A stretch of 64,000 nt of DNA from Sphaerisporangium krabiense (lineage in GTDB: Bacteria; Actinomycetota; Actinomycetes; Streptosporangiales; Streptosporangiaceae), in the NCBI RefSeq assembly GCF_014200435.1, contig NZ_JACHBR010000001.1, positions 2,852,001 to 2,916,000 of the forward strand. Reading direction: 5' to 3'. The position numbers and the translations under genes were made by a program. The notes below the pieces were generated by a model that saw nothing but the letters and a program-made list of their open reading frames with translations, did no database searches and was not told where the DNA came from. Positions 1 to 64,000 of this stretch are shown here, in pieces (within the stretch, counting starts at the first letter, position 1; every line of letters begins with the position of its first letter).

Positions 1-121
1 TTGATCATTTAGCTGAAAAGGCCGCCCAAGTCGTGATCATGCACCTGCGGGCCTATCATCTGGGTCAACAAGTGGTGCTCCTGAGGGGGATGCGCCCGTT
101 GGTGCGTCTCGCGGGAGACAC

Positions 122-3100
122 ATGGAACAGTACGTTGACGTCGAGGGGCTATCGATCGAATTGCCTTCTCGATGGTCCGATTCGATCAAAGTTGACAAGA
201 ACATCGCACGCCAGCTCCTTTGTCCACCACGCAAGGCCCGTCTTGTCAATGAGAACCAGTCAGTATGGGCGGTCGCGGAGGACCAGCGCTGGCCTGTCAT
301 CAAAGGTCCCGCCCCGGAATACGTGCACCTCGTCCGGAAGAAGGAGCGGTTCGCCTGGGGCGGTCCCGCCGCGGCGCACGCTCCAGCCGAAGTAAGGGCA
401 TCTCTCGAGGGAGCCTTTCGCCTACCCGGCCTCGACGCGCAGAGCCCGCGAGGGTTGCGTGCACCCCAGACTGGCGCTCTCCTGGCCGTCTTCGCCCACT
501 GGACCACCGGAAGCCAGCACCCGGCAACGGTCGTGATGCCCACCGGCACGGGCAAGACCGACACTATGGTGGCGATCTATGCAGCCGCGCGCCCGGAGCG
601 CTTGCTGGTCCTCGTACCCTCCGACGTGCTGCGCGGTCAGACTGCGGGCAAGTTCGAGGCCCTTGGCATCCTGCCTGAACTGGGCATCGTCACCGGCCCG
701 TTCGAACGCCCTGTGGTAGGCCGCGTGGAGCACCACTTCGAGTCGGGCGACAGCGCCCGCTCCTTCGCGCAGGCGTGCAACGTGGTGGTCACTACCCCCG
801 CCGCCCTTGCGGGCTTCTCCGAGGACGTCCGGACCGTCTTCCTGGCCGAGTTCAGCCACCTGTTCATCGACGAGGCACACCACGTGGCGGCCAGAACCTG
901 GAGCGAGATCCGCGACGCCTTCGACGGCCGGCCCGTCGTCCAGTTCACCGCCACCCCCTTCCGGACGGACGGGCGCCCCCTTGGCGGACGAGTTGTTTAC
1001 GCCTTTCCGCTGCGCGAAGCGCAGGCTCAGGGATATTTCGCCGGCATCGACTACATCTCCGTGCTGAGCTTCGACGACCCGGACAGGGACATCGCCGAAC
1101 GCGCCCTGTCGTGCCTGCGCACCGACCTCGACAACGGCCGCGATCACCTCCTCATGGCGCGGACCAGCTCGATCAATCGGGCCAACGAGCTGCTGAACCT
1201 GTACGAGGGGCTCGCGCCGGACCTCAACCCCATGGTCATCCACAGCAAGCTCAGCGGCAGGAAGGCCAAGGCCGCCCTCGACGCACTCGATCAACGCCAC
1301 TCCCACGTGATCATCTGCGTGGGGATGCTGGGAGAAGGTTTCGACCTGCCGCAGCTCAAGGTCGCGGCACTCCACGACACGCATAAGAGCCTCGGCATCA
1401 CGCTGCAGTTCATCGGCCGTTTTGCCCGCGTGTCCTCAACGACGGTGGGCAACGCGACCGTGGTGGCCTCACGATCCGACGCACCCTTCGACGAGCAGCT
1501 TCGTCAGCTTTATGCGGAGGATGCCGACTGGAATCTCATCGTCCGCGACCTGTCCCAGCAGGCCGTCGGCGAGCAGGAGGACGTCAGCGACTTCGAGGCC
1601 GCATTCGGCTCCGGGCCGGAAGAGGTGTCCATCAAGTCGGTGCTGCCGAAGATGAGCGCGGTGGTGTACAGAACCGGCTGCCATGACTGGACCCCGACGA
1701 AGGTCTACCAGGTCTTCCCTGAGGAGAATCTGCTCACCTACCCCATCGCCGTCAACAGGCGCGATCGTGTGCTCTGGTTCGTCACCCAGGAGCAGGCTCC
1801 CGTCCAGTGGGGCCAGCTTCCCGCCGTGGAAGAAGTCGTTCACCACCTTTACGTCATGTCCTGGGACGAAGCCCACGGCCTGCTGTACATCAACAGCACC
1901 AACAACGACAGCCTCCACGAGGACCTGGCCACGGCCGTGTGCGGGCAGACCGCGGACCGCATCACCGGCAAGCGGGTCTACCGCGTCATGGGCGGCATCG
2001 ACCGGCTCGTGCCCACGAACGTCGGTGTCCTGGACGTCAGGAACCGTAACCGGCGCTTCTCCATGCACGTCGGAGCCGACGTCGCGGAGGGCTTCGCCGA
2101 TGCCGAGAAACACACCAAGGCTCAGACCAACATCTTCGCGACCGGGTTCGCCGCCGGCGTCCGCACCAGCGTCGGAGCCTCACTCAAGGGCCGGATCTGG
2201 AGCCGCCGAACCGCCGAGTCGCTCAAGCACTGGGTCGACTGGTGCAATGAGATGGGGCTGAAGCTGCTCGACGACAGCATCAACATCGCCCATGTCATGG
2301 ACAACTTCATCCAGCCCGAGGACCTCGAGGACTGGCCGGAGCTGACCGTCCTGGCTGTGGAGTGGCCGCTGGCACTCCTGGCCCGTAATGAGGACTCCGT
2401 CCAGCTTTCCTACGGCGGCGTCTCCTATTCCTTCCTGGAAGCCGAGCTTGAGGTGACACCCCACGTCCCAGACGAAGCCGTCCACTTCGTCATCCGCACG
2501 CCTGCCTGGCAGGTGCCCTACGCCATCTTCATCGAAGACGGCCTGATGCGGGTCAGAGCCGCGGGCGACGGTGAAGTGATGATCTCCACGTCCCGTCGCG
2601 ACCTCTCCGCCACCGAGTTCTTCGCTCGCCGCGACAACGTGCTCCAGGTCCTCTTCGAGAACGACACCCTTGTCTGCGCGCCCGCCCGCCTCCTGCATCC
2701 CGTACGCGACATCCCACCCTTCGATTCTGCCCGGCTTCAAGTACCGGACTGGACGGGCATCGACATCACCAAGGAGTCGCAGGGACGCACCCGCGACGCC
2801 GACTCCATCCAGGCACGGATGATCCAAGTGGTCCTGGCGCGTGGCCCCTGGGATGTGGTCGTCGATGACGACGGCTCCGGCGAGATCGCCGACATCGTTG
2901 CTCTCCGCGAGACGGAGCGCGAGCTGCATATCCTGCTCGTGCACTGCAAGTACTCATCGGAGCCGCAGGCAGGCGCACGGGTAGAAGATCTCTACGAAGT
3001 GTGCGGCCAGGCCAACAAGTCAGCCGCCTACCGCCGCGACATTACCGCCATGCTGAACACCCTGATTAACCGCGCCCGGAACAGGCAAAGGAAATACGGT

Positions 3101-3310
3101 CACAGCGGCATCGAGGCCGGCACCTCCGAAAGACTCGTCCGCTTGCGCGACACGGCCAGGACTCGTAAGCCGCACCTCACCATCGCCATCGCGCAGCCTG
3201 GTCTGAGCCAGACCAGAGCCAGACGTAAGCAGATGGAACTCCTGGCCAGTACCGAGGTCTATCTCCGCGAGATCGCGAATGCCGGTCTCGAGGTGTATTG
3301 CAACGCATAG
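122..3310 (+). CDS. SF2 DEAD/DEAH-box helicase with putative C-terminal nuclease-like domain
   Basis: A 1062-aa protein. The Walker A motif MPTGTGKT is at residues 139-146, the DEAH box (FIDEAHH) at 250-253, motif III TAT at 276-278 and motif VI QFIGRFAR near 429-436, so both RecA lobes of a superfamily 2 helicase/translocase are complete. About 450 residues beyond the motor have no repeat or membrane character. Near residues 915-945 a strand-turn-strand pattern EIADIVAL...LLVHCKYS places Asp924 and Lys943 as in a PD-(D/E)XK nuclease core, with His941 in the usual Glu/Gln position; this reading is an inference. GGGAG just before the ATG supports the start. It stands alone beside a tRNA-like scar and an IS element, which suggests accessory, perhaps defence-related, DNA. 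It could also be a repair helicase. Confidence 0.85.
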   Translation: MEQYVDVEGLSIELPSRWSDSIKVDKNIARQLLCPPRKARLVNENQSVWAVAEDQRWPVIKGPAPEYVHLVRKKERFAWGGPAAAHAPAEVRASLEGAFRLPGLDAQSPRGLRAPQTGALLAVFAHWTTGSQHPATVVMPTGTGKTDTMVAIYAAARPERLLVLVPSDVLRGQTAGKFEALGILPELGIVTGPFERPVVGRVEHHFESGDSARSFAQACNVVVTTPAALAGFSEDVRTVFLAEFSHLFIDEAHHVAARTWSEIRDAFDGRPVVQFTATPFRTDGRPLGGRVVYAFPLREAQAQGYFAGIDYISVLSFDDPDRDIAERALSCLRTDLDNGRDHLLMARTSSINRANELLNLYEGLAPDLNPMVIHSKLSGRKAKAALDALDQRHSHVIICVGMLGEGFDLPQLKVAALHDTHKSLGITLQFIGRFARVSSTTVGNATVVASRSDAPFDEQLRQLYAEDADWNLIVRDLSQQAVGEQEDVSDFEAAFGSGPEEVSIKSVLPKMSAVVYRTGCHDWTPTKVYQVFPEENLLTYPIAVNRRDRVLWFVTQEQAPVQWGQLPAVEEVVHHLYVMSWDEAHGLLYINSTNNDSLHEDLATAVCGQTADRITGKRVYRVMGGIDRLVPTNVGVLDVRNRNRRFSMHVGADVAEGFADAEKHTKAQTNIFATGFAAGVRTSVGASLKGRIWSRRTAESLKHWVDWCNEMGLKLLDDSINIAHVMDNFIQPEDLEDWPELTVLAVEWPLALLARNEDSVQLSYGGVSYSFLEAELEVTPHVPDEAVHFVIRTPAWQVPYAIFIEDGLMRVRAAGDGEVMISTSRRDLSATEFFARRDNVLQVLFENDTLVCAPARLLHPVRDIPPFDSARLQVPDWTGIDITKESQGRTRDADSIQARMIQVVLARGPWDVVVDDDGSGEIADIVALRETERELHILLVHCKYSSEPQAGARVEDLYEVCGQANKSAAYRRDITAMLNTLINRARNRQRKYGHSGIEAGTSERLVRLRDTARTRKPHLTIAIAQPGLSQTRARRKQMELLASTEVYLREIANAGLEVYCNA

Positions 3311-3493
3311 ATGAAGATCGGGCGACGGACTGACCAGATCGACGAGGAACTTCACCGCCGGGCACACCCGCGGCGGGGAAGCGGTACTGGACTTCCTGGC
3401 GCCGCAGGCGATGGCCCGTCATGACAGCAGCGGTGACAGCAACATCCGCCACCAAGGGCATGCGACGGCAGCCGTTCACCACCCTCTGACCTT

Positions 3494-3571
3494 GGTCTTC
3501 GGTAGGGGAGCAGGGTGGTTGTTCCGCCTGAAAAGCGGAAGGTCGGCGGTTCGACCCCGCCCCTGACCACC
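3494..3571 (+). tRNA. tRNA-Phe(GAA)-like sequence with degenerate 5' half; probable attachment-site remnant
   Basis: The 3' half is textbook tRNA-Phe. The anticodon arm is TTCCGC-CTGAAAA-GCGGAA (3522-3540) with anticodon GAA at 3530-3532. The T arm is GGCGG-TTCGACC-CCGCC (3545-3561), followed by a CCTGACC acceptor strand, discriminator A and no complete encoded CCA. The 5' half fails: only GGTC at 3494-3497 can pair with the acceptor, and no normal D stem forms before 3521. Integrating elements that use tRNA genes copy the 3' half, so this looks like an att duplicate rather than a working tRNA. A strong terminator follows directly. A diverged but functional tRNA cannot be excluded. Confidence 0.5.
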
Positions 3572-3583
3572 TCAAAAGCAGCC

Positions 3584-3619
3584 AAAACGCCCCGAGCATT
3601 CGTGCTACGGGGCGTTTTT
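3584..3619 (+). terminator. Rho-independent terminator after the tRNA-Phe-like sequence
   Basis: AAAACGCCCCG at 3584-3594 pairs with CGGGGCGTTTT at 3608-3618. The stem continues through AGCA/TGCT and is capped by a TTCG tetraloop, with one unpaired A at 3607. A run of five T closes it. The A-rich 5' side means it could also stop minus-strand transcription. Confidence 0.85.
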
Positions 3620-3639
3620 GATCTTCAGTGACAGTAACG

Positions 3640-4170
3640 TCTGCCAAGCTGCGCTCAGGTGGTTGGCGCGCAGACGGCCGAAGCGTGCCGGCGATTTGAC
3701 GGGTGAGGACGCCGTACGACGGGAGCCGAAGAAGCCATCGGCGAAGACGTCATGAGCGCCGAAATGCGCAACGTCCTCACCCTCCTACGCTCCCCTCCAC
3801 GCCCAAATCCACCTGCACTCAACCGTCCTGGACAACTCCATCTACCGAGGCGACGACCACGGTCGGGCGGTCGCTGGCCGCGATGTGGCTCTTCGGCCGG
3901 TCCGGCCGCGCCGCCGACGCGCTATCGGTTTTTGAAGTGTCTCGTGCGAGACGTGCGTCGTTGCTGGCTTTGGTCGGATGGGGATGCACCGTGCCTGGTA
4001 GATCGCGGCCTGTGTTCGCCTAGGTAGGTTGAACTGCTTGATCGCTACTCGCCGCACCCGGAACCCGGCCCCACCATGTCCTGACACACCCTCACTCGGC
4101 AAATCGACGACGCCACTCGGAGTCTTCGGGGCCGAGGTCAGCCCTGGGCTTGGCGGTTGCGTCCACGGAC
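3640..4170. other. Non-coding stretch with a possible BTAD-domain relic
   Basis: No intact gene is visible here. In one plus frame, 3868-3936 encodes a short run ending SGRAADALSVFE, which resembles the helical BTAD segment of SARP regulators (compare SGRQADALAALRR in the regulator at 41481-44777). It has no helix-turn-helix or ATPase part around it. It is probably decayed sequence between the tRNA-like scar and the IS element; the match is short and uncertain. Confidence 0.3.
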
Positions 4171-5554
4171 GTGGTGTAAGAGTTTCCCCTGATGACAAGC
4201 GTGGCGTCGTGAAATGAGGACGGCCATCGCGTGATCCTTCGTGATTGCGATCAAGACCGAAGGAGAACAAGGCGATGGCCGTGAACGACAGTGTGGACCC
4301 CGCCGGCTGGTTGGCGAAGCAGATCGAACAGCAGGATCCGGATCTGTTGCGATCCATGGTGAAGACCATGGCCGAAGCGTTGATGTCGGCCGAGGCCGAC
4401 AGCCGGTGCGGGGCCGGATACGGCGAGCGCAGCAGCGAGCGCACCAACTCCCGCAACGGATATCGCACCCGTGACTGGGATACTCGGGCCGGCACCGTCG
4501 AGCTGGCGATCCCGCTCCGGCAGGGGTCCTACTTCCCCGACTGGCTGCTGGAGCGCCGCCGCCGGGCCGAGCAGGCGCTCATCAGCGTCGTGGCCACCTC
4601 CTACCTGCTGGGAGTCTCCACCCGCCGGGTGGACAAGCTGGTCGAGCAACTGGGCATCACCGGCATCTCCAAAAGCCAGGTCAGTCAGATGGCCAAGACC
4701 CTGGACACCCAGGTCGAGGCGTTCCGGACCCGCACCCTGGACGCCGGGCCTTACACCTTCCTGTGGCTGGACGCCCTGACCCAGAAAGTCCGAGAAGGCG
4801 GCCGGATCATCAACGTGCACGTCCTGGTCGCCACCGCCGTCAACGCCAACGGGCAGCGGGAGATCCTCGGCCTGGAGATCAGCAGCCGTGAAGACGGCGC
4901 CGGCTGGCTGTCCTTCTTGCGCGGCCTGGTCGCCCGCGGCCTGTCCGGGGTCCACCTGGTCATCTCCGACGCACACGCCGGGCTGGTGGACGCCATCGGC
5001 GCCTGCCTGCCAGGAGCGTCCTGGCAGCGTTGCCGCACCCACTACCTGCGCAACCTGCTCACCTGCGTCCCCAAATCCGCCCAGCCCTGGGTCGCCACCC
5101 TGGTACGCACCATCTTCGACCAAGACGGTCCCGAAGCCGTGCTCGCCCAGCACCAGTGGGTCATCGACGCTCTGGCCACCAAGTACCCAGCCGCCGCCGA
5201 TCACCTGGAGACCTCCCGCGAGGACCTGCTGGCCTTCGCTGCCTTCCCCAAAGAGATCTGGAAACAGATCTGGTTCAACAACCCCCAGGAACGGCTGAAC
5301 AAGGAGATCCGCCGCCGCACCGACGTCGTCGGCATCTTCCCCGACCGGCCCGCCATCATCCGCCTCATCGGCGCGGTGCTGTCGGAACAGACCGACGAAT
5401 GGAGCGAAGCCCGCCGCTACATGGGCGTGGAAGTCCTGGCCAAAGCACGACTGAAACTCATCCACGGCGACACGCCGACCACGCATCGACTCCCCGACAC
5501 ACTCACCGCTTAACCTGCAGAAACAGATCACGCGAAGACTGACTCATACACCAC
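4171..5554 (+). mobile_element. IS256-family insertion sequence
   Basis: Terminal inverted repeats GTGGTGTAAGAGT (4171-4183) and ACTCATACACCAC (5542-5554) match at 12 of 13 positions and enclose one transposase gene, for a total of about 1.38 kb, normal for IS256. The 8-9 bases flanking each end (CCACGGAC on the left, TTCGCAGG on the right) do not form a target duplication. Either the flanks were rearranged after insertion or the true ends lie slightly further out. The right end forms the last codons of the YdeI-like gene on the other strand. Confidence 0.8.
4275..5513 (+). CDS. IS256-family transposase
   Basis: A 412-aa DDE transposase. The catalytic triad is visible as Asp166 (LWLDAL), Asp232 (ISDAHAG) and Glu339 (NNPQERLNKEIRRR). 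Asp232 and Glu339 are separated by 107 residues, as is normal in the family. The C-x-x-H motif CRTHYLRN lies between them. The start at 4275 was chosen because AGGAG (4261-4265) sits 9 nt upstream; an upstream in-frame ATG at 4245 lacks such a site. The length is normal and no frameshift is seen, so the enzyme is probably functional. Confidence 0.93.
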   Translation: MAVNDSVDPAGWLAKQIEQQDPDLLRSMVKTMAEALMSAEADSRCGAGYGERSSERTNSRNGYRTRDWDTRAGTVELAIPLRQGSYFPDWLLERRRRAEQALISVVATSYLLGVSTRRVDKLVEQLGITGISKSQVSQMAKTLDTQVEAFRTRTLDAGPYTFLWLDALTQKVREGGRIINVHVLVATAVNANGQREILGLEISSREDGAGWLSFLRGLVARGLSGVHLVISDAHAGLVDAIGACLPGASWQRCRTHYLRNLLTCVPKSAQPWVATLVRTIFDQDGPEAVLAQHQWVIDALATKYPAAADHLETSREDLLAFAAFPKEIWKQIWFNNPQERLNKEIRRRTDVVGIFPDRPAIIRLIGAVLSEQTDEWSEARRYMGVEVLAKARLKLIHGDTPTTHRLPDTLTA

Positions 5555-6182
5555 TTCGCAGGACGTGACCGGCTTGGCGCCCGTTCGCTGCCTCAGCGAC
5601 GGCGGCCGCGATTCGGCCGGCCCGCGTTGATGGCCGTGCCGCGCTGGCGATCCACCACAGCGTCTGCTTGCGGGCGCTCGGGGGAAAGCGGTCCCAGTTG
5701 GCTCGTGCTTGAGGGTGTTGGTCGAGTGAGGTGGCGAGGTCGGCGGGTTCTTCGAGGGCTTCGACTTGGTCGGAGATGGTCCACCATCCGTTCGTCTTCG
5801 CCGCGTCGATCGCTGCTCGCCCGGCGTCCGTCATGAGGCCGCGACGTTCCATTTCGGCGGCGCGTTGGCGGTTGAGTCGGGACCAAGGGCTTTTGGCTTT
5901 TCGCGGGGTGATCAGCTGGAGGCCGCGGTCGTCGTCGAGGAGGTTGGCGGTCGAATCGATCCACCCGAAGCAGATCGCTTCTTCGACTACTTCGGGGTAG
6001 GGGCATCGTGGTCGGCCGGTGCCGGTCCGCCACGAGCACAGCCACACGCCGCGGGTCGACGTGTGGTTCTGCTCGAGCCACGATCGCCATTGCGGTCGAG
6101 TCTCGACATGGTAGATCGGGTAGCCGAACCTCCACGTGGCGGGGTGCTCGGACGCCGACGGCCGGGGTTGCGCAGAGGTCAC
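5544..6182 (-). CDS. YdeI/OmpD-associated family protein, 3' end replaced by IS256
   Basis: A 212-aa protein with the features of the YdeI family: an N-terminal WRSWLEQNH-type segment, ICFGWIDS near the middle, a TPRKAKSPWSRLNR block and the C-terminal region RAGRIAAAVAEAA. Family members are linked to bacteriocin or peptide resistance, but the biochemistry is unsettled. The last codons (GGT GTA TGA) lie inside the right inverted repeat of the adjacent IS element, so the native C-terminus has been lost and the stop is supplied by the IS. The domain itself is nearly complete, so function may survive. The GTG start at 6182 has only a weak ribosome site. Confidence 0.75.
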   Translation of the reverse strand: MTSAQPRPSASEHPATWRFGYPIYHVETRPQWRSWLEQNHTSTRGVWLCSWRTGTGRPRCPYPEVVEEAICFGWIDSTANLLDDDRGLQLITPRKAKSPWSRLNRQRAAEMERRGLMTDAGRAAIDAAKTNGWWTISDQVEALEEPADLATSLDQHPQARANWDRFPPSARKQTLWWIASAARPSTRAGRIAAAVAEAANGRQAGHVLRSGV

Positions 6183-6242
6183 GGAAGTCTTCGGTGTCGA
6201 GCGGAACGGCCACTTCCCGAATGCCGGTCTGTCATATCGCGG

Positions 6243-7187
6243 TCAGGTGGCATCCTGCTGTTCCAGCCACTTCAGAATCGCTTGGGTCGTTTCTTCTGGC
6301 TTCTCTTGCTGGATCCAGTGACCGGAATCAAGGCTGACCACCTCCACGTTGGGCACGAACTCCGCCAGGTTCTCACCCCGTGCGACCAGGTCCCTGTCGC
6401 CATAGATCATGAGTGCGGGCTGTCGGATGATCGGGTCCACGTCCGCCAGCAGGTGCCAGTTGCGGTCGAGGTTCCTGTACCAGTTGATGCTGCCCGTGAA
6501 TCCCGATGATTCGAAGGCGGAGACCAGGACGGCCAGTTCGCCGTCGCTCATGATGGGCTCACCGCGTGGTGTTTCCGCTCTGGCGAGATCGATCAGCGCC
6601 ATGCCCGGCTGAGGCTCTCTGGGGGGCTCGTTCTTGCGGTACAGGTTGCGGAGGAACTGGAATGTGTTGTCTTCGAATACGGCGTCCGCGACGCCCGGCT
6701 GTCGATTGAAGTGGACGAAGTAGAAGTCGCCGCCGAGCATGTCCTCCATGAACTCGATCCAGGGCTTCTCCCCGCGCTCGGGGTAGGGCAGGCTCAGGTT
6801 GATCACCTTGTTCACACGGTTCGGGTGCAACAGGGTCAGTCCCCAGACGACGAACGCACCCCAGTCATGGCCGACGAAGGTGGCGTCTTCGTATCCATAG
6901 TGGTCGAGGAGTGCGACGAGGTCACCCGACAGGTGTTCGATGTCGTAGTCCGTCACTTCGGTCGGGCGGGATGAGTTGCCGTAGCCGCGCTGGTTCGGTG
7001 CGATGACGTGGTAGCCGGCCGCGGCGAGGGCGGGCATCTGGTGGCGCCAGGAGAAGGCGTGCTCCGGCCAGCCGTGGCAGAGCACGATGGGTTTTCCCGC
7101 ATTTTCCCGGCCCGCTTCGAAGACTTCGAGTTCCACACCGTTGACCGGAATAAGGGTGGGCTTGGGGAATTCGGTTGGATTGAGCAT
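6243..7187 (-). CDS. Alpha/beta hydrolase, epoxide-hydrolase type
   Basis: A 314-aa enzyme. The oxyanion motif HGWP is at residues 39-42, the nucleophile Asp108 lies in GHDWGA, the loop RGYGNSSRP follows the core, and the acid/base pair ends in DSGHW near the C-terminus. An Asp nucleophile points to an epoxide hydrolase or haloalkane-dehalogenase-like fold rather than a serine esterase. No signal peptide is present, so it is cytosolic. The ATG at 7187 is preferred because GAGAGGAAACGC precedes it; a longer frame to 7256 lacks a site. It is divergent from a WYL regulator and shares a palindromic control region with it, suggesting that the regulator controls it. Confidence 0.88.
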   Translation of the reverse strand: MLNPTEFPKPTLIPVNGVELEVFEAGRENAGKPIVLCHGWPEHAFSWRHQMPALAAAGYHVIAPNQRGYGNSSRPTEVTDYDIEHLSGDLVALLDHYGYEDATFVGHDWGAFVVWGLTLLHPNRVNKVINLSLPYPERGEKPWIEFMEDMLGGDFYFVHFNRQPGVADAVFEDNTFQFLRNLYRKNEPPREPQPGMALIDLARAETPRGEPIMSDGELAVLVSAFESSGFTGSINWYRNLDRNWHLLADVDPIIRQPALMIYGDRDLVARGENLAEFVPNVEVVSLDSGHWIQQEKPEETTQAILKWLEQQDAT

Positions 7188-7327
7188 TGCGTTTCCTCTC
7201 TGTCTTTCGGGGTGATCGGGCGGCGAAGGTTCCCGAAGATGGCGTCGGCGCACCACTGATGGGCCGGGAGGGGGGTTCGCTTGCGGTCGACCTCGTCGGT
7301 GAGGTCATGTCGTCATCTTGGCAACCG

Positions 7328-7352
7328 AAACCGGTCACCTCATGACCGGTTT
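7328..7352. promoter_or_regulatory. Palindromic operator between hydrolase and WYL regulator
   Basis: AAACCGGTCA (7328-7337) and TGACCGGTTT (7343-7352) are perfect 10-bp inverted arms around CCTCA. The palindrome ends 20 nt before the GTG of the WYL regulator and 140 nt before the divergent hydrolase. It is the obvious binding site for that regulator, suggesting autoregulation plus control of the hydrolase. The assignment to this regulator is inferred from position. Confidence 0.65.
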
Positions 7353-7372
7353 TCTGTGAAAGTGTTGTCGGC

Positions 7373-8320
7373 GTGCGAACCGACCGGCTGGTGGCCATCC
7401 TCCTCTTGCTGCAACGGCGCGAGCAGGTGACAGCGGCAGAGGTCGCCCGAGAGCTGGAGGTCTCCGAGCGCACCGCCCGCCGTGACCTCGACGCCCTGGC
7501 CATGGCCGGGGTGCCCGTGTACTCCATGCAGGGCCGAAGCGGCGGCTGGCGCCTCGTGGGCGGCGCCCGCACCGACCTGTCCGGGCTGACCGCGAGTGAG
7601 GCCCGCGCCCTGTTCCTGGTCGCCAGCCCGGCCTCGGCTGCGACGCCGACCGTGAAAGCGGCTCTGCGCAAGCTCGTCCATGCCCTGCCGGAGCCCTTCC
7701 GGGTGCAGGCGGAGGCGGCGGCGTCGTCGTTGGTCATGGACCCGCAACGATGGGGGTCGAGTCGGATCGAGCACCGGCCACCTCGCTTCCTCGACGAACT
7801 CCAGGACGCGGTGATCCGCGGTGTCCAGGTGCGGCTCGGCTACGTCGACCGCGAAGGCACCGAAACCGAGAGAACCGTCCACCCGCTGGGCATCGTCGCC
7901 AAAGGACCGACGTGGTACCTCGTCGCTAACGCTGACGCCGGTCGGAGGACGTTCCGGATCGACCGCGTGTCATCCGTCGAGCCGACCGACGATCCCGTGC
8001 ACCGGCCCGAGGGGTTCGACCTTGCCGAGAGCTGGAGGGAGATCGCCGACGAGGTCGGCCGAAGGCGAACACCCCTCGAAGTCCAGGCCGTGTGCACTCC
8101 CGAAGGGATCGGCAAGCTCCGAATGGGACTTGGGGACCGGCTTGAGGTTGGAGGTTCCACGAGCGACGGCCGCATCGAGGTCGTGATCCGCGGCTACAAC
8201 GAGTACGCGCTCGCGGGCGAGCTCGCCGGACTGGTCGAATGGCTCGAAGTGACCGGCCCACCTGGTGTGCGGCACCACCTCACCTTGATCGCCAACGCGC
8301 TCATCGAGCGATACGGCTGA
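7373..8320 (+). CDS. WYL-domain transcriptional regulator
   Basis: A 315-aa protein with an N-terminal DeoR-like winged helix (VTAAEVARELEVSERTARRDLDAL, residues 19-42 region) and a C-terminal WYL domain. The WYL signature lies around residues 180-184 (TWYLVA), preceded by the KGPTWYL-type strand and followed by FRIDRVSSV. Such proteins sense small ligands or nucleic-acid products through the WYL domain. The GTG at 7373 begins the helix-turn-helix directly and follows a perfect palindrome. It is divergent from the epoxide-hydrolase-like gene, its probable target, and resembles the many YobV-type regulators paired with a single enzyme in actinomycetes. Confidence 0.9.
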   Translation: MRTDRLVAILLLLQRREQVTAAEVARELEVSERTARRDLDALAMAGVPVYSMQGRSGGWRLVGGARTDLSGLTASEARALFLVASPASAATPTVKAALRKLVHALPEPFRVQAEAAASSLVMDPQRWGSSRIEHRPPRFLDELQDAVIRGVQVRLGYVDREGTETERTVHPLGIVAKGPTWYLVANADAGRRTFRIDRVSSVEPTDDPVHRPEGFDLAESWREIADEVGRRRTPLEVQAVCTPEGIGKLRMGLGDRLEVGGSTSDGRIEVVIRGYNEYALAGELAGLVEWLEVTGPPGVRHHLTLIANALIERYG

Positions 8321-8368
8321 GACGCTTCAGGGATCGCCCGTCAGAATGGTTCGCCCACCGGAAGGGGC

Positions 8369-9628
8369 TCAGAAGCGGGTCGCGCCGAAGGGGGAGAGGA
8401 CGTCGGGGCGGATGCCGTTCAGCATGAAATCCGTCAGGGCGGCGCCCGAGACCATGGACAGGCCGACGCCGAGCATGCCGTGGCCGGTGTTGACGTAGGC
8501 GTTGGACAGGTTGGGGAGGTGGTCGATGATCGGGAGGCCGTCAGGGGTCATCGGGCGGAGGCCCGCCCACAGGTGGGGCAGTTCCCGCACCGACTCGTTC
8601 GCCGGCATGTGCCGCAGGTAGCGGCGGGCGACGCGGACCATGCCGCGGACCATCCGCGGGTTGATCCGCAGTGTCTCGTCGGCGATCTCCATGCCGCCCA
8701 GTACCCGGTAACCACCCTTCAGCGGGGTCACCCCGACCTTGGTGTGCGACAGGTAGAGAGGGTGGGCGGGGGAGTGTTCGGACGGCACGAAGAAGCTGTA
8801 TCCCTTGCCGCCCCGCATGGGCAGCCGGGCGCCGAGCCAGGCGGCGATGCGGCGGGTGTCCAGCCCGGCGGCGATCACCAGCGCGTCGGCCCGCACCTGC
8901 CCGCCGGTGGTCTCGACGGCGGTGACCCGGCCGCCGGAGGCGTGCACCGCGGTCACCCGGGTGCCGGTGTGCAGGCGCACGCCCCGCTTGACCAGGTACT
9001 CGGCCAGCGTGTTGCAGAACGCCCCCGGATCGACGTGCCGCTCCTCGGTCAGGTTGAATCCGCTGCGCACCTGGTCCGACAGCTCCGGCTCCAGCTCGTG
9101 GATCTCCTCGTGGCCCATGATCCGCGTCGGTACGGCGTACCCGGCGGCGCGCATCGGGGCCAGCTCGGCGAGTTGGTGGCGGGCCTCGGCCTCGGTCAGG
9201 CAGGCGCGCAGATTGCCCTTGCGCGGCACCTCGACCGGCACGCCGAGGTCGGCGAGTTCGTCGAAACCGTCGAACATCTCGCGTGACAGCGCGCCCAGCC
9301 GGGCCGAGCCGCTCTCGAAGGAGGACCGGGTGCAGTGGCGGGCGAACCTCAGCAGCCACGGGATCATGCTGGGCGCGGTGAGCGGCCGGATCGCCACGGC
9401 GGAGTCACGCTGGAACGACTCGGCGACGCCCATGCGCGGCACGCCCGGTCCGGGCGTCGGGATGCTCAGCACCGGGCTGAGCCAGCCGCCGTTGCCCCAT
9501 GAGGTCGAACAGCCGGGCCGGCCCGACTCGATGATCGTGACGTCGAGATCGGCTTTCCGCAGGTAGTAGGCGGTGGCCAGGCCGACCGCGCCGCCTCCGA
9601 TGACGGTGACCGACGAGAGTGCGCTCAT
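8369..9628 (-). CDS. FAD-dependent D-amino-acid dehydrogenase-like oxidoreductase (DadA type)
   Basis: A 419-aa member of the DAO family. The N-terminal dinucleotide-binding motif VIGGGAVGLATAYYL is followed by ESG (ribose-binding acid). The substrate domain contains the GLRPMTPDGLPIID segment and the terminal GHGMLGVGLSMVSG flavin-contact motif, both typical of DadA. It would oxidise a D-amino acid or related secondary amine to an imine and pass electrons to the respiratory chain. It follows the GlpA/GlpB-like operon on the same strand after a 72-nt gap that holds its own palindrome, so it may be separately controlled. A polar amino-acid importer lies in the same locus. Confidence 0.85.
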   Translation of the reverse strand: MSALSSVTVIGGGAVGLATAYYLRKADLDVTIIESGRPGCSTSWGNGGWLSPVLSIPTPGPGVPRMGVAESFQRDSAVAIRPLTAPSMIPWLLRFARHCTRSSFESGSARLGALSREMFDGFDELADLGVPVEVPRKGNLRACLTEAEARHQLAELAPMRAAGYAVPTRIMGHEEIHELEPELSDQVRSGFNLTEERHVDPGAFCNTLAEYLVKRGVRLHTGTRVTAVHASGGRVTAVETTGGQVRADALVIAAGLDTRRIAAWLGARLPMRGGKGYSFFVPSEHSPAHPLYLSHTKVGVTPLKGGYRVLGGMEIADETLRINPRMVRGMVRVARRYLRHMPANESVRELPHLWAGLRPMTPDGLPIIDHLPNLSNAYVNTGHGMLGVGLSMVSGAALTDFMLNGIRPDVLSPFGATRF

Positions 9629-9657
9629 ACGCCGGCGCCAACCTTACTGCTCATGGA

Positions 9658-9672
9658 TATGTCCAATACATA
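9658..9672. promoter_or_regulatory. Short palindrome upstream of the DadA-like gene
   Basis: TATGT and ACATA arms flank a 5-nt centre (the plus strand reads TATGTCCAATACATA). The site lies 30 nt before the ATG at 9628, in an AT-rich pocket unlike its surroundings. The location suits an operator or promoter for the DadA-like gene; the binding protein is unknown. Confidence 0.35.
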
Positions 9673-9700
9673 GAGATGTGTACGACGAGTCGTGAAGGCT

Positions 9701-10948
9701 TCATCCCGCTAGCGAGAGCCGTACCGGCCCCGCGCCGGGCACGGCCCGCGCGAGCGACGACCAGGGGACGCGGAACACCCGGCCGGGGGAGGCGGGCCAC
9801 GGGACACGGCGACGGGTGAGCAGGCGGCCGGCCTGGTGGACCTGTACGACGGGCGAGCGGACCAGGGTGTCGGTCCACAGCAGCAGGCGGCCTCGGGAGG
9901 GAGGTGGGTCGCCGCGGCGGACCATCGACGGGGCCACCCAGCGCAGGGGGGCGTCCACCTGGATGTCGAACGCGATCTCGCCGGGCTGATCGTCGGCCAG
10001 CCAGCGATGGACGGCGGCGGCCACGTGCCGGCCGTCCAGGGCGGCGATGTCGGCGGTGTCGACGGGATGGATCAGGTTGCCGGCGGCGAAGACGCCCGGG
10101 CGGCTGGTGCGCAGCGCGGTGTCCACGACCGGGCCACGGCTGCTCGGGTCGAGACGGAGACCGGTGCCCCGGGCGAGCTCGTGGTCGGGGATCCAGTCGC
10201 CGGTCACCACTACGGTGTCGCACTCGACCCGGCGCCGCCGTCCGGTGCCGGCCTGCTCGACGACCACGGCGCTCACCCGGCCGGCGTCGCCCTCGATGGA
10301 GACCAGGCGGGTGCGGGTGGCCACGGGAACCCGGAGCAGGGCCCGGCCCGGCAGGTGGAAGGCGGCGTAGGACTCCGGGACCGGTTGCTGCGTGGTCATC
10401 AGCACGGTGCGGCAGCCCGCCTCGCGCAGGGTCAGCACCGCCGACCAGCTCACCAGCTCGGCCCCGACGATGACCGCCCGCTTTCCGGGCCGCCCGTGAT
10501 GGAGGTGGACCAGGTTCTGCAGGTGGCCGGTGGTGTAGACCCCGGCGCCTCGGTCACCGGTGATCAGCCGGGCCGGCCTCGGCCGTTCGCGGGCGCCGGT
10601 GGCCAGCACGAGCGCGCGGGGCTCGACGCGCACCAGCCCGGACGGAGTGGTCACCTCCAGCTCGCGGCCGTCGGACACCCGGGTGACCGTGGCTTCGGTG
10701 AGGACGCGCGCCCCGGCTCGCTCGGCGCGGCGGTGCAGCAGCCGGGCGTATGCCGGCCCGCTCATCACCCGGTGCAGGTCGCGGAGGCCGTAGCCGGTGT
10801 GGTCGCTGTGCCGGGGGATGCCTCCCGGCACTTGTTCGCGCTCCAGCACCAGGATCTCGCCGTCGACCAGACCGGCCAGCGCGGCGGCGGCGGTCAGCCC
10901 GGCGGGCCCCGCGCCGACGACGGCCACCGCGGGCCTCATCGTCTCCAT
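9701..10948 (-). CDS. NAD(P)/FAD-dependent oxidoreductase (GlpB / HcnB-opine oxidase-like subunit)
   Basis: A 415-aa flavoprotein. [18 protein letters not shown] binds the first nucleotide, [12 protein letters not shown] is the conserved ATG motif, and [19 protein letters not shown] is the C-terminal FAD motif. This two-nucleotide-domain layout without the extra FeS domain is seen in subunits that pair with a BFD-domain partner, such as opine oxidase, HcnB, or the glycerol-locus oxidoreductases of Firmicutes. The partner lies just upstream: its stop is 3 nt before this ATG and GGAGG is 8 nt upstream. It would act as the electron-transfer subunit of that complex. The exact substrate is not deducible. 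Confidence 0.8.
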
Positions 10949-10951
10949 GCC

Positions 10952-12334
10952 TCAGGCCTCCGTTCCGGTGGCCTCGGCGAACAGCCGGCCGACTTCGGCG
11001 CCGCAGAAGAACCCCTGGCAGCGGCCCAGCGTCGCGCGGGTGCGGCGGCGCAGTCCGTTCAGATCGTGCGGCGGAATCGGCGCGGCGAACGCGTCGCGGA
11101 CCTCGCCCCTCGTCACCTTCTCGCAGAAGCACACGATCCGCCCGTACTCGGCGTCCGCTCTGATCAGCTCGTCACTCTGGTACGGCCGGGTGAACGCCTC
11201 GCCGAGCACCGGCACCCGCACCGGCGGTGGCAGATCGGAGCGCGGCTTGAGCGGCAGCCCGGCCTCGTCGAGCAGGTCACGCAGGTGCTCGGCGATGCTC
11301 ATGCTCGCGGTGAGCCCGGTGGAGCGGATCCCGCCGAGGCACGCGTAGCGCTGCCCGGCGTCCACGTCGACGACGTAGTCGCCGTGCTCGGTGGCGGCGC
11401 GGAGTCCGGCGTAGGAGGTGGTGATCTCTTCCTCCAGGAGTGACGGCATGATCCGGCGGCCCTTCTCCAGCAGCGATGCGATGCCGGCCTCGGAGGTGGA
11501 GGTGTCGGTGCGGTCCTGCAGGTCTTCGGAGGTAGGACCGAGCATCACGTTGCCGAACACGGTCGGGCTGATCAGCACCCCCTTGCCGCGTGAGGTCGGC
11601 ACCGGCAGCACGATCTTCGGCGCCAGCGGCCGGGCAGCCGTGTCGAACACGATCAGTTCGCCTCGCCGGGCCGTCACGGAGAACCGCCGGTGGCCGAAGA
11701 GGCCGTCGATGACGTCCGCGCCGAGCCCGGCCGCGTTGACCACCCACCGGGCCGTGATGTCGCCCCGCGAGGTGTGCAGCGTGGTCAGGTCCGGCCCGGC
11801 GTCCACCGACTCGACGCGGGCGCCGAGTCGCAGGTCGACGCCTCGGGCCAGCGCGTCGTAGGCGAAGGCGAGCGTGGTGGACCACGGATCGACGATCGAC
11901 TCGCCGGGCACGGTCATCCCGCCGAGGGCGCCTGGTCCGAGGGCGGGGACGGTCTCGTAGACGGTGTCGCGGCCGACGATCTCGGCGGCGTGGTAGCCGT
12001 TGGCGACGGCCTTGTCCCCGAGTCCCGGCAGCGCGGCGAGCTGGTCCTCGTCCCAGGCGACCAGAAGGGCCCCGGTCGGCTCGACCGAGATGCCCGTCTC
12101 GCCGGCATACCGCGACAGCTGCGCGTAGCCACGAGCCACCAGCCGGGACTCCAGCGTGCCGGGGGTGGCGTCGAAGCCGGTGTGCAGGAGCGCGGTGTTG
12201 GCCTTGCTGGTGGCGTCGCCCACGTCGTCACGGGCCTCGACCAGCGCCACGTCCAGCTCGAACGCGGCCAGCTCACGGGCCACGGCGCACCCGACCACCC
12301 CGGCCCCGATGATCGCGACGTCATGGATCCTCAT
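10952..12334 (-). CDS. GlpA-like FAD-dependent dehydrogenase with C-terminal BFD [2Fe-2S] domain
   Basis: A 460-aa protein. An N-terminal DAO fold (IIGAGVVGCAVARELA, ALLHTGFDA, the GMTVPGESIVDPWS segment) is fused to a BFD-like [2Fe-2S] module with Cys402, Cys404, Cys439 and Cys444 (VCFCEKVT ... GRCQGFFC). This is the architecture of anaerobic glycerol-3-phosphate dehydrogenase subunit A. The substrate is probably a sugar- or polyol-phosphate made by the kinase encoded immediately upstream, whose stop overlaps this start as ATGA. GGAGGGACGACAC precedes the ATG. A GlpC-type membrane subunit is not seen, so electrons presumably leave through the GlpB-like partner. Confidence 0.85.
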   Translation of the reverse strand: MRIHDVAIIGAGVVGCAVARELAAFELDVALVEARDDVGDATSKANTALLHTGFDATPGTLESRLVARGYAQLSRYAGETGISVEPTGALLVAWDEDQLAALPGLGDKAVANGYHAAEIVGRDTVYETVPALGPGALGGMTVPGESIVDPWSTTLAFAYDALARGVDLRLGARVESVDAGPDLTTLHTSRGDITARWVVNAAGLGADVIDGLFGHRRFSVTARRGELIVFDTAARPLAPKIVLPVPTSRGKGVLISPTVFGNVMLGPTSEDLQDRTDTSTSEAGIASLLEKGRRIMPSLLEEEITTSYAGLRAATEHGDYVVDVDAGQRYACLGGIRSTGLTASMSIAEHLRDLLDEAGLPLKPRSDLPPPVRVPVLGEAFTRPYQSDELIRADAEYGRIVCFCEKVTRGEVRDAFAAPIPPHDLNGLRRRTRATLGRCQGFFCGAEVGRLFAEATGTEA

Positions 12335-13779
12335 GTGTCGTCCCTCCGGGCCGCCGCCGAACGAGCAGCCTTCTCCCAGCGCGCCATCGCCTCGGCGGCC
12401 CGCCGCTCGGTCCAGGCCGGCTCGAAGGACACGGCCGGGGACCACCCGTCGATCGCGGCCGGCAGGGACAGCTCGTCGTCGAGCGCCAGCCGGGCGAGAG
12501 CCGCAGTGCCGAGCGCGGTGGCGTGTGGCGACGGGTAGACGTCCACCGGGACCTGCAGCAGGTCGGCCTGGGCCTGCATCAGGGTGTGCGAGCGGGTCAG
12601 CCCGCCGTCCACCCGCAGCCGGGTCACCGGCACGCCGATGTCGGCGCTCATCGCCCGGGCCAGGGTGGCGACCTGCGCCGCCAGGCCCTCGACCACGGCG
12701 CGGACCAGCCGGCCCCGCGTGGTGGCCAGGCCGAGGCCGGTGAACGCGCCGCACGGCTCAGGGTTGCGCCACGGCTGCGCCAGACCGGCCAGGCCGGGTA
12801 CGAAGCAGGCCCCACCGGAGTCGCCGGCCGCCTCGGCGTCGAGCGCGTCCGGCGCGGACAGCAGGCCCAGATCGACCAGCCACCGTACGGCGGAGCCGGC
12901 TGTGTAGACCTGGCCGTCCAGGCAGTAGCCGGTGGACGCGCGCAGCGACCAGGCGAGCGATGAGGTGAGCCCGTGCGCGGACCGCACCGCACGGTCGCCG
13001 GTGGCGCCGAGCAGGAACGCACCGGTGCCGTACGTGCACTTCACCATGCCGGGGTCGAGGCATCGTTCTGCGACCAGCGCGGCCTGCTGGTCCACGACCA
13101 GCCCGGCGACCGGGACCTCCGCGCCGGACCCCGACGCGCCGAACATCGACGTGCCGCCCACCACCTCGTCGCAGCGCGCCACCCGGGGCAGCGCCTCGTC
13201 GTCGAGGCCGAACAGGGCCAGCAGTTCGGGATCCCAGGCGACCTCGTCGAGGTCCAGCAGCAGGGACCGGCTCGCGGTCGTCGCGTCGGTGACGAACTCG
13301 CCGGTCAGCTGGTGGACCAGCCACGAGTCGGTGGTGGTGACGACGCCCTCGCGGGTGGCGTGCCGGCGCAGCCAGGCCATCTTCGGGGCCGAGAAGTAGG
13401 GGTCGAGCACGAGCCCGGTGCGTCGCCGGATGAGCTCGGTGTGCTCGCCCATGCCGGCGCAGACGTCCTGGGCGCGGCCGTCCTGCCAGACCAGCACCGT
13501 CGACAGCGGGCGGCCCGTCGAGGGATCCCAGGCGAGCACCGACTCTCCCTGGTTGGCCAGCGAGACGGCGGCCAGCGGCGGGTCTCCGGCTTCGCGCAGC
13601 GCGCGGATCCCGGCCTGCCGCACGGATTGGAGCAGCTCGAGCGGGTCCACCTCGACGCGCCCGCCGTCCAGGTAGGCGGGCCGCACGGGGACCTCCACCA
13701 CCGACAGCGTGCGCTCACCGTCGTGCACCAGGGCCTTCGTGCCGGAGGTGCCCTGGTCGACGGCCAGAATCACGGTCAT
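12331..13779 (-). CDS. FGGY-family carbohydrate kinase (glycerol kinase-like)
   Basis: A 482-aa kinase with the phosphate-1 motif LAVDQGTSGTKAL at the N-terminus, the substrate segment NQGESVLAWDPSTGRPL, TYGTGAF in the middle and the adenosine motif RVDGGLTRSHTLMQ followed by ALGTAALA. It phosphorylates a polyol or sugar using ATP. Its reading frame overlaps the DeoR regulator upstream and the GlpA-like gene downstream by 4 nt each, so the three are translationally coupled. Glycerol is the simplest substrate given the two partner flavoproteins, but key glycerol-contact residues were not verified and another polyol is possible. Confidence 0.88.
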   Translation of the reverse strand: MTVILAVDQGTSGTKALVHDGERTLSVVEVPVRPAYLDGGRVEVDPLELLQSVRQAGIRALREAGDPPLAAVSLANQGESVLAWDPSTGRPLSTVLVWQDGRAQDVCAGMGEHTELIRRRTGLVLDPYFSAPKMAWLRRHATREGVVTTTDSWLVHQLTGEFVTDATTASRSLLLDLDEVAWDPELLALFGLDDEALPRVARCDEVVGGTSMFGASGSGAEVPVAGLVVDQQAALVAERCLDPGMVKCTYGTGAFLLGATGDRAVRSAHGLTSSLAWSLRASTGYCLDGQVYTAGSAVRWLVDLGLLSAPDALDAEAAGDSGGACFVPGLAGLAQPWRNPEPCGAFTGLGLATTRGRLVRAVVEGLAAQVATLARAMSADIGVPVTRLRVDGGLTRSHTLMQAQADLLQVPVDVYPSPHATALGTAALARLALDDELSLPAAIDGWSPAVSFEPAWTERRAAEAMARWEKAARSAAARRDDT

Positions 13780-14561
13780 GGCCGGGCGGACAGGTCGTTG
13801 CCGGTCACCACATGACAGCCGACCCCCCGCAGCGCCTCGGCCAGCGCCTCGTCGGTGATCGCGCCGGCGATCAGCCCGGTGAAACCGCCGAGGTCGCAGA
13901 CACGGAACGCGGCGACCCGGCCGTGCTTGGTGGAGTCGGCCAGCACGTACGAGCGAGCCGAGGTGGCGAGCACGGCGCGCTTGGTCGCGACCTCGTCCAC
14001 GTGGAAGTCGGTCAGCCCGGCGTCGGCGCTCACCCCGCCGGAGCCGAGGAAGGCGATGTCGGGCCGCAGGTCCTGGAAGAAGCCGAGCGTCGTCGCGTTG
14101 GACAGCGCCAGGTCGCCGGCGCGCACCCGGCCACCCGAGACCAGCACCTCGATCCTGGCCCGTCCGGCGAGCTCGGAGGCGACCAGCAGCGAGCAGGTGA
14201 CGACGGTGCCGTGGTAGTCGTTCGGCAGTGACCGGGCGACCTCCAGCGCGGTGGTGCCGACGTCGATCATCACCGTCATCCCGGGGCGCACCAGCGAGGC
14301 CGCGCTGCGGCCGATGGTGACCTTCTCCTCCGTGGCCAGGGTCGCGCGGTCGAGGAAGGACGCCTCCTCACCGGCCATCGAGGTGCGCAGCGTCGCTCCG
14401 CCGTGCACGCGCACCAGCAGGCCCTGCCGTTCGAGAGCGGACAGGTCTCGCCGGACCGTCTCGTCCGAGACGCCGAGGGAGCGGGCCAGCTCCTCGGTGC
14501 GGGCGTGTCCGGTGGGGGCCAGGAGGGTGAGGATCCGGTCCTGGCGTTCCGCCGCTAGCAC
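13776..14561 (-). CDS. DeoR/GlpR-family transcriptional regulator
   Basis: A 261-aa protein with an N-terminal DeoR helix-turn-helix (LAAERQDRILTLL ... RTEELARSLGVSDETVRRDLSALE) and a C-terminal sugar-phosphate-sensing domain with the conserved IDVGTTALEVAR and VSGGRVR segments. The frame is open to 14642, but the GTG at 14561 is preferred because GGAGG lies 8 nt before it and the product then starts with the usual MLAAERQ. It leads the kinase/dehydrogenase operon and presumably represses it until a phosphorylated sugar or polyol appears. An 8-bp direct repeat at 14595-14612 is a candidate operator. Confidence 0.88.
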   Translation of the reverse strand: MLAAERQDRILTLLAPTGHARTEELARSLGVSDETVRRDLSALERQGLLVRVHGGATLRTSMAGEEASFLDRATLATEEKVTIGRSAASLVRPGMTVMIDVGTTALEVARSLPNDYHGTVVTCSLLVASELAGRARIEVLVSGGRVRAGDLALSNATTLGFFQDLRPDIAFLGSGGVSADAGLTDFHVDEVATKRAVLATSARSYVLADSTKHGRVAAFRVCDLGGFTGLIAGAITDEALAEALRGVGCHVVTGNDLSARP

Positions 14562-14594
14562 CCGGACCACCTCCGCGTCGGGCGGAGGAATCTT

Positions 14595-14612
14595 TGACCG
14601 ATCATGACCGAT
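14595..14612. promoter_or_regulatory. Direct repeat TGACCGAT, candidate DeoR operator
   Basis: Two exact copies of TGACCGAT start at 14595 and 14605, one helical turn apart, 34 nt upstream of the DeoR-family start. DeoR proteins often bind short phased direct repeats near their own promoters. The role is inferred from position. Confidence 0.45.
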
Positions 14613-14641
14613 ATTGTGGGTTGTGTGGCGCGTTGCTGTCA

Positions 14642-14775
14642 ATGTGACCGGCCTTGAAGCTCCCGGGGCCCCTGGTGTTCAGCCTGGTCACATGCAAGAT
14701 ACCCATGATTCGCCGGAGGTTCCTGGTCATTGTGATGCTGGTCACATTGACAAATTTCCCACGGATTCCTACGTT
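14642..14775 (+). promoter_or_regulatory. Control region with GGTCACAT repeats and a sigma70-like promoter for the ABC operon
   Basis: The 430-nt divergent gap contains ATGTGACC (14642-14649), GGTCACAT (14686-14693), a diverged copy CTGGTCATTG (from 14724) and GGTCACAT (14740-14747). The last copy touches TTGACA (14747-14752), which stands 17 nt before TACGTT (14770-14775), a plausible -35/-10 pair about 215 nt upstream of the substrate-binding protein gene. Repeats next to the -35 suggest a repressor or dual regulator. No riboswitch fold was recognised in the long leader. Confidence 0.45.
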
Positions 14776-14991
14776 ACCCACATGTTCGCGGGCAAAATCC
14801 CTCGAATTACCACAACGAGATCGGGCTGAAACGGGCCTTGATCGGCCGCGTGGACATAGTGATCGCTCCGCCCCAGGAACAAGCCGGCGATCCACATATG
14901 CCTACGACCACCGCGAGCCCGGCGGACGGTGGGGGACGGTGCCCCGCACCTGTGGCAGCTGGTTCGTTGACAAAGGACACGAGGTACCGAA

Positions 14992-15969
14992 ATGACGCGC
15001 ACCCTGAACCTCGCGAGATCTCGCAAACTCGTCGCGGCCGTGGGCCTGACGCTCGCCACCACACTGGGACTCACCGCCTGTGGCTCGGGTTCCGGCTCGG
15101 GCTCCGGTTCCGGCTCGGGCACCGGCACCGCCGCCGCCGAGGACCTCGGACTGGTCAGGTCAGGTGAGGTGTCGGTCGGCTTCATGAACGGCCTGATGCC
15201 GTACGTCGGCCTTGACAAGGGCGCTCTGACCGGTGTCGACGGCGACCTGTTCGCGCTTGCCGCCAAGGAGCTCGGCCTTGAGGTGAAGCCGCAGGGCATG
15301 GAGTTCTCGGCGATGATCGCCGGCGTCCAGGCGGGCCGCTACGACATCGGGATCGGCGGTATCTCCTGGACCAAGGACCGCTCCCAGGTGGGCGTGATGA
15401 GCGACCCCGTCTACTACAGCCCCGCCCTGATGCTGACCCGTCCCGGGGTCAAGGCGACCTCGGTCGCCGACCTCAAGGGCCTCAACGTCGGCGCCGTCAC
15501 CGGATCGATCAACGACGAGGCGGTGCGCGCCACCCCGGGCGCCAAGGCCCGCACCTACCCGGCGTGGGCGCAGGCCATCAGCGACCTGGCCGCGGGCCGG
15601 CTGGACGCGATCAACATCGACCCGCTGACCGCCGTCTATCTGCGCGACACCCGCCCCGACCTGAAGGGCTTCGAGGTCCAGACGATGACGCCGCCCACGG
15701 ACGAGGAGGTCGCCGCCAACCCCGGCCTTCAGGGCTTCCGGCCGTACCAGGTGGTCTGGTACTGCTCGAAGAAGGCCGAGAAGCTGTGCGGCAAGCTGGA
15801 CAAGATCACCAACGGCTGGTTCGCCTCGAAGGCCTCCAGTGAGGTGCTCAAGAAGTGGGGCGTGAACGCCGACGACTTCCTGACCGCCACCCCGGAGATG
15901 ACCAAGGTCCGCAAGGGCGTCGACCGTCCCGACACGTGGACGGCGCCCACGCTCGGAGGCGGTAAGTGA
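14992..15969 (+). CDS. ABC transporter substrate-binding lipoprotein, polar amino acid type
   Basis: A 325-aa family 3 solute-binding protein. The signal peptide ends in the lipobox LTAC (Cys27 region), giving a lipid-anchored extracellular protein. A low-complexity Gly-Ser repeat then links the anchor to the binding lobe. The mature part has the usual GVDGDLFALAAKELGLEV, DIGIGGISWTKDR and AINIDPLTAVYL segments. A permease and an ATPase follow with overlapping frames, making a complete importer. The ligand is probably an amino acid, amine or related small zwitterion. GAGG lies 8 nt before the ATG. Confidence 0.88.
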   Translation: MTRTLNLARSRKLVAAVGLTLATTLGLTACGSGSGSGSGSGSGTGTAAAEDLGLVRSGEVSVGFMNGLMPYVGLDKGALTGVDGDLFALAAKELGLEVKPQGMEFSAMIAGVQAGRYDIGIGGISWTKDRSQVGVMSDPVYYSPALMLTRPGVKATSVADLKGLNVGAVTGSINDEAVRATPGAKARTYPAWAQAISDLAAGRLDAINIDPLTAVYLRDTRPDLKGFEVQTMTPPTDEEVAANPGLQGFRPYQVVWYCSKKAEKLCGKLDKITNGWFASKASSEVLKKWGVNADDFLTATPEMTKVRKGVDRPDTWTAPTLGGGK

Positions 15970-16712
15970 GTCTGCTCTCGGTCGACTGGGGCGGGTATGC
16001 TCCCGTCCTGGTCGACGGGCTCGTCAAGTCGGTACAGCTCACCGCGATCGGTTTCACGGGCGCCTGTCTGGTCGGGTTCGTCGTCGCGGTGCTGCGGATG
16101 TCGCAGAACCGGGTGGTCAACGCGGCGGGTTACCTCTACACCGAGCTCTTCAAGAACCTGCCGATGATCACCGGCATCTTCATCATCTACTTCGGTCTCA
16201 CCGGCATCGGGCTCGTCCTGGACGCTTTCACCGCCGGCTGGGTCGCCCTGGCGCTGTTCTACGGCGCCTACCTGGCGGAGATCTTCCGCGGCGGGCTGCA
16301 GGGCGTCTCGCGAGGGCAGACCGAGGCGGCGCACGCGCTCGGCCTGACCTCGGCGCGGGTCCTGCTGACAGTGCAACTCCCGCAGGCCGTACGGCTGGCG
16401 CTGCCCGCCACCGCCACCATGCTGGTGGACCTGCTGAAGGGGACCGCGCTGCTGGTCACCATCGGCGGCGGTGAGCTGATGACCCAGGCGACGATCATCA
16501 CGTCCGAGACCTTCCAGCCGCTGGAGGTCTACATCGTGATCGGCCTGATCTACGTGGCGATGAGCTGGCCGCTCGCCCGCCTGGCGGGCTACCTCGAATC
16601 CCACCTGCGCGAAGGCACCGCGCTGTCCCCGACGAGCCGCAAGCTGCGCAGGATCACCGGGGCGAGGCTCGCACAGGACGTCACCGTGACCACCGGGGAG
16701 AAGGTCGGCTGA
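15966..16712 (+). CDS. ABC transporter permease, polar amino acid (HisM/GlnP) type
   Basis: A 248-aa inner-membrane permease. It has about five hydrophobic segments, beginning with VKSVQLTAIGFTGACLVGFVVAVL, and the EAA loop EAAHALGLTSARVLLTVQLPQAVRLALPA that contacts the ATPase. KNLPMITGIFIIYFGL is the typical entry segment of this family. The GTG start overlaps the stop of the binding-protein gene (GTGA), and its own stop overlaps the ATPase start (TGATG). A single permease gene suggests a homodimeric channel. Confidence 0.92.
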   Translation: MSLLSVDWGGYAPVLVDGLVKSVQLTAIGFTGACLVGFVVAVLRMSQNRVVNAAGYLYTELFKNLPMITGIFIIYFGLTGIGLVLDAFTAGWVALALFYGAYLAEIFRGGLQGVSRGQTEAAHALGLTSARVLLTVQLPQAVRLALPATATMLVDLLKGTALLVTIGGGELMTQATIITSETFQPLEVYIVIGLIYVAMSWPLARLAGYLESHLREGTALSPTSRKLRRITGARLAQDVTVTTGEKVG

Positions 16713-17482
16713 TGAGCGAACCGACGATCCAGATCAGAGACCTGCACAAGTCGTTCGGCGGCCTCGAGGTGCTGCGCGGCGTCGACCTCGACGTCCAGTC
16801 CGGCGAGGTCGTCGCCGTGCTGGGCCGCAGCGGCAGCGGAAAGAGCACCATGCTGCGCTGCGTCAACCTCCTGGAGACCCCCACCAGCGGCACCATCACC
16901 GTCGGCGGGACGGCCGCGTTCGCCGGCCGCAAGGCGGCGAGGGGACGTGACCTGGTCGCGCTGCGCCGGAAGGTCGGCATGCTGTTCCAGGGGCTGAACG
17001 TGTTCCCGCACCTGTCGGTGGTCGAGAACGTCGCCCTGCCCATGGTGCGCAGCCTGCGCACCGGCCACGAGGAGGCGGTGGACACCGCGATCCGGCTGCT
17101 CGGCAAGGTCGGCCTGGTGGAGAAGGCCCTGTCGATGCCCGGCCAGCTGTCCGGCGGCCAGCTACAGCGGGTCGCGCTGGCCCGCGCGCTCGCGATGAAC
17201 CCGCTGGCGCTGCTGTTCGACGAGCCGACCTCGGCACTCGACCCCGAGTCCACCATGGACGTGCTCAACGTCATGAAGGACCTCAGCGCCGAGGGCATGA
17301 CGATGATCATCGTCACGCACGAGGTGAAGTTCGCCCTCGACGTGGCCGACACCGTCCTGATGATCGCCGAGGGCAAGGTCATCGAGCGGGGCTCCCCAGC
17401 GCAGATCGCCGAGAACCCGCAGGAGCAGCTGACCAGGAAGTTCCTGGCCGAGCACACGAAATTCGAAGGCAGCGCCGCCTGA
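16712..17482 (+). CDS. ABC transporter ATP-binding protein, polar amino acid type
   Basis: A 256-aa ATPase with Walker A GRSGSGKST, Q-loop region MLFQGLNVFPHLSV, signature LSGGQLQRVALARA, Walker B LLFDEPTSALDPE and the switch histidine in IVTHE. The sequence is closest to GlnQ/HisP-type importers. It energises uptake together with the two preceding gene products. The ATG overlaps the permease stop by one base, so expression is coupled. Confidence 0.94.
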   Translation: MSEPTIQIRDLHKSFGGLEVLRGVDLDVQSGEVVAVLGRSGSGKSTMLRCVNLLETPTSGTITVGGTAAFAGRKAARGRDLVALRRKVGMLFQGLNVFPHLSVVENVALPMVRSLRTGHEEAVDTAIRLLGKVGLVEKALSMPGQLSGGQLQRVALARALAMNPLALLFDEPTSALDPESTMDVLNVMKDLSAEGMTMIIVTHEVKFALDVADTVLMIAEGKVIERGSPAQIAENPQEQLTRKFLAEHTKFEGSAA

Positions 17483-17523
17483 CCTCCCATGGCCGCGTGA
17501 CCTCCAAGGAGTGCGAAGACATC

Positions 17524-18888
17524 ATGAATGCCGAGAACCACGACGTCATCATCGTCGGCGGGGGAGTCGCCGGGCTGTCGGCGCTCTGGCAGCTACGGCA
17601 CCGCGACGTGGTGCTGCTGGAGGCCGACGAGCGGCTGGGCGGACGGCTGATGTCGCTGCCGCGCGGCGACTACTGGATGAACCTCGGCGCCCACCTGTTC
17701 CCGGGCGCGGGCTCGCACGTCGAGCGGATGACGTCGGCCCTCGGGCTGGAGACCATCGGCATCCCGGGGGCCAAGTTCGCGCTGACCTTCGCCGGCAGGG
17801 TGTACGCCAACAAACGCGTCGAGACCTACCCGTTCACCCTGCCCCTGTCGCTGCGCGAGCGGGTCGCCCTCGCCAACGTCGGCCTGCGCGCGGTGGGCGC
17901 GGTCAAGGTGTGGCAGGACACCCAGCGGGAACGGCCCGGCTGGGCGGCCACCCGCTTCGGCGGCTACCTGGCCAACCGGTCGTTCCGCGAGCTGATCGGC
18001 CGCCCGCCGGCCCGGGTGGACGGCATCTTCCGCGCGGCCGGGCACCGCGCCGCCTCCGAGCTGGAGGACCAGAGCGCCGGCACCGGCGGCGCGCTGTTCG
18101 GTGGCGTGTGGGCGGGTCGCAAGAGCCTGCTGTCGTACAACCTCCACGGCGGCTCGGGCCGGCTCGGCGAGGCGATGGCCGCCGAGCTCGGGCACCTGGT
18201 GCGCTACGGCGCCTCCGTGACCAGGGTCCGCGAGGCGGGCGGTCACGTCACGGTCACCCTGCGCGAGAACGGAGAGGAGAAGACGCTGCGCGCCCGCCAG
18301 GTGATCATGGCCACGCCCGCGTACGTCTCGCACCGCGTCGTCGAGGGCCTGCCGGGTGACGTCGCCGACGTGCTGGCCGACGTCAGGTACGGCCCCTTCG
18401 TCAGTGCCGGCGTCATCACCACCGAGCGCGGCCCGATGCCGTGGGACCACATCTACGCGCTCACCGCCACCGAACAGTCCTTCGACATGCTGTTCAACCA
18501 CGCCAACCCCCTGCGCGTCGGTCGCGCCCGGCGTCCCGGCGGCAGTCTCATGGTGTACGCCGGAGGCGACGGAGCACGCAGGATGCTGGACCTGGAGGAC
18601 AGCGGCGTGGAGTCGCGCTACGCCGACGACCTCGTCGCGGTGTTCCCTCAGCTGCGCGGCAACCTCGGCGAGATCAGGATCCAGCGCTGGGAACACGGCA
18701 TTCCCTACCGCCGGCCCGGTTTCTCCTTCGAGCCGATGCTCCGCCACAGCCGCCGCACCGACGTCGGCGTCCACTTCTGCGGTGACTACTTCGGCGACCT
18801 CGGCAACATGGAGCTCGCCGCCGCGTCCGGCTTCCGGGCCGCCCTCCGCGCGGGCGTCGCCCTCGGCGCGAACGCCGGGCGCCCCTGA
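17524..18888 (+). CDS. FAD-dependent amine oxidase / protoporphyrinogen oxidase-like protein
   Basis: A 454-aa flavoprotein with VIIVGGGVAGLSALWQLRH, the acidic ribose anchor LLEADERLGGRLMSL and a C-terminal FCGDYFGDLGNMELAAASGFRAA flavin motif, the layout of the amine oxidase/phytoene desaturase superfamily. The ATG at 17524 is chosen because AAGGAG precedes it and the product starts just before the nucleotide fold; a GTG at 17497 is also in frame. The gap to the ABC ATPase is 41 nt, so it is probably the fourth gene of the importer operon and oxidises the imported amine or a product of it. The substrate is unknown. Confidence 0.78.
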   Translation: MNAENHDVIIVGGGVAGLSALWQLRHRDVVLLEADERLGGRLMSLPRGDYWMNLGAHLFPGAGSHVERMTSALGLETIGIPGAKFALTFAGRVYANKRVETYPFTLPLSLRERVALANVGLRAVGAVKVWQDTQRERPGWAATRFGGYLANRSFRELIGRPPARVDGIFRAAGHRAASELEDQSAGTGGALFGGVWAGRKSLLSYNLHGGSGRLGEAMAAELGHLVRYGASVTRVREAGGHVTVTLRENGEEKTLRARQVIMATPAYVSHRVVEGLPGDVADVLADVRYGPFVSAGVITTERGPMPWDHIYALTATEQSFDMLFNHANPLRVGRARRPGGSLMVYAGGDGARRMLDLEDSGVESRYADDLVAVFPQLRGNLGEIRIQRWEHGIPYRRPGFSFEPMLRHSRRTDVGVHFCGDYFGDLGNMELAAASGFRAALRAGVALGANAGRP

Positions 18889-18954
18889 GCGGGCCCCGGT
18901 CGCCCTCCCGGGAACATCATCGAGATCCCCGCCCTGCCCACTGGTCCCTGTCCG

Positions 18955-19674
18955 TCAATGCCTGCCGAGTGCGGTGCGCAGCCCGTACCAGCCGATCGCG
19001 GCGATGAGCGCGACCTGGAGCAGGTAGCCGGCGGCGACGGCCACGGCGCCGAGTGACCCGGTCGGCAGCCCGGCGAACACGACGACGTAGGCGATGCCCG
19101 CGATCGACAGTGGGCGCGGCATCGTCTTCGAGATCAGCGTCCCGATGAGCGCGAACAGCACACCGAGGGCGATGGCGACCTGGGTGCCGATGATCGCCGG
19201 GAGGAGTTGACCGAGGTGTGCGTTGAGGACGTCGAAGAGCTGCCGGCCCTCGGCCTCCGGCAGTACCGCGGGGTCGGCCGCGTACGCGAACGGCAGCGCC
19301 TCGGCGGTGATCGTGAGGGCGAAGAGGATCCCGCCGATGCCGGCCAGCAGGGCGCCGGCCAGGTTGAGCACGCCGGCTCTGCCCCGGGCGAGCAGCACGA
19401 GGAAGACCGCGCAGGCGACCCAGGAGACCGCATACCCGGGGCCGCCGAGGTACAGGTTCATCGGCCAGTACGCACCGCCCAGCGCGCGTACGTCGTCGTA
19501 CCGGACCGTGCCGTCGAACGGCGGCTCCCAGAACGCGAACCCGGTCCGTCCGGCCAGCGAGACCAGCAGCAGGACGAAGAGCCCGACGAGGGCGACGCGC
19601 CGCTGGGCCGAGCGGGCCGGGACCGGCTCGGCGGCCGGGGGGATGACGGTGCCGGGGAGTTCGGATGCGGTCAC
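18955..19674 (-). CDS. Integral membrane protein of unknown function
   Basis: A 239-aa protein with about six to seven hydrophobic segments (ALVGLFVLLLVSLAG, SWVACAVFLVLLA, LNLAGALLAGIGGILFAL, AIIGTQVAIALGVLFALIG, IAGIAYVVVFAGL and the C-terminal pair). No catalytic motif is recognised. The GTG at 19674 is chosen because AAGGAGG lies 9 nt upstream; the frame continues further upstream without a site. It lies 108 nt downstream of the membrane-bound LuxR gene on the same strand and could be its target or partner. Confidence 0.7.
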   Translation of the reverse strand: MTASELPGTVIPPAAEPVPARSAQRRVALVGLFVLLLVSLAGRTGFAFWEPPFDGTVRYDDVRALGGAYWPMNLYLGGPGYAVSWVACAVFLVLLARGRAGVLNLAGALLAGIGGILFALTITAEALPFAYAADPAVLPEAEGRQLFDVLNAHLGQLLPAIIGTQVAIALGVLFALIGTLISKTMPRPLSIAGIAYVVVFAGLPTGSLGAVAVAAGYLLQVALIAAIGWYGLRTALGRH

Positions 19675-19782
19675 GGTCGTATGCCTCCTTGGATCGGTGC
19701 GCGGCTCGCGCCGGTCCTCACCGTCACCGCGGGGGCGTCCCGCGGGCATCGGCCTCAGCACCTATCTTCGGAGAAGACCAGC

Positions 19783-21111
19783 TCAGCCGGCCTCGCTCAG
19801 CCCCTGTGGCCCCTGGTTCGCGGCGGCGTGATCCAGCCAGATCCTCGTGGCCCGCACGCGACGATTCGTCTCGGCGTCGGGCGTGAGGCCGAGCTTGACG
19901 AAGATCGCGCGGAGGTGGGCGTCGACCGTGCGCTCGGACACCACGAGCTGGGCCGCGATCCCGGCGTTGCTCGCGCCCTCGGCGAGGACGGCGAGCACCT
20001 CGGCCTCGCGCGGGGTCAGGCCGGTGACCGTCACCCCTCCAGCAGGCGCCGCGAGACCCTTGTCGTTCACAGCCGCCGGGGTCTGCGGGGCCAGGATCCG
20101 GGCGAGTCGTCCCGTCCCGGCCCAGGCGCCGCCGCCGACGACGACCGTCACGGCCGCGACGAGGAACGCGACCGAGGTCGCGCCGAGCCGGAGACCGGGG
20201 GCCGCGATGACCGTCCCGGTCCCGATCACGGCCAGGGCAGCGCCGGCGAGCCCGGTGCCGCGCACGACGATCGCCACCTGGCGACGCTCGACGCCGCCGC
20301 GCGCGGCGATCAGCGCGCAGGCGGTGCTGAACGCCGAGGCTCCGGCGAGAGCGACGAAGAACGCGACCGAGCCCAGCGACGGCTCGACGGCGCCGGGGTC
20401 GCGGGCGATGGCGAGCAGGAGGCAGAAGCAGACGGTGAGCGGCGCGGCGGTGGCCCCGGCCGCGGCGACCCCGATCCGCGCGCGGGCGGACCCCTCCGAG
20501 CCGAGCGCGGCACGCCACAGCGTCACCGGGACGAGCAGGAGGGCCAGGACGCCGAGCAGCGTGGCGAGGGCGCCGACCGGCTCGAGCGCCGTCCGCCAGG
20601 ACTCCGGCGCGATGGTCGGCAGGCCGGTGAACGGTTCGCTCGCCGTCGTCAGCAGCGCGTCGGCGAGCGTGACCGCGCCGATCGCCGCGGCCAGGAGCGG
20701 GTGCGTCCAGGGCGTCTTCGCGCCGGTCCGGATGGCCGCGGACGCGGTGAGCTGCATGAGGGCGAGCGGCGGGATCCACGCCGAGTTCCAGGCGGCGACC
20801 GCGAGCGCGGCGGTCGGGTGCCCGGCCGTGACCCCCCACACCGCCCAGGCCGCCAGGACGAGATAGAGGAGCAGGGCGGCGCAGAGCCAGGCCGCGAGCG
20901 TGCCGGCCCGCCGGTTACTCACCTTGGCGAGCCGGGTGGCGGCAACGGCCGCGCCGGTCGCTCCCGCCGCCAGCGCGAGCACGCCGACCGGGTCGGTGGC
21001 GAACCCGTCGTGGCCGGCCAGCCGGAACGCGAGCAGGGCGGCCACCGCGACGCCTCCGGCGACCCCGGCCAGAACCCGGCCCGCCGACGGCGACCGGGCG
21101 ATGGCGGTCAT
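19783..21111 (-). CDS. Membrane-anchored LuxR-family transcriptional regulator
   Basis: A 442-aa protein. Residues 1-350 form roughly ten hydrophobic segments. The C-terminus carries a complete LuxR/GerE helix-turn-helix (LTPREAEVLAVLAEGASN ... VSERTVDAHLRAIFVKLGL) near residues 366-412. There is no receiver or ATPase domain, so the membrane part is presumably the sensor. Family members with this layout regulate membrane or envelope genes in actinomycetes. The neighbouring gene downstream encodes another membrane protein. The ATG at 21111 is the only reasonable start. Confidence 0.82.
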   Translation of the reverse strand: MTAIARSPSAGRVLAGVAGGVAVAALLAFRLAGHDGFATDPVGVLALAAGATGAAVAATRLAKVSNRRAGTLAAWLCAALLLYLVLAAWAVWGVTAGHPTAALAVAAWNSAWIPPLALMQLTASAAIRTGAKTPWTHPLLAAAIGAVTLADALLTTASEPFTGLPTIAPESWRTALEPVGALATLLGVLALLLVPVTLWRAALGSEGSARARIGVAAAGATAAPLTVCFCLLLAIARDPGAVEPSLGSVAFFVALAGASAFSTACALIAARGGVERRQVAIVVRGTGLAGAALAVIGTGTVIAAPGLRLGATSVAFLVAAVTVVVGGGAWAGTGRLARILAPQTPAAVNDKGLAAPAGGVTVTGLTPREAEVLAVLAEGASNAGIAAQLVVSERTVDAHLRAIFVKLGLTPDAETNRRVRATRIWLDHAAANQGPQGLSEAG

Positions 21112-21173
21112 GCCGGCCTTACCCGCGGCCGGTCACGAGCCGAAGCGGCGTCATGCGCCATACGTTAGCGCTC

Positions 21174-21200
21174 CTGGGGCTGGGGCTGGGGCTGGGGCTG
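21174..21200 (+). repeat. GGGGCT hexamer tandem repeat
   Basis: The hexamer GGGGCT is repeated four times between two divergent genes, followed by an imperfect unit. It lies just before the candidate promoter of the sigma factor. Such G-rich runs could form a quadruplex or vary by slippage; no function is shown. Confidence 0.75.
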
Positions 21201-21203
21201 CAA

Positions 21204-21232
21204 GGCAACCTTCGCGGTGTGCTGTGCGTGTA
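21204..21232 (+). promoter_or_regulatory. Candidate ECF-type autoregulatory promoter
   Basis: GGCAACC (21204-21210) and CGTGTA (21227-21232) are separated by 16 nt, close to the GGCAACC / CGTC pattern known for SigE-type ECF promoters. The site lies 28 nt upstream of the ECF sigma start and suggests autoregulation. Confidence 0.45.
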
Positions 21233-21259
21233 GGGGGTCATGATTTCGAGGGGCGTACG

Positions 21260-21763
21260 GTGACGCCGGATACGGACGGGTTCACGGACTTCGTGGCCGC
21301 CCGTAGTACGAGCCTGTTACGCACGGCATATCTGACCTGCGGTTCGGTCCAGGAAGCCGAAGATCTGCTGCAGACCGCGCTGGAGCGGGCGTGTCTGCGG
21401 TGGGACAGGCTGTGCCGTGGCGGCGATCCGGAGCCCTACATCCGGCGGATCATCGTCAATCTGGCGATCAGCCGGTGGCGGCGTTTGGCGGTCATGCGGT
21501 TCATTCCGATGCACACCCCTCCCGAACAACCCGCCGCCCGGGAGGACATCGAGTTACGGCACGTCGTCATGGACGCTTTACGAGCGTTGCCACCCCGTCA
21601 GCGCGCTGTGGTGGTGCTCAGGATCTGGGATGACATGACCGAGGCCCAGACCGCGAAGATGCTCGGCTGCTCCGTCGGCACGGTCAAGAGCCAGACGTCC
21701 AAGGCGCTGAAACGCCTGCGGGCGCTGCTGGGTGAGGAGGTGGCGAGCAGTGCGCGGCATTGA
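21260..21763 (+). CDS. SigE-family ECF RNA polymerase sigma factor
   Basis: A 167-aa sigma factor. Region 2 is FTDFVAARSTSLLRTAYLTCGSVQEAEDLLQTALERA and region 4 is LPPRQRAVVVLRIWDDMTEAQTAKMLGCSVGTVKSQTSKALKRLR. The SigE family is the actinomycete group usually paired with a membrane partner. GAGGGG lies 6 nt before the GTG at 21260. The gene contains three in-frame TTA leucine codons (21317, 21554, 21578), rare in this GC-rich background. The next gene overlaps its end by 14 nt and is its probable regulator. Confidence 0.92.
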   Translation: MTPDTDGFTDFVAARSTSLLRTAYLTCGSVQEAEDLLQTALERACLRWDRLCRGGDPEPYIRRIIVNLAISRWRRLAVMRFIPMHTPPEQPAAREDIELRHVVMDALRALPPRQRAVVVLRIWDDMTEAQTAKMLGCSVGTVKSQTSKALKRLRALLGEEVASSARH

Positions 21764-23099
21764 GGAACGGCTACGTCAGGGGATGACCGAGGCGACCCGG
21801 CCGGTGCGGGGGGCACCGGAGCTGGCCGTACGGGTGACGGCCCGAGTGGCGCTGCGCAGAAGGCGGCGCAGGCTGGCGGCGAGTGTCACCGCGGCGGCCG
21901 CCGCCGTGCTGGTGGTGGTCGGTGTCATGTCGTCGCACATCGTCACCCGGCCCGACCCGGTCGCCACCTCCCCGGAACTCGATGGTGTACGGATCGGCTA
22001 CATCCCGGAGGGGCTGGGTGCCCCGCGACGCCTGCGGGCGCAGGAGAAAGACCGCAACGGAGCGATCCGGCTGCGCGGTGAGGCGCTGAGGTGGCAGGCC
22101 GGCCGCGATTTCGTCCAGGTCACGGTCTACCGTACGCACGGCGCCGTGCGCGACGCTCTGGACATCCTGGCCATGAACGTCCTCTACTTACCGGTCGAGC
22201 CGCGTTACAGCAGCGATCCGGTGGTGTCCGGGGACGGCACCAGCTCCATGTGGGTCGCTGACTACGGCCTTGTGCTGAAAGTCGCTGTCTCGGTGACTCT
22301 GAAGGGAGAGCGCGACCGAATCGCCGATGCGCTGAGACTGGTCGGCTGGAATCCCGCCTTCGCCGGAATCCGCGTCAGTTACATGCCGGCCGGCATGTGG
22401 GTCTCAGGAACGGGGGCGGATTCCGACGTGCTGTCCCGGTTCTGGCGAGATGGGGCCGGTCGGCGCGTCTCCATCGATGTCGTGTACGGCCGGGGCGCGG
22501 CGACGCTGGAGAAGTTGCGTGCCGCCGGACAGCCGCCGGAGGTTCTGACCGATGTGCGTCCGGCCTCGGTGCGCGGCCGGCCGGCCTACGCGGCGACCAC
22601 CGGACAGGGCGGCCCGGCGTTGCTGTGGCTGGTCAAGCCGGGAATCGGCGTGCGGATCCGAGGGGACCACCTGCCGGAGGGCGACCTGGTGCGGATCGCC
22701 GAGGGCATCCAGTCGCCTCCAGAAAGCCAGGGCGAGTCCGTCGACGGCATCGCGATCTCCCTCGCCGGTCTGGATCTGCGGCCGGGTCCTGTGGAGACCG
22801 CCGTCGCGGCACGCTGGCGTTCCACCACCCGGCGATGGACCGGCGCGGACGGCAAGGACGCCGTCACCGTGTCGATCCAGCGTGGCGCGGGGCTCCTGAG
22901 CAGCGTCTGGTGGGAGAGCGTGTCCAGAGGCGAGCCGAAGCCGGCGACCGTCGCCGGGGTACAAGGGCATCTGCTCGACACGGGGATTTCTACGACCAGC
23001 CGGAAGTTCACCTGGACTCCGGTGTCCGGCCTGGCCATCGTGGTCACCGCCCCCGCGCCTGATCTACGGCGAATCGTGAAGGGCGTCGCGGTGCCATGA
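21750..23099 (+). CDS. Membrane-anchored partner of the ECF sigma factor (anti-sigma-like), unknown fold
   Basis: A 449-aa protein. A short N-terminal cytoplasmic helix region (GIEERLRQGMTEATRPVRG) precedes one membrane span (LAASVTAAAAAVLVVVGVMSS, about residues 38-58) and a large outer domain with two similar parts, each with a DGIAISLAGL / DGVRIGYIPEG-type strand. This N-in, C-out topology is typical of genes that follow SigE-type sigma factors. The GTG at 21750 overlaps the sigma gene and has GGAGG 9 nt upstream. A zinc-binding anti-sigma motif is absent, so the sequestering role is inferred from position. One TTA codon occurs at 22188. Confidence 0.72.
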   Translation: MRGIEERLRQGMTEATRPVRGAPELAVRVTARVALRRRRRRLAASVTAAAAAVLVVVGVMSSHIVTRPDPVATSPELDGVRIGYIPEGLGAPRRLRAQEKDRNGAIRLRGEALRWQAGRDFVQVTVYRTHGAVRDALDILAMNVLYLPVEPRYSSDPVVSGDGTSSMWVADYGLVLKVAVSVTLKGERDRIADALRLVGWNPAFAGIRVSYMPAGMWVSGTGADSDVLSRFWRDGAGRRVSIDVVYGRGAATLEKLRAAGQPPEVLTDVRPASVRGRPAYAATTGQGGPALLWLVKPGIGVRIRGDHLPEGDLVRIAEGIQSPPESQGESVDGIAISLAGLDLRPGPVETAVAARWRSTTRRWTGADGKDAVTVSIQRGAGLLSSVWWESVSRGEPKPATVAGVQGHLLDTGISTTSRKFTWTPVSGLAIVVTAPAPDLRRIVKGVAVP

Positions 23100-23146
23100 C
23101 GCTGGAAGCCACGGTGAACAGGTGAATACACGTGGACCTCTGAAGG

Positions 23147-23452
23147 GTGCTTGACGGTGCGGGCCGCACCTTCGATTTCTCACACCACGTCTTCCACACG
23201 GCGTTTCCCGGCGGATTCTTCTGGGAGGTGCTCGAGGTGCTCAGCCCGCCACCGGTCGGGCGTCACTGGGGCGTGTTCGACGGCGAATACCAGGGTTTCC
23301 CGCCCAACGGGCAGACGGTCGAGATGTACGGCGTCAGCGTCGCGAAAGTGTCCGACGACCTCAGGCTGGTGGAGGTCGAGCACTACTACGACCCCAACGC
23401 CTTCCTCGGGAAGCTGACCGGCGGCTGCCCGGTGGCGCACAGAGAACCATGA
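23147..23452 (+). pseudogene. SnoaL-like (polyketide cyclase/ester cyclase) gene fragment
   Basis: This 101-codon frame carries only the C-terminal half of a SnoaL-like fold: DGEYQGFPPNGQTVEMYGVSVAKV, then VEVEHYYDPNAFLGKLTGG. Complete members are normally longer, with an N-terminal helix pair that is missing here. No ribosome site precedes the GTG at 23147. It opens a run of broken genes up to 24.2 kb, which supports decay. A short functional protein is possible but less likely. Confidence 0.6.
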
Positions 23453-23465
23453 TCGTGCGGACCTC

Positions 23466-23807
23466 TCAGGGGTCGCAGTCGGAGGTTTCGAGGGACAGCG
23501 TGGCGAGATGGCGGGCGATGGCGTTGGTGTCGGTGTCCTGGACTTCGCTGAGGACGACCACCGCGATGTCGTCGTCGGGCAGGTTCAGGCAGCCGTTGGA
23601 GGGGCACGACGCCTGAGGCCTGAACGCCTGCTTGACGGTGGCGGGTGGCGCGACCCGGTACGTGCCGAACGCGCGGTCCCAGCGGACGATGTCGTCGGCG
23701 TCGGCGTAGATACCGGTCGCGGAGAACGCCTGGGAGCCGTTGATGGGCGGGGCCGGCGCACCGAGCGTGAAGTAGCCCTTCGCGTATCCGTCGGGCGGGT
23801 TTCCCCT
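23466..23807 (-). pseudogene. C-terminal fragment of a serine hydrolase (class C beta-lactamase family)
   Basis: The minus-strand frame from about 23807 to 23466 encodes YAKGYFTLGAP, then FSATGIYADADDIVRWDRAFGT and a C-terminal AVVVLSEVQDTD strand. This is the distal part of penicillin-binding/beta-lactamase-like serine hydrolases. The catalytic SxxK and YxN parts are absent. The frame is cut exactly where IS21-like sequence begins, so transposon activity removed the rest. Confidence 0.6.
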
Positions 23808-23810
23808 GCT

Positions 23811-24029
23811 GTTGTCTTCAAGCCGGCGATCGACCGGATGCTGCTCGCCGATCTGCACGCTCCACGCAAGCAGCAGCACACCAGTAAGCGGATCTTTGAC
23901 CGGCTGGTGGCTGAGTATGAGATGGAGGGGATCTCCTACTCGACGGTCTGTGAAAACGTGTCGTGGCGGCGGCCGGAGATCAGAGTGGAGGTGGGCCGGG
24001 CGCCGCCCGTGGAAGTTCCGATTGATCAA
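23811..24029 (+). pseudogene. IS21-family IstA transposase fragment
   Basis: A plus-strand segment of about 70 codons reads FKPAIDRMLLADLHAPRKQ, then KRIFDRLVAEYEM, SYSTVCENVSWRRPEIRVEVGRAP. This is the conserved region upstream of the catalytic core in IS21 IstA proteins. The helix-turn-helix before it and the DDE core after it are absent, as is an istB gene. It is a relic joined to a hydrolase fragment on the left. Confidence 0.65.
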
Positions 24030-24206
24030 GAACAAAGCCTGGCGTCGAAGCCGAGGTCGCGCCGGCACCGTCGTGGACGAGCGCGTCTGGACGATCCGCG
24101 AGAGCCTGCGGCGCGGCGACCGGGTGCGGCTGAGGCTGGGCAGGCCGCTGCCCGGACCCCGCACACCACGGCCCGGCAGGTCACCGCCCTGACCCCGCAC
24201 ACGGTA

Positions 24207-24238
24207 GGAGGCGGCGCGCACCATGGCCCGCCGCCTCC
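24207..24238 (-). terminator. Hairpin downstream of the exoprotease gene
   Basis: GGAGGCGGCG (24207-24216) and CGCCGCCTCC (24229-24238) are perfectly complementary around a 12-nt loop, 20 nt past the stop of the minus-strand protease gene. There is no T tract, as is common for actinomycete terminators. Confidence 0.55.
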
Positions 24239-24257
24239 CTCATTCACTGCCGTGCCG

Positions 24258-26069
24258 TCAGCCCACCGTGCAGGCCGAGCCGTTCACGGTGAAGGCGGTC
24301 GGCGCCGGGTTGGTGCCGGTGTGACTGCCGCTGATCCCGACCGAGACGGACTCGCCGGGAGCCACGGTCTTGTTCCAGATCAGGTTGCCGGCCCTCACGT
24401 TGGCGCCGTTCTGGCTCCAGACGGCGTTCCAGCCGCTGTTCACGTGCTGGCCGGCCGAGAAGGACCAGGCGATGGTCCAGCCGGTGACCGTGTTCAGGCT
24501 GGTGTTGGTGTAGGTGATGTCGGCGTTGAAGCCGTTGGACCACTCCGAGGCCAGGCTGTAGGTCACCTTGCAGGCGCCGACGCCCGGATCGGCCGGAGTG
24601 GTCAGGCTGACCGTGCCGGACGGGTCCGAGACGTTGCCCGCGTCGTCACGGGCCCGCACGTAGTAGGTGTAGGTGGTGTTCGGGCTGAGGCCGGTGAGCG
24701 CCGCGCTGGCGCTAGGGTAGGTGCCGACGGGCTGGCCCGAGCCGGTGAACAGGTCGTAGCCGATGACACCGACGTTGTCGGTGGAGGCGGTCCAGGTGAG
24801 CGTGACCGCGCGGGAGGTCAGGTTGCTCGCCACCGGGGTTCCCGGCGTGCTCGGCGGGACCGTGTCCTCCGGGGCGGTGCCGGGCGCGGCGTACAGCAGC
24901 CGGTTGGGCGAGCCGTCGCCGATGTTGGTCAGCACGTTCTTGGTGGAACTGCTGATGAGCGCGGCCTTGGTGTCGGCCATCGTCGCCGTCGGGTTGTCCT
25001 GGAGGTAGCGGGCGACCCAGCCGGTCACGTGCGGAGCGGCCATGGACGTGCCGGACCAGGAGCCCGAGGCGTTGTCGTCGGTGTTGACCGAGGAGGTGAT
25101 GGAGACGCCGGGCGCGAACACGTCCACGCAGGTGCCGTAGGAGGAGAACGTCGCCTTCTGGTCGGTGATGTCCGTCGCCCCGACCACGATTCCGCGCGGC
25201 GAGCGCGGCGCGTTGGTGCAGGCGTCGGTGTTGTAGTTGTTGGCGATGAACACGGTCTGGACGCCAGAGTCGATCAGACCCTCGGCGGCGTCGTTGGCGG
25301 CCGTGCCGTAGCCCTGGAGGCTGAAGTTGGCCACCGAGCGCGCCGGGTGGTTGAGCGCGACCCAGTCCATGCCCGCCACCAGGTCGCTGGTCAGGCCGCT
25401 GTTGTTGCAGTTGAGCACGCGCACGGCCACCAGGTTGACCGCCTTGGCCATGCCGTAGGTGGCGCCGCCGACCGTGCCCGCCACGTGCGTGCCGTGGCCA
25501 AGGCAGTCGTCGGTCCTGCCGTCCTCGACGAAGTTGGCGCCGAAGGACGCCCGCCCGCCGAACTCGGTGTGCGTGGTGCGGATGCCGCTGTCCACGATGA
25601 ACGCCGTGCTGCCCGCACCGGTCGTGGTGTAGGTGAAGCTGTTGTTCAGCGGCAGGTTGTGCTGGTCGACGCGGTCGATGCCCCAGCTCGGCGGGTTGGG
25701 CTGGACCGTCTGGCCGCTGATCGCCGAGTCGGGCTCGACGTAGGCCACGGCCGGGTTGGCGCGGACCGCGTCGAGGGCGTCGTCGGGCAGGACGGCGGCG
25801 AACCCGGCGATGGCCTTGGCGTAGCGGCGGGTGATCTGGCCGCCTTCGACGACCGCGTCACGCTCCAGCGACGCGCGTAACTCCCCGGACAGGGCCGCCG
25901 ATTTCTTGACGACCACGATGTAGCGGTCTCCTCCGGCGGCCGTCGGGCCGGCTTCGAGGAGTGGTGCCAGACCCGCCGTCTCCGCCTGGGCGGGAATCGC
26001 CGTCGCCGTCAGGGGCAGCGTGAGTGCGGCGCAGGCCAGGGCCAGTCTGCGCTTCCATGCGAGAGGCAA
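24258..26069 (-). CDS. Secreted S8 subtilisin-like protease with Fn3 and CBM2 domains
   Basis: A 603-aa exoprotease. A Sec signal peptide (about 1-29) is followed by an Inhibitor_I9 propeptide (about 48-115) and a subtilase domain with Asp160, His192 (GHGTHVAG) and Ser342 (SGTSMAAPH). A fibronectin type III module (about 402-492) and a family 2 carbohydrate-binding module (about 499-602, bounded by Cys500 and Cys600) follow. The oxyanion motif usually read as AAGN is IANN here (Asn277-Asn278). The product should be exported, self-processed and bound to cellulose or chitin. The TTG at 26069 is the start, with AAAGGA 8 nt upstream. No neighbour explains its regulation. Confidence 0.9.
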   Translation of the reverse strand: MPLAWKRRLALACAALTLPLTATAIPAQAETAGLAPLLEAGPTAAGGDRYIVVVKKSAALSGELRASLERDAVVEGGQITRRYAKAIAGFAAVLPDDALDAVRANPAVAYVEPDSAISGQTVQPNPPSWGIDRVDQHNLPLNNSFTYTTTGAGSTAFIVDSGIRTTHTEFGGRASFGANFVEDGRTDDCLGHGTHVAGTVGGATYGMAKAVNLVAVRVLNCNNSGLTSDLVAGMDWVALNHPARSVANFSLQGYGTAANDAAEGLIDSGVQTVFIANNYNTDACTNAPRSPRGIVVGATDITDQKATFSSYGTCVDVFAPGVSITSSVNTDDNASGSWSGTSMAAPHVTGWVARYLQDNPTATMADTKAALISSSTKNVLTNIGDGSPNRLLYAAPGTAPEDTVPPSTPGTPVASNLTSRAVTLTWTASTDNVGVIGYDLFTGSGQPVGTYPSASAALTGLSPNTTYTYYVRARDDAGNVSDPSGTVSLTTPADPGVGACKVTYSLASEWSNGFNADITYTNTSLNTVTGWTIAWSFSAGQHVNSGWNAVWSQNGANVRAGNLIWNKTVAPGESVSVGISGSHTGTNPAPTAFTVNGSACTVG

Positions 26070-26899
26070 AAGGGTTTTCCTTTCGGAGGGATCTTGCCTC
26101 TGCGGACACTAACTGATCTTGAAACCCGGCGAGCAAGGCAATTTTTGAACGTCCGGCGTCGCCCGCGTGTCCACCGAGTCATGCTCATCTTCGCCGGTCA
26201 GCGGCTGGGTGCGATGTTGGCGTTGCGGTGGAAGGCGGGATGCCGTTAAGAAATGTGTCACCAGCCGCCAACCGTAACGTCGCTGCAGGTCAGGAAGGTA
26301 TGCCTTCATAGAGGCTTCGACTCCCGGCCTCATCGAAACTCCTCGATGCAGGCCGCGAGGACCACGCGTCTTGCCACTCGTCGGTGACGCAACCGAGCTC
26401 GTAGTGCCACCATCCGTCCTCCTGCCCGTGGTCCAGGAGCGCCTTGAGGCCGGAGAAGTCAGCGCCGGCTGGTGCGGTCAAGGCCACCATGGGGAAATCC
26501 TCGCTGAACACCTCGCCCCCGAGCCCAAACGCCGCAAACCGCTGGTGCACCACCTCGGGGAGGACGGCACGAGGTACGGGCAGACACGGTCGTCGAGGCC
26601 GAGCAGCCCACGGTCGCGGAGCCATGGCCTTCAGGGCGGACTCGGACATCGGGCACGCGAAGCTGACGACCGCGGAATTCATCGATCTCGTCAAGGCCGT
26701 CGACGGGCACGCGCGAAAGGCGCTACAAGGGTGAGCGTCTGCCCATTGTTCGTGGTGAACGGTGAGTCGGCCCGCCGGTGTCAAGGCGACGGCGGGCACC
26801 GGCGATGAAATATGGGGCGCCGTTCCACGTTCCGCCGCAGGAGACCCCGGACCCGATCGCGGTCCGGGGGGCAAGCCTGATGAACACTGTGGCGTGGTG
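26070..26899. other. Intergenic stretch with one gene fragment and no intact gene
   Basis: Apart from the DUF4265 fragment listed separately, no convincing gene is seen. A minus frame at 26109-26333 with MKAYLPDLQRRYGWRLVTHF matches nothing I recognise and has no ribosome site. The overlapping plus frames between 26371 and 26800 have the Arg/Pro-rich look of shadow frames. Confidence 0.5.
26290..26586 (-). pseudogene. DUF4265 protein fragment
   Basis: The frame encodes PEVVHQRFAAFGLGGE, then FPMVALTAPAGADFSGLKALLDHG and WWHYELGCVTDEW, the C-terminal two thirds of the DUF4265 family, whose function is unknown. The N-terminal third upstream of about 26586 does not resemble the family and no start site is evident. 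It is therefore probably a truncated, inactive copy. Confidence 0.55.
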
Positions 26900-27658
26900 T
26901 CAGTCTCCGGTGAACTTGGGCTGTCGGCCCTCGCGTACTGAGGCGAAGCCCTCGCGGAGGTCCTTTGTGCCGAACATGAGTTGGTAGCCGCGGCGTTCCA
27001 GGGCGATTCCGGCTTCGAAGGAGGTGTCCAGGCCGAGGCGGACGACCTCCTTGATCTGCCGTACGGCGAGGCGTGGGCGGGAGGCGATCAGTGCGGCCAG
27101 TTCCACGGCGCGGTCGATGGCGTTGCCCTCGACGACCTCGGAGACGTAGCCGAGGCGGTGGGCGTCGGCCGCGCTCAGGGGCGTGCCGGTGAGGAGGGCG
27201 TACAGCGCGTTCTGCCGGCCGATGGTCCGGGGCAGCCGCTGGGTCGCGCCGCCGCCGGGTACCAGGCCGATGGTGACCTCGGTCTGGGCGAAGCGCGCGT
27301 TCTCCGCGGCGATCACGAAGTCGCACTGCAGGATGAACTCGTTGCCGCCGCCGAACGCGTCTCCGTTCACGGCGGCGATCACCGGCTTGGCGCTGTACCA
27401 GAACGCCTGGTGGGTGTAGGCGCGGATCGCGCCGACCACATCGCGTTCGGCCTGTTCGCTCAGGTCGGCGCCGACGGCGAAGACGGTGTCGCCGCCGGTC
27501 AGGACGATCGCGCCGATGTCGTCATCGGTGTTGAGCGTGTCGATGGCCGCGGCGAGCAGCTCGCGCACCTCGGTGTTGAGCGCGTTCCGCACCTCCGGCC
27601 GGTTGAGCCGGATGATCGCGACGCCGTCGCGGGGCTTTTCGATCTCGACAACTGCCAT
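26900..27658 (-). CDS. Enoyl-CoA hydratase/isomerase (crotonase) family protein
   Basis: A 252-aa crotonase. The oxyanion-hole strands IVLTGGDTVFAVGADL and NGDAFGGGNEFILQCDF are present. Both candidate catalytic glutamates remain, one in GGGNEF and one in QTEVTIGLVPGGGATQRLPR. It would hydrate or otherwise process a CoA thioester produced downstream of the Rieske oxygenase system. It is the last gene of the minus-strand operon, 45 nt after the unknown 172-aa gene. The ATG at 27658 has only a weak ribosome site, suggesting coupling to upstream translation. Confidence 0.88.
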   Translation of the reverse strand: MAVVEIEKPRDGVAIIRLNRPEVRNALNTEVRELLAAAIDTLNTDDDIGAIVLTGGDTVFAVGADLSEQAERDVVGAIRAYTHQAFWYSAKPVIAAVNGDAFGGGNEFILQCDFVIAAENARFAQTEVTIGLVPGGGATQRLPRTIGRQNALYALLTGTPLSAADAHRLGYVSEVVEGNAIDRAVELAALIASRPRLAVRQIKEVVRLGLDTSFEAGIALERRGYQLMFGTKDLREGFASVREGRQPKFTGD

Positions 27659-27703
27659 GGGTGGTTCTGGCCTTTCTGTACGCCCGGGCAGGGGCGGCGG
27701 GCG

Positions 27704-28222
27704 TCAGTGGTGGGACTCGAAGGTGTCCATGTTGGGGTTGTTCTTGAGCTTTCCGAAGATCTCGGAGCCGTTGTTGATCCAGTACGGCGACTGCGGCGTT
27801 CCGGTGGCGCCGTCGAGGTCGGCGACGCCGATGAAGCAGACCATGAACCAGATCAGTTCGGCCGCGAACATCTCCGGGTGCTCCCGCGGAACACGCCCGC
27901 CCACCCGCCGGGTCCACTCGGCCATGGCCGTGTCCAGGTCGATCCGGAAGCCGAGGGTGGTGTCCGGGAGATCTGAGTCGTGGAATGTCACTAGAAGCCG
28001 GTCTTTGCCGTCCTCGACGGCGTATTCCACCCCTTCGAAGGTGAACGCCGGCCAGAACGACCGGTCGTGGAGGTACTCGTCCTCGGCCGGCGCGTGAGAG
28101 GCACGACGGTTGGTGCGGTACCGGTCGCTCAGCAGCGACCACATGTGGTCGCTGATCACCTCGGGCAGCGCGGCGCCGCCGTTCGGCTGCCTTGTGCCGT
28201 CCGCGGCGGGATCGACGTTCAC
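27704..28222 (-). CDS. Conserved protein of unknown function in the Rieske operon
   Basis: A 172-aa soluble protein with no signal peptide, membrane span or metal-binding motif that I recognise. The central part (DRSFWPAFTFEGVEYAVED, LLVTFHDSD, LGFRIDLDTAMAEW) looks like a compact alpha/beta domain. The GTG at 28222 overlaps the reductase stop (GTGA), which fixes the start and shows tight coupling to the oxygenase electron-transfer chain. It could be a small accessory or assembly protein, or an enzyme acting on the hydroxylated product. Confidence 0.7.
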   Translation of the reverse strand: MNVDPAADGTRQPNGGAALPEVISDHMWSLLSDRYRTNRRASHAPAEDEYLHDRSFWPAFTFEGVEYAVEDGKDRLLVTFHDSDLPDTTLGFRIDLDTAMAEWTRRVGGRVPREHPEMFAAELIWFMVCFIGVADLDGATGTPQSPYWINNGSEIFGKLKNNPNMDTFESHH

Positions 28223-29457
28223 CCTGCGTACACCCCCTGGGTGGTCATGCCTTCCGACTGGATGCGCGCCTTCATCCGCATCACCGCACGCGGCGCGTTG
28301 ACCCCGGCGGCGGCGACGACCCGGCCCGCCCGGAAGTAGGTGACGAACGGGTGCCCGTCCGCCCCGGTCCTCTCGACGCGGACCTCGTCGTGGCCGTGCG
28401 CGTGGCCGACCATCTGGTACTTGAGCCCGTATTGGTCGGACCAGAAATACGGCACGTCCGCGAACGGCGCGGGCTCCCGGCCCTCCTGAGCCGCCGACCA
28501 GCTCTCGACGGCGTGCCGGGCCTGGGCCGACGCGTTGCTCCAGTGCTCCACGCGCATCCGGCGCCCGAACACCGGGTGCCACCAGTTGGCGACGTCCCCG
28601 GCCGCGAAGACGTTCGGCCGCGCGGTGCGCAGCGCCGCGTCGCAGCCGAGGCCGTCGGAGAGGTCGAGTCCGCCGCCGTCCAGCCAGTCGCAGGAGGTCA
28701 CCGCGCCGAGCCCGAGGACGACCAGGTCCGCCGAGGTCCGCTCGCCGTCGTCGTAGGTCAGCGTGACCGGGCCGCGCGGCCCGGCCGCCGACAGGCCGGT
28801 GACGGTCGCGCCCAGGCGGGTGGTGACGCCGTGGGCGTGGTGCCGGTCCAGGCAGAACCGCCCGAGCTCGGCGCCGAACACCGGCTCCATCGGCAGCCGT
28901 CCCTGCACGACCAGTTCGACGGGCAGCCCGCAGGACCGCAGCGAGGCGGCCATCTCGCTGCCGATCAGCCCGGCGCCGACGACCACCGTACGGGGCCGCC
29001 CGGCCAGCCGCTCCTTGATCCGCTCGGCGTCGGCGAGGGTGCGCAGGCAGTGGACGCCGGGCAGCCCCGTGAACGCGGCGGGGACGCGGGCGCGCATGCC
29101 GGTGCAGACGAACAGGGCGTCGAAGGGGATCCATTCCTCCCCGGCGCCGGCGGTACGCGTGACCAGGACACGGTCGGCGTCCGGGTCGAGCCGGGCGCAC
29201 ACCGCGTGGTCCAGGACGCGCAGTCGGAGGCCGTACCGCTCGGGGACCGGCAGGCGGATCGTGTCCCGGGTGACCTTGCCCTGGATGAGCTCCTTGGACA
29301 GGGCGGGCCGGGAGTACGGGGCCGTGCCCTCCGGGCCCCGTACCCAGACGACGTCGCCGGTGAAGCCGCGCCGGTCGAGTTCGGCGACCACGGTGTGGCC
29401 GGCGAGGGAGCCGCCGGCCACCACGATGGTCTGTGAGGTGTCGCCGGCCACGCTCAT
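28219..29457 (-). CDS. FAD-dependent ferredoxin reductase of the Rieske oxygenase system
   Basis: A 412-aa reductase of the rubredoxin/ferredoxin-NAD(P) reductase class. IVVAGGSLAGHTVVAEL binds FAD, VVVGAGLIGSEMAASLRSCG binds NAD(P)H, and FAAGDVANWWHPVFG is the conserved FAD-contact segment near the C-terminal reductase domain. It passes electrons from NAD(P)H to the small ferredoxin whose gene overlaps its ATG (ATGA). The unknown 172-aa gene overlaps its stop. It belongs to the same transcription unit as the oxygenase. Confidence 0.9.
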   Translation of the reverse strand: MSVAGDTSQTIVVAGGSLAGHTVVAELDRRGFTGDVVWVRGPEGTAPYSRPALSKELIQGKVTRDTIRLPVPERYGLRLRVLDHAVCARLDPDADRVLVTRTAGAGEEWIPFDALFVCTGMRARVPAAFTGLPGVHCLRTLADAERIKERLAGRPRTVVVGAGLIGSEMAASLRSCGLPVELVVQGRLPMEPVFGAELGRFCLDRHHAHGVTTRLGATVTGLSAAGPRGPVTLTYDDGERTSADLVVLGLGAVTSCDWLDGGGLDLSDGLGCDAALRTARPNVFAAGDVANWWHPVFGRRMRVEHWSNASAQARHAVESWSAAQEGREPAPFADVPYFWSDQYGLKYQMVGHAHGHDEVRVERTGADGHPFVTYFRAGRVVAAAGVNAPRAVMRMKARIQSEGMTTQGVYAG

Positions 29458-29648
29458 TCCACCAGGGTCAGGGCGAGGACCGGGCAGGAGGTGACCGACT
29501 GGCGGACCTGGGCGTGGACCTCGGGGTCGTCGGGGATCTCGTCGGCGATGTGCAGGGTCAGGTCGTCGTCGATGTCGAAGACGTCCGGGGCGATGCCCAT
29601 GCACACGCCGTTGCCGTCGCACAGGTTGCGGTCAACAGTGATCTTCAT
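29454..29648 (-). CDS. [3Fe-4S]-type ferredoxin
   Basis: A 64-aa ferredoxin with three cysteines, Cys10, Cys16 and Cys55 (CDGNGVC ... SCPVLAL). This is the pattern of actinomycete [3Fe-4S] ferredoxins that usually serve P450s or Rieske oxygenases. GAGGAACGAC precedes the ATG at 29648. It lies between the oxygenase (31-nt gap) and the reductase (4-nt overlap), so it is the electron shuttle between them. Confidence 0.92.
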   Translation of the reverse strand: MKITVDRNLCDGNGVCMGIAPDVFDIDDDLTLHIADEIPDDPEVHAQVRQSVTSCPVLALTLVE

Positions 29649-29679
29649 GTCGTTCCTCACGCGAAGGGGTGTCTCGCCG

Positions 29680-30897
29680 TCAGAGCGCGGCCGAGGTCTC
29701 AAGGCCGCCGTCGACCAGGTCCACGTAGTCCTGGTAGCGCTTCAGCAGCCACTGGTTGAACTGGAGGAGCGACTCCTCCTGGAACGAGTAGCGGCCGGGA
29801 CGGCGGAAACGGGAGCGCATGCCCTTCTGCAGGGAGAGGTCCGAGCTGGCGTCCTGCTGGTGGAACAGGACGAGGCCGTCCTGGGCGATCTTGTAGAGCT
29901 GCTCGAAGCGGGGGTGCTTGGTGGACTCCTCCGGATACAGGTGGCCGATGCGCAGGTTCATGTGCTCGGGCCCGGCCGGCAGGACGAGGTAGTAGAACAG
30001 GCCCTCCGGCACCGCCCCGAAGCCCAGGTTCGGCGGGATCGAGGCGAAGATGACCTGGTTGCGCTCCTTCTCGCCGAGCGTCGGGATCACCGGGAGCAGG
30101 GCCTTGGTGGTGGGGTTGAAACCCGCGTCGGCGTGATAGAAGCCGGTCGGGTGGTAGATCGCGCCCTCGTCGGGGCTGATGTCGACGAAGCTGGTCAGCC
30201 GGACGTGCGCGAAGTCGTGCAACATGCCGTGCAGGTAGGCGCTGTGGTACGGCTCGATGCCGTTCTCCAGCTGGGACTTCCAGTTCCAGTTGTTGCCGCG
30301 CAGCTCGGCCACCGGCATGCTCACCATGTCGCCGATGTGGTAGTTCTCCAGTTCGGCGGTCAGCTTGGTGAGCGTGGGCGCGAGGGGCTTGGCGTCCGGG
30401 TCGAGGTTGGTGAAGACGAAGCCGTTCCAGATCTCGACCCGGTGCGAGGGAAGGTACGCCTCTCCCTTCAGGTTCTTGAGGCCGATGGTGTCGTTCATGG
30501 ACGGCGCCGCGATCAGGTTGCCGTCGAGCCCGTAGGTCCAGGCGTGGAACGGGCAGCGGAACAGCCTGCCGGTGTTCCCCGTCCCCTCGCACACCAGGTG
30601 GGCCCGGTGCGCGCAGACCGGGGTCAGGACCCGGATCTCCATGTCCTTGCCGCGGACCATCATCAAGGGCTCGTCGCCCATGTCGACGCGGACGAAGTCT
30701 CCCGGCTTCGGGATCTCGTCGACGCGGCCGAGGCACAGCCACTGCCGCATGAAGACGGCCTCCTGCTCGAAGGCGTAGAACTCCGGATCGACATAGCACT
30801 CGCGGGGAAGGTTCCAGCCGGTGGCCATGTCGCGGGAGCCCTCTTCGATGACCTTGAGGATCCGCCGGAGGTTCGCTGAAACGGGCGCCTGACCCAT
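29680..30897 (-). CDS. Rieske non-heme iron oxygenase, alpha subunit type
   Basis: A 405-aa oxygenase. The Rieske [2Fe-2S] centre is formed by Cys95, His97, Cys115 and His118 (CAHR ... CPFH). The mononuclear iron site is suggested by His218 and His223 in EPYHSAYLH, with Asp340 as probable third ligand. Such enzymes hydroxylate aromatic or heteroaromatic rings or demethylate quaternary amines. No beta subunit is present, so it is probably an alpha-only oligomer. AAGGAG lies 10 nt before the ATG, and a TATACC-type motif shared with the permease promoter lies 20-32 nt upstream. The neighbouring NCS2 carrier suggests a purine- or pyrimidine-like substrate. Confidence 0.9.
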   Translation of the reverse strand: MGQAPVSANLRRILKVIEEGSRDMATGWNLPRECYVDPEFYAFEQEAVFMRQWLCLGRVDEIPKPGDFVRVDMGDEPLMMVRGKDMEIRVLTPVCAHRAHLVCEGTGNTGRLFRCPFHAWTYGLDGNLIAAPSMNDTIGLKNLKGEAYLPSHRVEIWNGFVFTNLDPDAKPLAPTLTKLTAELENYHIGDMVSMPVAELRGNNWNWKSQLENGIEPYHSAYLHGMLHDFAHVRLTSFVDISPDEGAIYHPTGFYHADAGFNPTTKALLPVIPTLGEKERNQVIFASIPPNLGFGAVPEGLFYYLVLPAGPEHMNLRIGHLYPEESTKHPRFEQLYKIAQDGLVLFHQQDASSDLSLQKGMRSRFRRPGRYSFQEESLLQFNQWLLKRYQDYVDLVDGGLETSAAL

Positions 30898-30916
30898 GAT
30901 CGTGGTGCTCCTTAGG

Positions 30917-30929
30917 GGTACTGCGGTAT
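30917..30929. promoter_or_regulatory. Operator-like motif upstream of the Rieske operon
   Basis: GGTACTGCGGTAT here is identical, over 13 bases, to 32541-32553 upstream of the permease gene. It lies 20 nt before the oxygenase ATG, in the 61-nt gap after the permease stop. It is a likely site for the GntR/FCD regulator encoded at 34395-35087. Confidence 0.6.
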
Positions 30930-30958
30930 CTGTGCGGTGACGCCGGGGGGTGCGAGAG

Positions 30959-32371
30959 TCAGCCGGTGCCGTCCACGACGGGCGTCCGGGGGATCTCATG
31001 GGCGTCGGCGCTCGGGGCGGCCTCGGCCGCGGGTGGGTCCTCGCGGACCAGCAGGTGGTTGAAGAGCAGGTTGAGCAGCAACGCCACGAGCACGGTGGCC
31101 GTGATGGCGCTGCCGAGGATGAACTGCGCGTCCTGGTGGAAGTTCTGGTAGATGGTGGGCACCGCGACCGGCAGCATGCCGACGCCGAGGGCGACGGCGA
31201 CGATGAGCAGGTTCTGGTTGCCCTCGAAGTTCACCTTCTGCAGCATCTGGATGCCCACGGCCGCGGTCATCGCGAACATCACCAGGCCGGCGCCGCCGAT
31301 CACCGGGCCGGGCAGGCTGGCGACGAGCTCGCCGAGCTTGGGGATGGCTCCCATGATCAGCAGGAGCAGGCCGGTGACCGTGATGACGTAGCGGCTCTTG
31401 ACCTTGGTGAGGCTGATCAGTCCCACGTTCTGCCCGAAGGTGGAGTCCGGCACGGAGTTCATGAACCCGGCGAGCAGGGCGGCGAGGCCGTCGGTGGCGA
31501 GGCCCCTGGCCATGTCCTTGTCGGTGACCTTCTTGCCGACGGCGTCCCCGATGGCGAGCACGCACGCGGTCATCTCGCTGAAGACCACCACCATGGCCAC
31601 GCACATCGCGATGATCGGGACGATCCGGAACTCCGGCGCGCCGAACTGCAGGGGCGTGGAGAAGCCGAACCACTTGGCGCCGCCCACGGACGAGAAGTCG
31701 GCGAGGCCCATGAACCAGGAGATCACGGCGCCGAGCGCGAGGCCGAAGAGCACCGAGACGTTGCGGGCGAACCCCTTGAACAGGCGGTTCACCAGCACGA
31801 TGATCACCACGACGGCGAACGCCAGCAGGATGTACCGCACGCTCGCGTAGTTCGGCGCGGCCGGGTCGGAGCCGATGATCAGGTCGGCGCTCACCTTGAT
31901 CAGCGAGAGTCCGATGATCGTGATGACGCAGCCGGTGACCAGGGTCGGGAAGAACCGCAGCACCTTGGAGAACGGCCGGGCGATCAGTATCCCGAAGACG
32001 CCGGCCGCGATCATCGAGCCGTACATGGTCGGCAGGCCGTACTCGGAGCCGATCAGGATCATCGGGGTGAGGAAGGTGAACGAGGCGCCCGCGACCACCG
32101 GCATCCGGATGCCGAAGAAGCGGGTCAGCCCGAGGCTCTGGATGATGGTCGCGATTCCGGCCACCAGCAGGTCGGCGTTGACGATCAATGCGATGGTGTG
32201 CGTGTCGAGTTTGAGCACCGCGCCGAGCACGAGCGGAACGGCCACGCAGCCCGCGTACATGATCAGCATGTGTTGCAGGCCGAAGAAGAACAACTGGGGG
32301 ATGGGCAGGACTTCGTCGACCGGGTGACGACGGGAGTCCGTTGACTGGGGTGCGCGGACGGTAGGTGACAC
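30959..32371 (-). CDS. NCS2-family purine/pyrimidine permease
   Basis: A 470-aa carrier with about 14 hydrophobic segments. The NCS2 signatures are present: QHMLIMYAGCVAVPLVLG near the N-terminus, FSEMTACVLAIGDAVG (the helix 8 acidic motif) and NSVPDSTFGQNVGLISLT (helix 10). Such proteins import uracil, xanthine, uric acid or related bases with protons or sodium. The GTG at 32371 has AGGAG upstream. It is the first gene on the minus strand facing the hydrolase operon and presumably brings in the compound the cluster degrades. The sequence alone does not say which base. Confidence 0.92.
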   Translation of the reverse strand: MSPTVRAPQSTDSRRHPVDEVLPIPQLFFFGLQHMLIMYAGCVAVPLVLGAVLKLDTHTIALIVNADLLVAGIATIIQSLGLTRFFGIRMPVVAGASFTFLTPMILIGSEYGLPTMYGSMIAAGVFGILIARPFSKVLRFFPTLVTGCVITIIGLSLIKVSADLIIGSDPAAPNYASVRYILLAFAVVVIIVLVNRLFKGFARNVSVLFGLALGAVISWFMGLADFSSVGGAKWFGFSTPLQFGAPEFRIVPIIAMCVAMVVVFSEMTACVLAIGDAVGKKVTDKDMARGLATDGLAALLAGFMNSVPDSTFGQNVGLISLTKVKSRYVITVTGLLLLIMGAIPKLGELVASLPGPVIGGAGLVMFAMTAAVGIQMLQKVNFEGNQNLLIVAVALGVGMLPVAVPTIYQNFHQDAQFILGSAITATVLVALLLNLLFNHLLVREDPPAAEAAPSADAHEIPRTPVVDGTG

Positions 32372-32540
32372 GACGGTCTCCTGGGCACTGAGCGGAACGC
32401 GCCCTGGTCCCTCCGGCGGCGTCGACGCGGGCCATGATCCGGAGCTATGGGCGGATGTGTTGAGACACCTGCACGTGCAGGAATCCTCGCTGATCCGACG
32501 GTCGAGGTTTCCCGTCGAGAGCCGTGAAAGAGGGGGATCC

Positions 32541-32635
32541 GGTACTGCGGTATATGGAGATTAAGGGCGCCCTATACCACTGTCAACGGCTTGTTTCCCT
32601 GCCGATCGCTGCTTAGGATCCTGTATACCGTATCC
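32541..32635. promoter_or_regulatory. Divergent control region with three TATACC-type motifs
   Basis: Three related sites lie between the permease and the racemase-fold gene: GGTACTGCGGTATA (32541-32554, reverse strand TATACCGCAGTACC), TATACCAC (32573-32580) and TATACCGTATCC (32624-32635). The segment is clearly richer in A and T than its surroundings. The arrangement suits a GntR/FCD repressor that controls both arms of the cluster and releases on ligand binding. Confidence 0.6.
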
Positions 32636-32695
32636 CCCATTGATCCCCGATTGACCACCGTTGACCCCCTTCACGACTCACCGAGCGGAGGCATC

Positions 32696-33442
32696 GTGCG
32701 GCCGACCGCGCGGCGGATAGGCATGATCACCCCGTCGTCCAACACCGTTGTGGAACCCGTGACCGGCGAACTGCTGGGCGCCCGGCAGGACGTCTCGGTC
32801 CACTTCACGCGGCTCCGGGTGACGAGCATCAGCCTCGATCCCGCCGACACCCGTCAGTTCGGCCAGGACTCCTTCGTCGAGGCGTCCCGGCTCCTCGGCG
32901 ACGCCCGCGTGGACGTCGTCGCCTGGAACGGCACCTCGGGCTCCTGGCTCGGTCCCGACCGGGACGAGCGCCTGTGCCGCGCCATGGCGCAGGCCGCGGG
33001 CACGCCCGCGACGACCTCGACGCTGGCCATCCTCACGGCGCTGCGCACCCGGGCGGTCCGGCGCCTCGGCCTGCTCACGCCGTACACGCCGGACGTCGGC
33101 GCGGCCATCGCCGCGAACTACGCCGGCCAGGGCTTCCCCGTCCACGCGGCGCGCCACGTCGGCCTCACCACGAACTACGACTTCGCGCTGGTCACGGCCG
33201 CGCAGCTCGACGACGCCTTCGACGGGCTCGCCGCCGCCGGCTGCGACGCCGTCGCGGTGGTGTGCACCAACGTGCGCGCCGCGCACCTCGCCGCCGGGTG
33301 GGAGAGCCGGACCGGCGTCCTGGTGGTCGACAGCGTCGCGGCGACGCTGTGGCACGCCCTCGCGCTGGCCGGGGACACGGCCCCGATCACCGGGTACGGC
33401 GGGCTGCTCGCCCGCCCGCCCGCGGCTTTCACCCAGAGATGA
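32696..33442 (+). CDS. Asp/Glu racemase superfamily enzyme (maleate isomerase / arylmalonate decarboxylase-like)
   Basis: A 248-aa enzyme. [11 protein letters not shown] at residues 11-21 is the family's substrate-carboxylate motif, and LLTPYT is its mirror in the second half. The second catalytic cysteine is present (Cys190, VVCTN), but the first, normally in ACTSGS, is Gly79 (NGTSGS). That single-cysteine arrangement is known from arylmalonate decarboxylase; racemases and maleate isomerases keep both. Decarboxylation or a one-base reaction is therefore more likely than racemisation. The GTG at 32696 follows GGAGG by 4 nt. It leads the plus-strand operon and overlaps the next gene (ATGA). 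Confidence 0.82.
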
Positions 33443-34398
33443 GAAACCCCATGGCCAAGGACATAAAGATCCTCATCGGCGTCGACGTCGACGCCGTCGC
33501 CGGCTGGCTCGGCTCCTACGGCGGCGAGGACTCGCCCAACGACATCCAGCGGGGCGTGTTCGCCGGCGAGGTGGGCACCCCGCGCCTGCTCCAGCTCTTC
33601 GAGCGGTACGGCCTGCGCAGCACCTGGTTCATCCCGGGACACTCCATCGAGACCTTCCCCGCCGAGATGGCGGCCGTCGCCGAGAAGGGGCACGAGATCG
33701 GGGCGCACGGCTACTCCCACGAGAACCCCATCGACATGTCCCTGGAGCAGGAACGCGACGTGCTCGGCCACTGCGTCGAGCTGATCCGGCGGCTGTGGGG
33801 ACGCCCGCCGCGCGGCTACGTCGCCCCGTGGTGGGAGATGAGCCGCAACACCACCGACCTCCTCAAGGAGTACGGCTTCTCCTACGGCCACTCGCAGAAC
33901 TACAACGACTTCCACCCCTTCTACGCCCGCGTGGGCGACGAATGGACGAAGATCGACTACAGCCGCCGCGCCGGCGACTGGATGAAACCCCTCCGGCACG
34001 GCGACGAGGTCGACCTCGTGGAGTTCTGCGGCAACTGGTACGTCGACGACCTGCCGCCGATGATGTTCGTCAAGAAGTCCCCGAACAGCCACGGCTTCGT
34101 CAGCCCCCGCGACGTCGAACAGCTCTGGCGCGACCAGTTCGACTGGGTCTACCGTGAGCTCGACTACGCGGTGTTCCCCATGACGCTGCACCCCGACGTG
34201 TCCGGACGGCCGCAGGTGCTGTTGATGCTGGAACGGCTCTTCGAGAGCTGGCTCGACCTGCCCGGGGTCGAGTTCACCACCTTCGACGCGGCGGCCGACG
34301 ACTTCCGCCGGCGCTATCCTTTCGAGGGCGCCGAGCGGCCGGCGCCGGTCGGGAGCGGTCCTGGACCGAGGCGGAAGACCGGGGAGACGGCCCTGTGA
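33439..34398 (+). CDS. Polysaccharide deacetylase-fold hydrolase (PuuE / cyclic amide hydrolase-like)
   Basis: A 319-aa NodB-fold protein with an N-terminal [10 protein letters not shown] acid motif, [14 protein letters not shown] and [10 protein letters not shown], the last being the histidine motif. YVAPWWEMS and [16 protein letters not shown] complete the fold. The long inserts and lack of a signal peptide resemble PuuE allantoinase and related cytosolic enzymes that open cyclic amides, not cell-wall deacetylases. The ATG at 33439 overlaps the previous stop; a second ATG at 33451 is an alternative. It is the probable ring-opening hydrolase of the cluster. Confidence 0.82.
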
Positions 34399-35087
34399 GC
34401 AGGCAGGCTGACGCGCCGAGTTTCGACATCGACGCCGACTACAAGCCCCTCAGGGACCGCGTCCGCGACGAGCTGCGCCAGCGCATCATCGACGACGTGT
34501 ACCCGGCCGGCACCCGGCTCGTCGAGACCGAGCTCGCGGCCCAGCTCGGCGTCTCCCGGCTGCCGGTGCGCGAGGCGATCCGCGCGCTGGAGACCGAGGG
34601 GTTCGTCAGGACGGTCCCCCGCCGGGGCGCGGTCGTGGTGGAACTCTCCGCCCAGGACGTCGAGGAGCTGTTCGACGTGCGGGAGGCGCTGGAGGTCCTG
34701 GCCAGCCAGCAGGCGGCCACCCGGGCCACCAAGGCCGAGCTGCGGCGCGTCCGGAGCGTCCTCGACCGTGGCCGCAAGGCCCTCGACGCCGGGGACCGCA
34801 TCGCCCTCGGCAAGGCCAACGAGGCCTTCCACGACGAGATCCTGAAGCTGTCCCACAACACCCTGCTCCAGTCCGTGCTGGAGCCGCTGCAGGGACGTCT
34901 CCACTGGCTGCTGCGCCAGACCGGTGACCCGTACGACCTGTTCGAGGAGCACGCCGCGTGGTTCGAGGCGATCGCCTCGGGCGCGGCCGACCTCGCCGCC
35001 GAGCATGCCCGCAGGCATGCCCGGCTGAACCGCGAGATCGTGCGGAACCTCCTGGCCGAGCGGCAGCAACGCGCCCCGTCGGCCTAG
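34395..35087 (+). CDS. GntR-family regulator with FCD ligand-binding domain
   Basis: A 230-aa regulator. The winged helix ([45 protein letters not shown]) occupies about residues 20-75. An all-helical FCD domain with [12 protein letters not shown] and the metal-ligand histidines typical of the family follows. It is encoded inside the catabolic operon (GTGA overlap with the deacetylase-fold gene) and is the natural candidate to bind the TATACC-type motifs at 30917 and 32541-32635. The ligand is probably the transported base or a breakdown acid. Confidence 0.92.
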
Positions 35088-35227
35088 CACGACCCAGGCA
35101 CGTTCCCGGCGGGTGGCCCCCGCGTCTCACCTTGTCCTCCTGCGGCGGACGTTTCGTTCCCGCCGTGTCCCCCACCCACCGTCATCTCGCGCTGCCGCGA
35201 TGCCGTTCTCCCACCAGGAGCAGCACC

Positions 35228-36493
35228 ATGTCCGATCCCACGCAGCAGACCCTCGACGCCCTGAACGGCACCGCGGTCCATCTGCGCCACGTCCGCAAGG
35301 CACGCGACGCCACCGACCGGGTCGGGCCGCGGCACTTCCTGCACGCCGGGCCGCCGCTCGAACTCGCCGCCGTCCCCGGGCCCATGCGCGGCGCGATCAT
35401 CGCGGGCCTGCTGCTGGAGCGCGAGGCCGGCTCCGCCGCCGAGGCCGAGGCGATCATCGACCGTGGCGAGGTGAGCATCAGCCCGTGTCACGACGCCGGC
35501 GCGGTCGGCGCGATGGCCGGGATCATCACGCCGAACACCCCCGTCGTGGTCGCCGGGACCGCCGGCGGCGTCACGACGTTCTCGCCGCTGAACGAGGGCA
35601 TCGGCGGGGCCATGCGCTACGGGTCGTACGACGACGTGACGCTGGCCCGGCTGCGGTGGCTCGGCGACGTGCTCGCCCCGGCCCTGGACGAGGCCGTCCG
35701 GCGCTCCGACCCCCTCGACCTGCCCGCCCTGGTGGCCGAAGGGCTGCGGCGGGGCGACGACTGCCACAACCGGCTGGTCGCGACCACCGCGGCCCTGCTC
35801 GTGGCGCTCACCCCCGGCCTGCTGCGCACCCGCCTCGACCGCGAGGACCTCGCGAAGGTGGTCGCGTTCATCGCCGGCAACGGGCACTTCGCCCTGCCCT
35901 TCGCGATCTCGGCGGCCAAGGCCGTCACGCTGGCGGCGAGCGGCGTCCCCGGCAGCCCGGTCGTCACGGCCATGGCGAGCAACGGGCGGGAGTTCGGCAT
36001 CCGCGTCAGCGGGCTCGGCGACCGCTGGTTCACCGTGGCGGCGCCGGTCGGCGACCCGGTGCTGGTGGAGGGGGCCACGCTCGACGACGTCACGCCGACC
36101 ATGGGCGACTCGATGATCGCGGAGACGGCCGGGTTCGGCGCGTTCGCGATGACCGCGGCGCCCGCGATCATGTCCTTCGTCGGCGGCGACGCGGCGCGGG
36201 CCCACGAGATCACCCGGCGCATGCGGACCGTCTGCGCCGGGACCAGCGAGCGTTTCCTCATCCCCGGCGAGGACTTCCGCGGCACGCCGCTCGGCATCGA
36301 CGTGCACAAGGTGCGCGCCACCGGCGTCGAACCCGTCATCAACAACGGCCTCGCGCACCGCGAGCCGGGACGCGGCCGGGCCGGCGCGGGGATCACCCCG
36401 ATCCCGGTGGAGCCGTTCGCCGCGGCGAGCCGGGCGCTGGAGGAAGCCGGCCACGCCGGACGGGCCGCCGCCGTCGAGGGGGCGCACGCGTGA
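35228..36493 (+). CDS. DUF1116 protein (AllG/YlbE-like)
   Basis: A 421-aa cytosolic protein of the DUF1116 family, recognisable by the Gly-rich stretch TPNTPVVVAGTAGGVTTFSPLNEGIG, GNGHFALPFAISAAKA, SNGREFGIRVSG and the C-terminal GIDVHKVRATGVEPVINNGLAHREPG. The E. coli member YlbE (AllG) is a component of oxamate carbamoyltransferase in allantoin breakdown, with FdrA (AllF) and AllH. Neither partner is in this window, so the role here may differ. AGGAG lies 7 nt before the ATG at 35228, after a 140-nt gap. The amidase gene overlaps its stop. Confidence 0.85.
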   Translation: MSDPTQQTLDALNGTAVHLRHVRKARDATDRVGPRHFLHAGPPLELAAVPGPMRGAIIAGLLLEREAGSAAEAEAIIDRGEVSISPCHDAGAVGAMAGIITPNTPVVVAGTAGGVTTFSPLNEGIGGAMRYGSYDDVTLARLRWLGDVLAPALDEAVRRSDPLDLPALVAEGLRRGDDCHNRLVATTAALLVALTPGLLRTRLDREDLAKVVAFIAGNGHFALPFAISAAKAVTLAASGVPGSPVVTAMASNGREFGIRVSGLGDRWFTVAAPVGDPVLVEGATLDDVTPTMGDSMIAETAGFGAFAMTAAPAIMSFVGGDAARAHEITRRMRTVCAGTSERFLIPGEDFRGTPLGIDVHKVRATGVEPVINNGLAHREPGRGRAGAGITPIPVEPFAAASRALEEAGHAGRAAAVEGAHA

Positions 36494-38052
36494 GCGACGC
36501 CGGCATCCCCGCCTTCACGCCCGCCGATCTGGCCGCGGTCGCGGCCCGGTGGGGGCTCGACCCCGACCTGGTGGGCCGGCTCGGCCCCGCCCTGGACCGG
36601 ATGCGGGACACCTACGGCCGCGTGCGGACCCTGGCGACCGAGGGGCGGGCCCCCGAGCCGCCGCCCGTCGCGGTCACCCGGGTCCCGCGCGGCCCGGACA
36701 ACCCCCACGGCGCCTGGCTCTACCGGGTCGACGACCCCGGGCGGCACGGGACCGGGCCGCTCGCCGGGCGGACCGTGACCGTCAAGGAGTCGATCGCGGT
36801 GCGCGGGGTGCCGATGACCCTGGGCAGCCGCCTCATGGCCGATTTCGTCCCCGGCTCCGACTCGGCGGTCGTCGGCCGGCTCCGGGACGCCGGCGCGATC
36901 ATCGCCGGCACGTCGGTGTGCGAGGACCTGTGCTACTCCGGGTCCAGCTTCACCAGCGCGCACGGCCCCGTCGGCAACCCGTGGGACCCGCGCCGCGCGG
37001 CCGGGGGATCCTCCAGCGGCGCCGCCGTCCTGGTGGCCACCGGGCAGGCCGACTACGGCATCGGCACCGACCACGGCGGCTCGGTCCGCAACCCCGCGGC
37101 CTGGTGCGGCGTCTTCGGCCTCAAACCGACGTACGGCGTCGTCGAGTACGACGGCGCGATGCCGACCGAGCGCACGCTGGACCACATCGGCGTGCTCACC
37201 CGCACGGCCGCCGACCTCGTCCCCTTCCTGGAGGCCGCCGCCACGCCCCCCACGGCGCACGAGTCGTACGCCGACGGGTACGCCCGCGGGATCACCGGGC
37301 TGCGCGCTGGCGTCCTGGCCGAGGGATTCCGCTGGCCGGACCGCTCGGACCCGCGCGTGGACGGCGTGGTCGGCGAGTCCGCGTGGGCGCTGGAGCGGCT
37401 GGGGCTGACCGTGTCCGAGGTGTCGGTGCCGTTGCACCGGCACGGGAGGGACGTCCACCTGCCCATCTCGATCGAGGGCGGCCTCACCACCGTCTTCGAG
37501 TCCCGCCTCCAGGGCAACAACCACCTCGGGCCCTACCACCCGAACTTCGGGGAGGCCTTCGGCCGGGCGCTCGCCCGCAGTCCCGAGGACATCCCGGTCG
37601 GCGGGGTGCTGGCGCTGGTCGGCGCCACGCTGCTGCGGGACGCCACGCACGGCAAGGTCATGGCGTACGCGCAGCAGGTGCGGGCGCGGCTGCGCGCGCA
37701 GGTCGATCGCGCGCTGCGTGAGGTGGACCTGCTCGTCCTGCCGGCCGTCCCGATGCCGCCGCACCCGCTCCCGGCCGACCCGCGCGCGGCGGTGATCGAC
37801 ACCGATCTTCCCTTCGAGATGCACGACAACAACTGCGTGTTCAACCTCACCGGGCACCCCGCGCTCAGCGTCCCCTGCGGGTTCGTGGACGGGCTGCCGG
37901 TCGGCATGCTCCTGGTCGGACGGCCCGGCACGGACGCGCGCCTGGCCCGTGTCGCGGCCGAGTTCGAGGAACGCGTCTTCCGCTGCCCCCCACCGCCGCC
38001 GCCTCTTCCCGGGGCGCGGGACGAACTTCCCACCGTGAGGAGCGGACGATGA
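36490..38052 (+). CDS. Amidase signature family hydrolase
   Basis: A 520-aa amidase. The Ser-cisSer-Lys triad is visible as Lys99 (TVKESIAV), Ser174 (GGSSSGAA) and Ser198 (GTDHGGSVRNPA), and CGVFGLKPT follows. It cleaves a linear amide, releasing ammonia and a carboxylate. In this operon it would act after ring opening. The GTG overlaps the DUF1116 stop (GTGA) and the next start overlaps its own stop (ATGA). A histidine replaces the usual small or acidic residue just before the GGS motif, which may reflect an unusual substrate. Confidence 0.9.
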   Translation: MSDAGIPAFTPADLAAVAARWGLDPDLVGRLGPALDRMRDTYGRVRTLATEGRAPEPPPVAVTRVPRGPDNPHGAWLYRVDDPGRHGTGPLAGRTVTVKESIAVRGVPMTLGSRLMADFVPGSDSAVVGRLRDAGAIIAGTSVCEDLCYSGSSFTSAHGPVGNPWDPRRAAGGSSSGAAVLVATGQADYGIGTDHGGSVRNPAAWCGVFGLKPTYGVVEYDGAMPTERTLDHIGVLTRTAADLVPFLEAAATPPTAHESYADGYARGITGLRAGVLAEGFRWPDRSDPRVDGVVGESAWALERLGLTVSEVSVPLHRHGRDVHLPISIEGGLTTVFESRLQGNNHLGPYHPNFGEAFGRALARSPEDIPVGGVLALVGATLLRDATHGKVMAYAQQVRARLRAQVDRALREVDLLVLPAVPMPPHPLPADPRAAVIDTDLPFEMHDNNCVFNLTGHPALSVPCGFVDGLPVGMLLVGRPGTDARLARVAAEFEERVFRCPPPPPPLPGARDELPTVRSGR

Positions 38053-38444
38053 CCGCGCTGAACTTCTTCGGCGAGCCGCTCGAGCCGTGCGGCTTCGACC
38101 CGATCACCGGATACCGCCGGGACGGCTACTGCCACACCGGCCCGGACAACCCCAAGGGGCACACCGTCTGCGCGATCGTCGACGAAGGCTTCATCGCCTT
38201 CCAGACCACGGTCGGCAACGACATCGCGACGCCCCGGCCCGACCTCGCCTTCCCCGGGCTGAAGCCCGGCGACCACTGGTGCGTCATCGCGTCGAAGTGG
38301 TACGAGGCGTACCTGGCCGGCCGCGCCTGCCCGGTGAACCTCGCGGCGACCAACATCCGGGCGCTGGAGGTGATCCCGCGCGAGGCGCTCATGGAGTACG
38401 GGGTGGACCTTCGCGCGGGCGACGGCGGGGACACCTCGCGGTGA
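38049..38444 (+). CDS. DUF2237 family protein
   Basis: A 131-aa protein of the DUF2237 family: NFFGEPLEPCGFDPITGYRRDGYC, then HTVCAIVDEGFIAF, GNDIATPRPDLAFPGLKPGDHWCVIASKWYEA and VNLAATNIRALEV. The function is not established. The conserved cysteines and a compact sheet suggest a small binding or catalytic domain. It is coupled on both sides by 4-nt overlaps (amidase and MFS genes), so it belongs to the same pathway. Confidence 0.85.
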   Translation: MTALNFFGEPLEPCGFDPITGYRRDGYCHTGPDNPKGHTVCAIVDEGFIAFQTTVGNDIATPRPDLAFPGLKPGDHWCVIASKWYEAYLAGRACPVNLAATNIRALEVIPREALMEYGVDLRAGDGGDTSR

Positions 38445-39712
38445 GCCGCTGGGACGCGCTGCGCGCCTACTCGGCGCTGCCCGCCACCACCGGTCCCTGG
38501 TTCCTGGCGGTCACGCTGATCGGCCGCGTCCCCGCGAGCATGGGCCAGCTCGGCGCGCTGCTGCTGGTCAGCGGGGCCACGGGGTCCCTCGCGCTCGGCG
38601 GCGCCACGGCCTCCGCCTTCGCCGTGGGGCAGGCGGCCGGCGGCCCGCTCGTCGGGCGGGCGGCGGACCGCTACGGGCACCGGCCGGCCGGGCTGGCCGC
38701 GGCGCTGCTGCACACGGCGGCCCTCGTCCTGCTGGTGGTGTGCGTCGAGCGGGACGCGCCCACGGGGGCGGCGCTGCTGGCGGCCGTGGTCGCGGGCTTC
38801 TCGGTGCCGCAGGTCGGCCCGCTGTCCCGGGCCCGCTGGACCGCGCTGGCCCACCACGGACGGCTGCCCATGGCGCGTTTCCCTGCGGCGATGAGCTTCG
38901 AGGGGACCGGCGACGAGTTCGCGTTCGTCCTCGGGCCCGCGCTGGTCGGCGTCATCGCGACGGCGACCTCGCCCCCGGCGGCGGTGCTGGTGGCCGCCGG
39001 GCTCACCGTCACGATGTGCGTGGCGTTCGCCCTGCATCCCACGGCCGCCGCCGTCACCCGGGGCCAGGGCAGGGGCGCGGACGCCGCGGCCCCGGTGCTG
39101 CGCGTCCCGGTGTTCCTGCTCGCCGCCGGGCTGACCGGCCTCGGGTGCTACTTCGGCGCGGTGCAGGCCGGCGTCACGTGGCGCGCGGTCGACGCCGGGG
39201 CCGACGGGGCGGCCGGGCTGATCTACGCGGTGCTCGGGCTGAGCAGCGCACTCGCCGGGGTGCTCGTCCCGATGCTGCCCGCGTCCTTCCCGCTCGCCCG
39301 CCGGCTCCAGGTGGGCTTCGTGCTGCTGGCCGTCCTCACCCTGCCCCTCGCGATCGTCGGCGGGTTCCAGGTCGGCGGGCTGTGGCCGCTGGGGCTGCTG
39401 ATCGTGCTGCCCGGCGTCACCATCGCGCCGATCCTCGTCACGGCGTACACCCAGGCCGAGATGACGGTGCCGGTGGCGAAGATCTCGTGGGTCATGACCG
39501 TGCTCACCTCCGCCGTCGTCGTCGGCTACGCGATCGGCGCCTTTCTGTCGGGCACGCTCGCCGACCGGTACGGCCCCCTTTCGGCCTTCCTGCTCGCGCT
39601 CGGCGCGGCCGGTGTGGGCATCGCGGCCAGTGGCCTCGGGCGGCGGCGGCTGGCGGCCCTGCGCCCGGGCGGAACACCACACCACGAGCGGAATCCTGCG
39701 GAAATTTCCTGA
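38441..39712 (+). CDS. MFS transporter
   Basis: A 423-aa carrier with 12 predicted membrane segments. The central motif-A-like loop is GRAADRYGHRPAGLAAAL and its partial repeat is GTLADRYGPLSAF in the second half. It is the last gene of the catabolic operon, joined by a GTGA overlap. With an NCS2 importer already present, it could export an end product or toxic intermediate, or take up a related substrate; the direction cannot be told from sequence. Confidence 0.88.
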   Translation: MSRWDALRAYSALPATTGPWFLAVTLIGRVPASMGQLGALLLVSGATGSLALGGATASAFAVGQAAGGPLVGRAADRYGHRPAGLAAALLHTAALVLLVVCVERDAPTGAALLAAVVAGFSVPQVGPLSRARWTALAHHGRLPMARFPAAMSFEGTGDEFAFVLGPALVGVIATATSPPAAVLVAAGLTVTMCVAFALHPTAAAVTRGQGRGADAAAPVLRVPVFLLAAGLTGLGCYFGAVQAGVTWRAVDAGADGAAGLIYAVLGLSSALAGVLVPMLPASFPLARRLQVGFVLLAVLTLPLAIVGGFQVGGLWPLGLLIVLPGVTIAPILVTAYTQAEMTVPVAKISWVMTVLTSAVVVGYAIGAFLSGTLADRYGPLSAFLLALGAAGVGIAASGLGRRRLAALRPGGTPHHERNPAEIS

Positions 39713-39750
39713 TCTTTCGTGATAGGACGGCCCAAGGGAATTTCGGTTCG

Positions 39751-39770
39751 GCCGGGCGCTTCGCGCCGGC
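39751..39770 (+). terminator. Weak hairpin downstream of the MFS gene
   Basis: GCCGGGCGC and GCGCCGGC pair around a TTC loop with one bulged G, 39 nt after the MFS stop. There is no T tract. It may terminate the long plus-strand operon before the separate peptidase gene. Confidence 0.35.
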
Positions 39771-39872
39771 ACGCCCGTGGCGGCCGCTTGTCGCGCCGCC
39801 GGTCACGGGGCCGTCGACGGGGATGTTCCGACGGGTGCCGCGGGAGGGCCGGCCGACGACGATCGGAGCGAC

Positions 39873-41450
39873 GTGCGACCTAAGTACTCCCTGCTCGCGG
39901 CCGTTTTAGTCTCGGTGGTGGCGCTGTCACCCGCCACCACCGCCGCGAGCGCGGACACCCGTGACGAGGCGCCGGGGGGCGCGGGGAAGGGCCGGATCAC
40001 CTGGGCGCCCTGCGAGGAGGAGCCCGCCGCCGAATGCGGCACGCTGGCCGTCCCCATCGACTGGTCCCGGCCGAACGGGCCGACCGTCGACCTCGCCCTC
40101 GCCCGCCGCAAGGCCACCGATCCCGCCGCGCGGATCGGATCCCTGCTGATCAACCCCGGAGGCCCCGGCGGGTCCGGTGTCGAGTTCGCCTACTCCGCGC
40201 CGGGCTACTTCACCGAGGAGATCCAGCGGCGGTTCGACCTCGTCGGGTTCGACCCCCGGGGCGTGGCGCGCAGCCACCCGGTCGTCTGCTCGGCGTCGGT
40301 GTACAACCAGATGCCGTACGCGATCATGAAGAGCCAGGCGGACTTCGACAGGTGGACCGCCTACGCCAAGAGGCTGCGCCAGGACTGCCGGGCCCGCACC
40401 GGCCCGCTGTACGACCACGTCGACTCGGTCGACGTCGCCCGCGACATGGACGCGATCCGGGCCGCGCTCGGCGAGGAGAAGCTCACCTACTACGGCGTCT
40501 CCTACGGCACGCTGATCGGGCAGATGTACGCCGAGCTGTTCCCGCACCGCGTCCGGGCCCTGGCCCTGGACAGCAACATGGACCACAGCCTCGGCGTGAA
40601 GGCGTTCCTCGACACCGAGGCGGCCGCCGTCGAGGACTCCTTCGACGAGTTCGCCGGCTGGTGCGACCAGGAGCCGAACTGTGCCTTGCACGGCCAGGAC
40701 GTGCGGGTGGTGTGGGAGCGGCTGCTGGCCAAGGCGCGCGAGGGCGAGCTGTACTACCCGGGGGTCCCGGACCGTCCGATGACCGAGGTGCAGGTCCTGT
40801 GGCAGGGCGTGCTCGGCACCGAGGGGCCCGCCTGGCAGCTGTTGAGCGAGATGCTGCGCTACCTGGACGGCGGGCCGCCGTCGTCGTGGCTGCCTCCGCT
40901 GCCCGGCCGGGGGCCGGTGGAGGGGGACGTCGCCCAGCTTCCCACCGCGGTCCTGTGCGAGGACTACGACCTGCGGGTGCGGAACTACAAGGAGTACGCC
41001 GCGCTGCTCCGGAGCAACGCGCGCGTGGCCCCCGACATGCGCCTGAACCCGATGCCGATCGAGGACCTGCCCGTCTGCCTCGGCCACCCGACGAGCAACC
41101 CTCAGCACCGTACGCGCTACACGGGCAGCGCTCCGCTGCTGCTCGGCACCTCCATCCACGACCCTTCCACGCCGTACGCCTGGACCGCCGATGTGGCCCG
41201 CCAGCTCGGGCCCAAGGCGAGGCTGCTCACCTACGAGGGCTGGGGTCACCGCATCTACGGCAAGGAGGAGTGCGCCACGGTGCCCATCGACGACTACCTG
41301 ATCTCGCTGACCCTGCCCCCGCGCGGCTTCCGTTGTCCCGTGGGCGGCGGATCCGAGCCCGGGCTGAAGCGGCGGTCCGAGGTGTGGCCGACGGACGGGC
41401 TCCCGTGGGCCGCCGTGCCGCGGCCGGTCGTGTCGCGAACGTCCGGCTGA
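39873..41450 (+). CDS. Secreted S33 family peptidase / TAP-like alpha-beta hydrolase
   Basis: A 525-aa exported hydrolase. The signal peptide covers about residues 1-27 (LLAAVLVSVVALSPATTAASA). The hydrolase core has NPGGPGGSG (oxyanion loop, about 94-102), nucleophile Ser210 in YGVSYGT, the acid in SIHDPSTPY and the histidine in GWGHRIYG. The C-terminal third is the TAP-like region with paired cysteines. Relatives are tripeptidyl aminopeptidases of Streptomyces that trim peptides outside the cell. The GTG at 39873 has GGAG 4 nt upstream and fits the signal peptide. It stands alone between two operons. Confidence 0.88.
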   Translation: MRPKYSLLAAVLVSVVALSPATTAASADTRDEAPGGAGKGRITWAPCEEEPAAECGTLAVPIDWSRPNGPTVDLALARRKATDPAARIGSLLINPGGPGGSGVEFAYSAPGYFTEEIQRRFDLVGFDPRGVARSHPVVCSASVYNQMPYAIMKSQADFDRWTAYAKRLRQDCRARTGPLYDHVDSVDVARDMDAIRAALGEEKLTYYGVSYGTLIGQMYAELFPHRVRALALDSNMDHSLGVKAFLDTEAAAVEDSFDEFAGWCDQEPNCALHGQDVRVVWERLLAKAREGELYYPGVPDRPMTEVQVLWQGVLGTEGPAWQLLSEMLRYLDGGPPSSWLPPLPGRGPVEGDVAQLPTAVLCEDYDLRVRNYKEYAALLRSNARVAPDMRLNPMPIEDLPVCLGHPTSNPQHRTRYTGSAPLLLGTSIHDPSTPYAWTADVARQLGPKARLLTYEGWGHRIYGKEECATVPIDDYLISLTLPPRGFRCPVGGGSEPGLKRRSEVWPTDGLPWAAVPRPVVSRTSG

Positions 41451-41480
41451 CGCCGAGCGGACGGCCCGCATGCGCCCGCG

Positions 41481-44400
41481 TCAGGGACCGGCGACGCGGC
41501 GCATGCGGCGCCGGACCGCGGCGAGCGCCCCGAGGGCCTCCTCCCGCCAGTGCGGCGAGCCGATCCGCCCCGCGACGTCGGCGGCCGTCGCGTAGTGGTC
41601 CGCGGCGCGGGCGGGATCGCGCAGGAACTCCGCCAGCCGGCCGAGCGTGAGCCCCGCGGGGCCGAGCGTTATCGAGGAGGTGTGCAGGCCGATCATGTCC
41701 TCCCGGGCGGGGAGGAGCAGGCGGTGGCACTCCTCGGCGACCTCGCGGGAGCCGAGGGCCATCGCGTTGCCCGCGCGCAGCGCCAGGTTGATCCTCAGGA
41801 AGATGTCCCGCCTCGGCCAGCGGCGCGCCGGCCAGGCGGCCCGGGCCTCGTCCAGGCGCCCGGCGGCGACCAGCGCGCTGACGTGGAACTCGTCGATCGC
41901 CCCCGGCACGCGGTCGCGGATGGCGGCCAACTCGGCCACCGACTCGTGGGCACGGCCGCACGCCAGGCGTACCGCCAGCCTGGACATGCTCGCGAAGACG
42001 GCGGCGTTCGGGCTTCCGGCCTCGCCCATCCGGTCGCCGAGGGCCGTGTAGGCCGCCTCGGCCCGCTCGAACTCGCCGTCCAGCAGGAGGCGCAGGGCGT
42101 CGAGGTAGGCGATGGCGACCAGCGCGAGGCCGAGCTGGCCGCTCGTCGAGTATTCGACGGCTCGCGCGGCGTGCCGCTGGGCCGTGGCCCAGTCGTTGCG
42201 CCCGAGCGCGACGTTGCACAGCATGTAGTGGCCGAGCGTCTGATAGCCGAGCAGGCCGCCGCGCGCGGAGGTCTCCAGCAGCTCGTGCCCGAGCGCCTCC
42301 AGCTCGTCCGCGCGGCCGGGCACGAACGCCACCCAGTAGCGGGCGTTGAGCGCCAGGCACAGCAGCCGGGGGTCGCCGATCTCGCGGGCGATCTCGACGG
42401 CCTCGGCGCTCGCGCCGTCCGTCACCTCGTCGTCGTGGCCCACCAGTTCCTGGGCCATCGCGGCGAGCAGCCGGCAGCGCGGCTCGCCCGTCGCGGCGGG
42501 CAGGCAGCTTCTGATCGATTCCACCAGGTCGGCGTCGAACCCGAAGTCGGACTGCGAGATCCAGATCACGGGCGCGTCGTTGGCCACCGCGGCGCGGGCG
42601 ATCGCCGCGGGGTCGCCGAGCGACCGGGCGAGCGCCAGCGCCCGCCGGCGGCCGGCCGCCGCCCGCACGAGGTCGCCCGCGCTCGCCTGCGCGGAGACCA
42701 GGCGGCACAGCAGGTCCAGCCGGGCGCCGTCCGCGGGCTCCGCGCCGAGTTCGAGGGCGCCGAGGGCGTTCTCCAGCAGGGTCGCCGCTTCCTTGTGCGC
42801 GTAGACGGCCGAAGCCTGGGCCGCGGCCCGCCGTGCGTACCGCGCGGCCTCGGCCGCCGTGGCCGGCGTGGCGGCGGCCAGCGCGTGGTAGCCGAGCGCG
42901 CCGAGGTCGCCCGGCCGCACCCGTTCCAGCGCGGTGAGGACCTTGGCGTGCAGTCTGGTGCGGCGCAGCCGGGGGATGTCCTCGTAAAGGGTCTCGCGGA
43001 CCAGGACGTGCGTGAAGCGGACCCGGCCGGGGCTCGGCTCGGTGAGCAGCCCGGCGACCACGCCCGCCTCCAGGCCGTCGAGCACGGCCTCCTCGTCGGC
43101 GTCCTCGACGGCGATCAGCACGTCGGCGTCGGCGTCCCTGCCCATGACGGCGGCGTTGCGCAGGGTCGTGCGCGCCGCCGCGGGCAGGCGGGCGATCCTC
43201 CTGCGGATGAGATCGCGCACGCCGGGGGGCAGCGAGTGGGCGGCCGAGGTTCCTTCGGTCGCGAGCAGCCGGGCGGTCTCGGCCACGAACAGCGGATTGC
43301 CACCGGTCCGCTCGGTGACCGTACGGACGGTCCGGGCGTCGGCCGCGACGCCGGACCGTTCCAGCAGCAGGCGGCGGACCTCGTCCTCGCCGAGCCCGTG
43401 CAGGGCCACGTTCTCCGCCGTCTGGACGGCCAGGGCGGCCCGCGCCGCCACCAGGTCCTCGCCGTCCTCGGACGGCCGGTGCGTCAGGACCACCAGAACC
43501 GGGGTGTTCGCCAGCCGGGCGGCCAGGTGCCGCAGCAACTGGAGGGTCGCGTCGTCGGCGCGGTGCACGTCCTCCAGCACGAGCAGCAGCGGCCCCGGCA
43601 CGTTCTCCAGGTAGTCGCCCACCGCCTGGGCCAGCCAGAACTGGCCCACCTGTGCGGCGTCCTCCCTCAGCAGCGGCGTGAGCCGTGCCTCGGTCCCGGG
43701 GTCCGGGGGGCGGACGGCGAACAGGGCGCGCAGCACCTCGCTCCACGCCCACGCGGGCGGCACCCCGCCGAGCGTCTCCGGGCACCGGCCGACCGCGACC
43801 TGCCAGCCCTCGCCGTTCAGCCGCCGCAGCAGGGCCTCGGCCAGCGTGCTCTTGCCCGCGCCCGGATCCCCGCCGAGCCATGCCACCCGGAAACCGCGCC
43901 CGGCCTGCTCGGCGGCGGAGACCAGCCGGGCCAGCTCCGCCGTCCTGCCGATCATCCGGAACGGCGCGGCCGGGGGCGCGGTGGGACGGATCGGCACGGC
44001 GATCCGGGGCACCTCAAGGGCGTCGCTGTGCGCGAGGATGTCGGCTTCGAGGGTTCTCAGGGCCGGGCCCGGGTCCACGCCCAGCTCGTCGGCGAGGGTG
44101 GCCCGGGTCCTGCGCAGCGCCGCCAGGGCGTCGGCCTGCCGCCCGGAGCGGTAGTAGGCGAGGGCGAGCAGCCGTACCGCGTTCTCGCGCAGGGGATGGG
44201 CGGCGACCTGGCGTTCCAGCTCGGGCACGACCTCGGCGTGGGAGCCGAGCGCGAGTCCGGCCTCCGCGCGGCACTCGGCCGCGATGATCTTCAGCTCGCG
44301 GAGCCGCGACGCCTCGGGGGCGGCCCACTCCTCGTCGGCGAACTCGGCGAAGGCGGGTCCCCTCCACAGCGACAGGGCCTCGTCGATGACCCGCACGGCC

Positions 44401-44777
44401 CTGGCCGGGTCTCCCCCGTTGAGCGCCGCGACCGCCGCGTCCACGAGAGTGGGGAACCGCCAGGCGTCGACGCGGTCGGCGTCGAGCCGCAGCAGGTACC
44501 CGGGCGGGGCGCTCACCAGGACGGTGGCCGGGGTCCGCGGCGCCCGGCCCGGCTCCAGGACGCGGCGGAGGTTGGAGATGTAGACCTGGAGCGCGGCCAG
44601 CGCCTTCGGCGGGGGCTGGCCCTGCCACAGGTCGTCGATGAACCGGTCCGTCGAGACCACGTGCCCGCCGGCACAGACCAGTCTCGCGATCACCGCCCGC
44701 TGCAGCGGCGAGCCCAGTTCGACCGGACGGCCCTCGACCTCGGCGTGGAACTGCCCGAGAACCCGCAAATGCACCAT
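41481..44777 (-). CDS. BTAD-domain (SARP-type) transcriptional regulator with AAA ATPase
   Basis: A 1098-aa regulator. It has an OmpR-like winged helix at 1-95 (VHLRVLGQFHAEVEGRPVELG ... APPGYLLRL) and a BTAD domain at about 100-250. An ATPase follows with Walker A GDPGAGKST at 303-311 and Walker B-like LLLVLEDVHRAD, then a long helical TPR-like tail. No LuxR domain closes it, so it is a large SARP rather than a LAL regulator. Such proteins activate secondary metabolite or secretion genes by binding direct repeats near promoters. The neighbours are a secreted protein gene upstream and an exopeptidase downstream. The ATG at 44777 fits the conserved N-terminus. Confidence 0.9.
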   Translation of the reverse strand: MVHLRVLGQFHAEVEGRPVELGSPLQRAVIARLVCAGGHVVSTDRFIDDLWQGQPPPKALAALQVYISNLRRVLEPGRAPRTPATVLVSAPPGYLLRLDADRVDAWRFPTLVDAAVAALNGGDPARAVRVIDEALSLWRGPAFAEFADEEWAAPEASRLRELKIIAAECRAEAGLALGSHAEVVPELERQVAAHPLRENAVRLLALAYYRSGRQADALAALRRTRATLADELGVDPGPALRTLEADILAHSDALEVPRIAVPIRPTAPPAAPFRMIGRTAELARLVSAAEQAGRGFRVAWLGGDPGAGKSTLAEALLRRLNGEGWQVAVGRCPETLGGVPPAWAWSEVLRALFAVRPPDPGTEARLTPLLREDAAQVGQFWLAQAVGDYLENVPGPLLLVLEDVHRADDATLQLLRHLAARLANTPVLVVLTHRPSEDGEDLVAARAALAVQTAENVALHGLGEDEVRRLLLERSGVAADARTVRTVTERTGGNPLFVAETARLLATEGTSAAHSLPPGVRDLIRRRIARLPAAARTTLRNAAVMGRDADADVLIAVEDADEEAVLDGLEAGVVAGLLTEPSPGRVRFTHVLVRETLYEDIPRLRRTRLHAKVLTALERVRPGDLGALGYHALAAATPATAAEAARYARRAAAQASAVYAHKEAATLLENALGALELGAEPADGARLDLLCRLVSAQASAGDLVRAAAGRRRALALARSLGDPAAIARAAVANDAPVIWISQSDFGFDADLVESIRSCLPAATGEPRCRLLAAMAQELVGHDDEVTDGASAEAVEIAREIGDPRLLCLALNARYWVAFVPGRADELEALGHELLETSARGGLLGYQTLGHYMLCNVALGRNDWATAQRHAARAVEYSTSGQLGLALVAIAYLDALRLLLDGEFERAEAAYTALGDRMGEAGSPNAAVFASMSRLAVRLACGRAHESVAELAAIRDRVPGAIDEFHVSALVAAGRLDEARAAWPARRWPRRDIFLRINLALRAGNAMALGSREVAEECHRLLLPAREDMIGLHTSSITLGPAGLTLGRLAEFLRDPARAADHYATAADVAGRIGSPHWREEALGALAAVRRRMRRVAGP

Positions 44778-44882
44778 TTCCCGAGAAGCATAGAGTTCAC
44801 CGCTCTCATCGGTACATAGGGGAGGGAGTCCTCGAGCGCCGCCGCCGAGCCGTCCAGGACGTGGCCTACGGCCTGAGCCGGG

Positions 44883-45506
44883 TCACCGTGAGCAGGTCCA
44901 GTCCATGCGGATGAGCTCGGCCACCGCCGGGCGGGTGGTGGACGGGTAGCTGCTGGAGAACGTCACGTACACCTGCTGCGGGTTCCCGGCGGGCTCCACG
45001 ACGGCGACGCCCGCGCCCCCGGCGAACTCGGGCGAGGCGTAGTACGTGTACGTGCCGCTCTGGTGCGCCATGCCCGTGTCGAAGTAGGGGTAGGCCGAGA
45101 GGCAGTTCATCTGGGTGGTGAGCGGCTTCGGGTCGTTCGACCGCACCGTGGTGTTGTTCCACCTCTGGTAGGTGGTCGGGGTCGTCGAGCAGCCGTAGGC
45201 CGCCGTCACCGTCGCCTCCTCGGCGTTCGCGTTCGTCGCCGTGATGACCCAGCCGTCGCCGCCGGCGGCCCGCTCGATCTTCTTCGTCACCGTCACGCCC
45301 GCGCCGTGCTCCGCGCGGAACCCGCCGCGCACCAGGTAGGGAGCGCCGGCGGGACACGTCTGGGTGACGGTCACGGTCGCGCCGGGGGCGACCGGGAAGG
45401 CGTGCCTCACCTGCGTGTCGGCGGCGGACGCCGACGGCGCGGCGAAGACCAGGCCGGCGACGGCGAGGGCGGTCGTGGTCGCGGTCAGGGCGGCTGTTCT
45501 GGACAT
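44883..45506 (-). CDS. Secreted protein of unknown function
   Basis: A 207-aa exported protein with a clear signal peptide (residues 1-28, ending SASA). The mature part has four cysteines (CPAG, YGCS, NCLS, WTCS) likely to form two disulfides, with many short beta strands. No enzyme or binding family is recognised. GGAGGAACACAGCC precedes the ATG. The gene is followed after 105 nt by the BTAD regulator on the same strand and may be its target. Confidence 0.78.
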   Translation of the reverse strand: MSRTAALTATTTALAVAGLVFAAPSASAADTQVRHAFPVAPGATVTVTQTCPAGAPYLVRGGFRAEHGAGVTVTKKIERAAGGDGWVITATNANAEEATVTAAYGCSTTPTTYQRWNNTTVRSNDPKPLTTQMNCLSAYPYFDTGMAHQSGTYTYYASPEFAGGAGVAVVEPAGNPQQVYVTFSSSYPSTTRPAVAELIRMDWTCSR

Positions 45507-45629
45507 GGCTGTGTTCCTCCGTGGAAGGCGAGTCGTCGCGGGGTCGATGACCGGGAGCGGCCCCCGATTCGCGTCACGCCTCGGGGGCCGCCTGCTCCAG
45601 AAGAGTGCCCGGCGGCGCTTCGCGACGAC

Positions 45630-47732
45630 TTAGGAGGGACTTGGTGAGAACCGGCGCTCGGCATGGTCCGTGCCGCCGGCGCCGGCGCGGCCGAGGCGGC
45701 CGGGCCACCACGCGCGGGGGCCCAGGTTCCGCACCAGGGCCGGGACCAGCAGGGACCGGACGACCAGGGTGTCGAGGAGCACGCCGAAGGCGACGATGAA
45801 GGCGGTCTGCACGAGGAAGGCCAAGGGGATCACCACCAGCGCGGCGAAGGTCGCGGCGAGCACGACGCCCGCCGAGGTGATCACGCCGCCGGTGGTGACC
45901 AGCCCGCGCAGGATGCCCTCCCGCGCCCCGTGGCGCGCGGTCTCCTCGCGCACCCGGGACATGAGGAAGATGTTGTAGTCCACGCCGAGCGCGACGAGGA
46001 ACACGAAGCCGTACAGCGGCACGGACGCGTCGCTGCCGGTGAAGCCGAACACGTGCGTGAAGACCAGCGTGGAGACGCCGAGGGTGGCCAGGAAGTTCAG
46101 CGCCACGGTCACCACCAGCAGCACGGGCGCGGTCAGCGAGCGCAGCAGGACGACGAGGATCAGCAGGATGATCCCGAGGACCACGGGGACGATGCGGTAG
46201 GTGTCCTTCTTCGCGGTCTCCGTCGTGTCGTAGCGCTGGGCGCTGTAGCCGCCCACCAGGACGCCCTTCTCGGCGGCGAGCGCCGCCCGCAGCCGCTTGA
46301 CCGTGTCCTGGGCGGCGTCGCCGTCGGGCGCGTCGGTCAGGGTCGCCTCCACCAGGACCAGCCCGTCGACGACCTTGGGGGTGTCGCCGGGACGTCCGCT
46401 CCGGCTCGCCGGCGCGGCGCCGGACACGCCCTGGACGCGCCGGGCCGTCTCGGTGACGGCCGCAGCGCGGGCGGCGGGGGCGACGATGACCGCGGGCTGG
46501 CCCGAGCCGCCGGGGAAGTGCTCGCCCAGCGTCGCCTGGGCCGCCACCGACGGCGCGTCGTTGACGAAGGTCTCGTCCAGCGGGACGCCCCGGGCGTTGA
46601 GCTGCGGCGCGAACAGGGCCAGGCCCACCAAGGGGAGGATCGTCGCGATCCACAGCCGCCGCGGGTGGCGGTCGACCAGGCCGGCCACACGGCGCCAGAT
46701 CCCGTGTCCCTCCGCGTCGGCCGGGCGCGGCTTCGCCGGCCAGAGCGCCGCCCGTCCCAGCAGGACGAGCACCGCGGGAAGGAAGGTGAGCGCGCTGAGC
46801 GCGGCGCACACGATGCCGATGGCGCCCACCGGGCCGAGCGCGCGGTTGTTGGTCAGGCTGCTGAGCAGCAGCGCGAGCAGGGCGAGGGCCACGGTGGCGG
46901 CGCTGGCGACGATCGGCTCGAACGAGCGCCGCAGCGCGACGCGGCCCGCCGCGAAGCGGTCGCCGCCGGTGGCCAGCTCCTCGCGGAAGCGCGCGGTCAG
47001 CAGCAGCGCGTAGTCGGTGGCCGCGCCGATGACCAGGATGAACAGGATGCCCTGCACCTGGCCGTCCACCCGGACGACGCCGTGGTCGGCGAGGAAGTAC
47101 ACGACCGCGCAGGCCAGGCCCAGCGCGAAGACGGCCCCCAAGATGATGACCAGCGGCAGCAGCACGCTGCGGTACACCGCCAGCAGGATGATCAGGACGG
47201 CGAGCAGGGCCACGCCGAGCAGCAGGCCGTCGATCCCGGCGAAGGCGTCGGACAGGTCCACCCGCGTGGCCGCCGGTCCCGCGAGCTGGGCCCGCAGGCC
47301 GTCGACCTTGACCGCGGCGCCGATGCGCTCCAGGGCCTCCCCGAGGGAGCCTTCGACGTCGGGGCCGAGCTGGACGATGCCCTGCAGCGCCCGGCCGTCC
47401 TGCGAGGCGATGGCGGGCGAGGGGGTGCCGGCGACGCCGGTCGTGCCGCGCAGCGCGGCCAGGGCGCGGGTCGCCGCGGCGGTCTGGCCAGGGGTGACGG
47501 CCGCGCCGTCCGCGGTCCACACCACGATGAGCGGTTGTGTCTCACCCTCGCGGAACCGCTCCTGCACGTCCAGGACGCGTGTCGACTCCGCGCTCTGGGG
47601 CAGGAAGGCGGCCTGGTCGTTGGTGGACACCTCGGTGAGCTTGCCGGCGAAGGGCCCGAGCCCACCGCCGACGGCCAGCCAGACCAGTACGAGCAGAGCC
47701 GGGACGAGCAGGCGGACGGGTCGCCGTGCCAT
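45630..47732 (-). CDS. MMPL-family RND transporter
   Basis: A 700-aa membrane protein with two repeats, each with one N-terminal span, an outer domain and five clustered spans. GAATDYALLLTARFREEL and ALGVDYNIFLMSRVREET are the paired MMPL motifs that carry the proton-relay aspartates. Such carriers export lipids, glycolipids or drugs in actinobacteria. It is divergent from a MarR regulator with an exact palindrome between them, so substrate-induced derepression is likely. GAAAGG precedes the ATG at 47732. Confidence 0.92.
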   Translation of the reverse strand: MARRPVRLLVPALLVLVWLAVGGGLGPFAGKLTEVSTNDQAAFLPQSAESTRVLDVQERFREGETQPLIVVWTADGAAVTPGQTAAATRALAALRGTTGVAGTPSPAIASQDGRALQGIVQLGPDVEGSLGEALERIGAAVKVDGLRAQLAGPAATRVDLSDAFAGIDGLLLGVALLAVLIILLAVYRSVLLPLVIILGAVFALGLACAVVYFLADHGVVRVDGQVQGILFILVIGAATDYALLLTARFREELATGGDRFAAGRVALRRSFEPIVASAATVALALLALLLSSLTNNRALGPVGAIGIVCAALSALTFLPAVLVLLGRAALWPAKPRPADAEGHGIWRRVAGLVDRHPRRLWIATILPLVGLALFAPQLNARGVPLDETFVNDAPSVAAQATLGEHFPGGSGQPAVIVAPAARAAAVTETARRVQGVSGAAPASRSGRPGDTPKVVDGLVLVEATLTDAPDGDAAQDTVKRLRAALAAEKGVLVGGYSAQRYDTTETAKKDTYRIVPVVLGIILLILVVLLRSLTAPVLLVVTVALNFLATLGVSTLVFTHVFGFTGSDASVPLYGFVFLVALGVDYNIFLMSRVREETARHGAREGILRGLVTTGGVITSAGVVLAATFAALVVIPLAFLVQTAFIVAFGVLLDTLVVRSLLVPALVRNLGPRAWWPGRLGRAGAGGTDHAERRFSPSPS

Positions 47733-47758
47733 GGGAAACGCCTTTCGGTCACATCATG

Positions 47759-47791
47759 TAACTCAACGATTAAAATACTCAATGATTGAGT
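47759..47791. promoter_or_regulatory. MarR operator between the MMPL exporter and the MarR gene
   Basis: ACTCAATGATTGAGT (47777-47791) is a perfect palindrome around a central G, preceded by an imperfect copy beginning AACTCAACGATTA at 47760. The surrounding 40 bases are very AT-rich for this genome. It lies 17 nt before the MarR start and 27-44 nt from the exporter start, ideal for joint repression of both genes. Confidence 0.7.
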
Positions 47792-47808
47792 TAATGTAGC
47801 ATGGCCGC

Positions 47809-48279
47809 ATGGACGGCGACAGCGGGGAGGGCATCGACCTGCGGTCCTTCGCCATGCGCCTGCGCCGCATGACCGGCGAGCTCAACCGCATCGCGCACGA
47901 CTTCGCCCACCAGCACGGCCTGCACACCACCGACGTCCAGGCCCTCATCAAGATCTTCGACGCGCCGTCGCCGATCACCCCGAGCCGGCTGCGCGAGGAG
48001 CTGAACCTCACCTCCGGCGCCGTCACCGCCTGCCTCGACCGGTTGGAGCGCGCCGGCCACATCCGCCGCGTCCGCGACGTGCACGACCGCCGCGTCGTCC
48101 ACCTGCACTACCTCGACACGGCGAAGGAGTTCGCCGCCGCCTTCTTCGGCCCGCTCGGCCGGAGCACCGACAACGCCCTGCGACGCTTCACCCCCGACCA
48201 ACTGCGCACCGTCGCCGCCTTCCTCGACACCATGAACGACGAACTCGACGCCCTGCGCGCCTCGCCGCGTTCCTCCTGA
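47809..48279 (+). CDS. MarR-family transcriptional regulator
   Basis: A 156-aa regulator with the MarR winged helix (ITPSRLREELNLTSGAVTACLDRLERAGHIRRVRDVHDRRVVHLHY) between helical dimerisation segments. The sequence DVHDRR is the typical wing. It is divergent from the MMPL exporter and almost certainly represses it and itself through the palindrome at 47777-47791. The ligand is presumably an exported compound. Confidence 0.92.
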   Translation: MDGDSGEGIDLRSFAMRLRRMTGELNRIAHDFAHQHGLHTTDVQALIKIFDAPSPITPSRLREELNLTSGAVTACLDRLERAGHIRRVRDVHDRRVVHLHYLDTAKEFAAAFFGPLGRSTDNALRRFTPDQLRTVAAFLDTMNDELDALRASPRSS

Positions 48280-48354
48280 CCCTGTCTCAGGGGTCTTTCG
48301 GGACGGGGTGCCGGTACGGTTGCGCCTTCGTACACCGCCCGCGGGCGGCGTTCC

Positions 48355-48969
48355 TCACCCGGACGCGCCGTCGCCGAAGCGGCGGGTCGCCACCAGGGCG
48401 GCCAGGTCGGGCGCCAGGCGGAGCTCCGCCGCGTCGAGGCCGGGATGGCGGAGCCAGTGCGTCCGGGCCTCGTCGACCGCGCCGTCATGGCGGGGCGGCC
48501 AGTGCCGGGCGGGGGTCAGGTCGTCGACGACCAGCGTTCCCCCCGGGGTGAGCAGCCGGTGCGGATCGGCGGGCCGCTCACCGTTCTTGCCCTGGCCGCC
48601 GCCGTCCAGGACGAGCAGGTCGTACGGCCCGTGCCCGTAGATCTCGCGCCAGTCGCCGTGGATCACCGACACCTGGGGATGGTCGCGGAACACCCGCGCG
48701 GCCAGCGCCGCCCGGTGCGCGTCCCGCTCGACGCTCACCAGCCGCGTCCCCGGGCGGGCGCCCGAGACCAGCCAGGCCAGCCCCACACCACACCCGGTCC
48801 CGGTCTCTCCGACGACCTCCGCGCCCGCCGCCAGCGCGTGCAGCAACCGTCCGTGCTCGGGCCGGCAGGAGGCCCCGAACCCCGCCTCCCTGGCCGCCTC
48901 CACCGCCCGCCGCACCAGGGCCGGCACCGCTGTCAGATCGGCGTACGCCGCGGTTCCTTCGATGGACAT
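48355..48969 (-). CDS. Class I SAM-dependent methyltransferase (O-methyltransferase-like)
   Basis: A 204-aa enzyme with the SAM-binding motif I VVGETGTGCGVGLAWL (about residues 52-67), the acidic end of strand 2 in LVSVERD, motif II YDLLVLDGGGQGK and the post-motif GGTLVVDDLTPARHWPP. The conserved ASCRPEHGRLL segment precedes motif I. It resembles CheR/caffeoyl-CoA-type small methyltransferases, but the acceptor is unknown. It is separated by 4 nt from the PL8 lyase gene upstream, which suggests co-transcription without an obvious functional link. Confidence 0.82.
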   Translation of the reverse strand: MSIEGTAAYADLTAVPALVRRAVEAAREAGFGASCRPEHGRLLHALAAGAEVVGETGTGCGVGLAWLVSGARPGTRLVSVERDAHRAALAARVFRDHPQVSVIHGDWREIYGHGPYDLLVLDGGGQGKNGERPADPHRLLTPGGTLVVDDLTPARHWPPRHDGAVDEARTHWLRHPGLDAAELRLAPDLAALVATRRFGDGASG

Positions 48970-48973
48970 GCCG

Positions 48974-51334
48974 TCAGGGTAGGACGGCCGGCGGGGGCTT
49001 CGCGGGGGCGAGGCGGACGGTGGTCGTGTGGGAGGCGCCCTGGCGGGTGTCCAGGCCGGTGAAGGTGAGGGTCAGGGGCGGGCCGAGAGTGGCGGAGGTC
49101 AGCACGGAGGTAGTGAGGACGGCGGTCGCCGGGCGGTTCCAGGTCACGGTGAGGGTGGGCAGGTCGCGGCGGGGGTCGGCGACGGTGAGGGCGGCGGTGC
49201 CGTCGCCGTGGTCCCGGGCCAGCACGGCGCAGGGGCCGGAGGCGGTGAGCGGGCCCACGGTCCCCGGCTGCCAGAAGTTCACGGCGGTGATCCCGAGCGA
49301 GGGGATGTGGACGCCCTGGTGGTGGCCGGTGTTGGCCAGCACGCGGGCCCAGCCGGGGTCGGCGGCGCGGGCACGCGTGGCGGCTCGGTCCGCGCCCGGC
49401 ATCAGGAGGTAGGCGTACCCGGCGGCGACCGGGTCGACCCCGTGGTCGAGCCAGAGGGTGGCGTAGCCGCGCGTGACCCGCCGGGGGAACGCCGAGCCGC
49501 GCGCGGGCGCGGCGTCCGTGCGTTCCTCGCGGAGGGTGCGGAGGGCGGGGCAGGCCCGCAGGACGTAGCCGCCGTGGCCCTCCAGCCAGGCCCAGCCCTC
49601 CCGGTCGTCCACGGTGAGCGGGGCGTCGGTCCTGCGGTTGTCCACGATGGTCTCGACCGGGACGCCGTCGCGGGCGGTGATGCCCGCGCCGAGGCAGAGC
49701 ACCGCGTCGTCCAGCAAGAACCAGGACTTGAACGCCTCCAGCGTGCTCTCCAGGCCGTACAGGTGCTGGCCGACCGTCGCGTACGTGCCGTCGGTCGCGC
49801 CGCCGACCCACCGGGCGGGCGGCAGCGTGTCGCCCCAGGCCCCGCCGGCGCCGTCGGGCAGCCGCCGCGTCGAGACCGTGGTGCCGGGCAGGCGGTAGGG
49901 ATCGACCGTGGTCCAGAACGAGTCGGAGTACTGGGCGCCGTGCCCCGGCCCCCACCAGTAGAGCATCCCCGAGCCGGTGTGCCAGCCGCGCGGGTTCTCG
50001 CCGTTGCCGTGCTCGTAGTGGCCGATCGTGGACGACGCCATGCTGAGCGCCGCGCACCAGCCGGGGCGCCGGTGGACGGCGCGGGCGCTCATCGGCATCA
50101 GACGGTGCCCGGTGGGCTCGCCCGCCGCGGGGACGGCGTCGTCGGCCAGGATCTCGGCCAGGCGGGCGTGGAACGCCAGCTCGTCGTCCCTCTCCGCGGC
50201 GGCCAGCATGGGAGCGGCGGTGTCGCGCCGTGCCCACCCTTTCACCATGGCCCGCCAGCGGTCCCGCTCGGCAGGGGAGGCCGTCTCGCCGAGCAGCAGG
50301 ATCGCCGCGGCGATCTCGCGCCCGCGCCGGTGGTCGCCGTACGGCGCCCTGGCCAGGCCCCGGCCCCGGACCAGGTCCATGCAGAAGCCGTCGTGGACGA
50401 ACGGCGCGAACGATCTCTCCACGCCGTCGAGGACGACCCGCGGGGCGGCCGGTTCCCACGGCGAGCCCCGCAGCACCGCGAGCAGGGTCGCGACCCCGGA
50501 CAGCAGCGACGCCCCGTAGGCGCCCTGGTAGGGGATGGTCGAGTGCTGGATGAACGAGCCGTCCCGGTAGAAACCATCCCCTTCGGTGACGTAGGCGAAG
50601 ACCGGCGCGAGGGCGGACACGGCCCGCGCGGCCCCGCCCGGGTCGGAGCCGAGCATCGCGCGCAGCAGCGTGACCAGGCACAGATCCACGCGGTTGGCCC
50701 CGGTGCTCGTCCCGCTGTAGCCGGACAGCACGTCGCCGGGGACGAAATGGTCCACCGCCGCCCCGAGCGCCGCGGCGCGCGGGCCGGTGAGCCCGATCAG
50801 CAGGGACGCGTCCAGCAGGGCCTTCGGCACGCCGATCCGCCAGTGCCACCAGTTCCCGTACGGCTCGGCGCCCGCCGCGTACACCCGCCGCCGGTAGTGG
50901 TCGACGCCGGCCGCGACGGCCTCGGCCAGCGCGGGGTCGCCCGTGACCCCGGTGCCCGGCAGCACGCAGGCGCGGGCCATCGCCCGCAGCCGGGCCGGGG
51001 TCGCGACGAAGGAGGGGAACGGCAGGTCCGGCCACAGCGACGCGTCCCCCATCGTCATGGCCGCGGCGTGCCCGGCGGCCCGGGCTCCGAGCCGTGCCAG
51101 CCGGGCGCGGTACGGCTCGGCCGCGGCGTCGAAGCCGGACCCCGCGGAGACCTCACGCCAGCGGCGGCGCAGCCGGTCGAACGTGGCGGAGGGGACGGCC
51201 TGGCCGGGGACGCCCGGCGCCATCGGTACCGGCGCCCCTGCTCCGGCGCCGCCGAGCGGGAGCAGCACGGTGCCGCCGAGCCGCAGGAACCGGCGCCTGG
51301 AGTATCCGCCCACGTGCGCATTATCGTGCCGCAC
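48974..51334 (-). CDS. Tat-exported polysaccharide lyase family 8 (hyaluronate/chondroitin/xanthan lyase type)
   Basis: A 786-aa enzyme. A twin-arginine leader (SRRRFLRLGGTVLLPLGG) begins near residue 12. The alpha-toroid domain carries the PL8 catalytic set: Asn in TSTGANRVD, His and Tyr in QHSTIPYQGAYG, and a following Arg. The beta-sandwich domain follows (MSARAVHRRPGW, NGENPRGWHTGSGMLYWW). It breaks uronic-acid-containing polysaccharides by beta-elimination outside the cell. Neither candidate GTG start (51334 or 51313) has a good ribosome site; 51334 keeps the full leader. An AraC regulator lies directly upstream on the same strand. Confidence 0.88.
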   Translation of the reverse strand: MRHDNAHVGGYSRRRFLRLGGTVLLPLGGAGAGAPVPMAPGVPGQAVPSATFDRLRRRWREVSAGSGFDAAAEPYRARLARLGARAAGHAAAMTMGDASLWPDLPFPSFVATPARLRAMARACVLPGTGVTGDPALAEAVAAGVDHYRRRVYAAGAEPYGNWWHWRIGVPKALLDASLLIGLTGPRAAALGAAVDHFVPGDVLSGYSGTSTGANRVDLCLVTLLRAMLGSDPGGAARAVSALAPVFAYVTEGDGFYRDGSFIQHSTIPYQGAYGASLLSGVATLLAVLRGSPWEPAAPRVVLDGVERSFAPFVHDGFCMDLVRGRGLARAPYGDHRRGREIAAAILLLGETASPAERDRWRAMVKGWARRDTAAPMLAAAERDDELAFHARLAEILADDAVPAAGEPTGHRLMPMSARAVHRRPGWCAALSMASSTIGHYEHGNGENPRGWHTGSGMLYWWGPGHGAQYSDSFWTTVDPYRLPGTTVSTRRLPDGAGGAWGDTLPPARWVGGATDGTYATVGQHLYGLESTLEAFKSWFLLDDAVLCLGAGITARDGVPVETIVDNRRTDAPLTVDDREGWAWLEGHGGYVLRACPALRTLREERTDAAPARGSAFPRRVTRGYATLWLDHGVDPVAAGYAYLLMPGADRAATRARAADPGWARVLANTGHHQGVHIPSLGITAVNFWQPGTVGPLTASGPCAVLARDHGDGTAALTVADPRRDLPTLTVTWNRPATAVLTTSVLTSATLGPPLTLTFTGLDTRQGASHTTTVRLAPAKPPPAVLP

Positions 51335-51351
51335 GCCCGCGGGGCACGCCG

Positions 51352-52329
51352 CTACGGGGAAGCCGGTTCGGCGGCGGCCGAGCGGACCTCGCTCGGGGTG
51401 TGGCCGAAGCGGGCGCGGAAGACGCGGGCGAAATGGGCCTGGCTGGAGAATCCCCAGCGGTAGGCGACGTCGGCGATCGTGGTGTCGCGGATGCCGGGAC
51501 GGCTGAGCTCGGCGTGTACCCGGCGCAGCCGCCGCTCCAGGATGTACCGGGCGGGACTCGTGCCGGCGGCCTCGAAGATGCGGGAGAGCTGCCGCACCGA
51601 GATCCCGAGGACGGCGGCGACCGCGGCGGCGTCCAGCTTGGGGTCGTGCAGGTGCCGCTCGATGTGCTCCTCGGCGATGATGCGCTGGGTGAGCGACGAC
51701 ATGGGGCCGCCGTACCGCTGCAGCGTGAGCAGCCGCATCAGCCCGAGCACGGCGTGCTGGAGGTCGCCGGGGTCCTCGCCGCCCTGCCGCTGTCCGACCA
51801 GGCCGCCGAGGAGCGAGGCGAGCGCCGACACGAGCGCGCCCTCGCGGGCCGACGCCCGGCCGAACAGCATGGGCACGGGGACGCCGCCGGGCACGCACGT
51901 CTCGGCGAACAGCTCGCCGGGGATGTCCACCAGGATCTGCTTCATCGAGGAGGAGAACCCGAACAGGTACGGGTTGCGCGTGTCGTACACCACCAGGTCG
52001 CCGGTGCCCGCCGCCAGGCAGCCGTCCTGGTGGTAGAAGACGGCGTCGCCCTTGACCAGCAGGCTGGCGAACACCGAGTCGTTGGGGACGGACCGCGCGA
52101 GGTGCGGCGTGCGCTCGACGACGTGCGCGTTCCCCGTGATGTGCGCGAGCCGCACACCGCCGACGCGCAGGTTCGTCTGCGTGGCCAGCAGCCCCTTGTC
52201 GGAGTAGGACCGGCAGGACAGGCCCACCAGCGCCTTCCGGTTGTACTCCTCCCAGAAGTGGACGCGCTCGGCGGGCGCGATGTCCTCTGTCGTGGCCCGG
52301 GAGATCACGGAGATGGCGTCGGCGGGCAT
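51352..52329 (-). CDS. AraC-family transcriptional regulator
   Basis: A 325-aa regulator. The N-terminal ligand domain (about residues 1-190) is of the AraC-binding-like type seen in FeaR and similar activators. Two C-terminal helix-turn-helix motifs follow (LDAAAVAAVLGISVRQLSRIFEA and TTIADVAYRWGFSSQAHFARVFRARFG). The ATG at 52329 is chosen because GAGGAGG lies about 7 nt upstream. It lies between the catabolic operon (46 nt downstream of the SDR stop, same strand) and the PL8 lyase gene (18-nt gap), so it could regulate either. FeaR-like relatives often control aromatic amine or ketone catabolism, which fits the upstream operon better. Confidence 0.9.
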   Translation of the reverse strand: MPADAISVISRATTEDIAPAERVHFWEEYNRKALVGLSCRSYSDKGLLATQTNLRVGGVRLAHITGNAHVVERTPHLARSVPNDSVFASLLVKGDAVFYHQDGCLAAGTGDLVVYDTRNPYLFGFSSSMKQILVDIPGELFAETCVPGGVPVPMLFGRASAREGALVSALASLLGGLVGQRQGGEDPGDLQHAVLGLMRLLTLQRYGGPMSSLTQRIIAEEHIERHLHDPKLDAAAVAAVLGISVRQLSRIFEAAGTSPARYILERRLRRVHAELSRPGIRDTTIADVAYRWGFSSQAHFARVFRARFGHTPSEVRSAAAEPASP

Positions 52330-52375
52330 CAAGGACCTCCTCACAGCGCGATCCTTGTCGAGAGTATGTCGAGAA

Positions 52376-53104
52376 TCAGACGGCTAGGTAACCCCCGTCC
52401 ACGGTGAGTATCGCTCCGGTGACGTACGACGCCGCAGGCGAGCACAGGAAGGCGATCGTCGTGGCCACGTCGCGGGGGGCGCCGTAGCGGCCGAGCGGGA
52501 TGCGGGCCAGCACCTCGGCGGCGGCCTCGGCGTCGTCGAGCAGGCCCCGGGCGAGCTGGGTCTCGACGAACCCGGGCGCGACCGCGTTCACGCGGACGCC
52601 CTCGGGCGCGTACTCGGCGGCCAGCGACCGGGTGAGCTGGGAGATCCCTCCCTTGCTCGCGCTGTAGGCCGGGCGGTCCTTGCTGCCGAAGAAGGCGAAC
52701 ATGGACGAGACGTTGACGATCTCGCCGCCGCCCGCGGCCAGCGCGGGCCGCGCCGCCTCGCACGCGACCATGGTGGCGGTCAGGTTGACGTCGATCACCC
52801 GCTGCCAGCGGCCGAGGTCGTACTCGTCGCGGTCGTGGCTGACGCCCGCGCAGTTCACCAGCACGTCGAGCCGGGATTCCGCGCCGACCAGCCGGGCCAG
52901 GCCGTCCCGGTCCAGGACGTCGTGCTCGACGACGCGCACGCGGGGATGGTCCGGCAGCTCGGCCGCGACCCGGGGGGCGAGGCCGAGCGCCACCACGTCC
53001 GCGCCCAGCTCGGCGAACAGCGTGGCGGTCGCGGCGCCGATGCCGGAGGTCCCCCCGGTGACGAACGCGGCACGGCCGGCGAACAGGCCGTCCTGGAAGG
53101 TCAT
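52376..53104 (-). CDS. Short-chain dehydrogenase/reductase (SDR)
   Basis: A 242-aa classical SDR. The cofactor loop is TGGTSGIG, NCAG follows, and the catalytic Ser-Tyr-Lys is in VNVSSMFAFFGSKDRPAYSASKGG. The C-terminal NAVAPGFVET and TGAILTVDGG motifs are intact. It reduces or oxidises an alcohol/ketone pair with NAD(P)(H). The ATG overlaps the stop of the zinc dehydrogenase gene, so both act in one pathway. Confidence 0.93.
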   Translation of the reverse strand: MTFQDGLFAGRAAFVTGGTSGIGAATATLFAELGADVVALGLAPRVAAELPDHPRVRVVEHDVLDRDGLARLVGAESRLDVLVNCAGVSHDRDEYDLGRWQRVIDVNLTATMVACEAARPALAAGGGEIVNVSSMFAFFGSKDRPAYSASKGGISQLTRSLAAEYAPEGVRVNAVAPGFVETQLARGLLDDAEAAAEVLARIPLGRYGAPRDVATTIAFLCSPAASYVTGAILTVDGGYLAV

Positions 53105-54159
53105 GACGCCTCTCCTGGCCGCACGAGCACCTTGATCTGCCCTTCGCCGCGCAGCAGCGCCTCGAACCCCTTGTCCACCACGTCGTCCAGCGCGATGATC
53201 GAGGACACGATCGCGGTGAAGTCCACGCCCTCCTGCGCGAGCCGGATCAGTTCCGGGTACGCGTGCCGGTACCCCACGCTCGTGAGGATCGACTGCTCGC
53301 GGTTCACCAGGGCGAACGCGTCGATGCTCACGGTGTGGGTCAGGCCGAGGAACATCACGCGGCCGCCGTTCCTGGTCGCGTCCAGGCAGGTGCGCAGGGT
53401 GTGCTCCGCGCCCACCACCTCGAACGCGACGTCCACCCCCTCGCCGCCCGCCGCCTCGCGGATCAGGCCGGGCGCCGCGGCGGCGTCGCGGGCGTCCACG
53501 AGATCGGTGGCGCCGAGCCGTCCGGCCAGGGCGAGCCGCTCGGGGGAGAGGTCCGCCGCGATCACGCGCCGGGCGCCGCGCCGCGCCGCCAGCATCACGA
53601 CCAGCAGGCCGATCGGCCCGAGGCCGACGACCGCGACGGTCTCGTCGCCCGTGACCCCGGCCCGCCGCACGGCGTGCAGCGCGACGGCCGCCGGCTCGAA
53701 CACGGCCGCCTGCTCCAGGGAGACCGAGTCGGGCAGCCGGTGCAGCATGTACGCGGGGACGGTGGTCCGTTCCGCGAGCCCTCCGTCGCCCATCAGGCCC
53801 GCGAAGCCGAAGTGGCGGCAGATGTTGTACTCGCCGCTCAGGCACCTCGGGCAGGTGCCGCACCGGTAGTGCGGCTCGACGGCGACCCGGTCCCCGACCG
53901 CGAGGCCGGTCACCCCCGGTCCCAGCGCGGTGACCGTGCCGCAGAACTCGTGGCCGAGGACCAGGGGCGCCGTCGCGCCGGATTCCGGGTGCGGTTCGCT
54001 CACCGGGATCGCGTGCGGCCCGTCGGCGTACTCGTGCAGGTCGCTGCCGCAGATCCCGCAGTAGGCGACGGCGATGGTCGCCTCCCCGGGCCCCGGCGCG
54101 GGGACGTCCACGTCCTCGACGCGGACGTCCCGTGCTCCGTACCAGACGGCGGCCTTCAC
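53101..54159 (-). CDS. Zinc-dependent medium-chain alcohol dehydrogenase (butanediol/sorbitol dehydrogenase-like)
   Basis: A 352-aa MDR enzyme. Catalytic zinc ligands are seen in YCGICGSDLHEY and GHEFCGTV. The structural zinc loop has four cysteines (CGTCPRCLSGEYNIC). The nucleotide fold is VAVVGLGPIGLLVVMLA. It oxidises a secondary alcohol or diol with NAD. The GTG overlaps the MFS stop and its own stop overlaps the SDR start, so the three are tightly coupled. Confidence 0.92.
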   Translation of the reverse strand: MKAAVWYGARDVRVEDVDVPAPGPGEATIAVAYCGICGSDLHEYADGPHAIPVSEPHPESGATAPLVLGHEFCGTVTALGPGVTGLAVGDRVAVEPHYRCGTCPRCLSGEYNICRHFGFAGLMGDGGLAERTTVPAYMLHRLPDSVSLEQAAVFEPAAVALHAVRRAGVTGDETVAVVGLGPIGLLVVMLAARRGARRVIAADLSPERLALAGRLGATDLVDARDAAAAPGLIREAAGGEGVDVAFEVVGAEHTLRTCLDATRNGGRVMFLGLTHTVSIDAFALVNREQSILTSVGYRHAYPELIRLAQEGVDFTAIVSSIIALDDVVDKGFEALLRGEGQIKVLVRPGEAS

Positions 54160-55442
54160 ACGGCCTCCCGCGTCGCGAGCCGCCTGCGGAGGACGGCGGG
54201 GGCCGTCTCCTTCAGGGCGAACGAGAGCGCCACCACGATCAGCGCTCCGCCGGAGGCGATGAACATCGCGGTCTGCAGGCCCCACTGGTCGGACGCCCAT
54301 CCGGACACCATCGGGCCGATGAAGCCTCCGGCGAGCTCGCCCACGCCCATGATCACGCCGAGTGCGGTGGCGAGGGCGCCCGGCGGCACGGTCTCGGCCG
54401 GGATCGTGGCCATGAACAGGGTGAAGCAGCCGAGCCCGGTGTAGCTGACGATCATGAGCGCGCCGAGCAGGACCGGGTTGTCCACGTAGACGAGGAAGAT
54501 CGGGCAGAGCACCGCCAGGGAGGTGAAGCCGATCAGCGCCTTCTTGCGGCCGATCCGGTCGGAGATGCCCGGCGTGGCGAAGCCCCAGAGCACCCACGCG
54601 ACGCCGAGGCACGTCATGACGCCGCTCATCGTGCCGGGCGCGAAGCCCTTCTCGTCGGTGAGGAACTTGGGCGTGAACGTGATCAGCGTGATGAACCACG
54701 TCAGGTAGAAGCAGGCGATCAGCATGCAGATCAGGACGTTCCGCTGCTTCAGCACGTCCTTCATGGCGGGCTTGGGCTGGGCCGGCGCCGCGTCGGCCAC
54801 CGCGTCGGTCGCCGCGGTCCTGACCAGCGGCGGCTTCTCGCGGACGTACTTCGCGATCACCGCGGCGATGACGAGGCCGGGGATGATCGTGACGAAGAAG
54901 GCGGTCCTCCAGCTGGTCGCCTCGGCCACCCACACCACCACGATGGGCGCGAGGATGCCGCCGAGCAGGCCGGCGGACGAGCCCTGCACCAGGCCCATGT
55001 TCAGGCCGCGGCGGTGCTCGCGCGAGGTCTCCACCATGAGCGACTGCGCCATCGGCAGCACCGCCCCCTCGGCCACGCCCATGAGGGCCCGCGCGGCGAG
55101 CAGGCCGACGAAACCCCCCATCAGGCCGGAGACCGACGAGAACACCGAGAACATCAGTACAGCGACGATGAGGATCGGCTTGCGGCGGCCGATCTTGTCG
55201 GACAGGCGCCCGGCCACCATGCCGGCCAGCGCCCACGTCAGCGCCAGCACCCCGGACAGGGTGCCGAGCTGGGCGTTGGACAGGCCGAAGTCCTTGTCCA
55301 TGTACGGCGCGAGGAAGGCGAGCGCCTGCCGGTCGAAGAAGACGAAGCCGAAGGCCACGAACAGGATGACGAGGAGACGGTTCTCGTACCGCCGCGACTC
55401 GTTCTCCAGGGCCGCCGGCGTGGGCGTCGAGATGTCGGTCAT
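54156..55442 (-). CDS. MFS transporter (aromatic acid/metabolite:H+ symporter-like)
   Basis: A 428-aa carrier with 12 membrane segments. The loop 2-3 motif A is GRLSDKIGRRKP, and its mirror ISDRIGRKKAL lies in the second half. The N-terminal FVFFDRQALAFLAPYMDKDFGLSNAQLG is typical of the ACS/aromatic-acid family. The ATG at 55442 is used because GGAG precedes it by 6 nt; the GTG codon just before it is an alternative. It probably imports the substrate of the operon. Confidence 0.9.
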   Translation of the reverse strand: MTDISTPTPAALENESRRYENRLLVILFVAFGFVFFDRQALAFLAPYMDKDFGLSNAQLGTLSGVLALTWALAGMVAGRLSDKIGRRKPILIVAVLMFSVFSSVSGLMGGFVGLLAARALMGVAEGAVLPMAQSLMVETSREHRRGLNMGLVQGSSAGLLGGILAPIVVVWVAEATSWRTAFFVTIIPGLVIAAVIAKYVREKPPLVRTAATDAVADAAPAQPKPAMKDVLKQRNVLICMLIACFYLTWFITLITFTPKFLTDEKGFAPGTMSGVMTCLGVAWVLWGFATPGISDRIGRKKALIGFTSLAVLCPIFLVYVDNPVLLGALMIVSYTGLGCFTLFMATIPAETVPPGALATALGVIMGVGELAGGFIGPMVSGWASDQWGLQTAMFIASGGALIVVALSFALKETAPAVLRRRLATREAV

Positions 55443-55469
55443 CACGTGCTCCGGGGGGAAGGCCGTCGG

Positions 55470-56003
55470 CTAACGGAAGAGGGAGTTGACGTAGTCCGCG
55501 CCGATGCCGACCTTCTCGTAGTGCGCGCGGCACATCGCGATGTAGTCGTGCACGTCGAAGACGCCTTCGGTCTCCCCGTTCTCGTCCAGCCAGATCAGCG
55601 GGCCCTTGACGATGAAGAACGTCTTCATCGGCTCGCCGCTGTCATAGGCCACGAGGGTGTGCCCCTCGCCCGGGGCCTCGTAGATGAAGTCGCCGGCCGT
55701 GGCCGTCCAGTCCCGCTCCAGGTACCCCCACTTGCCCGAGATCGTGTACGCGAAGACCTCGTGCGGGTGGTAGTGGCGGTTGACCAGCCCGGCCTCCTTG
55801 GCACGGAGGATGTCGGCCCAGCTGTTGTCCTTCACATTGATCCACAACGGACGCGACCCGACCGTCTCGGTGAACGGCACGTAGTAGCGGTCGTCGTCCG
55901 TGGCGACCTTGGACAGATAGACTTCCGGAAGCGCGTCAGGCTTCTGGGAGTTTTCGATCGGCTTGAGGTTCTTCCAGAACTCCGAGTTCGGGTTTTCCGG
56001 CAC
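55470..56003 (-). CDS. Cupin protein, 2,4'-dihydroxyacetophenone dioxygenase family
   Basis: A 177-aa single-domain cupin. The metal motif is HYHPHEVFAYTISG (His-x-His and a Glu), followed by the second cupin strand GDFIYEAPGEGHTLV with its His. The sequence resembles the 2,4'-dihydroxyacetophenone dioxygenase family, which cleaves aromatic ketones using iron. It is the first gene of a minus-strand operon (MFS, zinc dehydrogenase, SDR). The GTG at 56003 is preferred because AAAGGAG lies 8 nt upstream; the frame continues to 56027. The true substrate is unproven. Confidence 0.85.
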   Translation of the reverse strand: MPENPNSEFWKNLKPIENSQKPDALPEVYLSKVATDDDRYYVPFTETVGSRPLWINVKDNSWADILRAKEAGLVNRHYHPHEVFAYTISGKWGYLERDWTATAGDFIYEAPGEGHTLVAYDSGEPMKTFFIVKGPLIWLDENGETEGVFDVHDYIAMCRAHYEKVGIGADYVNSLFR

Positions 56004-56316
56004 GTTACGAACTCCTTTCACGCCCACATGGCGAACCGTGCGTCAGAGTGAACATCCTCCGACCCTCACAGGTCTTTCCCTTCCCGGACGTGCGAGGTTG
56101 ACGATTCGGGACACGCCCCGGACCGGCGACGTCCGCGACCAGGCGTCCTTCCCCGCCTCCGTGGGGGATCGCGGCGTCCTGGGAGGATCAGCGACACGCG
56201 AGTAAAGCTTTGGCATGTGGACGGCCTGCTCAGAACTCCGCCGCGCCCGACCGGCGCCGCGACGGGATGGTGGGCTCGATCACCGCTCTGATGGCCCGTG
56301 GGCGTCCGCCCGAAAA
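56004..56316. other. Intergenic region upstream of the cupin operon
   Basis: This 313-nt stretch should hold the promoter of the minus-strand cupin operon. I see no coding frame with credible composition, no convincing -35/-10 pair and no inverted repeat of note. Confidence 0.5.
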
Positions 56317-56352
56317 GGAGCAGGGGAGGCCCTTCTGGGCCTCCCCTGCTCC
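56317..56352 (-). terminator. Strong terminator hairpin after the small membrane peptide gene
   Basis: GGAGCAGGGGAGGCCC (56317-56332) and GGGCCTCCCCTGCTCC (56337-56352) pair perfectly over 16 bp around TTCT. The minus-strand side is followed by TTTT. It begins 10 nt past the stop at 56363, so it terminates the small gene, and it probably also insulates the cupin operon. Confidence 0.85.
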
Positions 56353-56362
56353 GTCGGACCTC

Positions 56363-56512
56363 TCAAGCGTTCGGCTGTGCCACCTGAACGGCCGGGACCG
56401 TGCCTGACGTCACAGGACGCTCAGGCGCCTTCTGTGTCAAGTAGACCATCCAGATCATGGCCGTACCTGCCACGAACGCCGCTATTTTGAGCAGAATCTT
56501 GCGCTGGTTCAT
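56363..56512 (-). CDS. 49-aa single-span membrane peptide
   Basis: A small gene: ATG at 56512 with AAGGAA just upstream. The product has a basic N-terminus (MNQRKILLK), one hydrophobic span (IAAFVAGTAMIWMVYLTQ, residues 10-27) and a Pro/Val-rich outer tail. A 16-bp terminator follows the stop, which supports a real, separately ended transcript. It lies 220 nt downstream of the AfsR-like regulator on the same strand. In Streptomyces, AfsR controls a small downstream gene (afsS); the position is similar but the sequence is not AfsS-like. The function is unknown. Confidence 0.6.
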   Translation of the reverse strand: MNQRKILLKIAAFVAGTAMIWMVYLTQKAPERPVTSGTVPAVQVAQPNA

Positions 56513-56732
56513 CAGCTTCCTTATCAACGACCTGCTTGTGCAAGCCGTCATAGATGGACTTCATTGGCCATCGACTCGCTCTGTGGCACAGTTCTACAAA
56601 CTGCCGAGAGTGATGATTTGTTGGGCTATGACAGGCTAAAAGCCGACATCGCCAAGTTGATCATAGCGTATGCCGGGAGTGGTAGAGGCGCTTACCGGAT
56701 CGATTCGGTTGTCGTTTCGATCGCGAAATCCG

Positions 56733-59700
56733 TCACGATTCGGCAACGTCACTTCGCGGGTCGAGCCGTCTCCGGAGCGTGTCGGCCTCGGGAACGTTCA
56801 ACTGCTCGTAATAATCGAGCGCCTGACGGAAAGACGCCTCCGCCTTGGCGTGCTCGCCGACGCGTGCCAGGGTCACGCCCAGGTCGTCGAGCGTTCGTGC
56901 CTCCTGATAGATATCGCCGATGGCCTGAGCGTGCTCCAAGGCCTTTTCGTAATATGAACGGGCGATTTCGTACCGTTTTGCACGATGATGTACTACACCG
57001 ATATTGCGCAGAGCCTGCACTTCGTCCCCGCGCGCGGATATCTCGACCGCGATGTGCAGAGCCTTCTGGTAATTGATGAGCGCCTCGCGCTCCTTGCCGA
57101 TGTGTGCGAGACAAGTGCCGATGTTGTTGAGGACGCGTGCCTCCGACTGCCGGTCGCCGATATCGTGGTAGGCCGTGAGCGCCCGGCGATACTGTTCGAG
57201 CGCCTCGGCGTGCCGGTCGAGACGCTGGTAGATCTCGGCGACGTTGTTCAGCAGCGTGGCCCTGTTGGGCGGGCTCACCATCGGATCGACCGATTCCGCC
57301 TCCTCATAATGGCGCAGCGCGGCCGTGTAGTCGCCGCGCCGCTCGTCGAGGTGGGCGGTGTTGTTGAGGGTCATCTGCTCGCCGCGCGGGTCGCCGACTT
57401 CGTGGTACAGCGCCAGGGCCGTGTCCAGGCGCTCGGCCGCCTTCGCGTAGTCGCCGCGCTCGAAATCGATCTTCGCCAGGTAGTTGAGCGTGCCGGCTTC
57501 ACCGTGGCGGTCGCCGTCCCGCTGCCGCAGCTCCAGCGCCTGCTGGTGGTAGCCGAAGGCGACATCGAGCTCGGAGCGGAATCCGTGCACGAGCCCATGC
57601 TCATCGAGGAGGTCGGCGACCACCCGGTCGTCACGGGCGGCGCGCTGGATCTCCAGTGCCTCGGCCGCCGAGCGCAGCGCCTCCTCGTAGTGGCCCGTGC
57701 GCCTGCGCACCGCGGTCAGATCCGCCAGGGCGCGCGCCATGGCCGGGCGGTCTCCCATCTCACGCCACATGGTCACCGCGCGGGTGTGGAGCCGGGTCGC
57801 CGCGGCCCAGTGCGCCCACAGGTAGAGATGCCGGCTCAGGACGTGGGCCAAGGTGGCGGCGTGTTGCCACCAGCCGTTGTCGGCGGCGTAGCGGGCGACG
57901 AGCAGGAGGTTCTCCAGTTCGGCGTCCAACCAGGCGTGGGCCTCGGCGGGCGACCTGATCGAGGGCCGGGCGCCGAGGCTGGACGGGATTCCGAGGGGAG
58001 CGCGCCCGCGGAAGGGATAGAGCATGCGGTCGGCGGCGTCGGCCGTGTACAAGAAGTGGTCGAGGGCGCGCCGGATCGTCGCGGTCGTCTCGGCCTCCGG
58101 CGCGCGGTCGGAGAGGCCGACGGCGTACTCGCGGAGGAGCGAGTGGAACGTGTAGCGCCCGCGCCGGGGCTCCATGATGAGATGGTGATCGAGCAGGGCG
58201 TCGAGGATCTTCTCCGCCTCGGCCCGGCTCGACCCCAGCAGCGCCGCGGCGGACGGCGGGGTCAGGTCCACTCCCGGGTGCAGGCCGAGTCTGCGGAAAG
58301 CCTGCCGCTGGTAGGCGTCCAGGTCGCGGAAGGAGAGCTCGAAGGCGGCCGACACCCTGCGGTCCTCGGCCCAGATCTCCCCGAGCAGCCGGTCGGTTCT
58401 CTCGAGCAGCTCCACCAGGTCGGCGACGGTCCACGCGGGCCGGTGACGGTACCGGTTACCCACAAGTGCGATGGCCAGGGGCAGGTAGCCGCATAATCGC
58501 ACGACCGTGGCGACGTCCTCGGCGCGGCCCGCGCGCTGGGGCTCGACGATGCGGGTGAACAGCGTGACCGCGTCCTCGGGCGGCAGGGCGTCCAGGGACA
58601 GCGACCGCACGCCGTCCAACCCGGCGAGGCGCTTCCTGCTGGTGATCAGCACCAGGCAGCCGGGCACTCCGGGCAGAAGCGGCCTGATCTGGTCGTGCCC
58701 GGCGGCGTCGTCCAGGACGATGAGCATCCTGCGGTGCGCGAGCTGGGTGCGCCAGGCCGTCGTGCGTTCCTCCAGCCCCTCGGGGATGGGGGAGACGCCG
58801 AGGTCGCGCAGCAGCCGGTCGAGCGCGGTCGCGGGGTCCATCCGCTCGCGCCGGGCGTCGTGGGCGTGCAGGTCGAGGAAGAGCAGCCCGTCGGGGTGGT
58901 CGCCGGCGAGCTGGTGGGCCAGGTGCACGGCCAGCGCCGTCTTGCCGACCCCGGGCATGCCGTCGATGGCGATGACGGTCACGACGTCGTCACGGGCCTG
59001 CGCGACCATCATCGGACCGAGTTCGGCGGCCCTGCCGGTGAACGTGGGGGTGTCACGGGGAAGGTTGTTGGGGCTCTTGCGGACGGTGGGCCGCGGCTCC
59101 GCCGGCAGCAGCGCCCGGTCGCCCTGCAGGATGCGCTGGAACAGGGTCTGGAGCGTGGGCCCGGGTTCGGTGCCGACCTCGGTGGCCAGACGGTCGCGCG
59201 CCCGGCGGAAGGCGCCGATGGCGTCGACTCTCCGGCCGCCGCTGTACAGGGCGAGCATCAGCAGCTCGATCAGTTTCTCGTCGAGGGGGAAGCGGTTCAC
59301 GAGGTCGTCGAGCTCGGCCAGGAGATCGGCGGTCACCCCCTGCGCGATTTCGAGTCCGATGCGATCCGCCGCGGCGCGTAGCAGTTCCTCTTCGAGTTTC
59401 CTGCGGGTGCTGGTGACCCATGCGCCGGACAGTCCGGCGAGCGGTTCTCCCCGCCACAGACCTGCCGCCTCTTTGTACATGCGGACGGCCTCGCCGGCGT
59501 CGGTGACCGCCCGCGCCCGCGTGTGCAGCGAGCGGAATCGGTGGTAGTCGATGTTCCGGCGGTCGGTTTCGAGCACGTAGCCGCCTGAGGAGCGCTCGAT
59601 CCGCACGCCTTCCTCGACGCCCTTGAGCGGTTTCCTCAGCCGTGAGATCGACTGGTGCACCAGATCGCGCGCCTTGTTCGGCGGTGAGCCGTCCCATAGC

Positions 59701-59843
59701 TTGCGGAGGAACGACTCCACGGTGACGGGCGTTCCCGGTGACATCAGCAGGATGGCCAAAATATGGCGTTCTCTGGCCCGCCCCAGGTCGAGCCGACGTC
59801 CTTGGGACCAAAACTCGACTGGCCCGAGAATACGGAAATCCAT
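56733..59843 (-). CDS. AfsR/SARP-family regulator (BTAD, NB-ARC, TPR)
   Basis: A 1036-aa regulator. The winged helix (DFRILGPVEFWSQGRRLDLG, residues 2-95) and BTAD domain (about 100-245) are followed by an NB-ARC ATPase with Walker A GMPGVGKT at 295-302 and Walker B MLIVLDDAAG. TPR repeats (LNNIGTCLAHIGKEREAL-type, about residues 690-1020) complete it. This is the AfsR layout, in which the TPR part senses signals and the N-terminus activates promoters. One in-frame TTA codon lies at 58494-58496, the usual mark of bldA dependence. It is divergent from a three-gene cassette at 60087-63002 and is followed by a 49-aa membrane peptide gene. Confidence 0.93.
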   Translation of the reverse strand: MDFRILGPVEFWSQGRRLDLGRARERHILAILLMSPGTPVTVESFLRKLWDGSPPNKARDLVHQSISRLRKPLKGVEEGVRIERSSGGYVLETDRRNIDYHRFRSLHTRARAVTDAGEAVRMYKEAAGLWRGEPLAGLSGAWVTSTRRKLEEELLRAAADRIGLEIAQGVTADLLAELDDLVNRFPLDEKLIELLMLALYSGGRRVDAIGAFRRARDRLATEVGTEPGPTLQTLFQRILQGDRALLPAEPRPTVRKSPNNLPRDTPTFTGRAAELGPMMVAQARDDVVTVIAIDGMPGVGKTALAVHLAHQLAGDHPDGLLFLDLHAHDARRERMDPATALDRLLRDLGVSPIPEGLEERTTAWRTQLAHRRMLIVLDDAAGHDQIRPLLPGVPGCLVLITSRKRLAGLDGVRSLSLDALPPEDAVTLFTRIVEPQRAGRAEDVATVVRLCGYLPLAIALVGNRYRHRPAWTVADLVELLERTDRLLGEIWAEDRRVSAAFELSFRDLDAYQRQAFRRLGLHPGVDLTPPSAAALLGSSRAEAEKILDALLDHHLIMEPRRGRYTFHSLLREYAVGLSDRAPEAETTATIRRALDHFLYTADAADRMLYPFRGRAPLGIPSSLGARPSIRSPAEAHAWLDAELENLLLVARYAADNGWWQHAATLAHVLSRHLYLWAHWAAATRLHTRAVTMWREMGDRPAMARALADLTAVRRRTGHYEEALRSAAEALEIQRAARDDRVVADLLDEHGLVHGFRSELDVAFGYHQQALELRQRDGDRHGEAGTLNYLAKIDFERGDYAKAAERLDTALALYHEVGDPRGEQMTLNNTAHLDERRGDYTAALRHYEEAESVDPMVSPPNRATLLNNVAEIYQRLDRHAEALEQYRRALTAYHDIGDRQSEARVLNNIGTCLAHIGKEREALINYQKALHIAVEISARGDEVQALRNIGVVHHRAKRYEIARSYYEKALEHAQAIGDIYQEARTLDDLGVTLARVGEHAKAEASFRQALDYYEQLNVPEADTLRRRLDPRSDVAES

Positions 59844-60086
59844 TCGAGCCCCTTTTCCGCGGGACCTGTCTTAACGCTCTGGCCTGACATTTTTTCATCT
59901 ATGCCGTGGCGAATCCAGTCATAAGTGGGCCCAGAGATGCGTGGGACGTCGTTTGCGTGGCGTCGCACAAGGCCTCGGCAAGGGCGCCGCAAGGGTTTCC
60001 GCAAGGTGCGGCGTCCACGCTCGGAGACGAGCGATGCAGGGATCGCTTACAGCCATAGGCTGCACTAAAGGGGGCAATTCGAACAA

Positions 60087-61298
60087 ATGTCTGGTCATGA
60101 ATGGAACAAGGTGCCGATCGGGCCGGACGCCCGACGCTGGGTGACGCGGAGGAACTGCAAACTCGTCCTGATGGTCGTCCATACCGTCACCTCGGGACAG
60201 CGTCTGCTGGACACGGCCCGCCTCTTGGAGTCCGACCTGAGAATTCAGGTGGTCTTCACCATGGCGCCGGACGTCTTCAGCAACGGGGTGGAGCAGTTCG
60301 TCCGCCGCGTCGGGGCCGTCACGCTTCCCTGGCTCCAGGCGACGCAGCAACGGTTCGACCTGGCCATCGCGGCGAGCCTCGGCGGGCTGCACGAGATCCA
60401 CGCGCCGCTGGTGGTCATGCCGCACGGCGCGGGCTTCAACAAGCTGGTCCCGGCGCCCGAGCGTGCCGCGCCCGCGCGGGGGCGCACGGCCTACGGGCTG
60501 GACGCGCAGCGGCTGGTGCACGACGGCGTCCTGATCCCGGCGGCGCTGGTCCTCGCGCACGAGGCCGAGAAGGCGCGGCTCGCCCGCGCGTGCCCCGAGG
60601 CGCTCCCCATCGCCGCGGTCATCGGCGACTCCTCCTACGACACGCTGGTCGCGAGCCTGCCCCATCGTGACGCCTACCGTCGCGCGCTCATGGTGGGCGG
60701 CGGACAGAGGCTCGTGGTGGTCAGCTCGACCTGGGGCGCGCAGTCGCTCTTCGGCAGGCGTTCGGGATTCCTGCCGCGCCTGCTCGCCGAGCTGCCGCCG
60801 CAGGAGTTCCGCGTCGTGGCGCTGCTCCATCCCAACATCTGGTTCGGGCACGGCGTCTGGCAGGTGCGCAGCTGGCTGGCCGAGTGCCGGCGTCGGGGGT
60901 TGATCCTGCTCCCGCCGGGCGCCGACTGGAGGGGGGTCCTCGCCGCGGCCGACTGGATCATCGGGGACCAGGGGTCGGCCACCCTCTACGGCACGGTCAC
61001 CGGCGCGCCGGTGATGCTGGCGAACTGCCCGCGCGCCGCCGTGGACCCCGCCTCGCCCGCCGCCGAGCTCGCCGCCCTGGCTCCCAGGATCTCCCGGCGC
61101 ACGCCGCTGCGCGACCAGTTGCTCAAGGTCGCCGCCGAGCTCGGGCCGGGACGGTACCGGCGCGTCGCCGAGCGGATCACCTCGGCGCCGGGCCGGTTCG
61201 ACGACAACATGCACCACCTCATCTACCGGCTGCTGAACCTGCGCCGGCCCGCCGTCCCGGCACGGCAGCCGGCCGCCGTCCCCTACCTGGCCAAATGA
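60087..61298 (+). CDS. Glycosyltransferase-like protein (GT-B fold), function unknown
   Basis: A 403-aa cytosolic protein. Two Rossmann-like halves are suggested: an N-terminal LVLMVVHTVTSGQRLLDTARLLESD with VVMPHGAG in the first lobe, and LVVVSSTWGAQSL, VVALLHPN and AADWIIGDQGSATLYGTVTGAPVMLA in the second. The last segment resembles the donor-binding loop of GT-B enzymes and CDP-glycerol transferases. The family is not identified. AAGGGGG lies upstream of the ATG but at a longer than usual distance. It opens a cassette with an unknown gene and a PfkB kinase, divergent from an AfsR-like regulator. Confidence 0.7.
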   Translation: MSGHEWNKVPIGPDARRWVTRRNCKLVLMVVHTVTSGQRLLDTARLLESDLRIQVVFTMAPDVFSNGVEQFVRRVGAVTLPWLQATQQRFDLAIAASLGGLHEIHAPLVVMPHGAGFNKLVPAPERAAPARGRTAYGLDAQRLVHDGVLIPAALVLAHEAEKARLARACPEALPIAAVIGDSSYDTLVASLPHRDAYRRALMVGGGQRLVVVSSTWGAQSLFGRRSGFLPRLLAELPPQEFRVVALLHPNIWFGHGVWQVRSWLAECRRRGLILLPPGADWRGVLAAADWIIGDQGSATLYGTVTGAPVMLANCPRAAVDPASPAAELAALAPRISRRTPLRDQLLKVAAELGPGRYRRVAERITSAPGRFDDNMHHLIYRLLNLRRPAVPARQPAAVPYLAK

Positions 61299-61326
61299 GC
61301 CCATCACGCGGAAACGGAGAACCGGC

Positions 61327-61989
61327 ATGCGAGACGACATGGTCGCCGTCCGACTCTTCCGGGTCGAACCCATGCTGACGCTGACCAAAGCGCCGTGCGA
61401 CAGCGCGGCCCCGGACGGGCATCCGGGCACGCCCGGCATTCTGATCATTCCTCGGCAGGGGCCGCTCCGCGCGCCCCACCTCATGCTCGTCGCCCGAGGG
61501 CCGCGCCGGTGCGAGCCCTCCCCGGGCGTGCGCGTCTTCGCCGACTCGCACGTCGTCGCCGGCCTGGGCGACGGTACGAACCAGGGCAGGCCCGCCCTCG
61601 CCGACGTGCTCACCGACGCGAGCGCGGCGCAGATCGTCGCCTCGCCGGAGGAGCCGGGGCTGCTCGACAGGTATCCCGGCTGCGGGGTCGCGGTCGCCGC
61701 GGGCCGCCACGGGTGTCTGGCGGGGCTGCGCGACGGCAGGCTCGCCGCGATCAGGGGCGCCGCGGGCTTCGCGGTCGGAGCGGACCCCTGGCCGGCCGTC
61801 TACGGCTCCTTCGTCCACGGCTGGTGGTCGGCACGGATGCCGCTGGAGGGCCTGGCCACCGCCTCGGTGATCGTGGGCCGGTACATCGGCAGGACGGAGA
61901 ACGGGTTCGGGTGCTTCCACGTGGCCGGACGCGGGCGGATCCTGCTGGCGCGGCGCTCGCCGTGGAGCACCGGAGGGATGTCCGCATGA
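61327..61989 (+). CDS. Protein of unknown function in the AfsR-linked cassette
   Basis: A 220-aa soluble protein with no recognised family. Features are a hydrophobic PGILIIPRQGPLRAPHLMLVARG strand pair, GRHGCLAGLRDGRLAAIRG, and a conserved-looking YGSFVHGWWSARMPLEGLATASVIVGRYIG block. GGAG lies 7-10 nt before the ATG at 61327. The stop overlaps the start of the PfkB gene (ATGA), and a 28-nt gap separates it from the glycosyltransferase-like gene. The three products probably act together. Confidence 0.72.
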   Translation: MRDDMVAVRLFRVEPMLTLTKAPCDSAAPDGHPGTPGILIIPRQGPLRAPHLMLVARGPRRCEPSPGVRVFADSHVVAGLGDGTNQGRPALADVLTDASAAQIVASPEEPGLLDRYPGCGVAVAAGRHGCLAGLRDGRLAAIRGAAGFAVGADPWPAVYGSFVHGWWSARMPLEGLATASVIVGRYIGRTENGFGCFHVAGRGRILLARRSPWSTGGMSA

Positions 61990-63002
61990 CCGGCAGGATC
62001 GTCGTCGCCGGGGCCGTCAGCCTGTACATGTCGGCCGGCATCCGGGAGTTCCCCGTCCGGTACGCCCCCACCTGGTCGCCGCGCTGGCTCGTCACCGGCG
62101 TGTCGGGGGCGGCGGGCCACATCGCACGGGCCATGAAGACCCTCGGCGACGAAGTGCGCCTGTGCGGCGTGGTCGGCCGCGACCTGGCCGGCGGCGCGAT
62201 AGCGGCGGAACTGGCCCGGGAGGGCCTGCTCGGGCCGGGCATCGTCCCCGGGCCGGAGTCGTCCACCGGCCTGGTGCTGGTCGCGCCGGACGGACGGCGC
62301 ATGGGGTTCCCGCACCTGGCGCCGGTGAACCCGGTCGTCTACCCGTGGGACGTCCTCGCGTCCCAGGCGGAGGGGGCCGACCTGCTGGTCCTGACGAACG
62401 CCCGGTTCGTCCGCGAGCTGGTGCCTCGCGCCGGCCGGCTCGGCGTTCCCATCGCGGTGGACGTGCATCTGATCTCGGACGTCGCCGACGCCTACAACCG
62501 GCCGTGGTTGGAGAACGCCGACGTGGTCTTCTGCAGCCACGAGTGCCTTCCGGTGCCGCCCGCGCGCTGGGTGGCGGAGGTGTTCGCACGCTATCCGCGC
62601 TGCCGGATCGTCGGCGTGGGGCTCGGAGCCCGGGGAGCGCTCGCGGGCACCCGAGACGGCTCCCTGATCAGGGTCGAGGCCGTCGCCCCGCGCGGGGTCG
62701 TCAACACCTCGGGCGCGGGCGACGCGCTCTTCTCCGGCTTCCTGCACGTGTGGCGCGCCACGGGCGACCCCGTGCGCGCGCTGCGGGCGGCGGTCGTCCA
62801 CGCGGGATGGAAGATCGGACACCAGGCGCCGGCGGCGGCGTCGTTGACCTGCGGGGAGCTGTCGCGACTCGGTGAGGCGCACGCGCCGCCGACGACCGTC
62901 GGCCGCTGGGACGGTCAGCTCTCGCCGAGCCGCACCAGCCGCTCCTTCACCGGCCCGACGTCCGCGCCGCGCGCGGAGAGCAGGCGCAATGCCTCCTCGT
63001 AG
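61986..63002 (+). CDS. PfkB-family carbohydrate kinase
   Basis: A 338-aa kinase of the ribokinase/PfkB family. The N-terminal sugar-binding motif is VSGAAGHIARAMKTLGDEVRLCGVVGRD, and the ATP/anion-hole motif with the catalytic Asp is NTSGAGDALFSGFLH near residue 245. The substrate is a sugar or nucleoside that cannot be predicted. The last 30 or so residues (GQLSPSRTSRSFTGPTSAPR...) look non-native: they are antisense to the end of the converging AfsR-like gene, so the original stop was probably lost. Confidence 0.85.
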   Translation: MTGRIVVAGAVSLYMSAGIREFPVRYAPTWSPRWLVTGVSGAAGHIARAMKTLGDEVRLCGVVGRDLAGGAIAAELAREGLLGPGIVPGPESSTGLVLVAPDGRRMGFPHLAPVNPVVYPWDVLASQAEGADLLVLTNARFVRELVPRAGRLGVPIAVDVHLISDVADAYNRPWLENADVVFCSHECLPVPPARWVAEVFARYPRCRIVGVGLGARGALAGTRDGSLIRVEAVAPRGVVNTSGAGDALFSGFLHVWRATGDPVRALRAAVVHAGWKIGHQAPAAASLTCGELSRLGEAHAPPTTVGRWDGQLSPSRTSRSFTGPTSAPRAESRRNASS

Positions 63003-64000
63003 TGGGCCCGCGCGTCTTCGAGGCGCCGCTCACGGGCGGCCAGGTCTCCGAGCGCCTCCAGCGCCAGGGCCTCGCCCGCGTCCGAGCCGATGCGCCGCAT
63101 CTCGCTCAGACCCTCCTCCAGCAGGCCGGCCGCCTCCGGCTCGCCCGCGCGGGCCCTGCCCAGCAGGATGAGCACCCTTGCCTGGTTGTAGGGGTCGGGT
63201 TCGGGCGCGAGGAGCCGCCGCGCCTCCGTCAGGCGCGCGACGGCCTCCCGCGTCCGGCCCTGGCGGGTCAGCGCGTCCCCGAGGTCTGCGAGGGTGCGCG
63301 CGGCCCGCCGCTGCTCACCCGTCCGGCGGTAGCCGTCGAGGGCCTCCTCGAAGAGGGCGACGGCCTCGGCGACCCGGCCACGGTCCAGTTCGACCAGGCC
63401 GAGCCTGCGGTGGCCGCCGGCGATCCGCTGGGCGTCCCCCTCACGGCGCCAGATGTCCACGGCACCGCGAAAGTGGACCGCCGCCTCGTCGAGCCGGCCC
63501 AGAGCCCGCAGGGCCAGGCCGGTCCGGTTCAGCATCTTCGCCTCCGCGCGAGGGTTCGCGCCGTCGCGGGCCGCGGCCAGCCCCATCTGGTCGATCTCCA
63601 GCCGTTCCGCGTGGAGGCCCCGGTAGAGGAACAGCGGCCACAGGGCCTCGACGAGCTGCCACGCGGTGGGGAACAGGCCCCTCTCGTTCGCGGTCCGCAC
63701 GGCGGTCCTGAGGTTGGGGAGCTCCCGCTCCAGCCAGTCGAGCGCGGCCGCGGAGCCGTCGAACGCGACGGGCTCGGCGGGGACGTGGACGATCGCGTCG
63801 TAGGCGACGCGGCGGTAGGGCATCACCGTCCGGCTCGCCGCCGCCGCGGTGTCCAGGTACCAGTCCAGCACCCGTCGCACCGCCTCGGCGCGGTCGGCTT
63901 CCGTGTCGTGCTCCTCGGCCATCTCACGGGCGTGCAGCCGGGTCAGCTCGTGCAGGCGGACGGCGCCGCCCGGCGCGTCGTCGAGCAGGTTGGCGTCGAG
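62915..64000 (-). CDS. AfsR-like regulator, TPR-containing C-terminal part (runs off the window)
   Basis: The frame is open to the right edge. The visible 361 codons start with VRLHELTRLHAREMAEE, the segment that follows the NB-ARC winged helix in AfsR-type regulators, and continue as TPR-like repeats (LNRTGLALRALGRLDEAAVHFRGA, HRRLGLVELDRGRVAEAVALFEEAL and so on). The DNA-binding and ATPase parts lie beyond the window. It converges on the PfkB gene with an 88-nt overlap of coding frames. It is the third BTAD/AfsR-class gene in 23 kb. Confidence 0.85.
   Translation of the reverse strand, partial: LDANLLDDAPGGAVRLHELTRLHAREMAEEHDTEADRAEAVRRVLDWYLDTAAAASRTVMPYRRVAYDAIVHVPAEPVAFDGSAAALDWLERELPNLRTAVRTANERGLFPTAWQLVEALWPLFLYRGLHAERLEIDQMGLAAARDGANPRAEAKMLNRTGLALRALGRLDEAAVHFRGAVDIWRREGDAQRIAGGHRRLGLVELDRGRVAEAVALFEEALDGYRRTGEQRRAARTLADLGDALTRQGRTREAVARLTEARRLLAPEPDPYNQARVLILLGRARAGEPEAAGLLEEGLSEMRRIGSDAGEALALEALGDLAARERRLEDARAHYEEALRLLSARGADVGPVKERLVRLGES

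Follow-up and report, generated by a model that had tools for sequence, protein, structure and literature searches.

A conserved two-armed gene block in Sphaerisporangium that probably imports and dismantles a nucleobase-like nitrogen ring

Within a 64,000-nucleotide stretch of Sphaerisporangium krabiense DNA (hereafter the window), positions 26,900-39,712 carry 13 intact genes in two divergent operons. The two arms form one unit, beyond chance neighbourhood, and the cluster probably imports and dismantles a nucleobase-like nitrogen ring by a seemingly undescribed route in which known enzyme families are newly combined. We rate it somewhat better than even that the block is a single GntR-controlled catabolic unit for an imported oxo-purine- or pyrimidine-like N-heterocycle, a rating that applies jointly to the whole scheme from import to decarboxylation given below. 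The parts, their conservation as a unit and an inverted pair of operator-like boxes are direct observations.

Gene content, conservation and regulation

The minus arm encodes an NCS2 permease, a Rieske oxygenase alpha subunit, a ferredoxin, an FAD-dependent ferredoxin reductase, a 172-aa protein and a crotonase. The plus arm encodes an arylmalonate-decarboxylase (AMDase)-type protein, a cyclic imide hydrolase (imidase), a GntR-FCD regulator, an AllG-family (DUF1116) protein, an amidase, a DUF2237 protein and an MFS transporter. All genes named in the initial annotation were recovered with open reading frames by Pfam and NCBIfam profile matches; its list lacked the 172-aa protein (27704-28222) and the MFS gene (ending at 39712). 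Its coordinates, 26900-39712, are nearly exact, as judged by blastn similarity (pieces >150 bases) to the loci of Streptosporangium violaceochromogenes, S. saharense, S. amethystogenes and Microbispora, in all four of which the borders fall at the cluster edges (window 26,896-26,902 and 39,669-39,671). No Rfam family was matched between window positions 24,000 and 42,000.

Twelve of the genes keep the same order and orientation in all eight full loci (the window, one congener, three Streptosporangium, one Microbispora and two Streptomyces), and the MFS gene is present in seven. In a ninth, distant locus, a 3.3-kb contig of an Acidimicrobiaceae metagenome-assembled genome (MAG), the DUF1116 (64%) and Rieske (75%) genes are adjacent and divergent. 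As a control, 17 stretches around other AllG genes were searched; in none of them did a Rieske, imidase or AMDase relative turn up (E <= 1e-5), and distant NCS2 (25-32%) and amidase relatives occurred in 10 and 6 of them, respectively. Because the 12-gene order holds in 8/8 loci against 0/17 for Rieske, imidase or AMDase around other AllG genes, the unit is more than a chance neighbourhood. A neighbourhood search for loci in which the arms are not co-conserved, chosen beforehand as the result that could overturn the claim of one unit, found them co-conserved. Single parts occur widely, with 128 plasmid records containing an imidase relative and 45 of 396 genomes an AllG relative, as would be expected of two unrelated operons placed back to back by accident; that reading is scarcely credible, being already contradicted by the order in 8/8 loci, the MAG pair, the common borders and the inverted boxes between the arms. 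Chance pairing was accordingly ruled out on the full-locus conservation and the MAG pair. Note that the MAG genome, which is incomplete, gave no match to the cyclic imide hydrolase at E <= 1e-20, and this counts against a fixed gene set.

The cluster is patchy, occurring in 2 of 11 genomes of the genus. Such a distribution, together with the sharp borders, would also suit specialised metabolism or self-protection from an imide-containing antibiotic, with the MFS protein as exporter, and S. violaceochromogenes has a further imidase (78%) adjoining a 1952-aa ORF and two flavoprotein-like ORFs (judged by eye on gene calls from our own script). We consider this very improbable: the unit contains no biosynthetic genes, a nucleobase importer and several nitrogen-releasing hydrolases are catabolic parts, and two core genes also occur in the Acidimicrobiaceae MAG.

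The GntR-FCD regulator (34395-35087, plus strand; PF00392 and PF07729) lies inside the plus arm, as initially described, and its start overlaps the imidase stop. Between the arms (32548-32630), an inverted pair of CGGTATAYRG boxes (32548-32557, plus; 32621-32630, minus) is exact in seven of the eight full loci and degenerate in Microbispora, where exactness is counted in the same 8-locus alignment from which the pattern was derived. Spacing is 73 bp in five loci and 83-84 bp in two. Across the genome, the pattern occurs 8 times and its backward control 13 times, which gives it no excess over the control and counts against the scheme. The boxes are operator-like candidates for binding of the GntR protein at both divergent promoters and speak for co-regulation of the arms.

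Import and hydroxylation

The NCS2 permease (30959-32371, minus; PF00860) scored 466.6 bits against the NCBIfam xanthine permease pbuX model TIGR03173 (cut-off 414.15). In an alignment with UraA, its signature, QNVGLISLTK, begins with Gln where UraA has Glu; purine-type NCS2 carriers have Gln at this position. The nearest solved transporter is the uracil permease UraA (2.4e-35), ahead of the uric acid-xanthine permease (3.2e-24), which speaks against the scheme. The claim that the unit has a nucleobase-type importer stands at the level of subfamily, transport specificity being predicted. Next after the Rieske gene in the MAG comes an amidohydrolase gene whose closest families are 5'-deoxyadenosine deaminase and the TRZ/ATZ type. 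This neighbour, the pbuX score above cut-off and the Gln signature are our reasons for favouring a nucleobase substrate.

Families could be assigned to all three members of the proposed hydroxylating arm: the Rieske alpha subunit (29680-30897, minus; PF00355, 5.8e-18, and PF00848, 1.4e-25), a single-cluster ferredoxin of 64 aa (29454-29648, minus; PF13459/PF13370) and the FAD-dependent ferredoxin reductase (28219-29457, minus; PF07992, 3.4e-48, and PF14759), whose 5' end shares 4 bp with the 3' end of the ferredoxin gene. The Rieske CxH-CxxH motif, a His-His-Asp set and an acidic residue, which we take to be the cluster, iron-site and bridging residues, are invariant in 8/8 aligned sequences. 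No beta-subunit family of two-subunit ring-hydroxylating dioxygenases was found within the unit, where the 172-aa protein is without a credible match. The structure model of the Rieske protein (mean pLDDT 36.7) was too poor for active-site comparison.

Neither of the nearest solved relatives of the Rieske protein, carnitine monooxygenase 6y9c (5e-31) and biphenyl dioxygenase (7e-29), acts on nucleobases, and this too weighs against the scheme. The best named NCBIfam relative is GbcA (2.5e-33), and the Glu of the NxxExYH motif, presumably the bridging residue, is common to the GbcA and carnitine monooxygenase relatives. These likenesses would suit an N-methylated or betaine-like substrate hydroxylated at an sp3 carbon beside nitrogen, as by carnitine and glycine-betaine monooxygenases, and N-methylated hydantoins or xanthines would fit the permease too. 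At 115.2 bits against a GbcA cut-off of 670, however, the protein is far outside that family, and the electron chain here is a ferredoxin with a Pyr_redox_2 reductase, unlike the fused flavin reductases that carnitine and glycine-betaine monooxygenases use; we therefore judge such a substrate quite unlikely. Nine stretches around distant Rieske relatives (36-45%), one of them only 7.7 kb long, were uninformative on substrate because they held no imidase, AMDase, DUF1116 or amidase match at E <= 1e-8.

Ring opening, nitrogen release and decarboxylation

The hydrolase first described as PuuE-like (33451-34398, plus; PF01522, 4.3e-18) scored 62 bits against the NCBIfam model TIGR03212 (cut-off 424.6) and instead aligned with the structure-solved 3qbu at 3e-134 over 289 residues. 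By this similarity it belongs to the cyclic-imide-hydrolase family (imidase/HxnM/HpPgdA, with a polysaccharide deacetylase fold), and the name PuuE allantoinase was rejected. Conserved stretches of 20 residues (letters not shown) and GHEIGAHGY are invariant in 8/8 sequences, in keeping with family membership. On plasmids, an asparaginase or amidase gene adjoins an imidase relative in five of six stretches; DUF1116 was found in none of the six, and one (L073) carries a 41% AMDase match in a neighbouring operon. Among 12 stretches from 12 of 19 genomes other than the window's own, with imidase relatives at 64-76% (11 stretches) or 37% (one), none gave a DUF1116 or AMDase match, and one (L080) gave 36% amidase and 27% Rieske matches.

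The DUF1116 protein (35228-36493, plus; PF06545, 8.1e-69) scored 231.9 bits against a gathering score of 27 and keeps the invariant His/Arg/Asn residues of the AllG family. It differs from 30 AllG proteins of other loci at 36 fixed positions and forms a separate clade (support 1.000). The AllG-like label thus held, with the correction that, on sequence, this is a separate, solitary AllG subfamily without adjoining AllF or AllH. Neither of those families was found within the unit, which does not bring AllF, AllG and AllH together as in oxamic transcarbamylase. AllH was found in six of nine genomes with the unit or its core, the exceptions being the two Streptomyces and the MAG; with the caveat that assemblies may be incomplete, above all the MAG, the failure to find AllH in these three weakens the idea of a borrowed transcarbamylase subunit. 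In the window's own genome, a separate site groups AllH, CoA-ligase-type (AllF) and AllG genes. The amidase-signature hydrolase (36490-38052, plus; PF01425, 6.1e-79; PDB amidase 3a1k, 4e-94) overlaps DUF1116 by 4 bp.

The supposed racemase-fold enzyme (32696-33442, plus) belongs to the Asp/Glu racemase superfamily and scored 78.6 bits (7.1e-22) against PF17645 (cut-off 25.9). Since it fell short of the NCBIfam AMDase cut-off (NF052327; 83.7 bits versus 225) while exceeding that of PF17645, it was filed as AMDase-type rather than as an AMDase; the EutA cut-off was likewise not reached (TIGR02990; 106.9 versus 318), and both shortfalls count against the scheme. In alignment with PDB AMDases (best 1.6e-14; 3dtv, 3dg9 and 2vlb), Gly-Thr-Ser, Tyr and a single catalytic Cys are kept, and the first catalytic Cys, presumably the residue a maleate isomerase would use, is absent. 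G79-T80-S81, Y130 and C190, to which we ascribe catalytic roles, are invariant in 14/14 AMDase-type sequences. With these residues kept and the first Cys missing, decarboxylation is favoured, racemisation is unlikely, and the name hydantoin racemase was rejected.

Taking reaction steps from enzyme families, we propose the following scheme. The NCS2 permease would import the ring, and the FAD reductase, ferredoxin and Rieske oxygenase would hydroxylate it, leading directly or eventually to a cyclic imide. The cyclic imide hydrolase would open the imide to an N-carbamoyl or plain amide acid; the solitary AllG-type protein would strip a carbamoyl group and the amidase would take the last amide nitrogen. 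The AMDase-type enzyme would then decarboxylate a malonate-type remainder. A 4,6-dioxopyrimidine of barbiturate, dialurate or alloxan type, derived from uracil-, xanthine- or urate-like rings, could account jointly for the steps from ring opening onward: its opening would give N-carbamoyl-malonamate, one homologue above oxalurate, with C4-C5-C6 departing as malonate. The barbiturate/alloxan form is the best-fitting substrate and a guess, more apt to be wrong than right. Doubtful in the same way is the full reading of a new aerobic purine/pyrimidine-type route, in which a one-subunit Rieske oxygenase would lead to a barbiturate/alloxan-type imide, followed by imidase, phosphorolysis of N-carbamoyl-malonamate by solitary AllG without AllF or AllH, amidase and AMDase-type decarboxylation; phosphorolysis would conserve the carbamoyl group as carbamoyl phosphate.

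The carbamoyl step is favoured by the excerpted source, in which oxalurate is cleaved to oxamate and carbamoyl phosphate by an enzyme with AllG as one of its subunits; AllF and AllH are required by E. coli AllG in that enzyme (PMC11326118), which counts against the scheme, and carbamoyl transfer by an AllG on its own is our proposal. The imide step is favoured by the 3qbu similarity and by fungal nicotinate breakdown, where the excerpted account has the cyclic imide hydrolase HxnM, of the same family, followed by the amidase-type HxnN, as in the unit (PMC9304392). That same pair, and the asparaginase or amidase neighbours on plasmids, would serve a pyridine- or pyrrolidine-type ring degraded via glutarimide, succinimide or maleimide with no carbamoyl step. 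We regard this as unlikely: it offers no explanation for the AllG subfamily or the nucleobase permease, the 13 genes include no hxn-type Mo hydroxylase or pyridine monooxygenase (HxnS, HxnX and HxnV types), and the first Cys of a maleate isomerase is missing from the AMDase-type protein. Overall, the interpretation first offered survives as to one unit, a nucleobase-type importer, a Rieske system and ring-opening and deamidating hydrolases, and fails as to the PuuE and racemase identities.

Three proteins are without a step in the proposed scheme. The crotonase/enoyl-CoA hydratase family protein (252 aa; 26900-27658, minus; PF00378, 4.7e-60) is 87-98% identical in the seven other full loci; it and the imidase are among the most conserved proteins, behind the Rieske, and so well conserved a protein without a use argues against the scheme. 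The 172-aa protein (27704-28222, minus; 65-91% identity in seven relatives) had no Pfam or NCBIfam match at E <= 0.001 and no plasmid match; its AF2 model (mean pLDDT 68, middling) found nothing in the PDB by Foldseek at E <= 0.001, and a profile search of PDB sequences gave a single match (E 0.61). The DUF2237 protein (38049-38444, plus; PF09996, 1.1e-41; 4-bp overlap with the amidase) has PDB relatives (3ush, 4ioh and 2lq3) that carry no functional name, being entered as uncharacterised or under a locus. It is followed by the MFS gene (38441-39712, plus; 4-bp overlap with DUF2237), whose start was picked by eye and which matches PF07690 (4.6e-21) over 38504-39712.

Relation to described pathways and meaning

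The oxidative pyrimidine pathway uses barbiturase, of the AtzD family, and ureidomalonase. It would have import, barbiturate formation, ring opening and malonate in common with our scheme, but no AtzD-family gene was assigned in the unit. Further hpx genes of Klebsiella serve the urate-allantoin route, and the unit has no genes of that type. Background on the AtzD fold (PMC3758960) and on Klebsiella hpxDE, a precedent for Rieske-type purine oxidation (PMC7373994), was taken from excerpts of these sources. In its excerpt, the account of hxn does not name a Rieske system, NCS2, AllG or AMDase-type protein, and the early hxn oxidases are absent from the unit (PMC9304392). E. coli oxamic transcarbamylase AllFGH shares the AllG family, whereas the unit lacks AllF and AllH (PMC11326118, excerpt). 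The lumichrome (lum) cluster of Nocardioides simplex, likewise from an actinomycete, attacks an N-heterocycle with a Rieske system and a number of hydrolases; as excerpted, it has two-subunit Rieske, P450, xanthine-oxidase-type and catechol dioxygenase genes, none of which is in the unit (PMC12746152). Riboflavin/lumichrome degradation was ruled out by this difference in gene content. On plasmids pZXY21 (Arthrobacter) and pNK83 (Caballeronia), an AMDase-type protein (49% and 45%) lies beside a cyclic amidohydrolase, with a 49% GntR on the former and an NCS2 gene on the latter; Rieske, imidase and DUF1116 genes are absent from the annotation of these stretches.

Among the matches listed in our literature search (subscription journals lay mostly outside it), no described pathway combined these parts, in agreement with the initial statement that no known pathway has this set; the query aimed most closely at the combination returned no paper. 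The enzymes are of known kinds and their combination looks new.

Whatever its substrate, the unit is a clean example of a 12.8-kb catabolic block whose entire content is kept across two orders. If the scheme is right, it would add a route for the breakdown of nucleobase-like rings and give a testable physiological role to the solitary AllG (DUF1116) subfamily and to AMDase-type enzymes; decarboxylation of a malonate product, if true, would be a natural role for AMDase-type decarboxylases. Three Streptosporangium species and Streptomyces albipurpureus are named strains that carry the unit and are suited to settling the substrate.

Arrangement and conservation of the two arms

The unit at window positions 26,900-39,712 (window G000:C1:2852001-2916000, genome of 8.53 Mb) consists of two divergent operons. 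In order of transcription, the minus-strand arm encodes an NCS2 permease, a Rieske alpha protein, a ferredoxin, an FAD reductase, a 172-aa protein without family and a crotonase. The plus-strand arm encodes an arylmalonate-decarboxylase-type (AMDase-type) protein, a cyclic imide hydrolase family protein (imidase), a GntR-FCD regulator, an AllG/DUF1116 protein, an amidase, a DUF2237 protein and an MFS transporter. Judged from coordinates, overlaps of 4 bases join ferredoxin to reductase and reductase to the 172-aa gene in the minus arm, and imidase to GntR, DUF1116 to amidase, amidase to DUF2237 and DUF2237 to MFS in the plus arm, the last of these depending on the MFS start that we chose. These overlaps suggest that translation is coupled within each arm. 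The 172-aa protein (27704-28222, minus strand) has many invariant residues (MWSLLSDRYRTNRR, MFAAELIWFM, GSEIFGKL), and yielded no match in Pfam, NCBIfam or the plasmid collection and no credible match in the PDB.

Relatives were sought by a pattern-based scan of genome contigs with the Rieske protein, in which distant relatives can be missed. Seven loci were recovered, from Streptosporangium violaceochromogenes, S. saharense, S. amethystogenes, Microbispora sp. H13382, Streptomyces sp. TP-A0874, Streptomyces albipurpureus and an Acidimicrobiaceae metagenome-assembled genome (MAG). The MAG contig (3,291 bases) was treated apart; the other six, the window and a congener (G008) make up eight full loci. 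Order and orientation of 12 genes are kept in all eight, and the MFS gene is found in seven, with no match in TP-A0874. The initial annotation had placed both arms in one cluster, and with this neighbourhood sought in other actinomycetes the arms prove to be conserved together: they are one unit. Protein identity to the window ranges from 65% (the 172-aa protein and the reductase, both in TP-A0874) to 99%, the most constant protein being the Rieske protein (91-99%), followed by the crotonase (87-98%) and the imidase (86-99%). On the MAG contig, DUF1116 (64% across the 278 residues that the contig encodes) and Rieske (75%) genes lie back to back, and the Rieske gene is followed by an amidohydrolase gene truncated by the contig end. 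That fragment is closest to 5′-deoxyadenosine deaminase and TRZ/ATZ-type hydrolases (210.4 bits versus 522) and falls under every cut-off of the best 25 families.

As controls, 17 stretches around other AllG genes contained no relative of the Rieske, imidase or AMDase-type proteins (E ≤ 1e-5); distant NCS2 and amidase matches occurred in 10 and 6 of them, respectively. In nine stretches that surround other Rieske genes, and in one that surrounds a second imidase, the only further part of the unit was a GntR match, in three of them; one of these ten gave a SARP-type match.

In four loci, blastn similarity starts at window positions 26,896-26,902 and stops at 39,669-39,671. The comparison there took in 7.1-7.2 kb of flank beyond the crotonase but no more than 1.1-1.4 kb beyond the MFS end; in the congener, similarity extends past that end. 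Within the genus the unit was present in 2 of 11 genomes, and among 60 relatives two gave a GntR match. For the Rieske protein, 11 of 394 genomes in the window's class passed E 1e-75, and 7 of 247 in the MAG's class passed E 1e-100; in each class only the source genome itself exceeded 45% identity. Because its borders are sharp and its distribution patchy, the unit may move as a block.

Two neighbouring genes are recorded here. A 1098-aa ORF (41481-44777, minus strand), SARP-like by eye, is also beside the cluster in the congener; a relative with 42% identity lies close to a different AllG gene, in genome G043 (stretch L044). Near the crotonase end, 24258-26069 (minus strand) encodes a secreted-type subtilase (S8) with inhibitor I9, fibronectin III and C-terminal CBM2 domains, that is, a protease fused to a cellulose-binding module.

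The inter-arm region

Alignment of the 324-bp inter-arm region across the eight loci revealed two conserved boxes, CGGTATATGG and, on the opposite strand, CGGTATACAG. The pattern CGGTATAYRG, which was derived from the alignment itself and is hence not independent of it, forms an inverted pair in seven loci, with a spacing of 73 bp in five of them and 83-84 bp in the other two; in Microbispora it is degenerate. The 64-kb window contains two copies versus 0.06 expected, and 1 of 100 shuffles had at least two. In the whole genome it occurs 8 times, versus 13 for the backward control pattern. Eleven of 136 scanned loci contain it: six of the eight full loci, four sub-loci of the unit that overlap, and a plasmid stretch (L075) with two distant copies. 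The boxes are candidate operators to which the GntR protein may bind.

Enzyme families

The hydrolase was initially described as PuuE-like. That identity was discarded: the protein scores 62 bits versus a PuuE cut-off of 424.6, and matches structure 3qbu at 3e-134 over 289 residues. PMC9304392 describes HxnM as the imidase that acts in fungal nicotinate breakdown, with 64.2% identity to an imidase homologue from Pseudomonas putida and with 3qbu as its closest structure. In genome G141, an imidase (76%) adjoins a GntR gene (56%) and a permease that we call NCS1-type though it is below family cut-offs. S. violaceochromogenes carries a second imidase, 78% identical to that of the cluster (stretch L145, 9401-10348), beside two flavoprotein-like ORFs and a third of 1952 aa, possibly a biosynthetic megasynthase.

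For the protein initially described as having a racemase fold, the best solved-structure match is to arylmalonate decarboxylases (1.6e-14). All 14 aligned sequences, seven of them from the unit and seven from plasmids, have Gly in place of the first Cys and retain Gly-Thr-Ser, Tyr and the second Cys, residues with roles in arylmalonate decarboxylase. The protein scores below the NCBIfam equivalog thresholds for AMDase and for EutA. Cyclic amidohydrolases lie near plasmid AMDase-type genes in four of six stretches: Arthrobacter pZXY21 (GntR 49%, hydA-type, AMDase 49%), Caballeronia sp. NK8 pNK83 (L108, in a row with NCS2, three amidohydrolases, UbiD/UbiX and a GTP-binding protein), and Methylobacterium and Paracoccus plasmids. 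The Burkholderia glumae stretch lacks one, and in Sinorhizobium an amidase takes its place. These contexts, with that of the G141 imidase, support a tie of these enzyme types to cyclic ureide or imide breakdown, not to one substrate. Separately, Rhizobium plasmid pRACO34Ac (L073, 1254-7608) carries a row of HpaB-type monooxygenase, amidase-like, polysaccharide-deacetylase-fold, amidohydrolase-like, flavin-reductase-like and AMDase-type (41%) genes, the amidohydrolase-like and flavin-reductase-like genes being named by eye; it is possibly a flavin-monooxygenase analogue of the Rieske cluster.

The permease exceeds the xanthine-permease cut-off, and its signature starts with Gln, presumably a mark of purine-type carriers, where UraA has Glu; ranked by score alone, its closest relative of solved structure is UraA. 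Both the cluster motif and the iron-site motif occur in the Rieske protein, together with a Glu at the position that bridges in carnitine monooxygenase, and no beta subunit is encoded next to its gene.

DUF1116 is an AllG-family protein. The nine cluster sequences group in a single clade (support 1.000, stem 0.80), separate from 30 AllG proteins encoded at other loci, and 36 positions are fixed for different residues in the two groups; the MAG fragment covers 23 of these and agrees with the cluster at 18. The genome's other AllG (G000:C2, stretch L036, 8851-14350), to which the partner check was confined, lies with AllH, a CoA-ligase-type protein (AllF) and a PucR-type regulator. AllH was found in six of nine genomes carrying the cluster or its core, and was absent from the search results of two Streptomyces cluster genomes and the MAG. 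Full activity in E. coli requires AllF, AllG and AllH, according to PMC11326118.

Proposed pathway and relation to described systems

From the enzyme families, the order of steps would be import, hydroxylation, ring opening, nitrogen release and decarboxylation. An AMDase-type enzyme would call for a ring whose carbons exit as malonate, and an AllG-type enzyme for an N-carbamoyl amide; a 4,6-dioxopyrimidine would fit because it supplies both. Opening of a barbiturate ring would give N-carbamoyl-malonamate, one homologue up from oxalurate. Loss of the carbamoyl group would leave malonamate, which the amidase would convert to malonate; the AMDase-type enzyme would then split malonate into acetate and CO2. 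An alloxan-type ring would lead by the same steps to mesoxalate. The whole scheme is tentative, and we give the barbiturate or alloxan form a fairly low probability. Two points count against the scheme: the MAG genome gave no imidase match, and the very conserved crotonase is given no role.

Among the matches listed in full-text searches, none joins a Rieske system, an imidase, AllG and an AMDase-type gene. The closest described systems among them are HxnM/HxnN (PMC9304392), AllFGH (PMC11326118), the lum cluster (PMC12746152) and hpxDE (PMC7373994), each of which has one or two parts in common with the unit. The parts of the unit are of known kinds, and their combination and the AllG subfamily are, as far as the literature searches reach, new.
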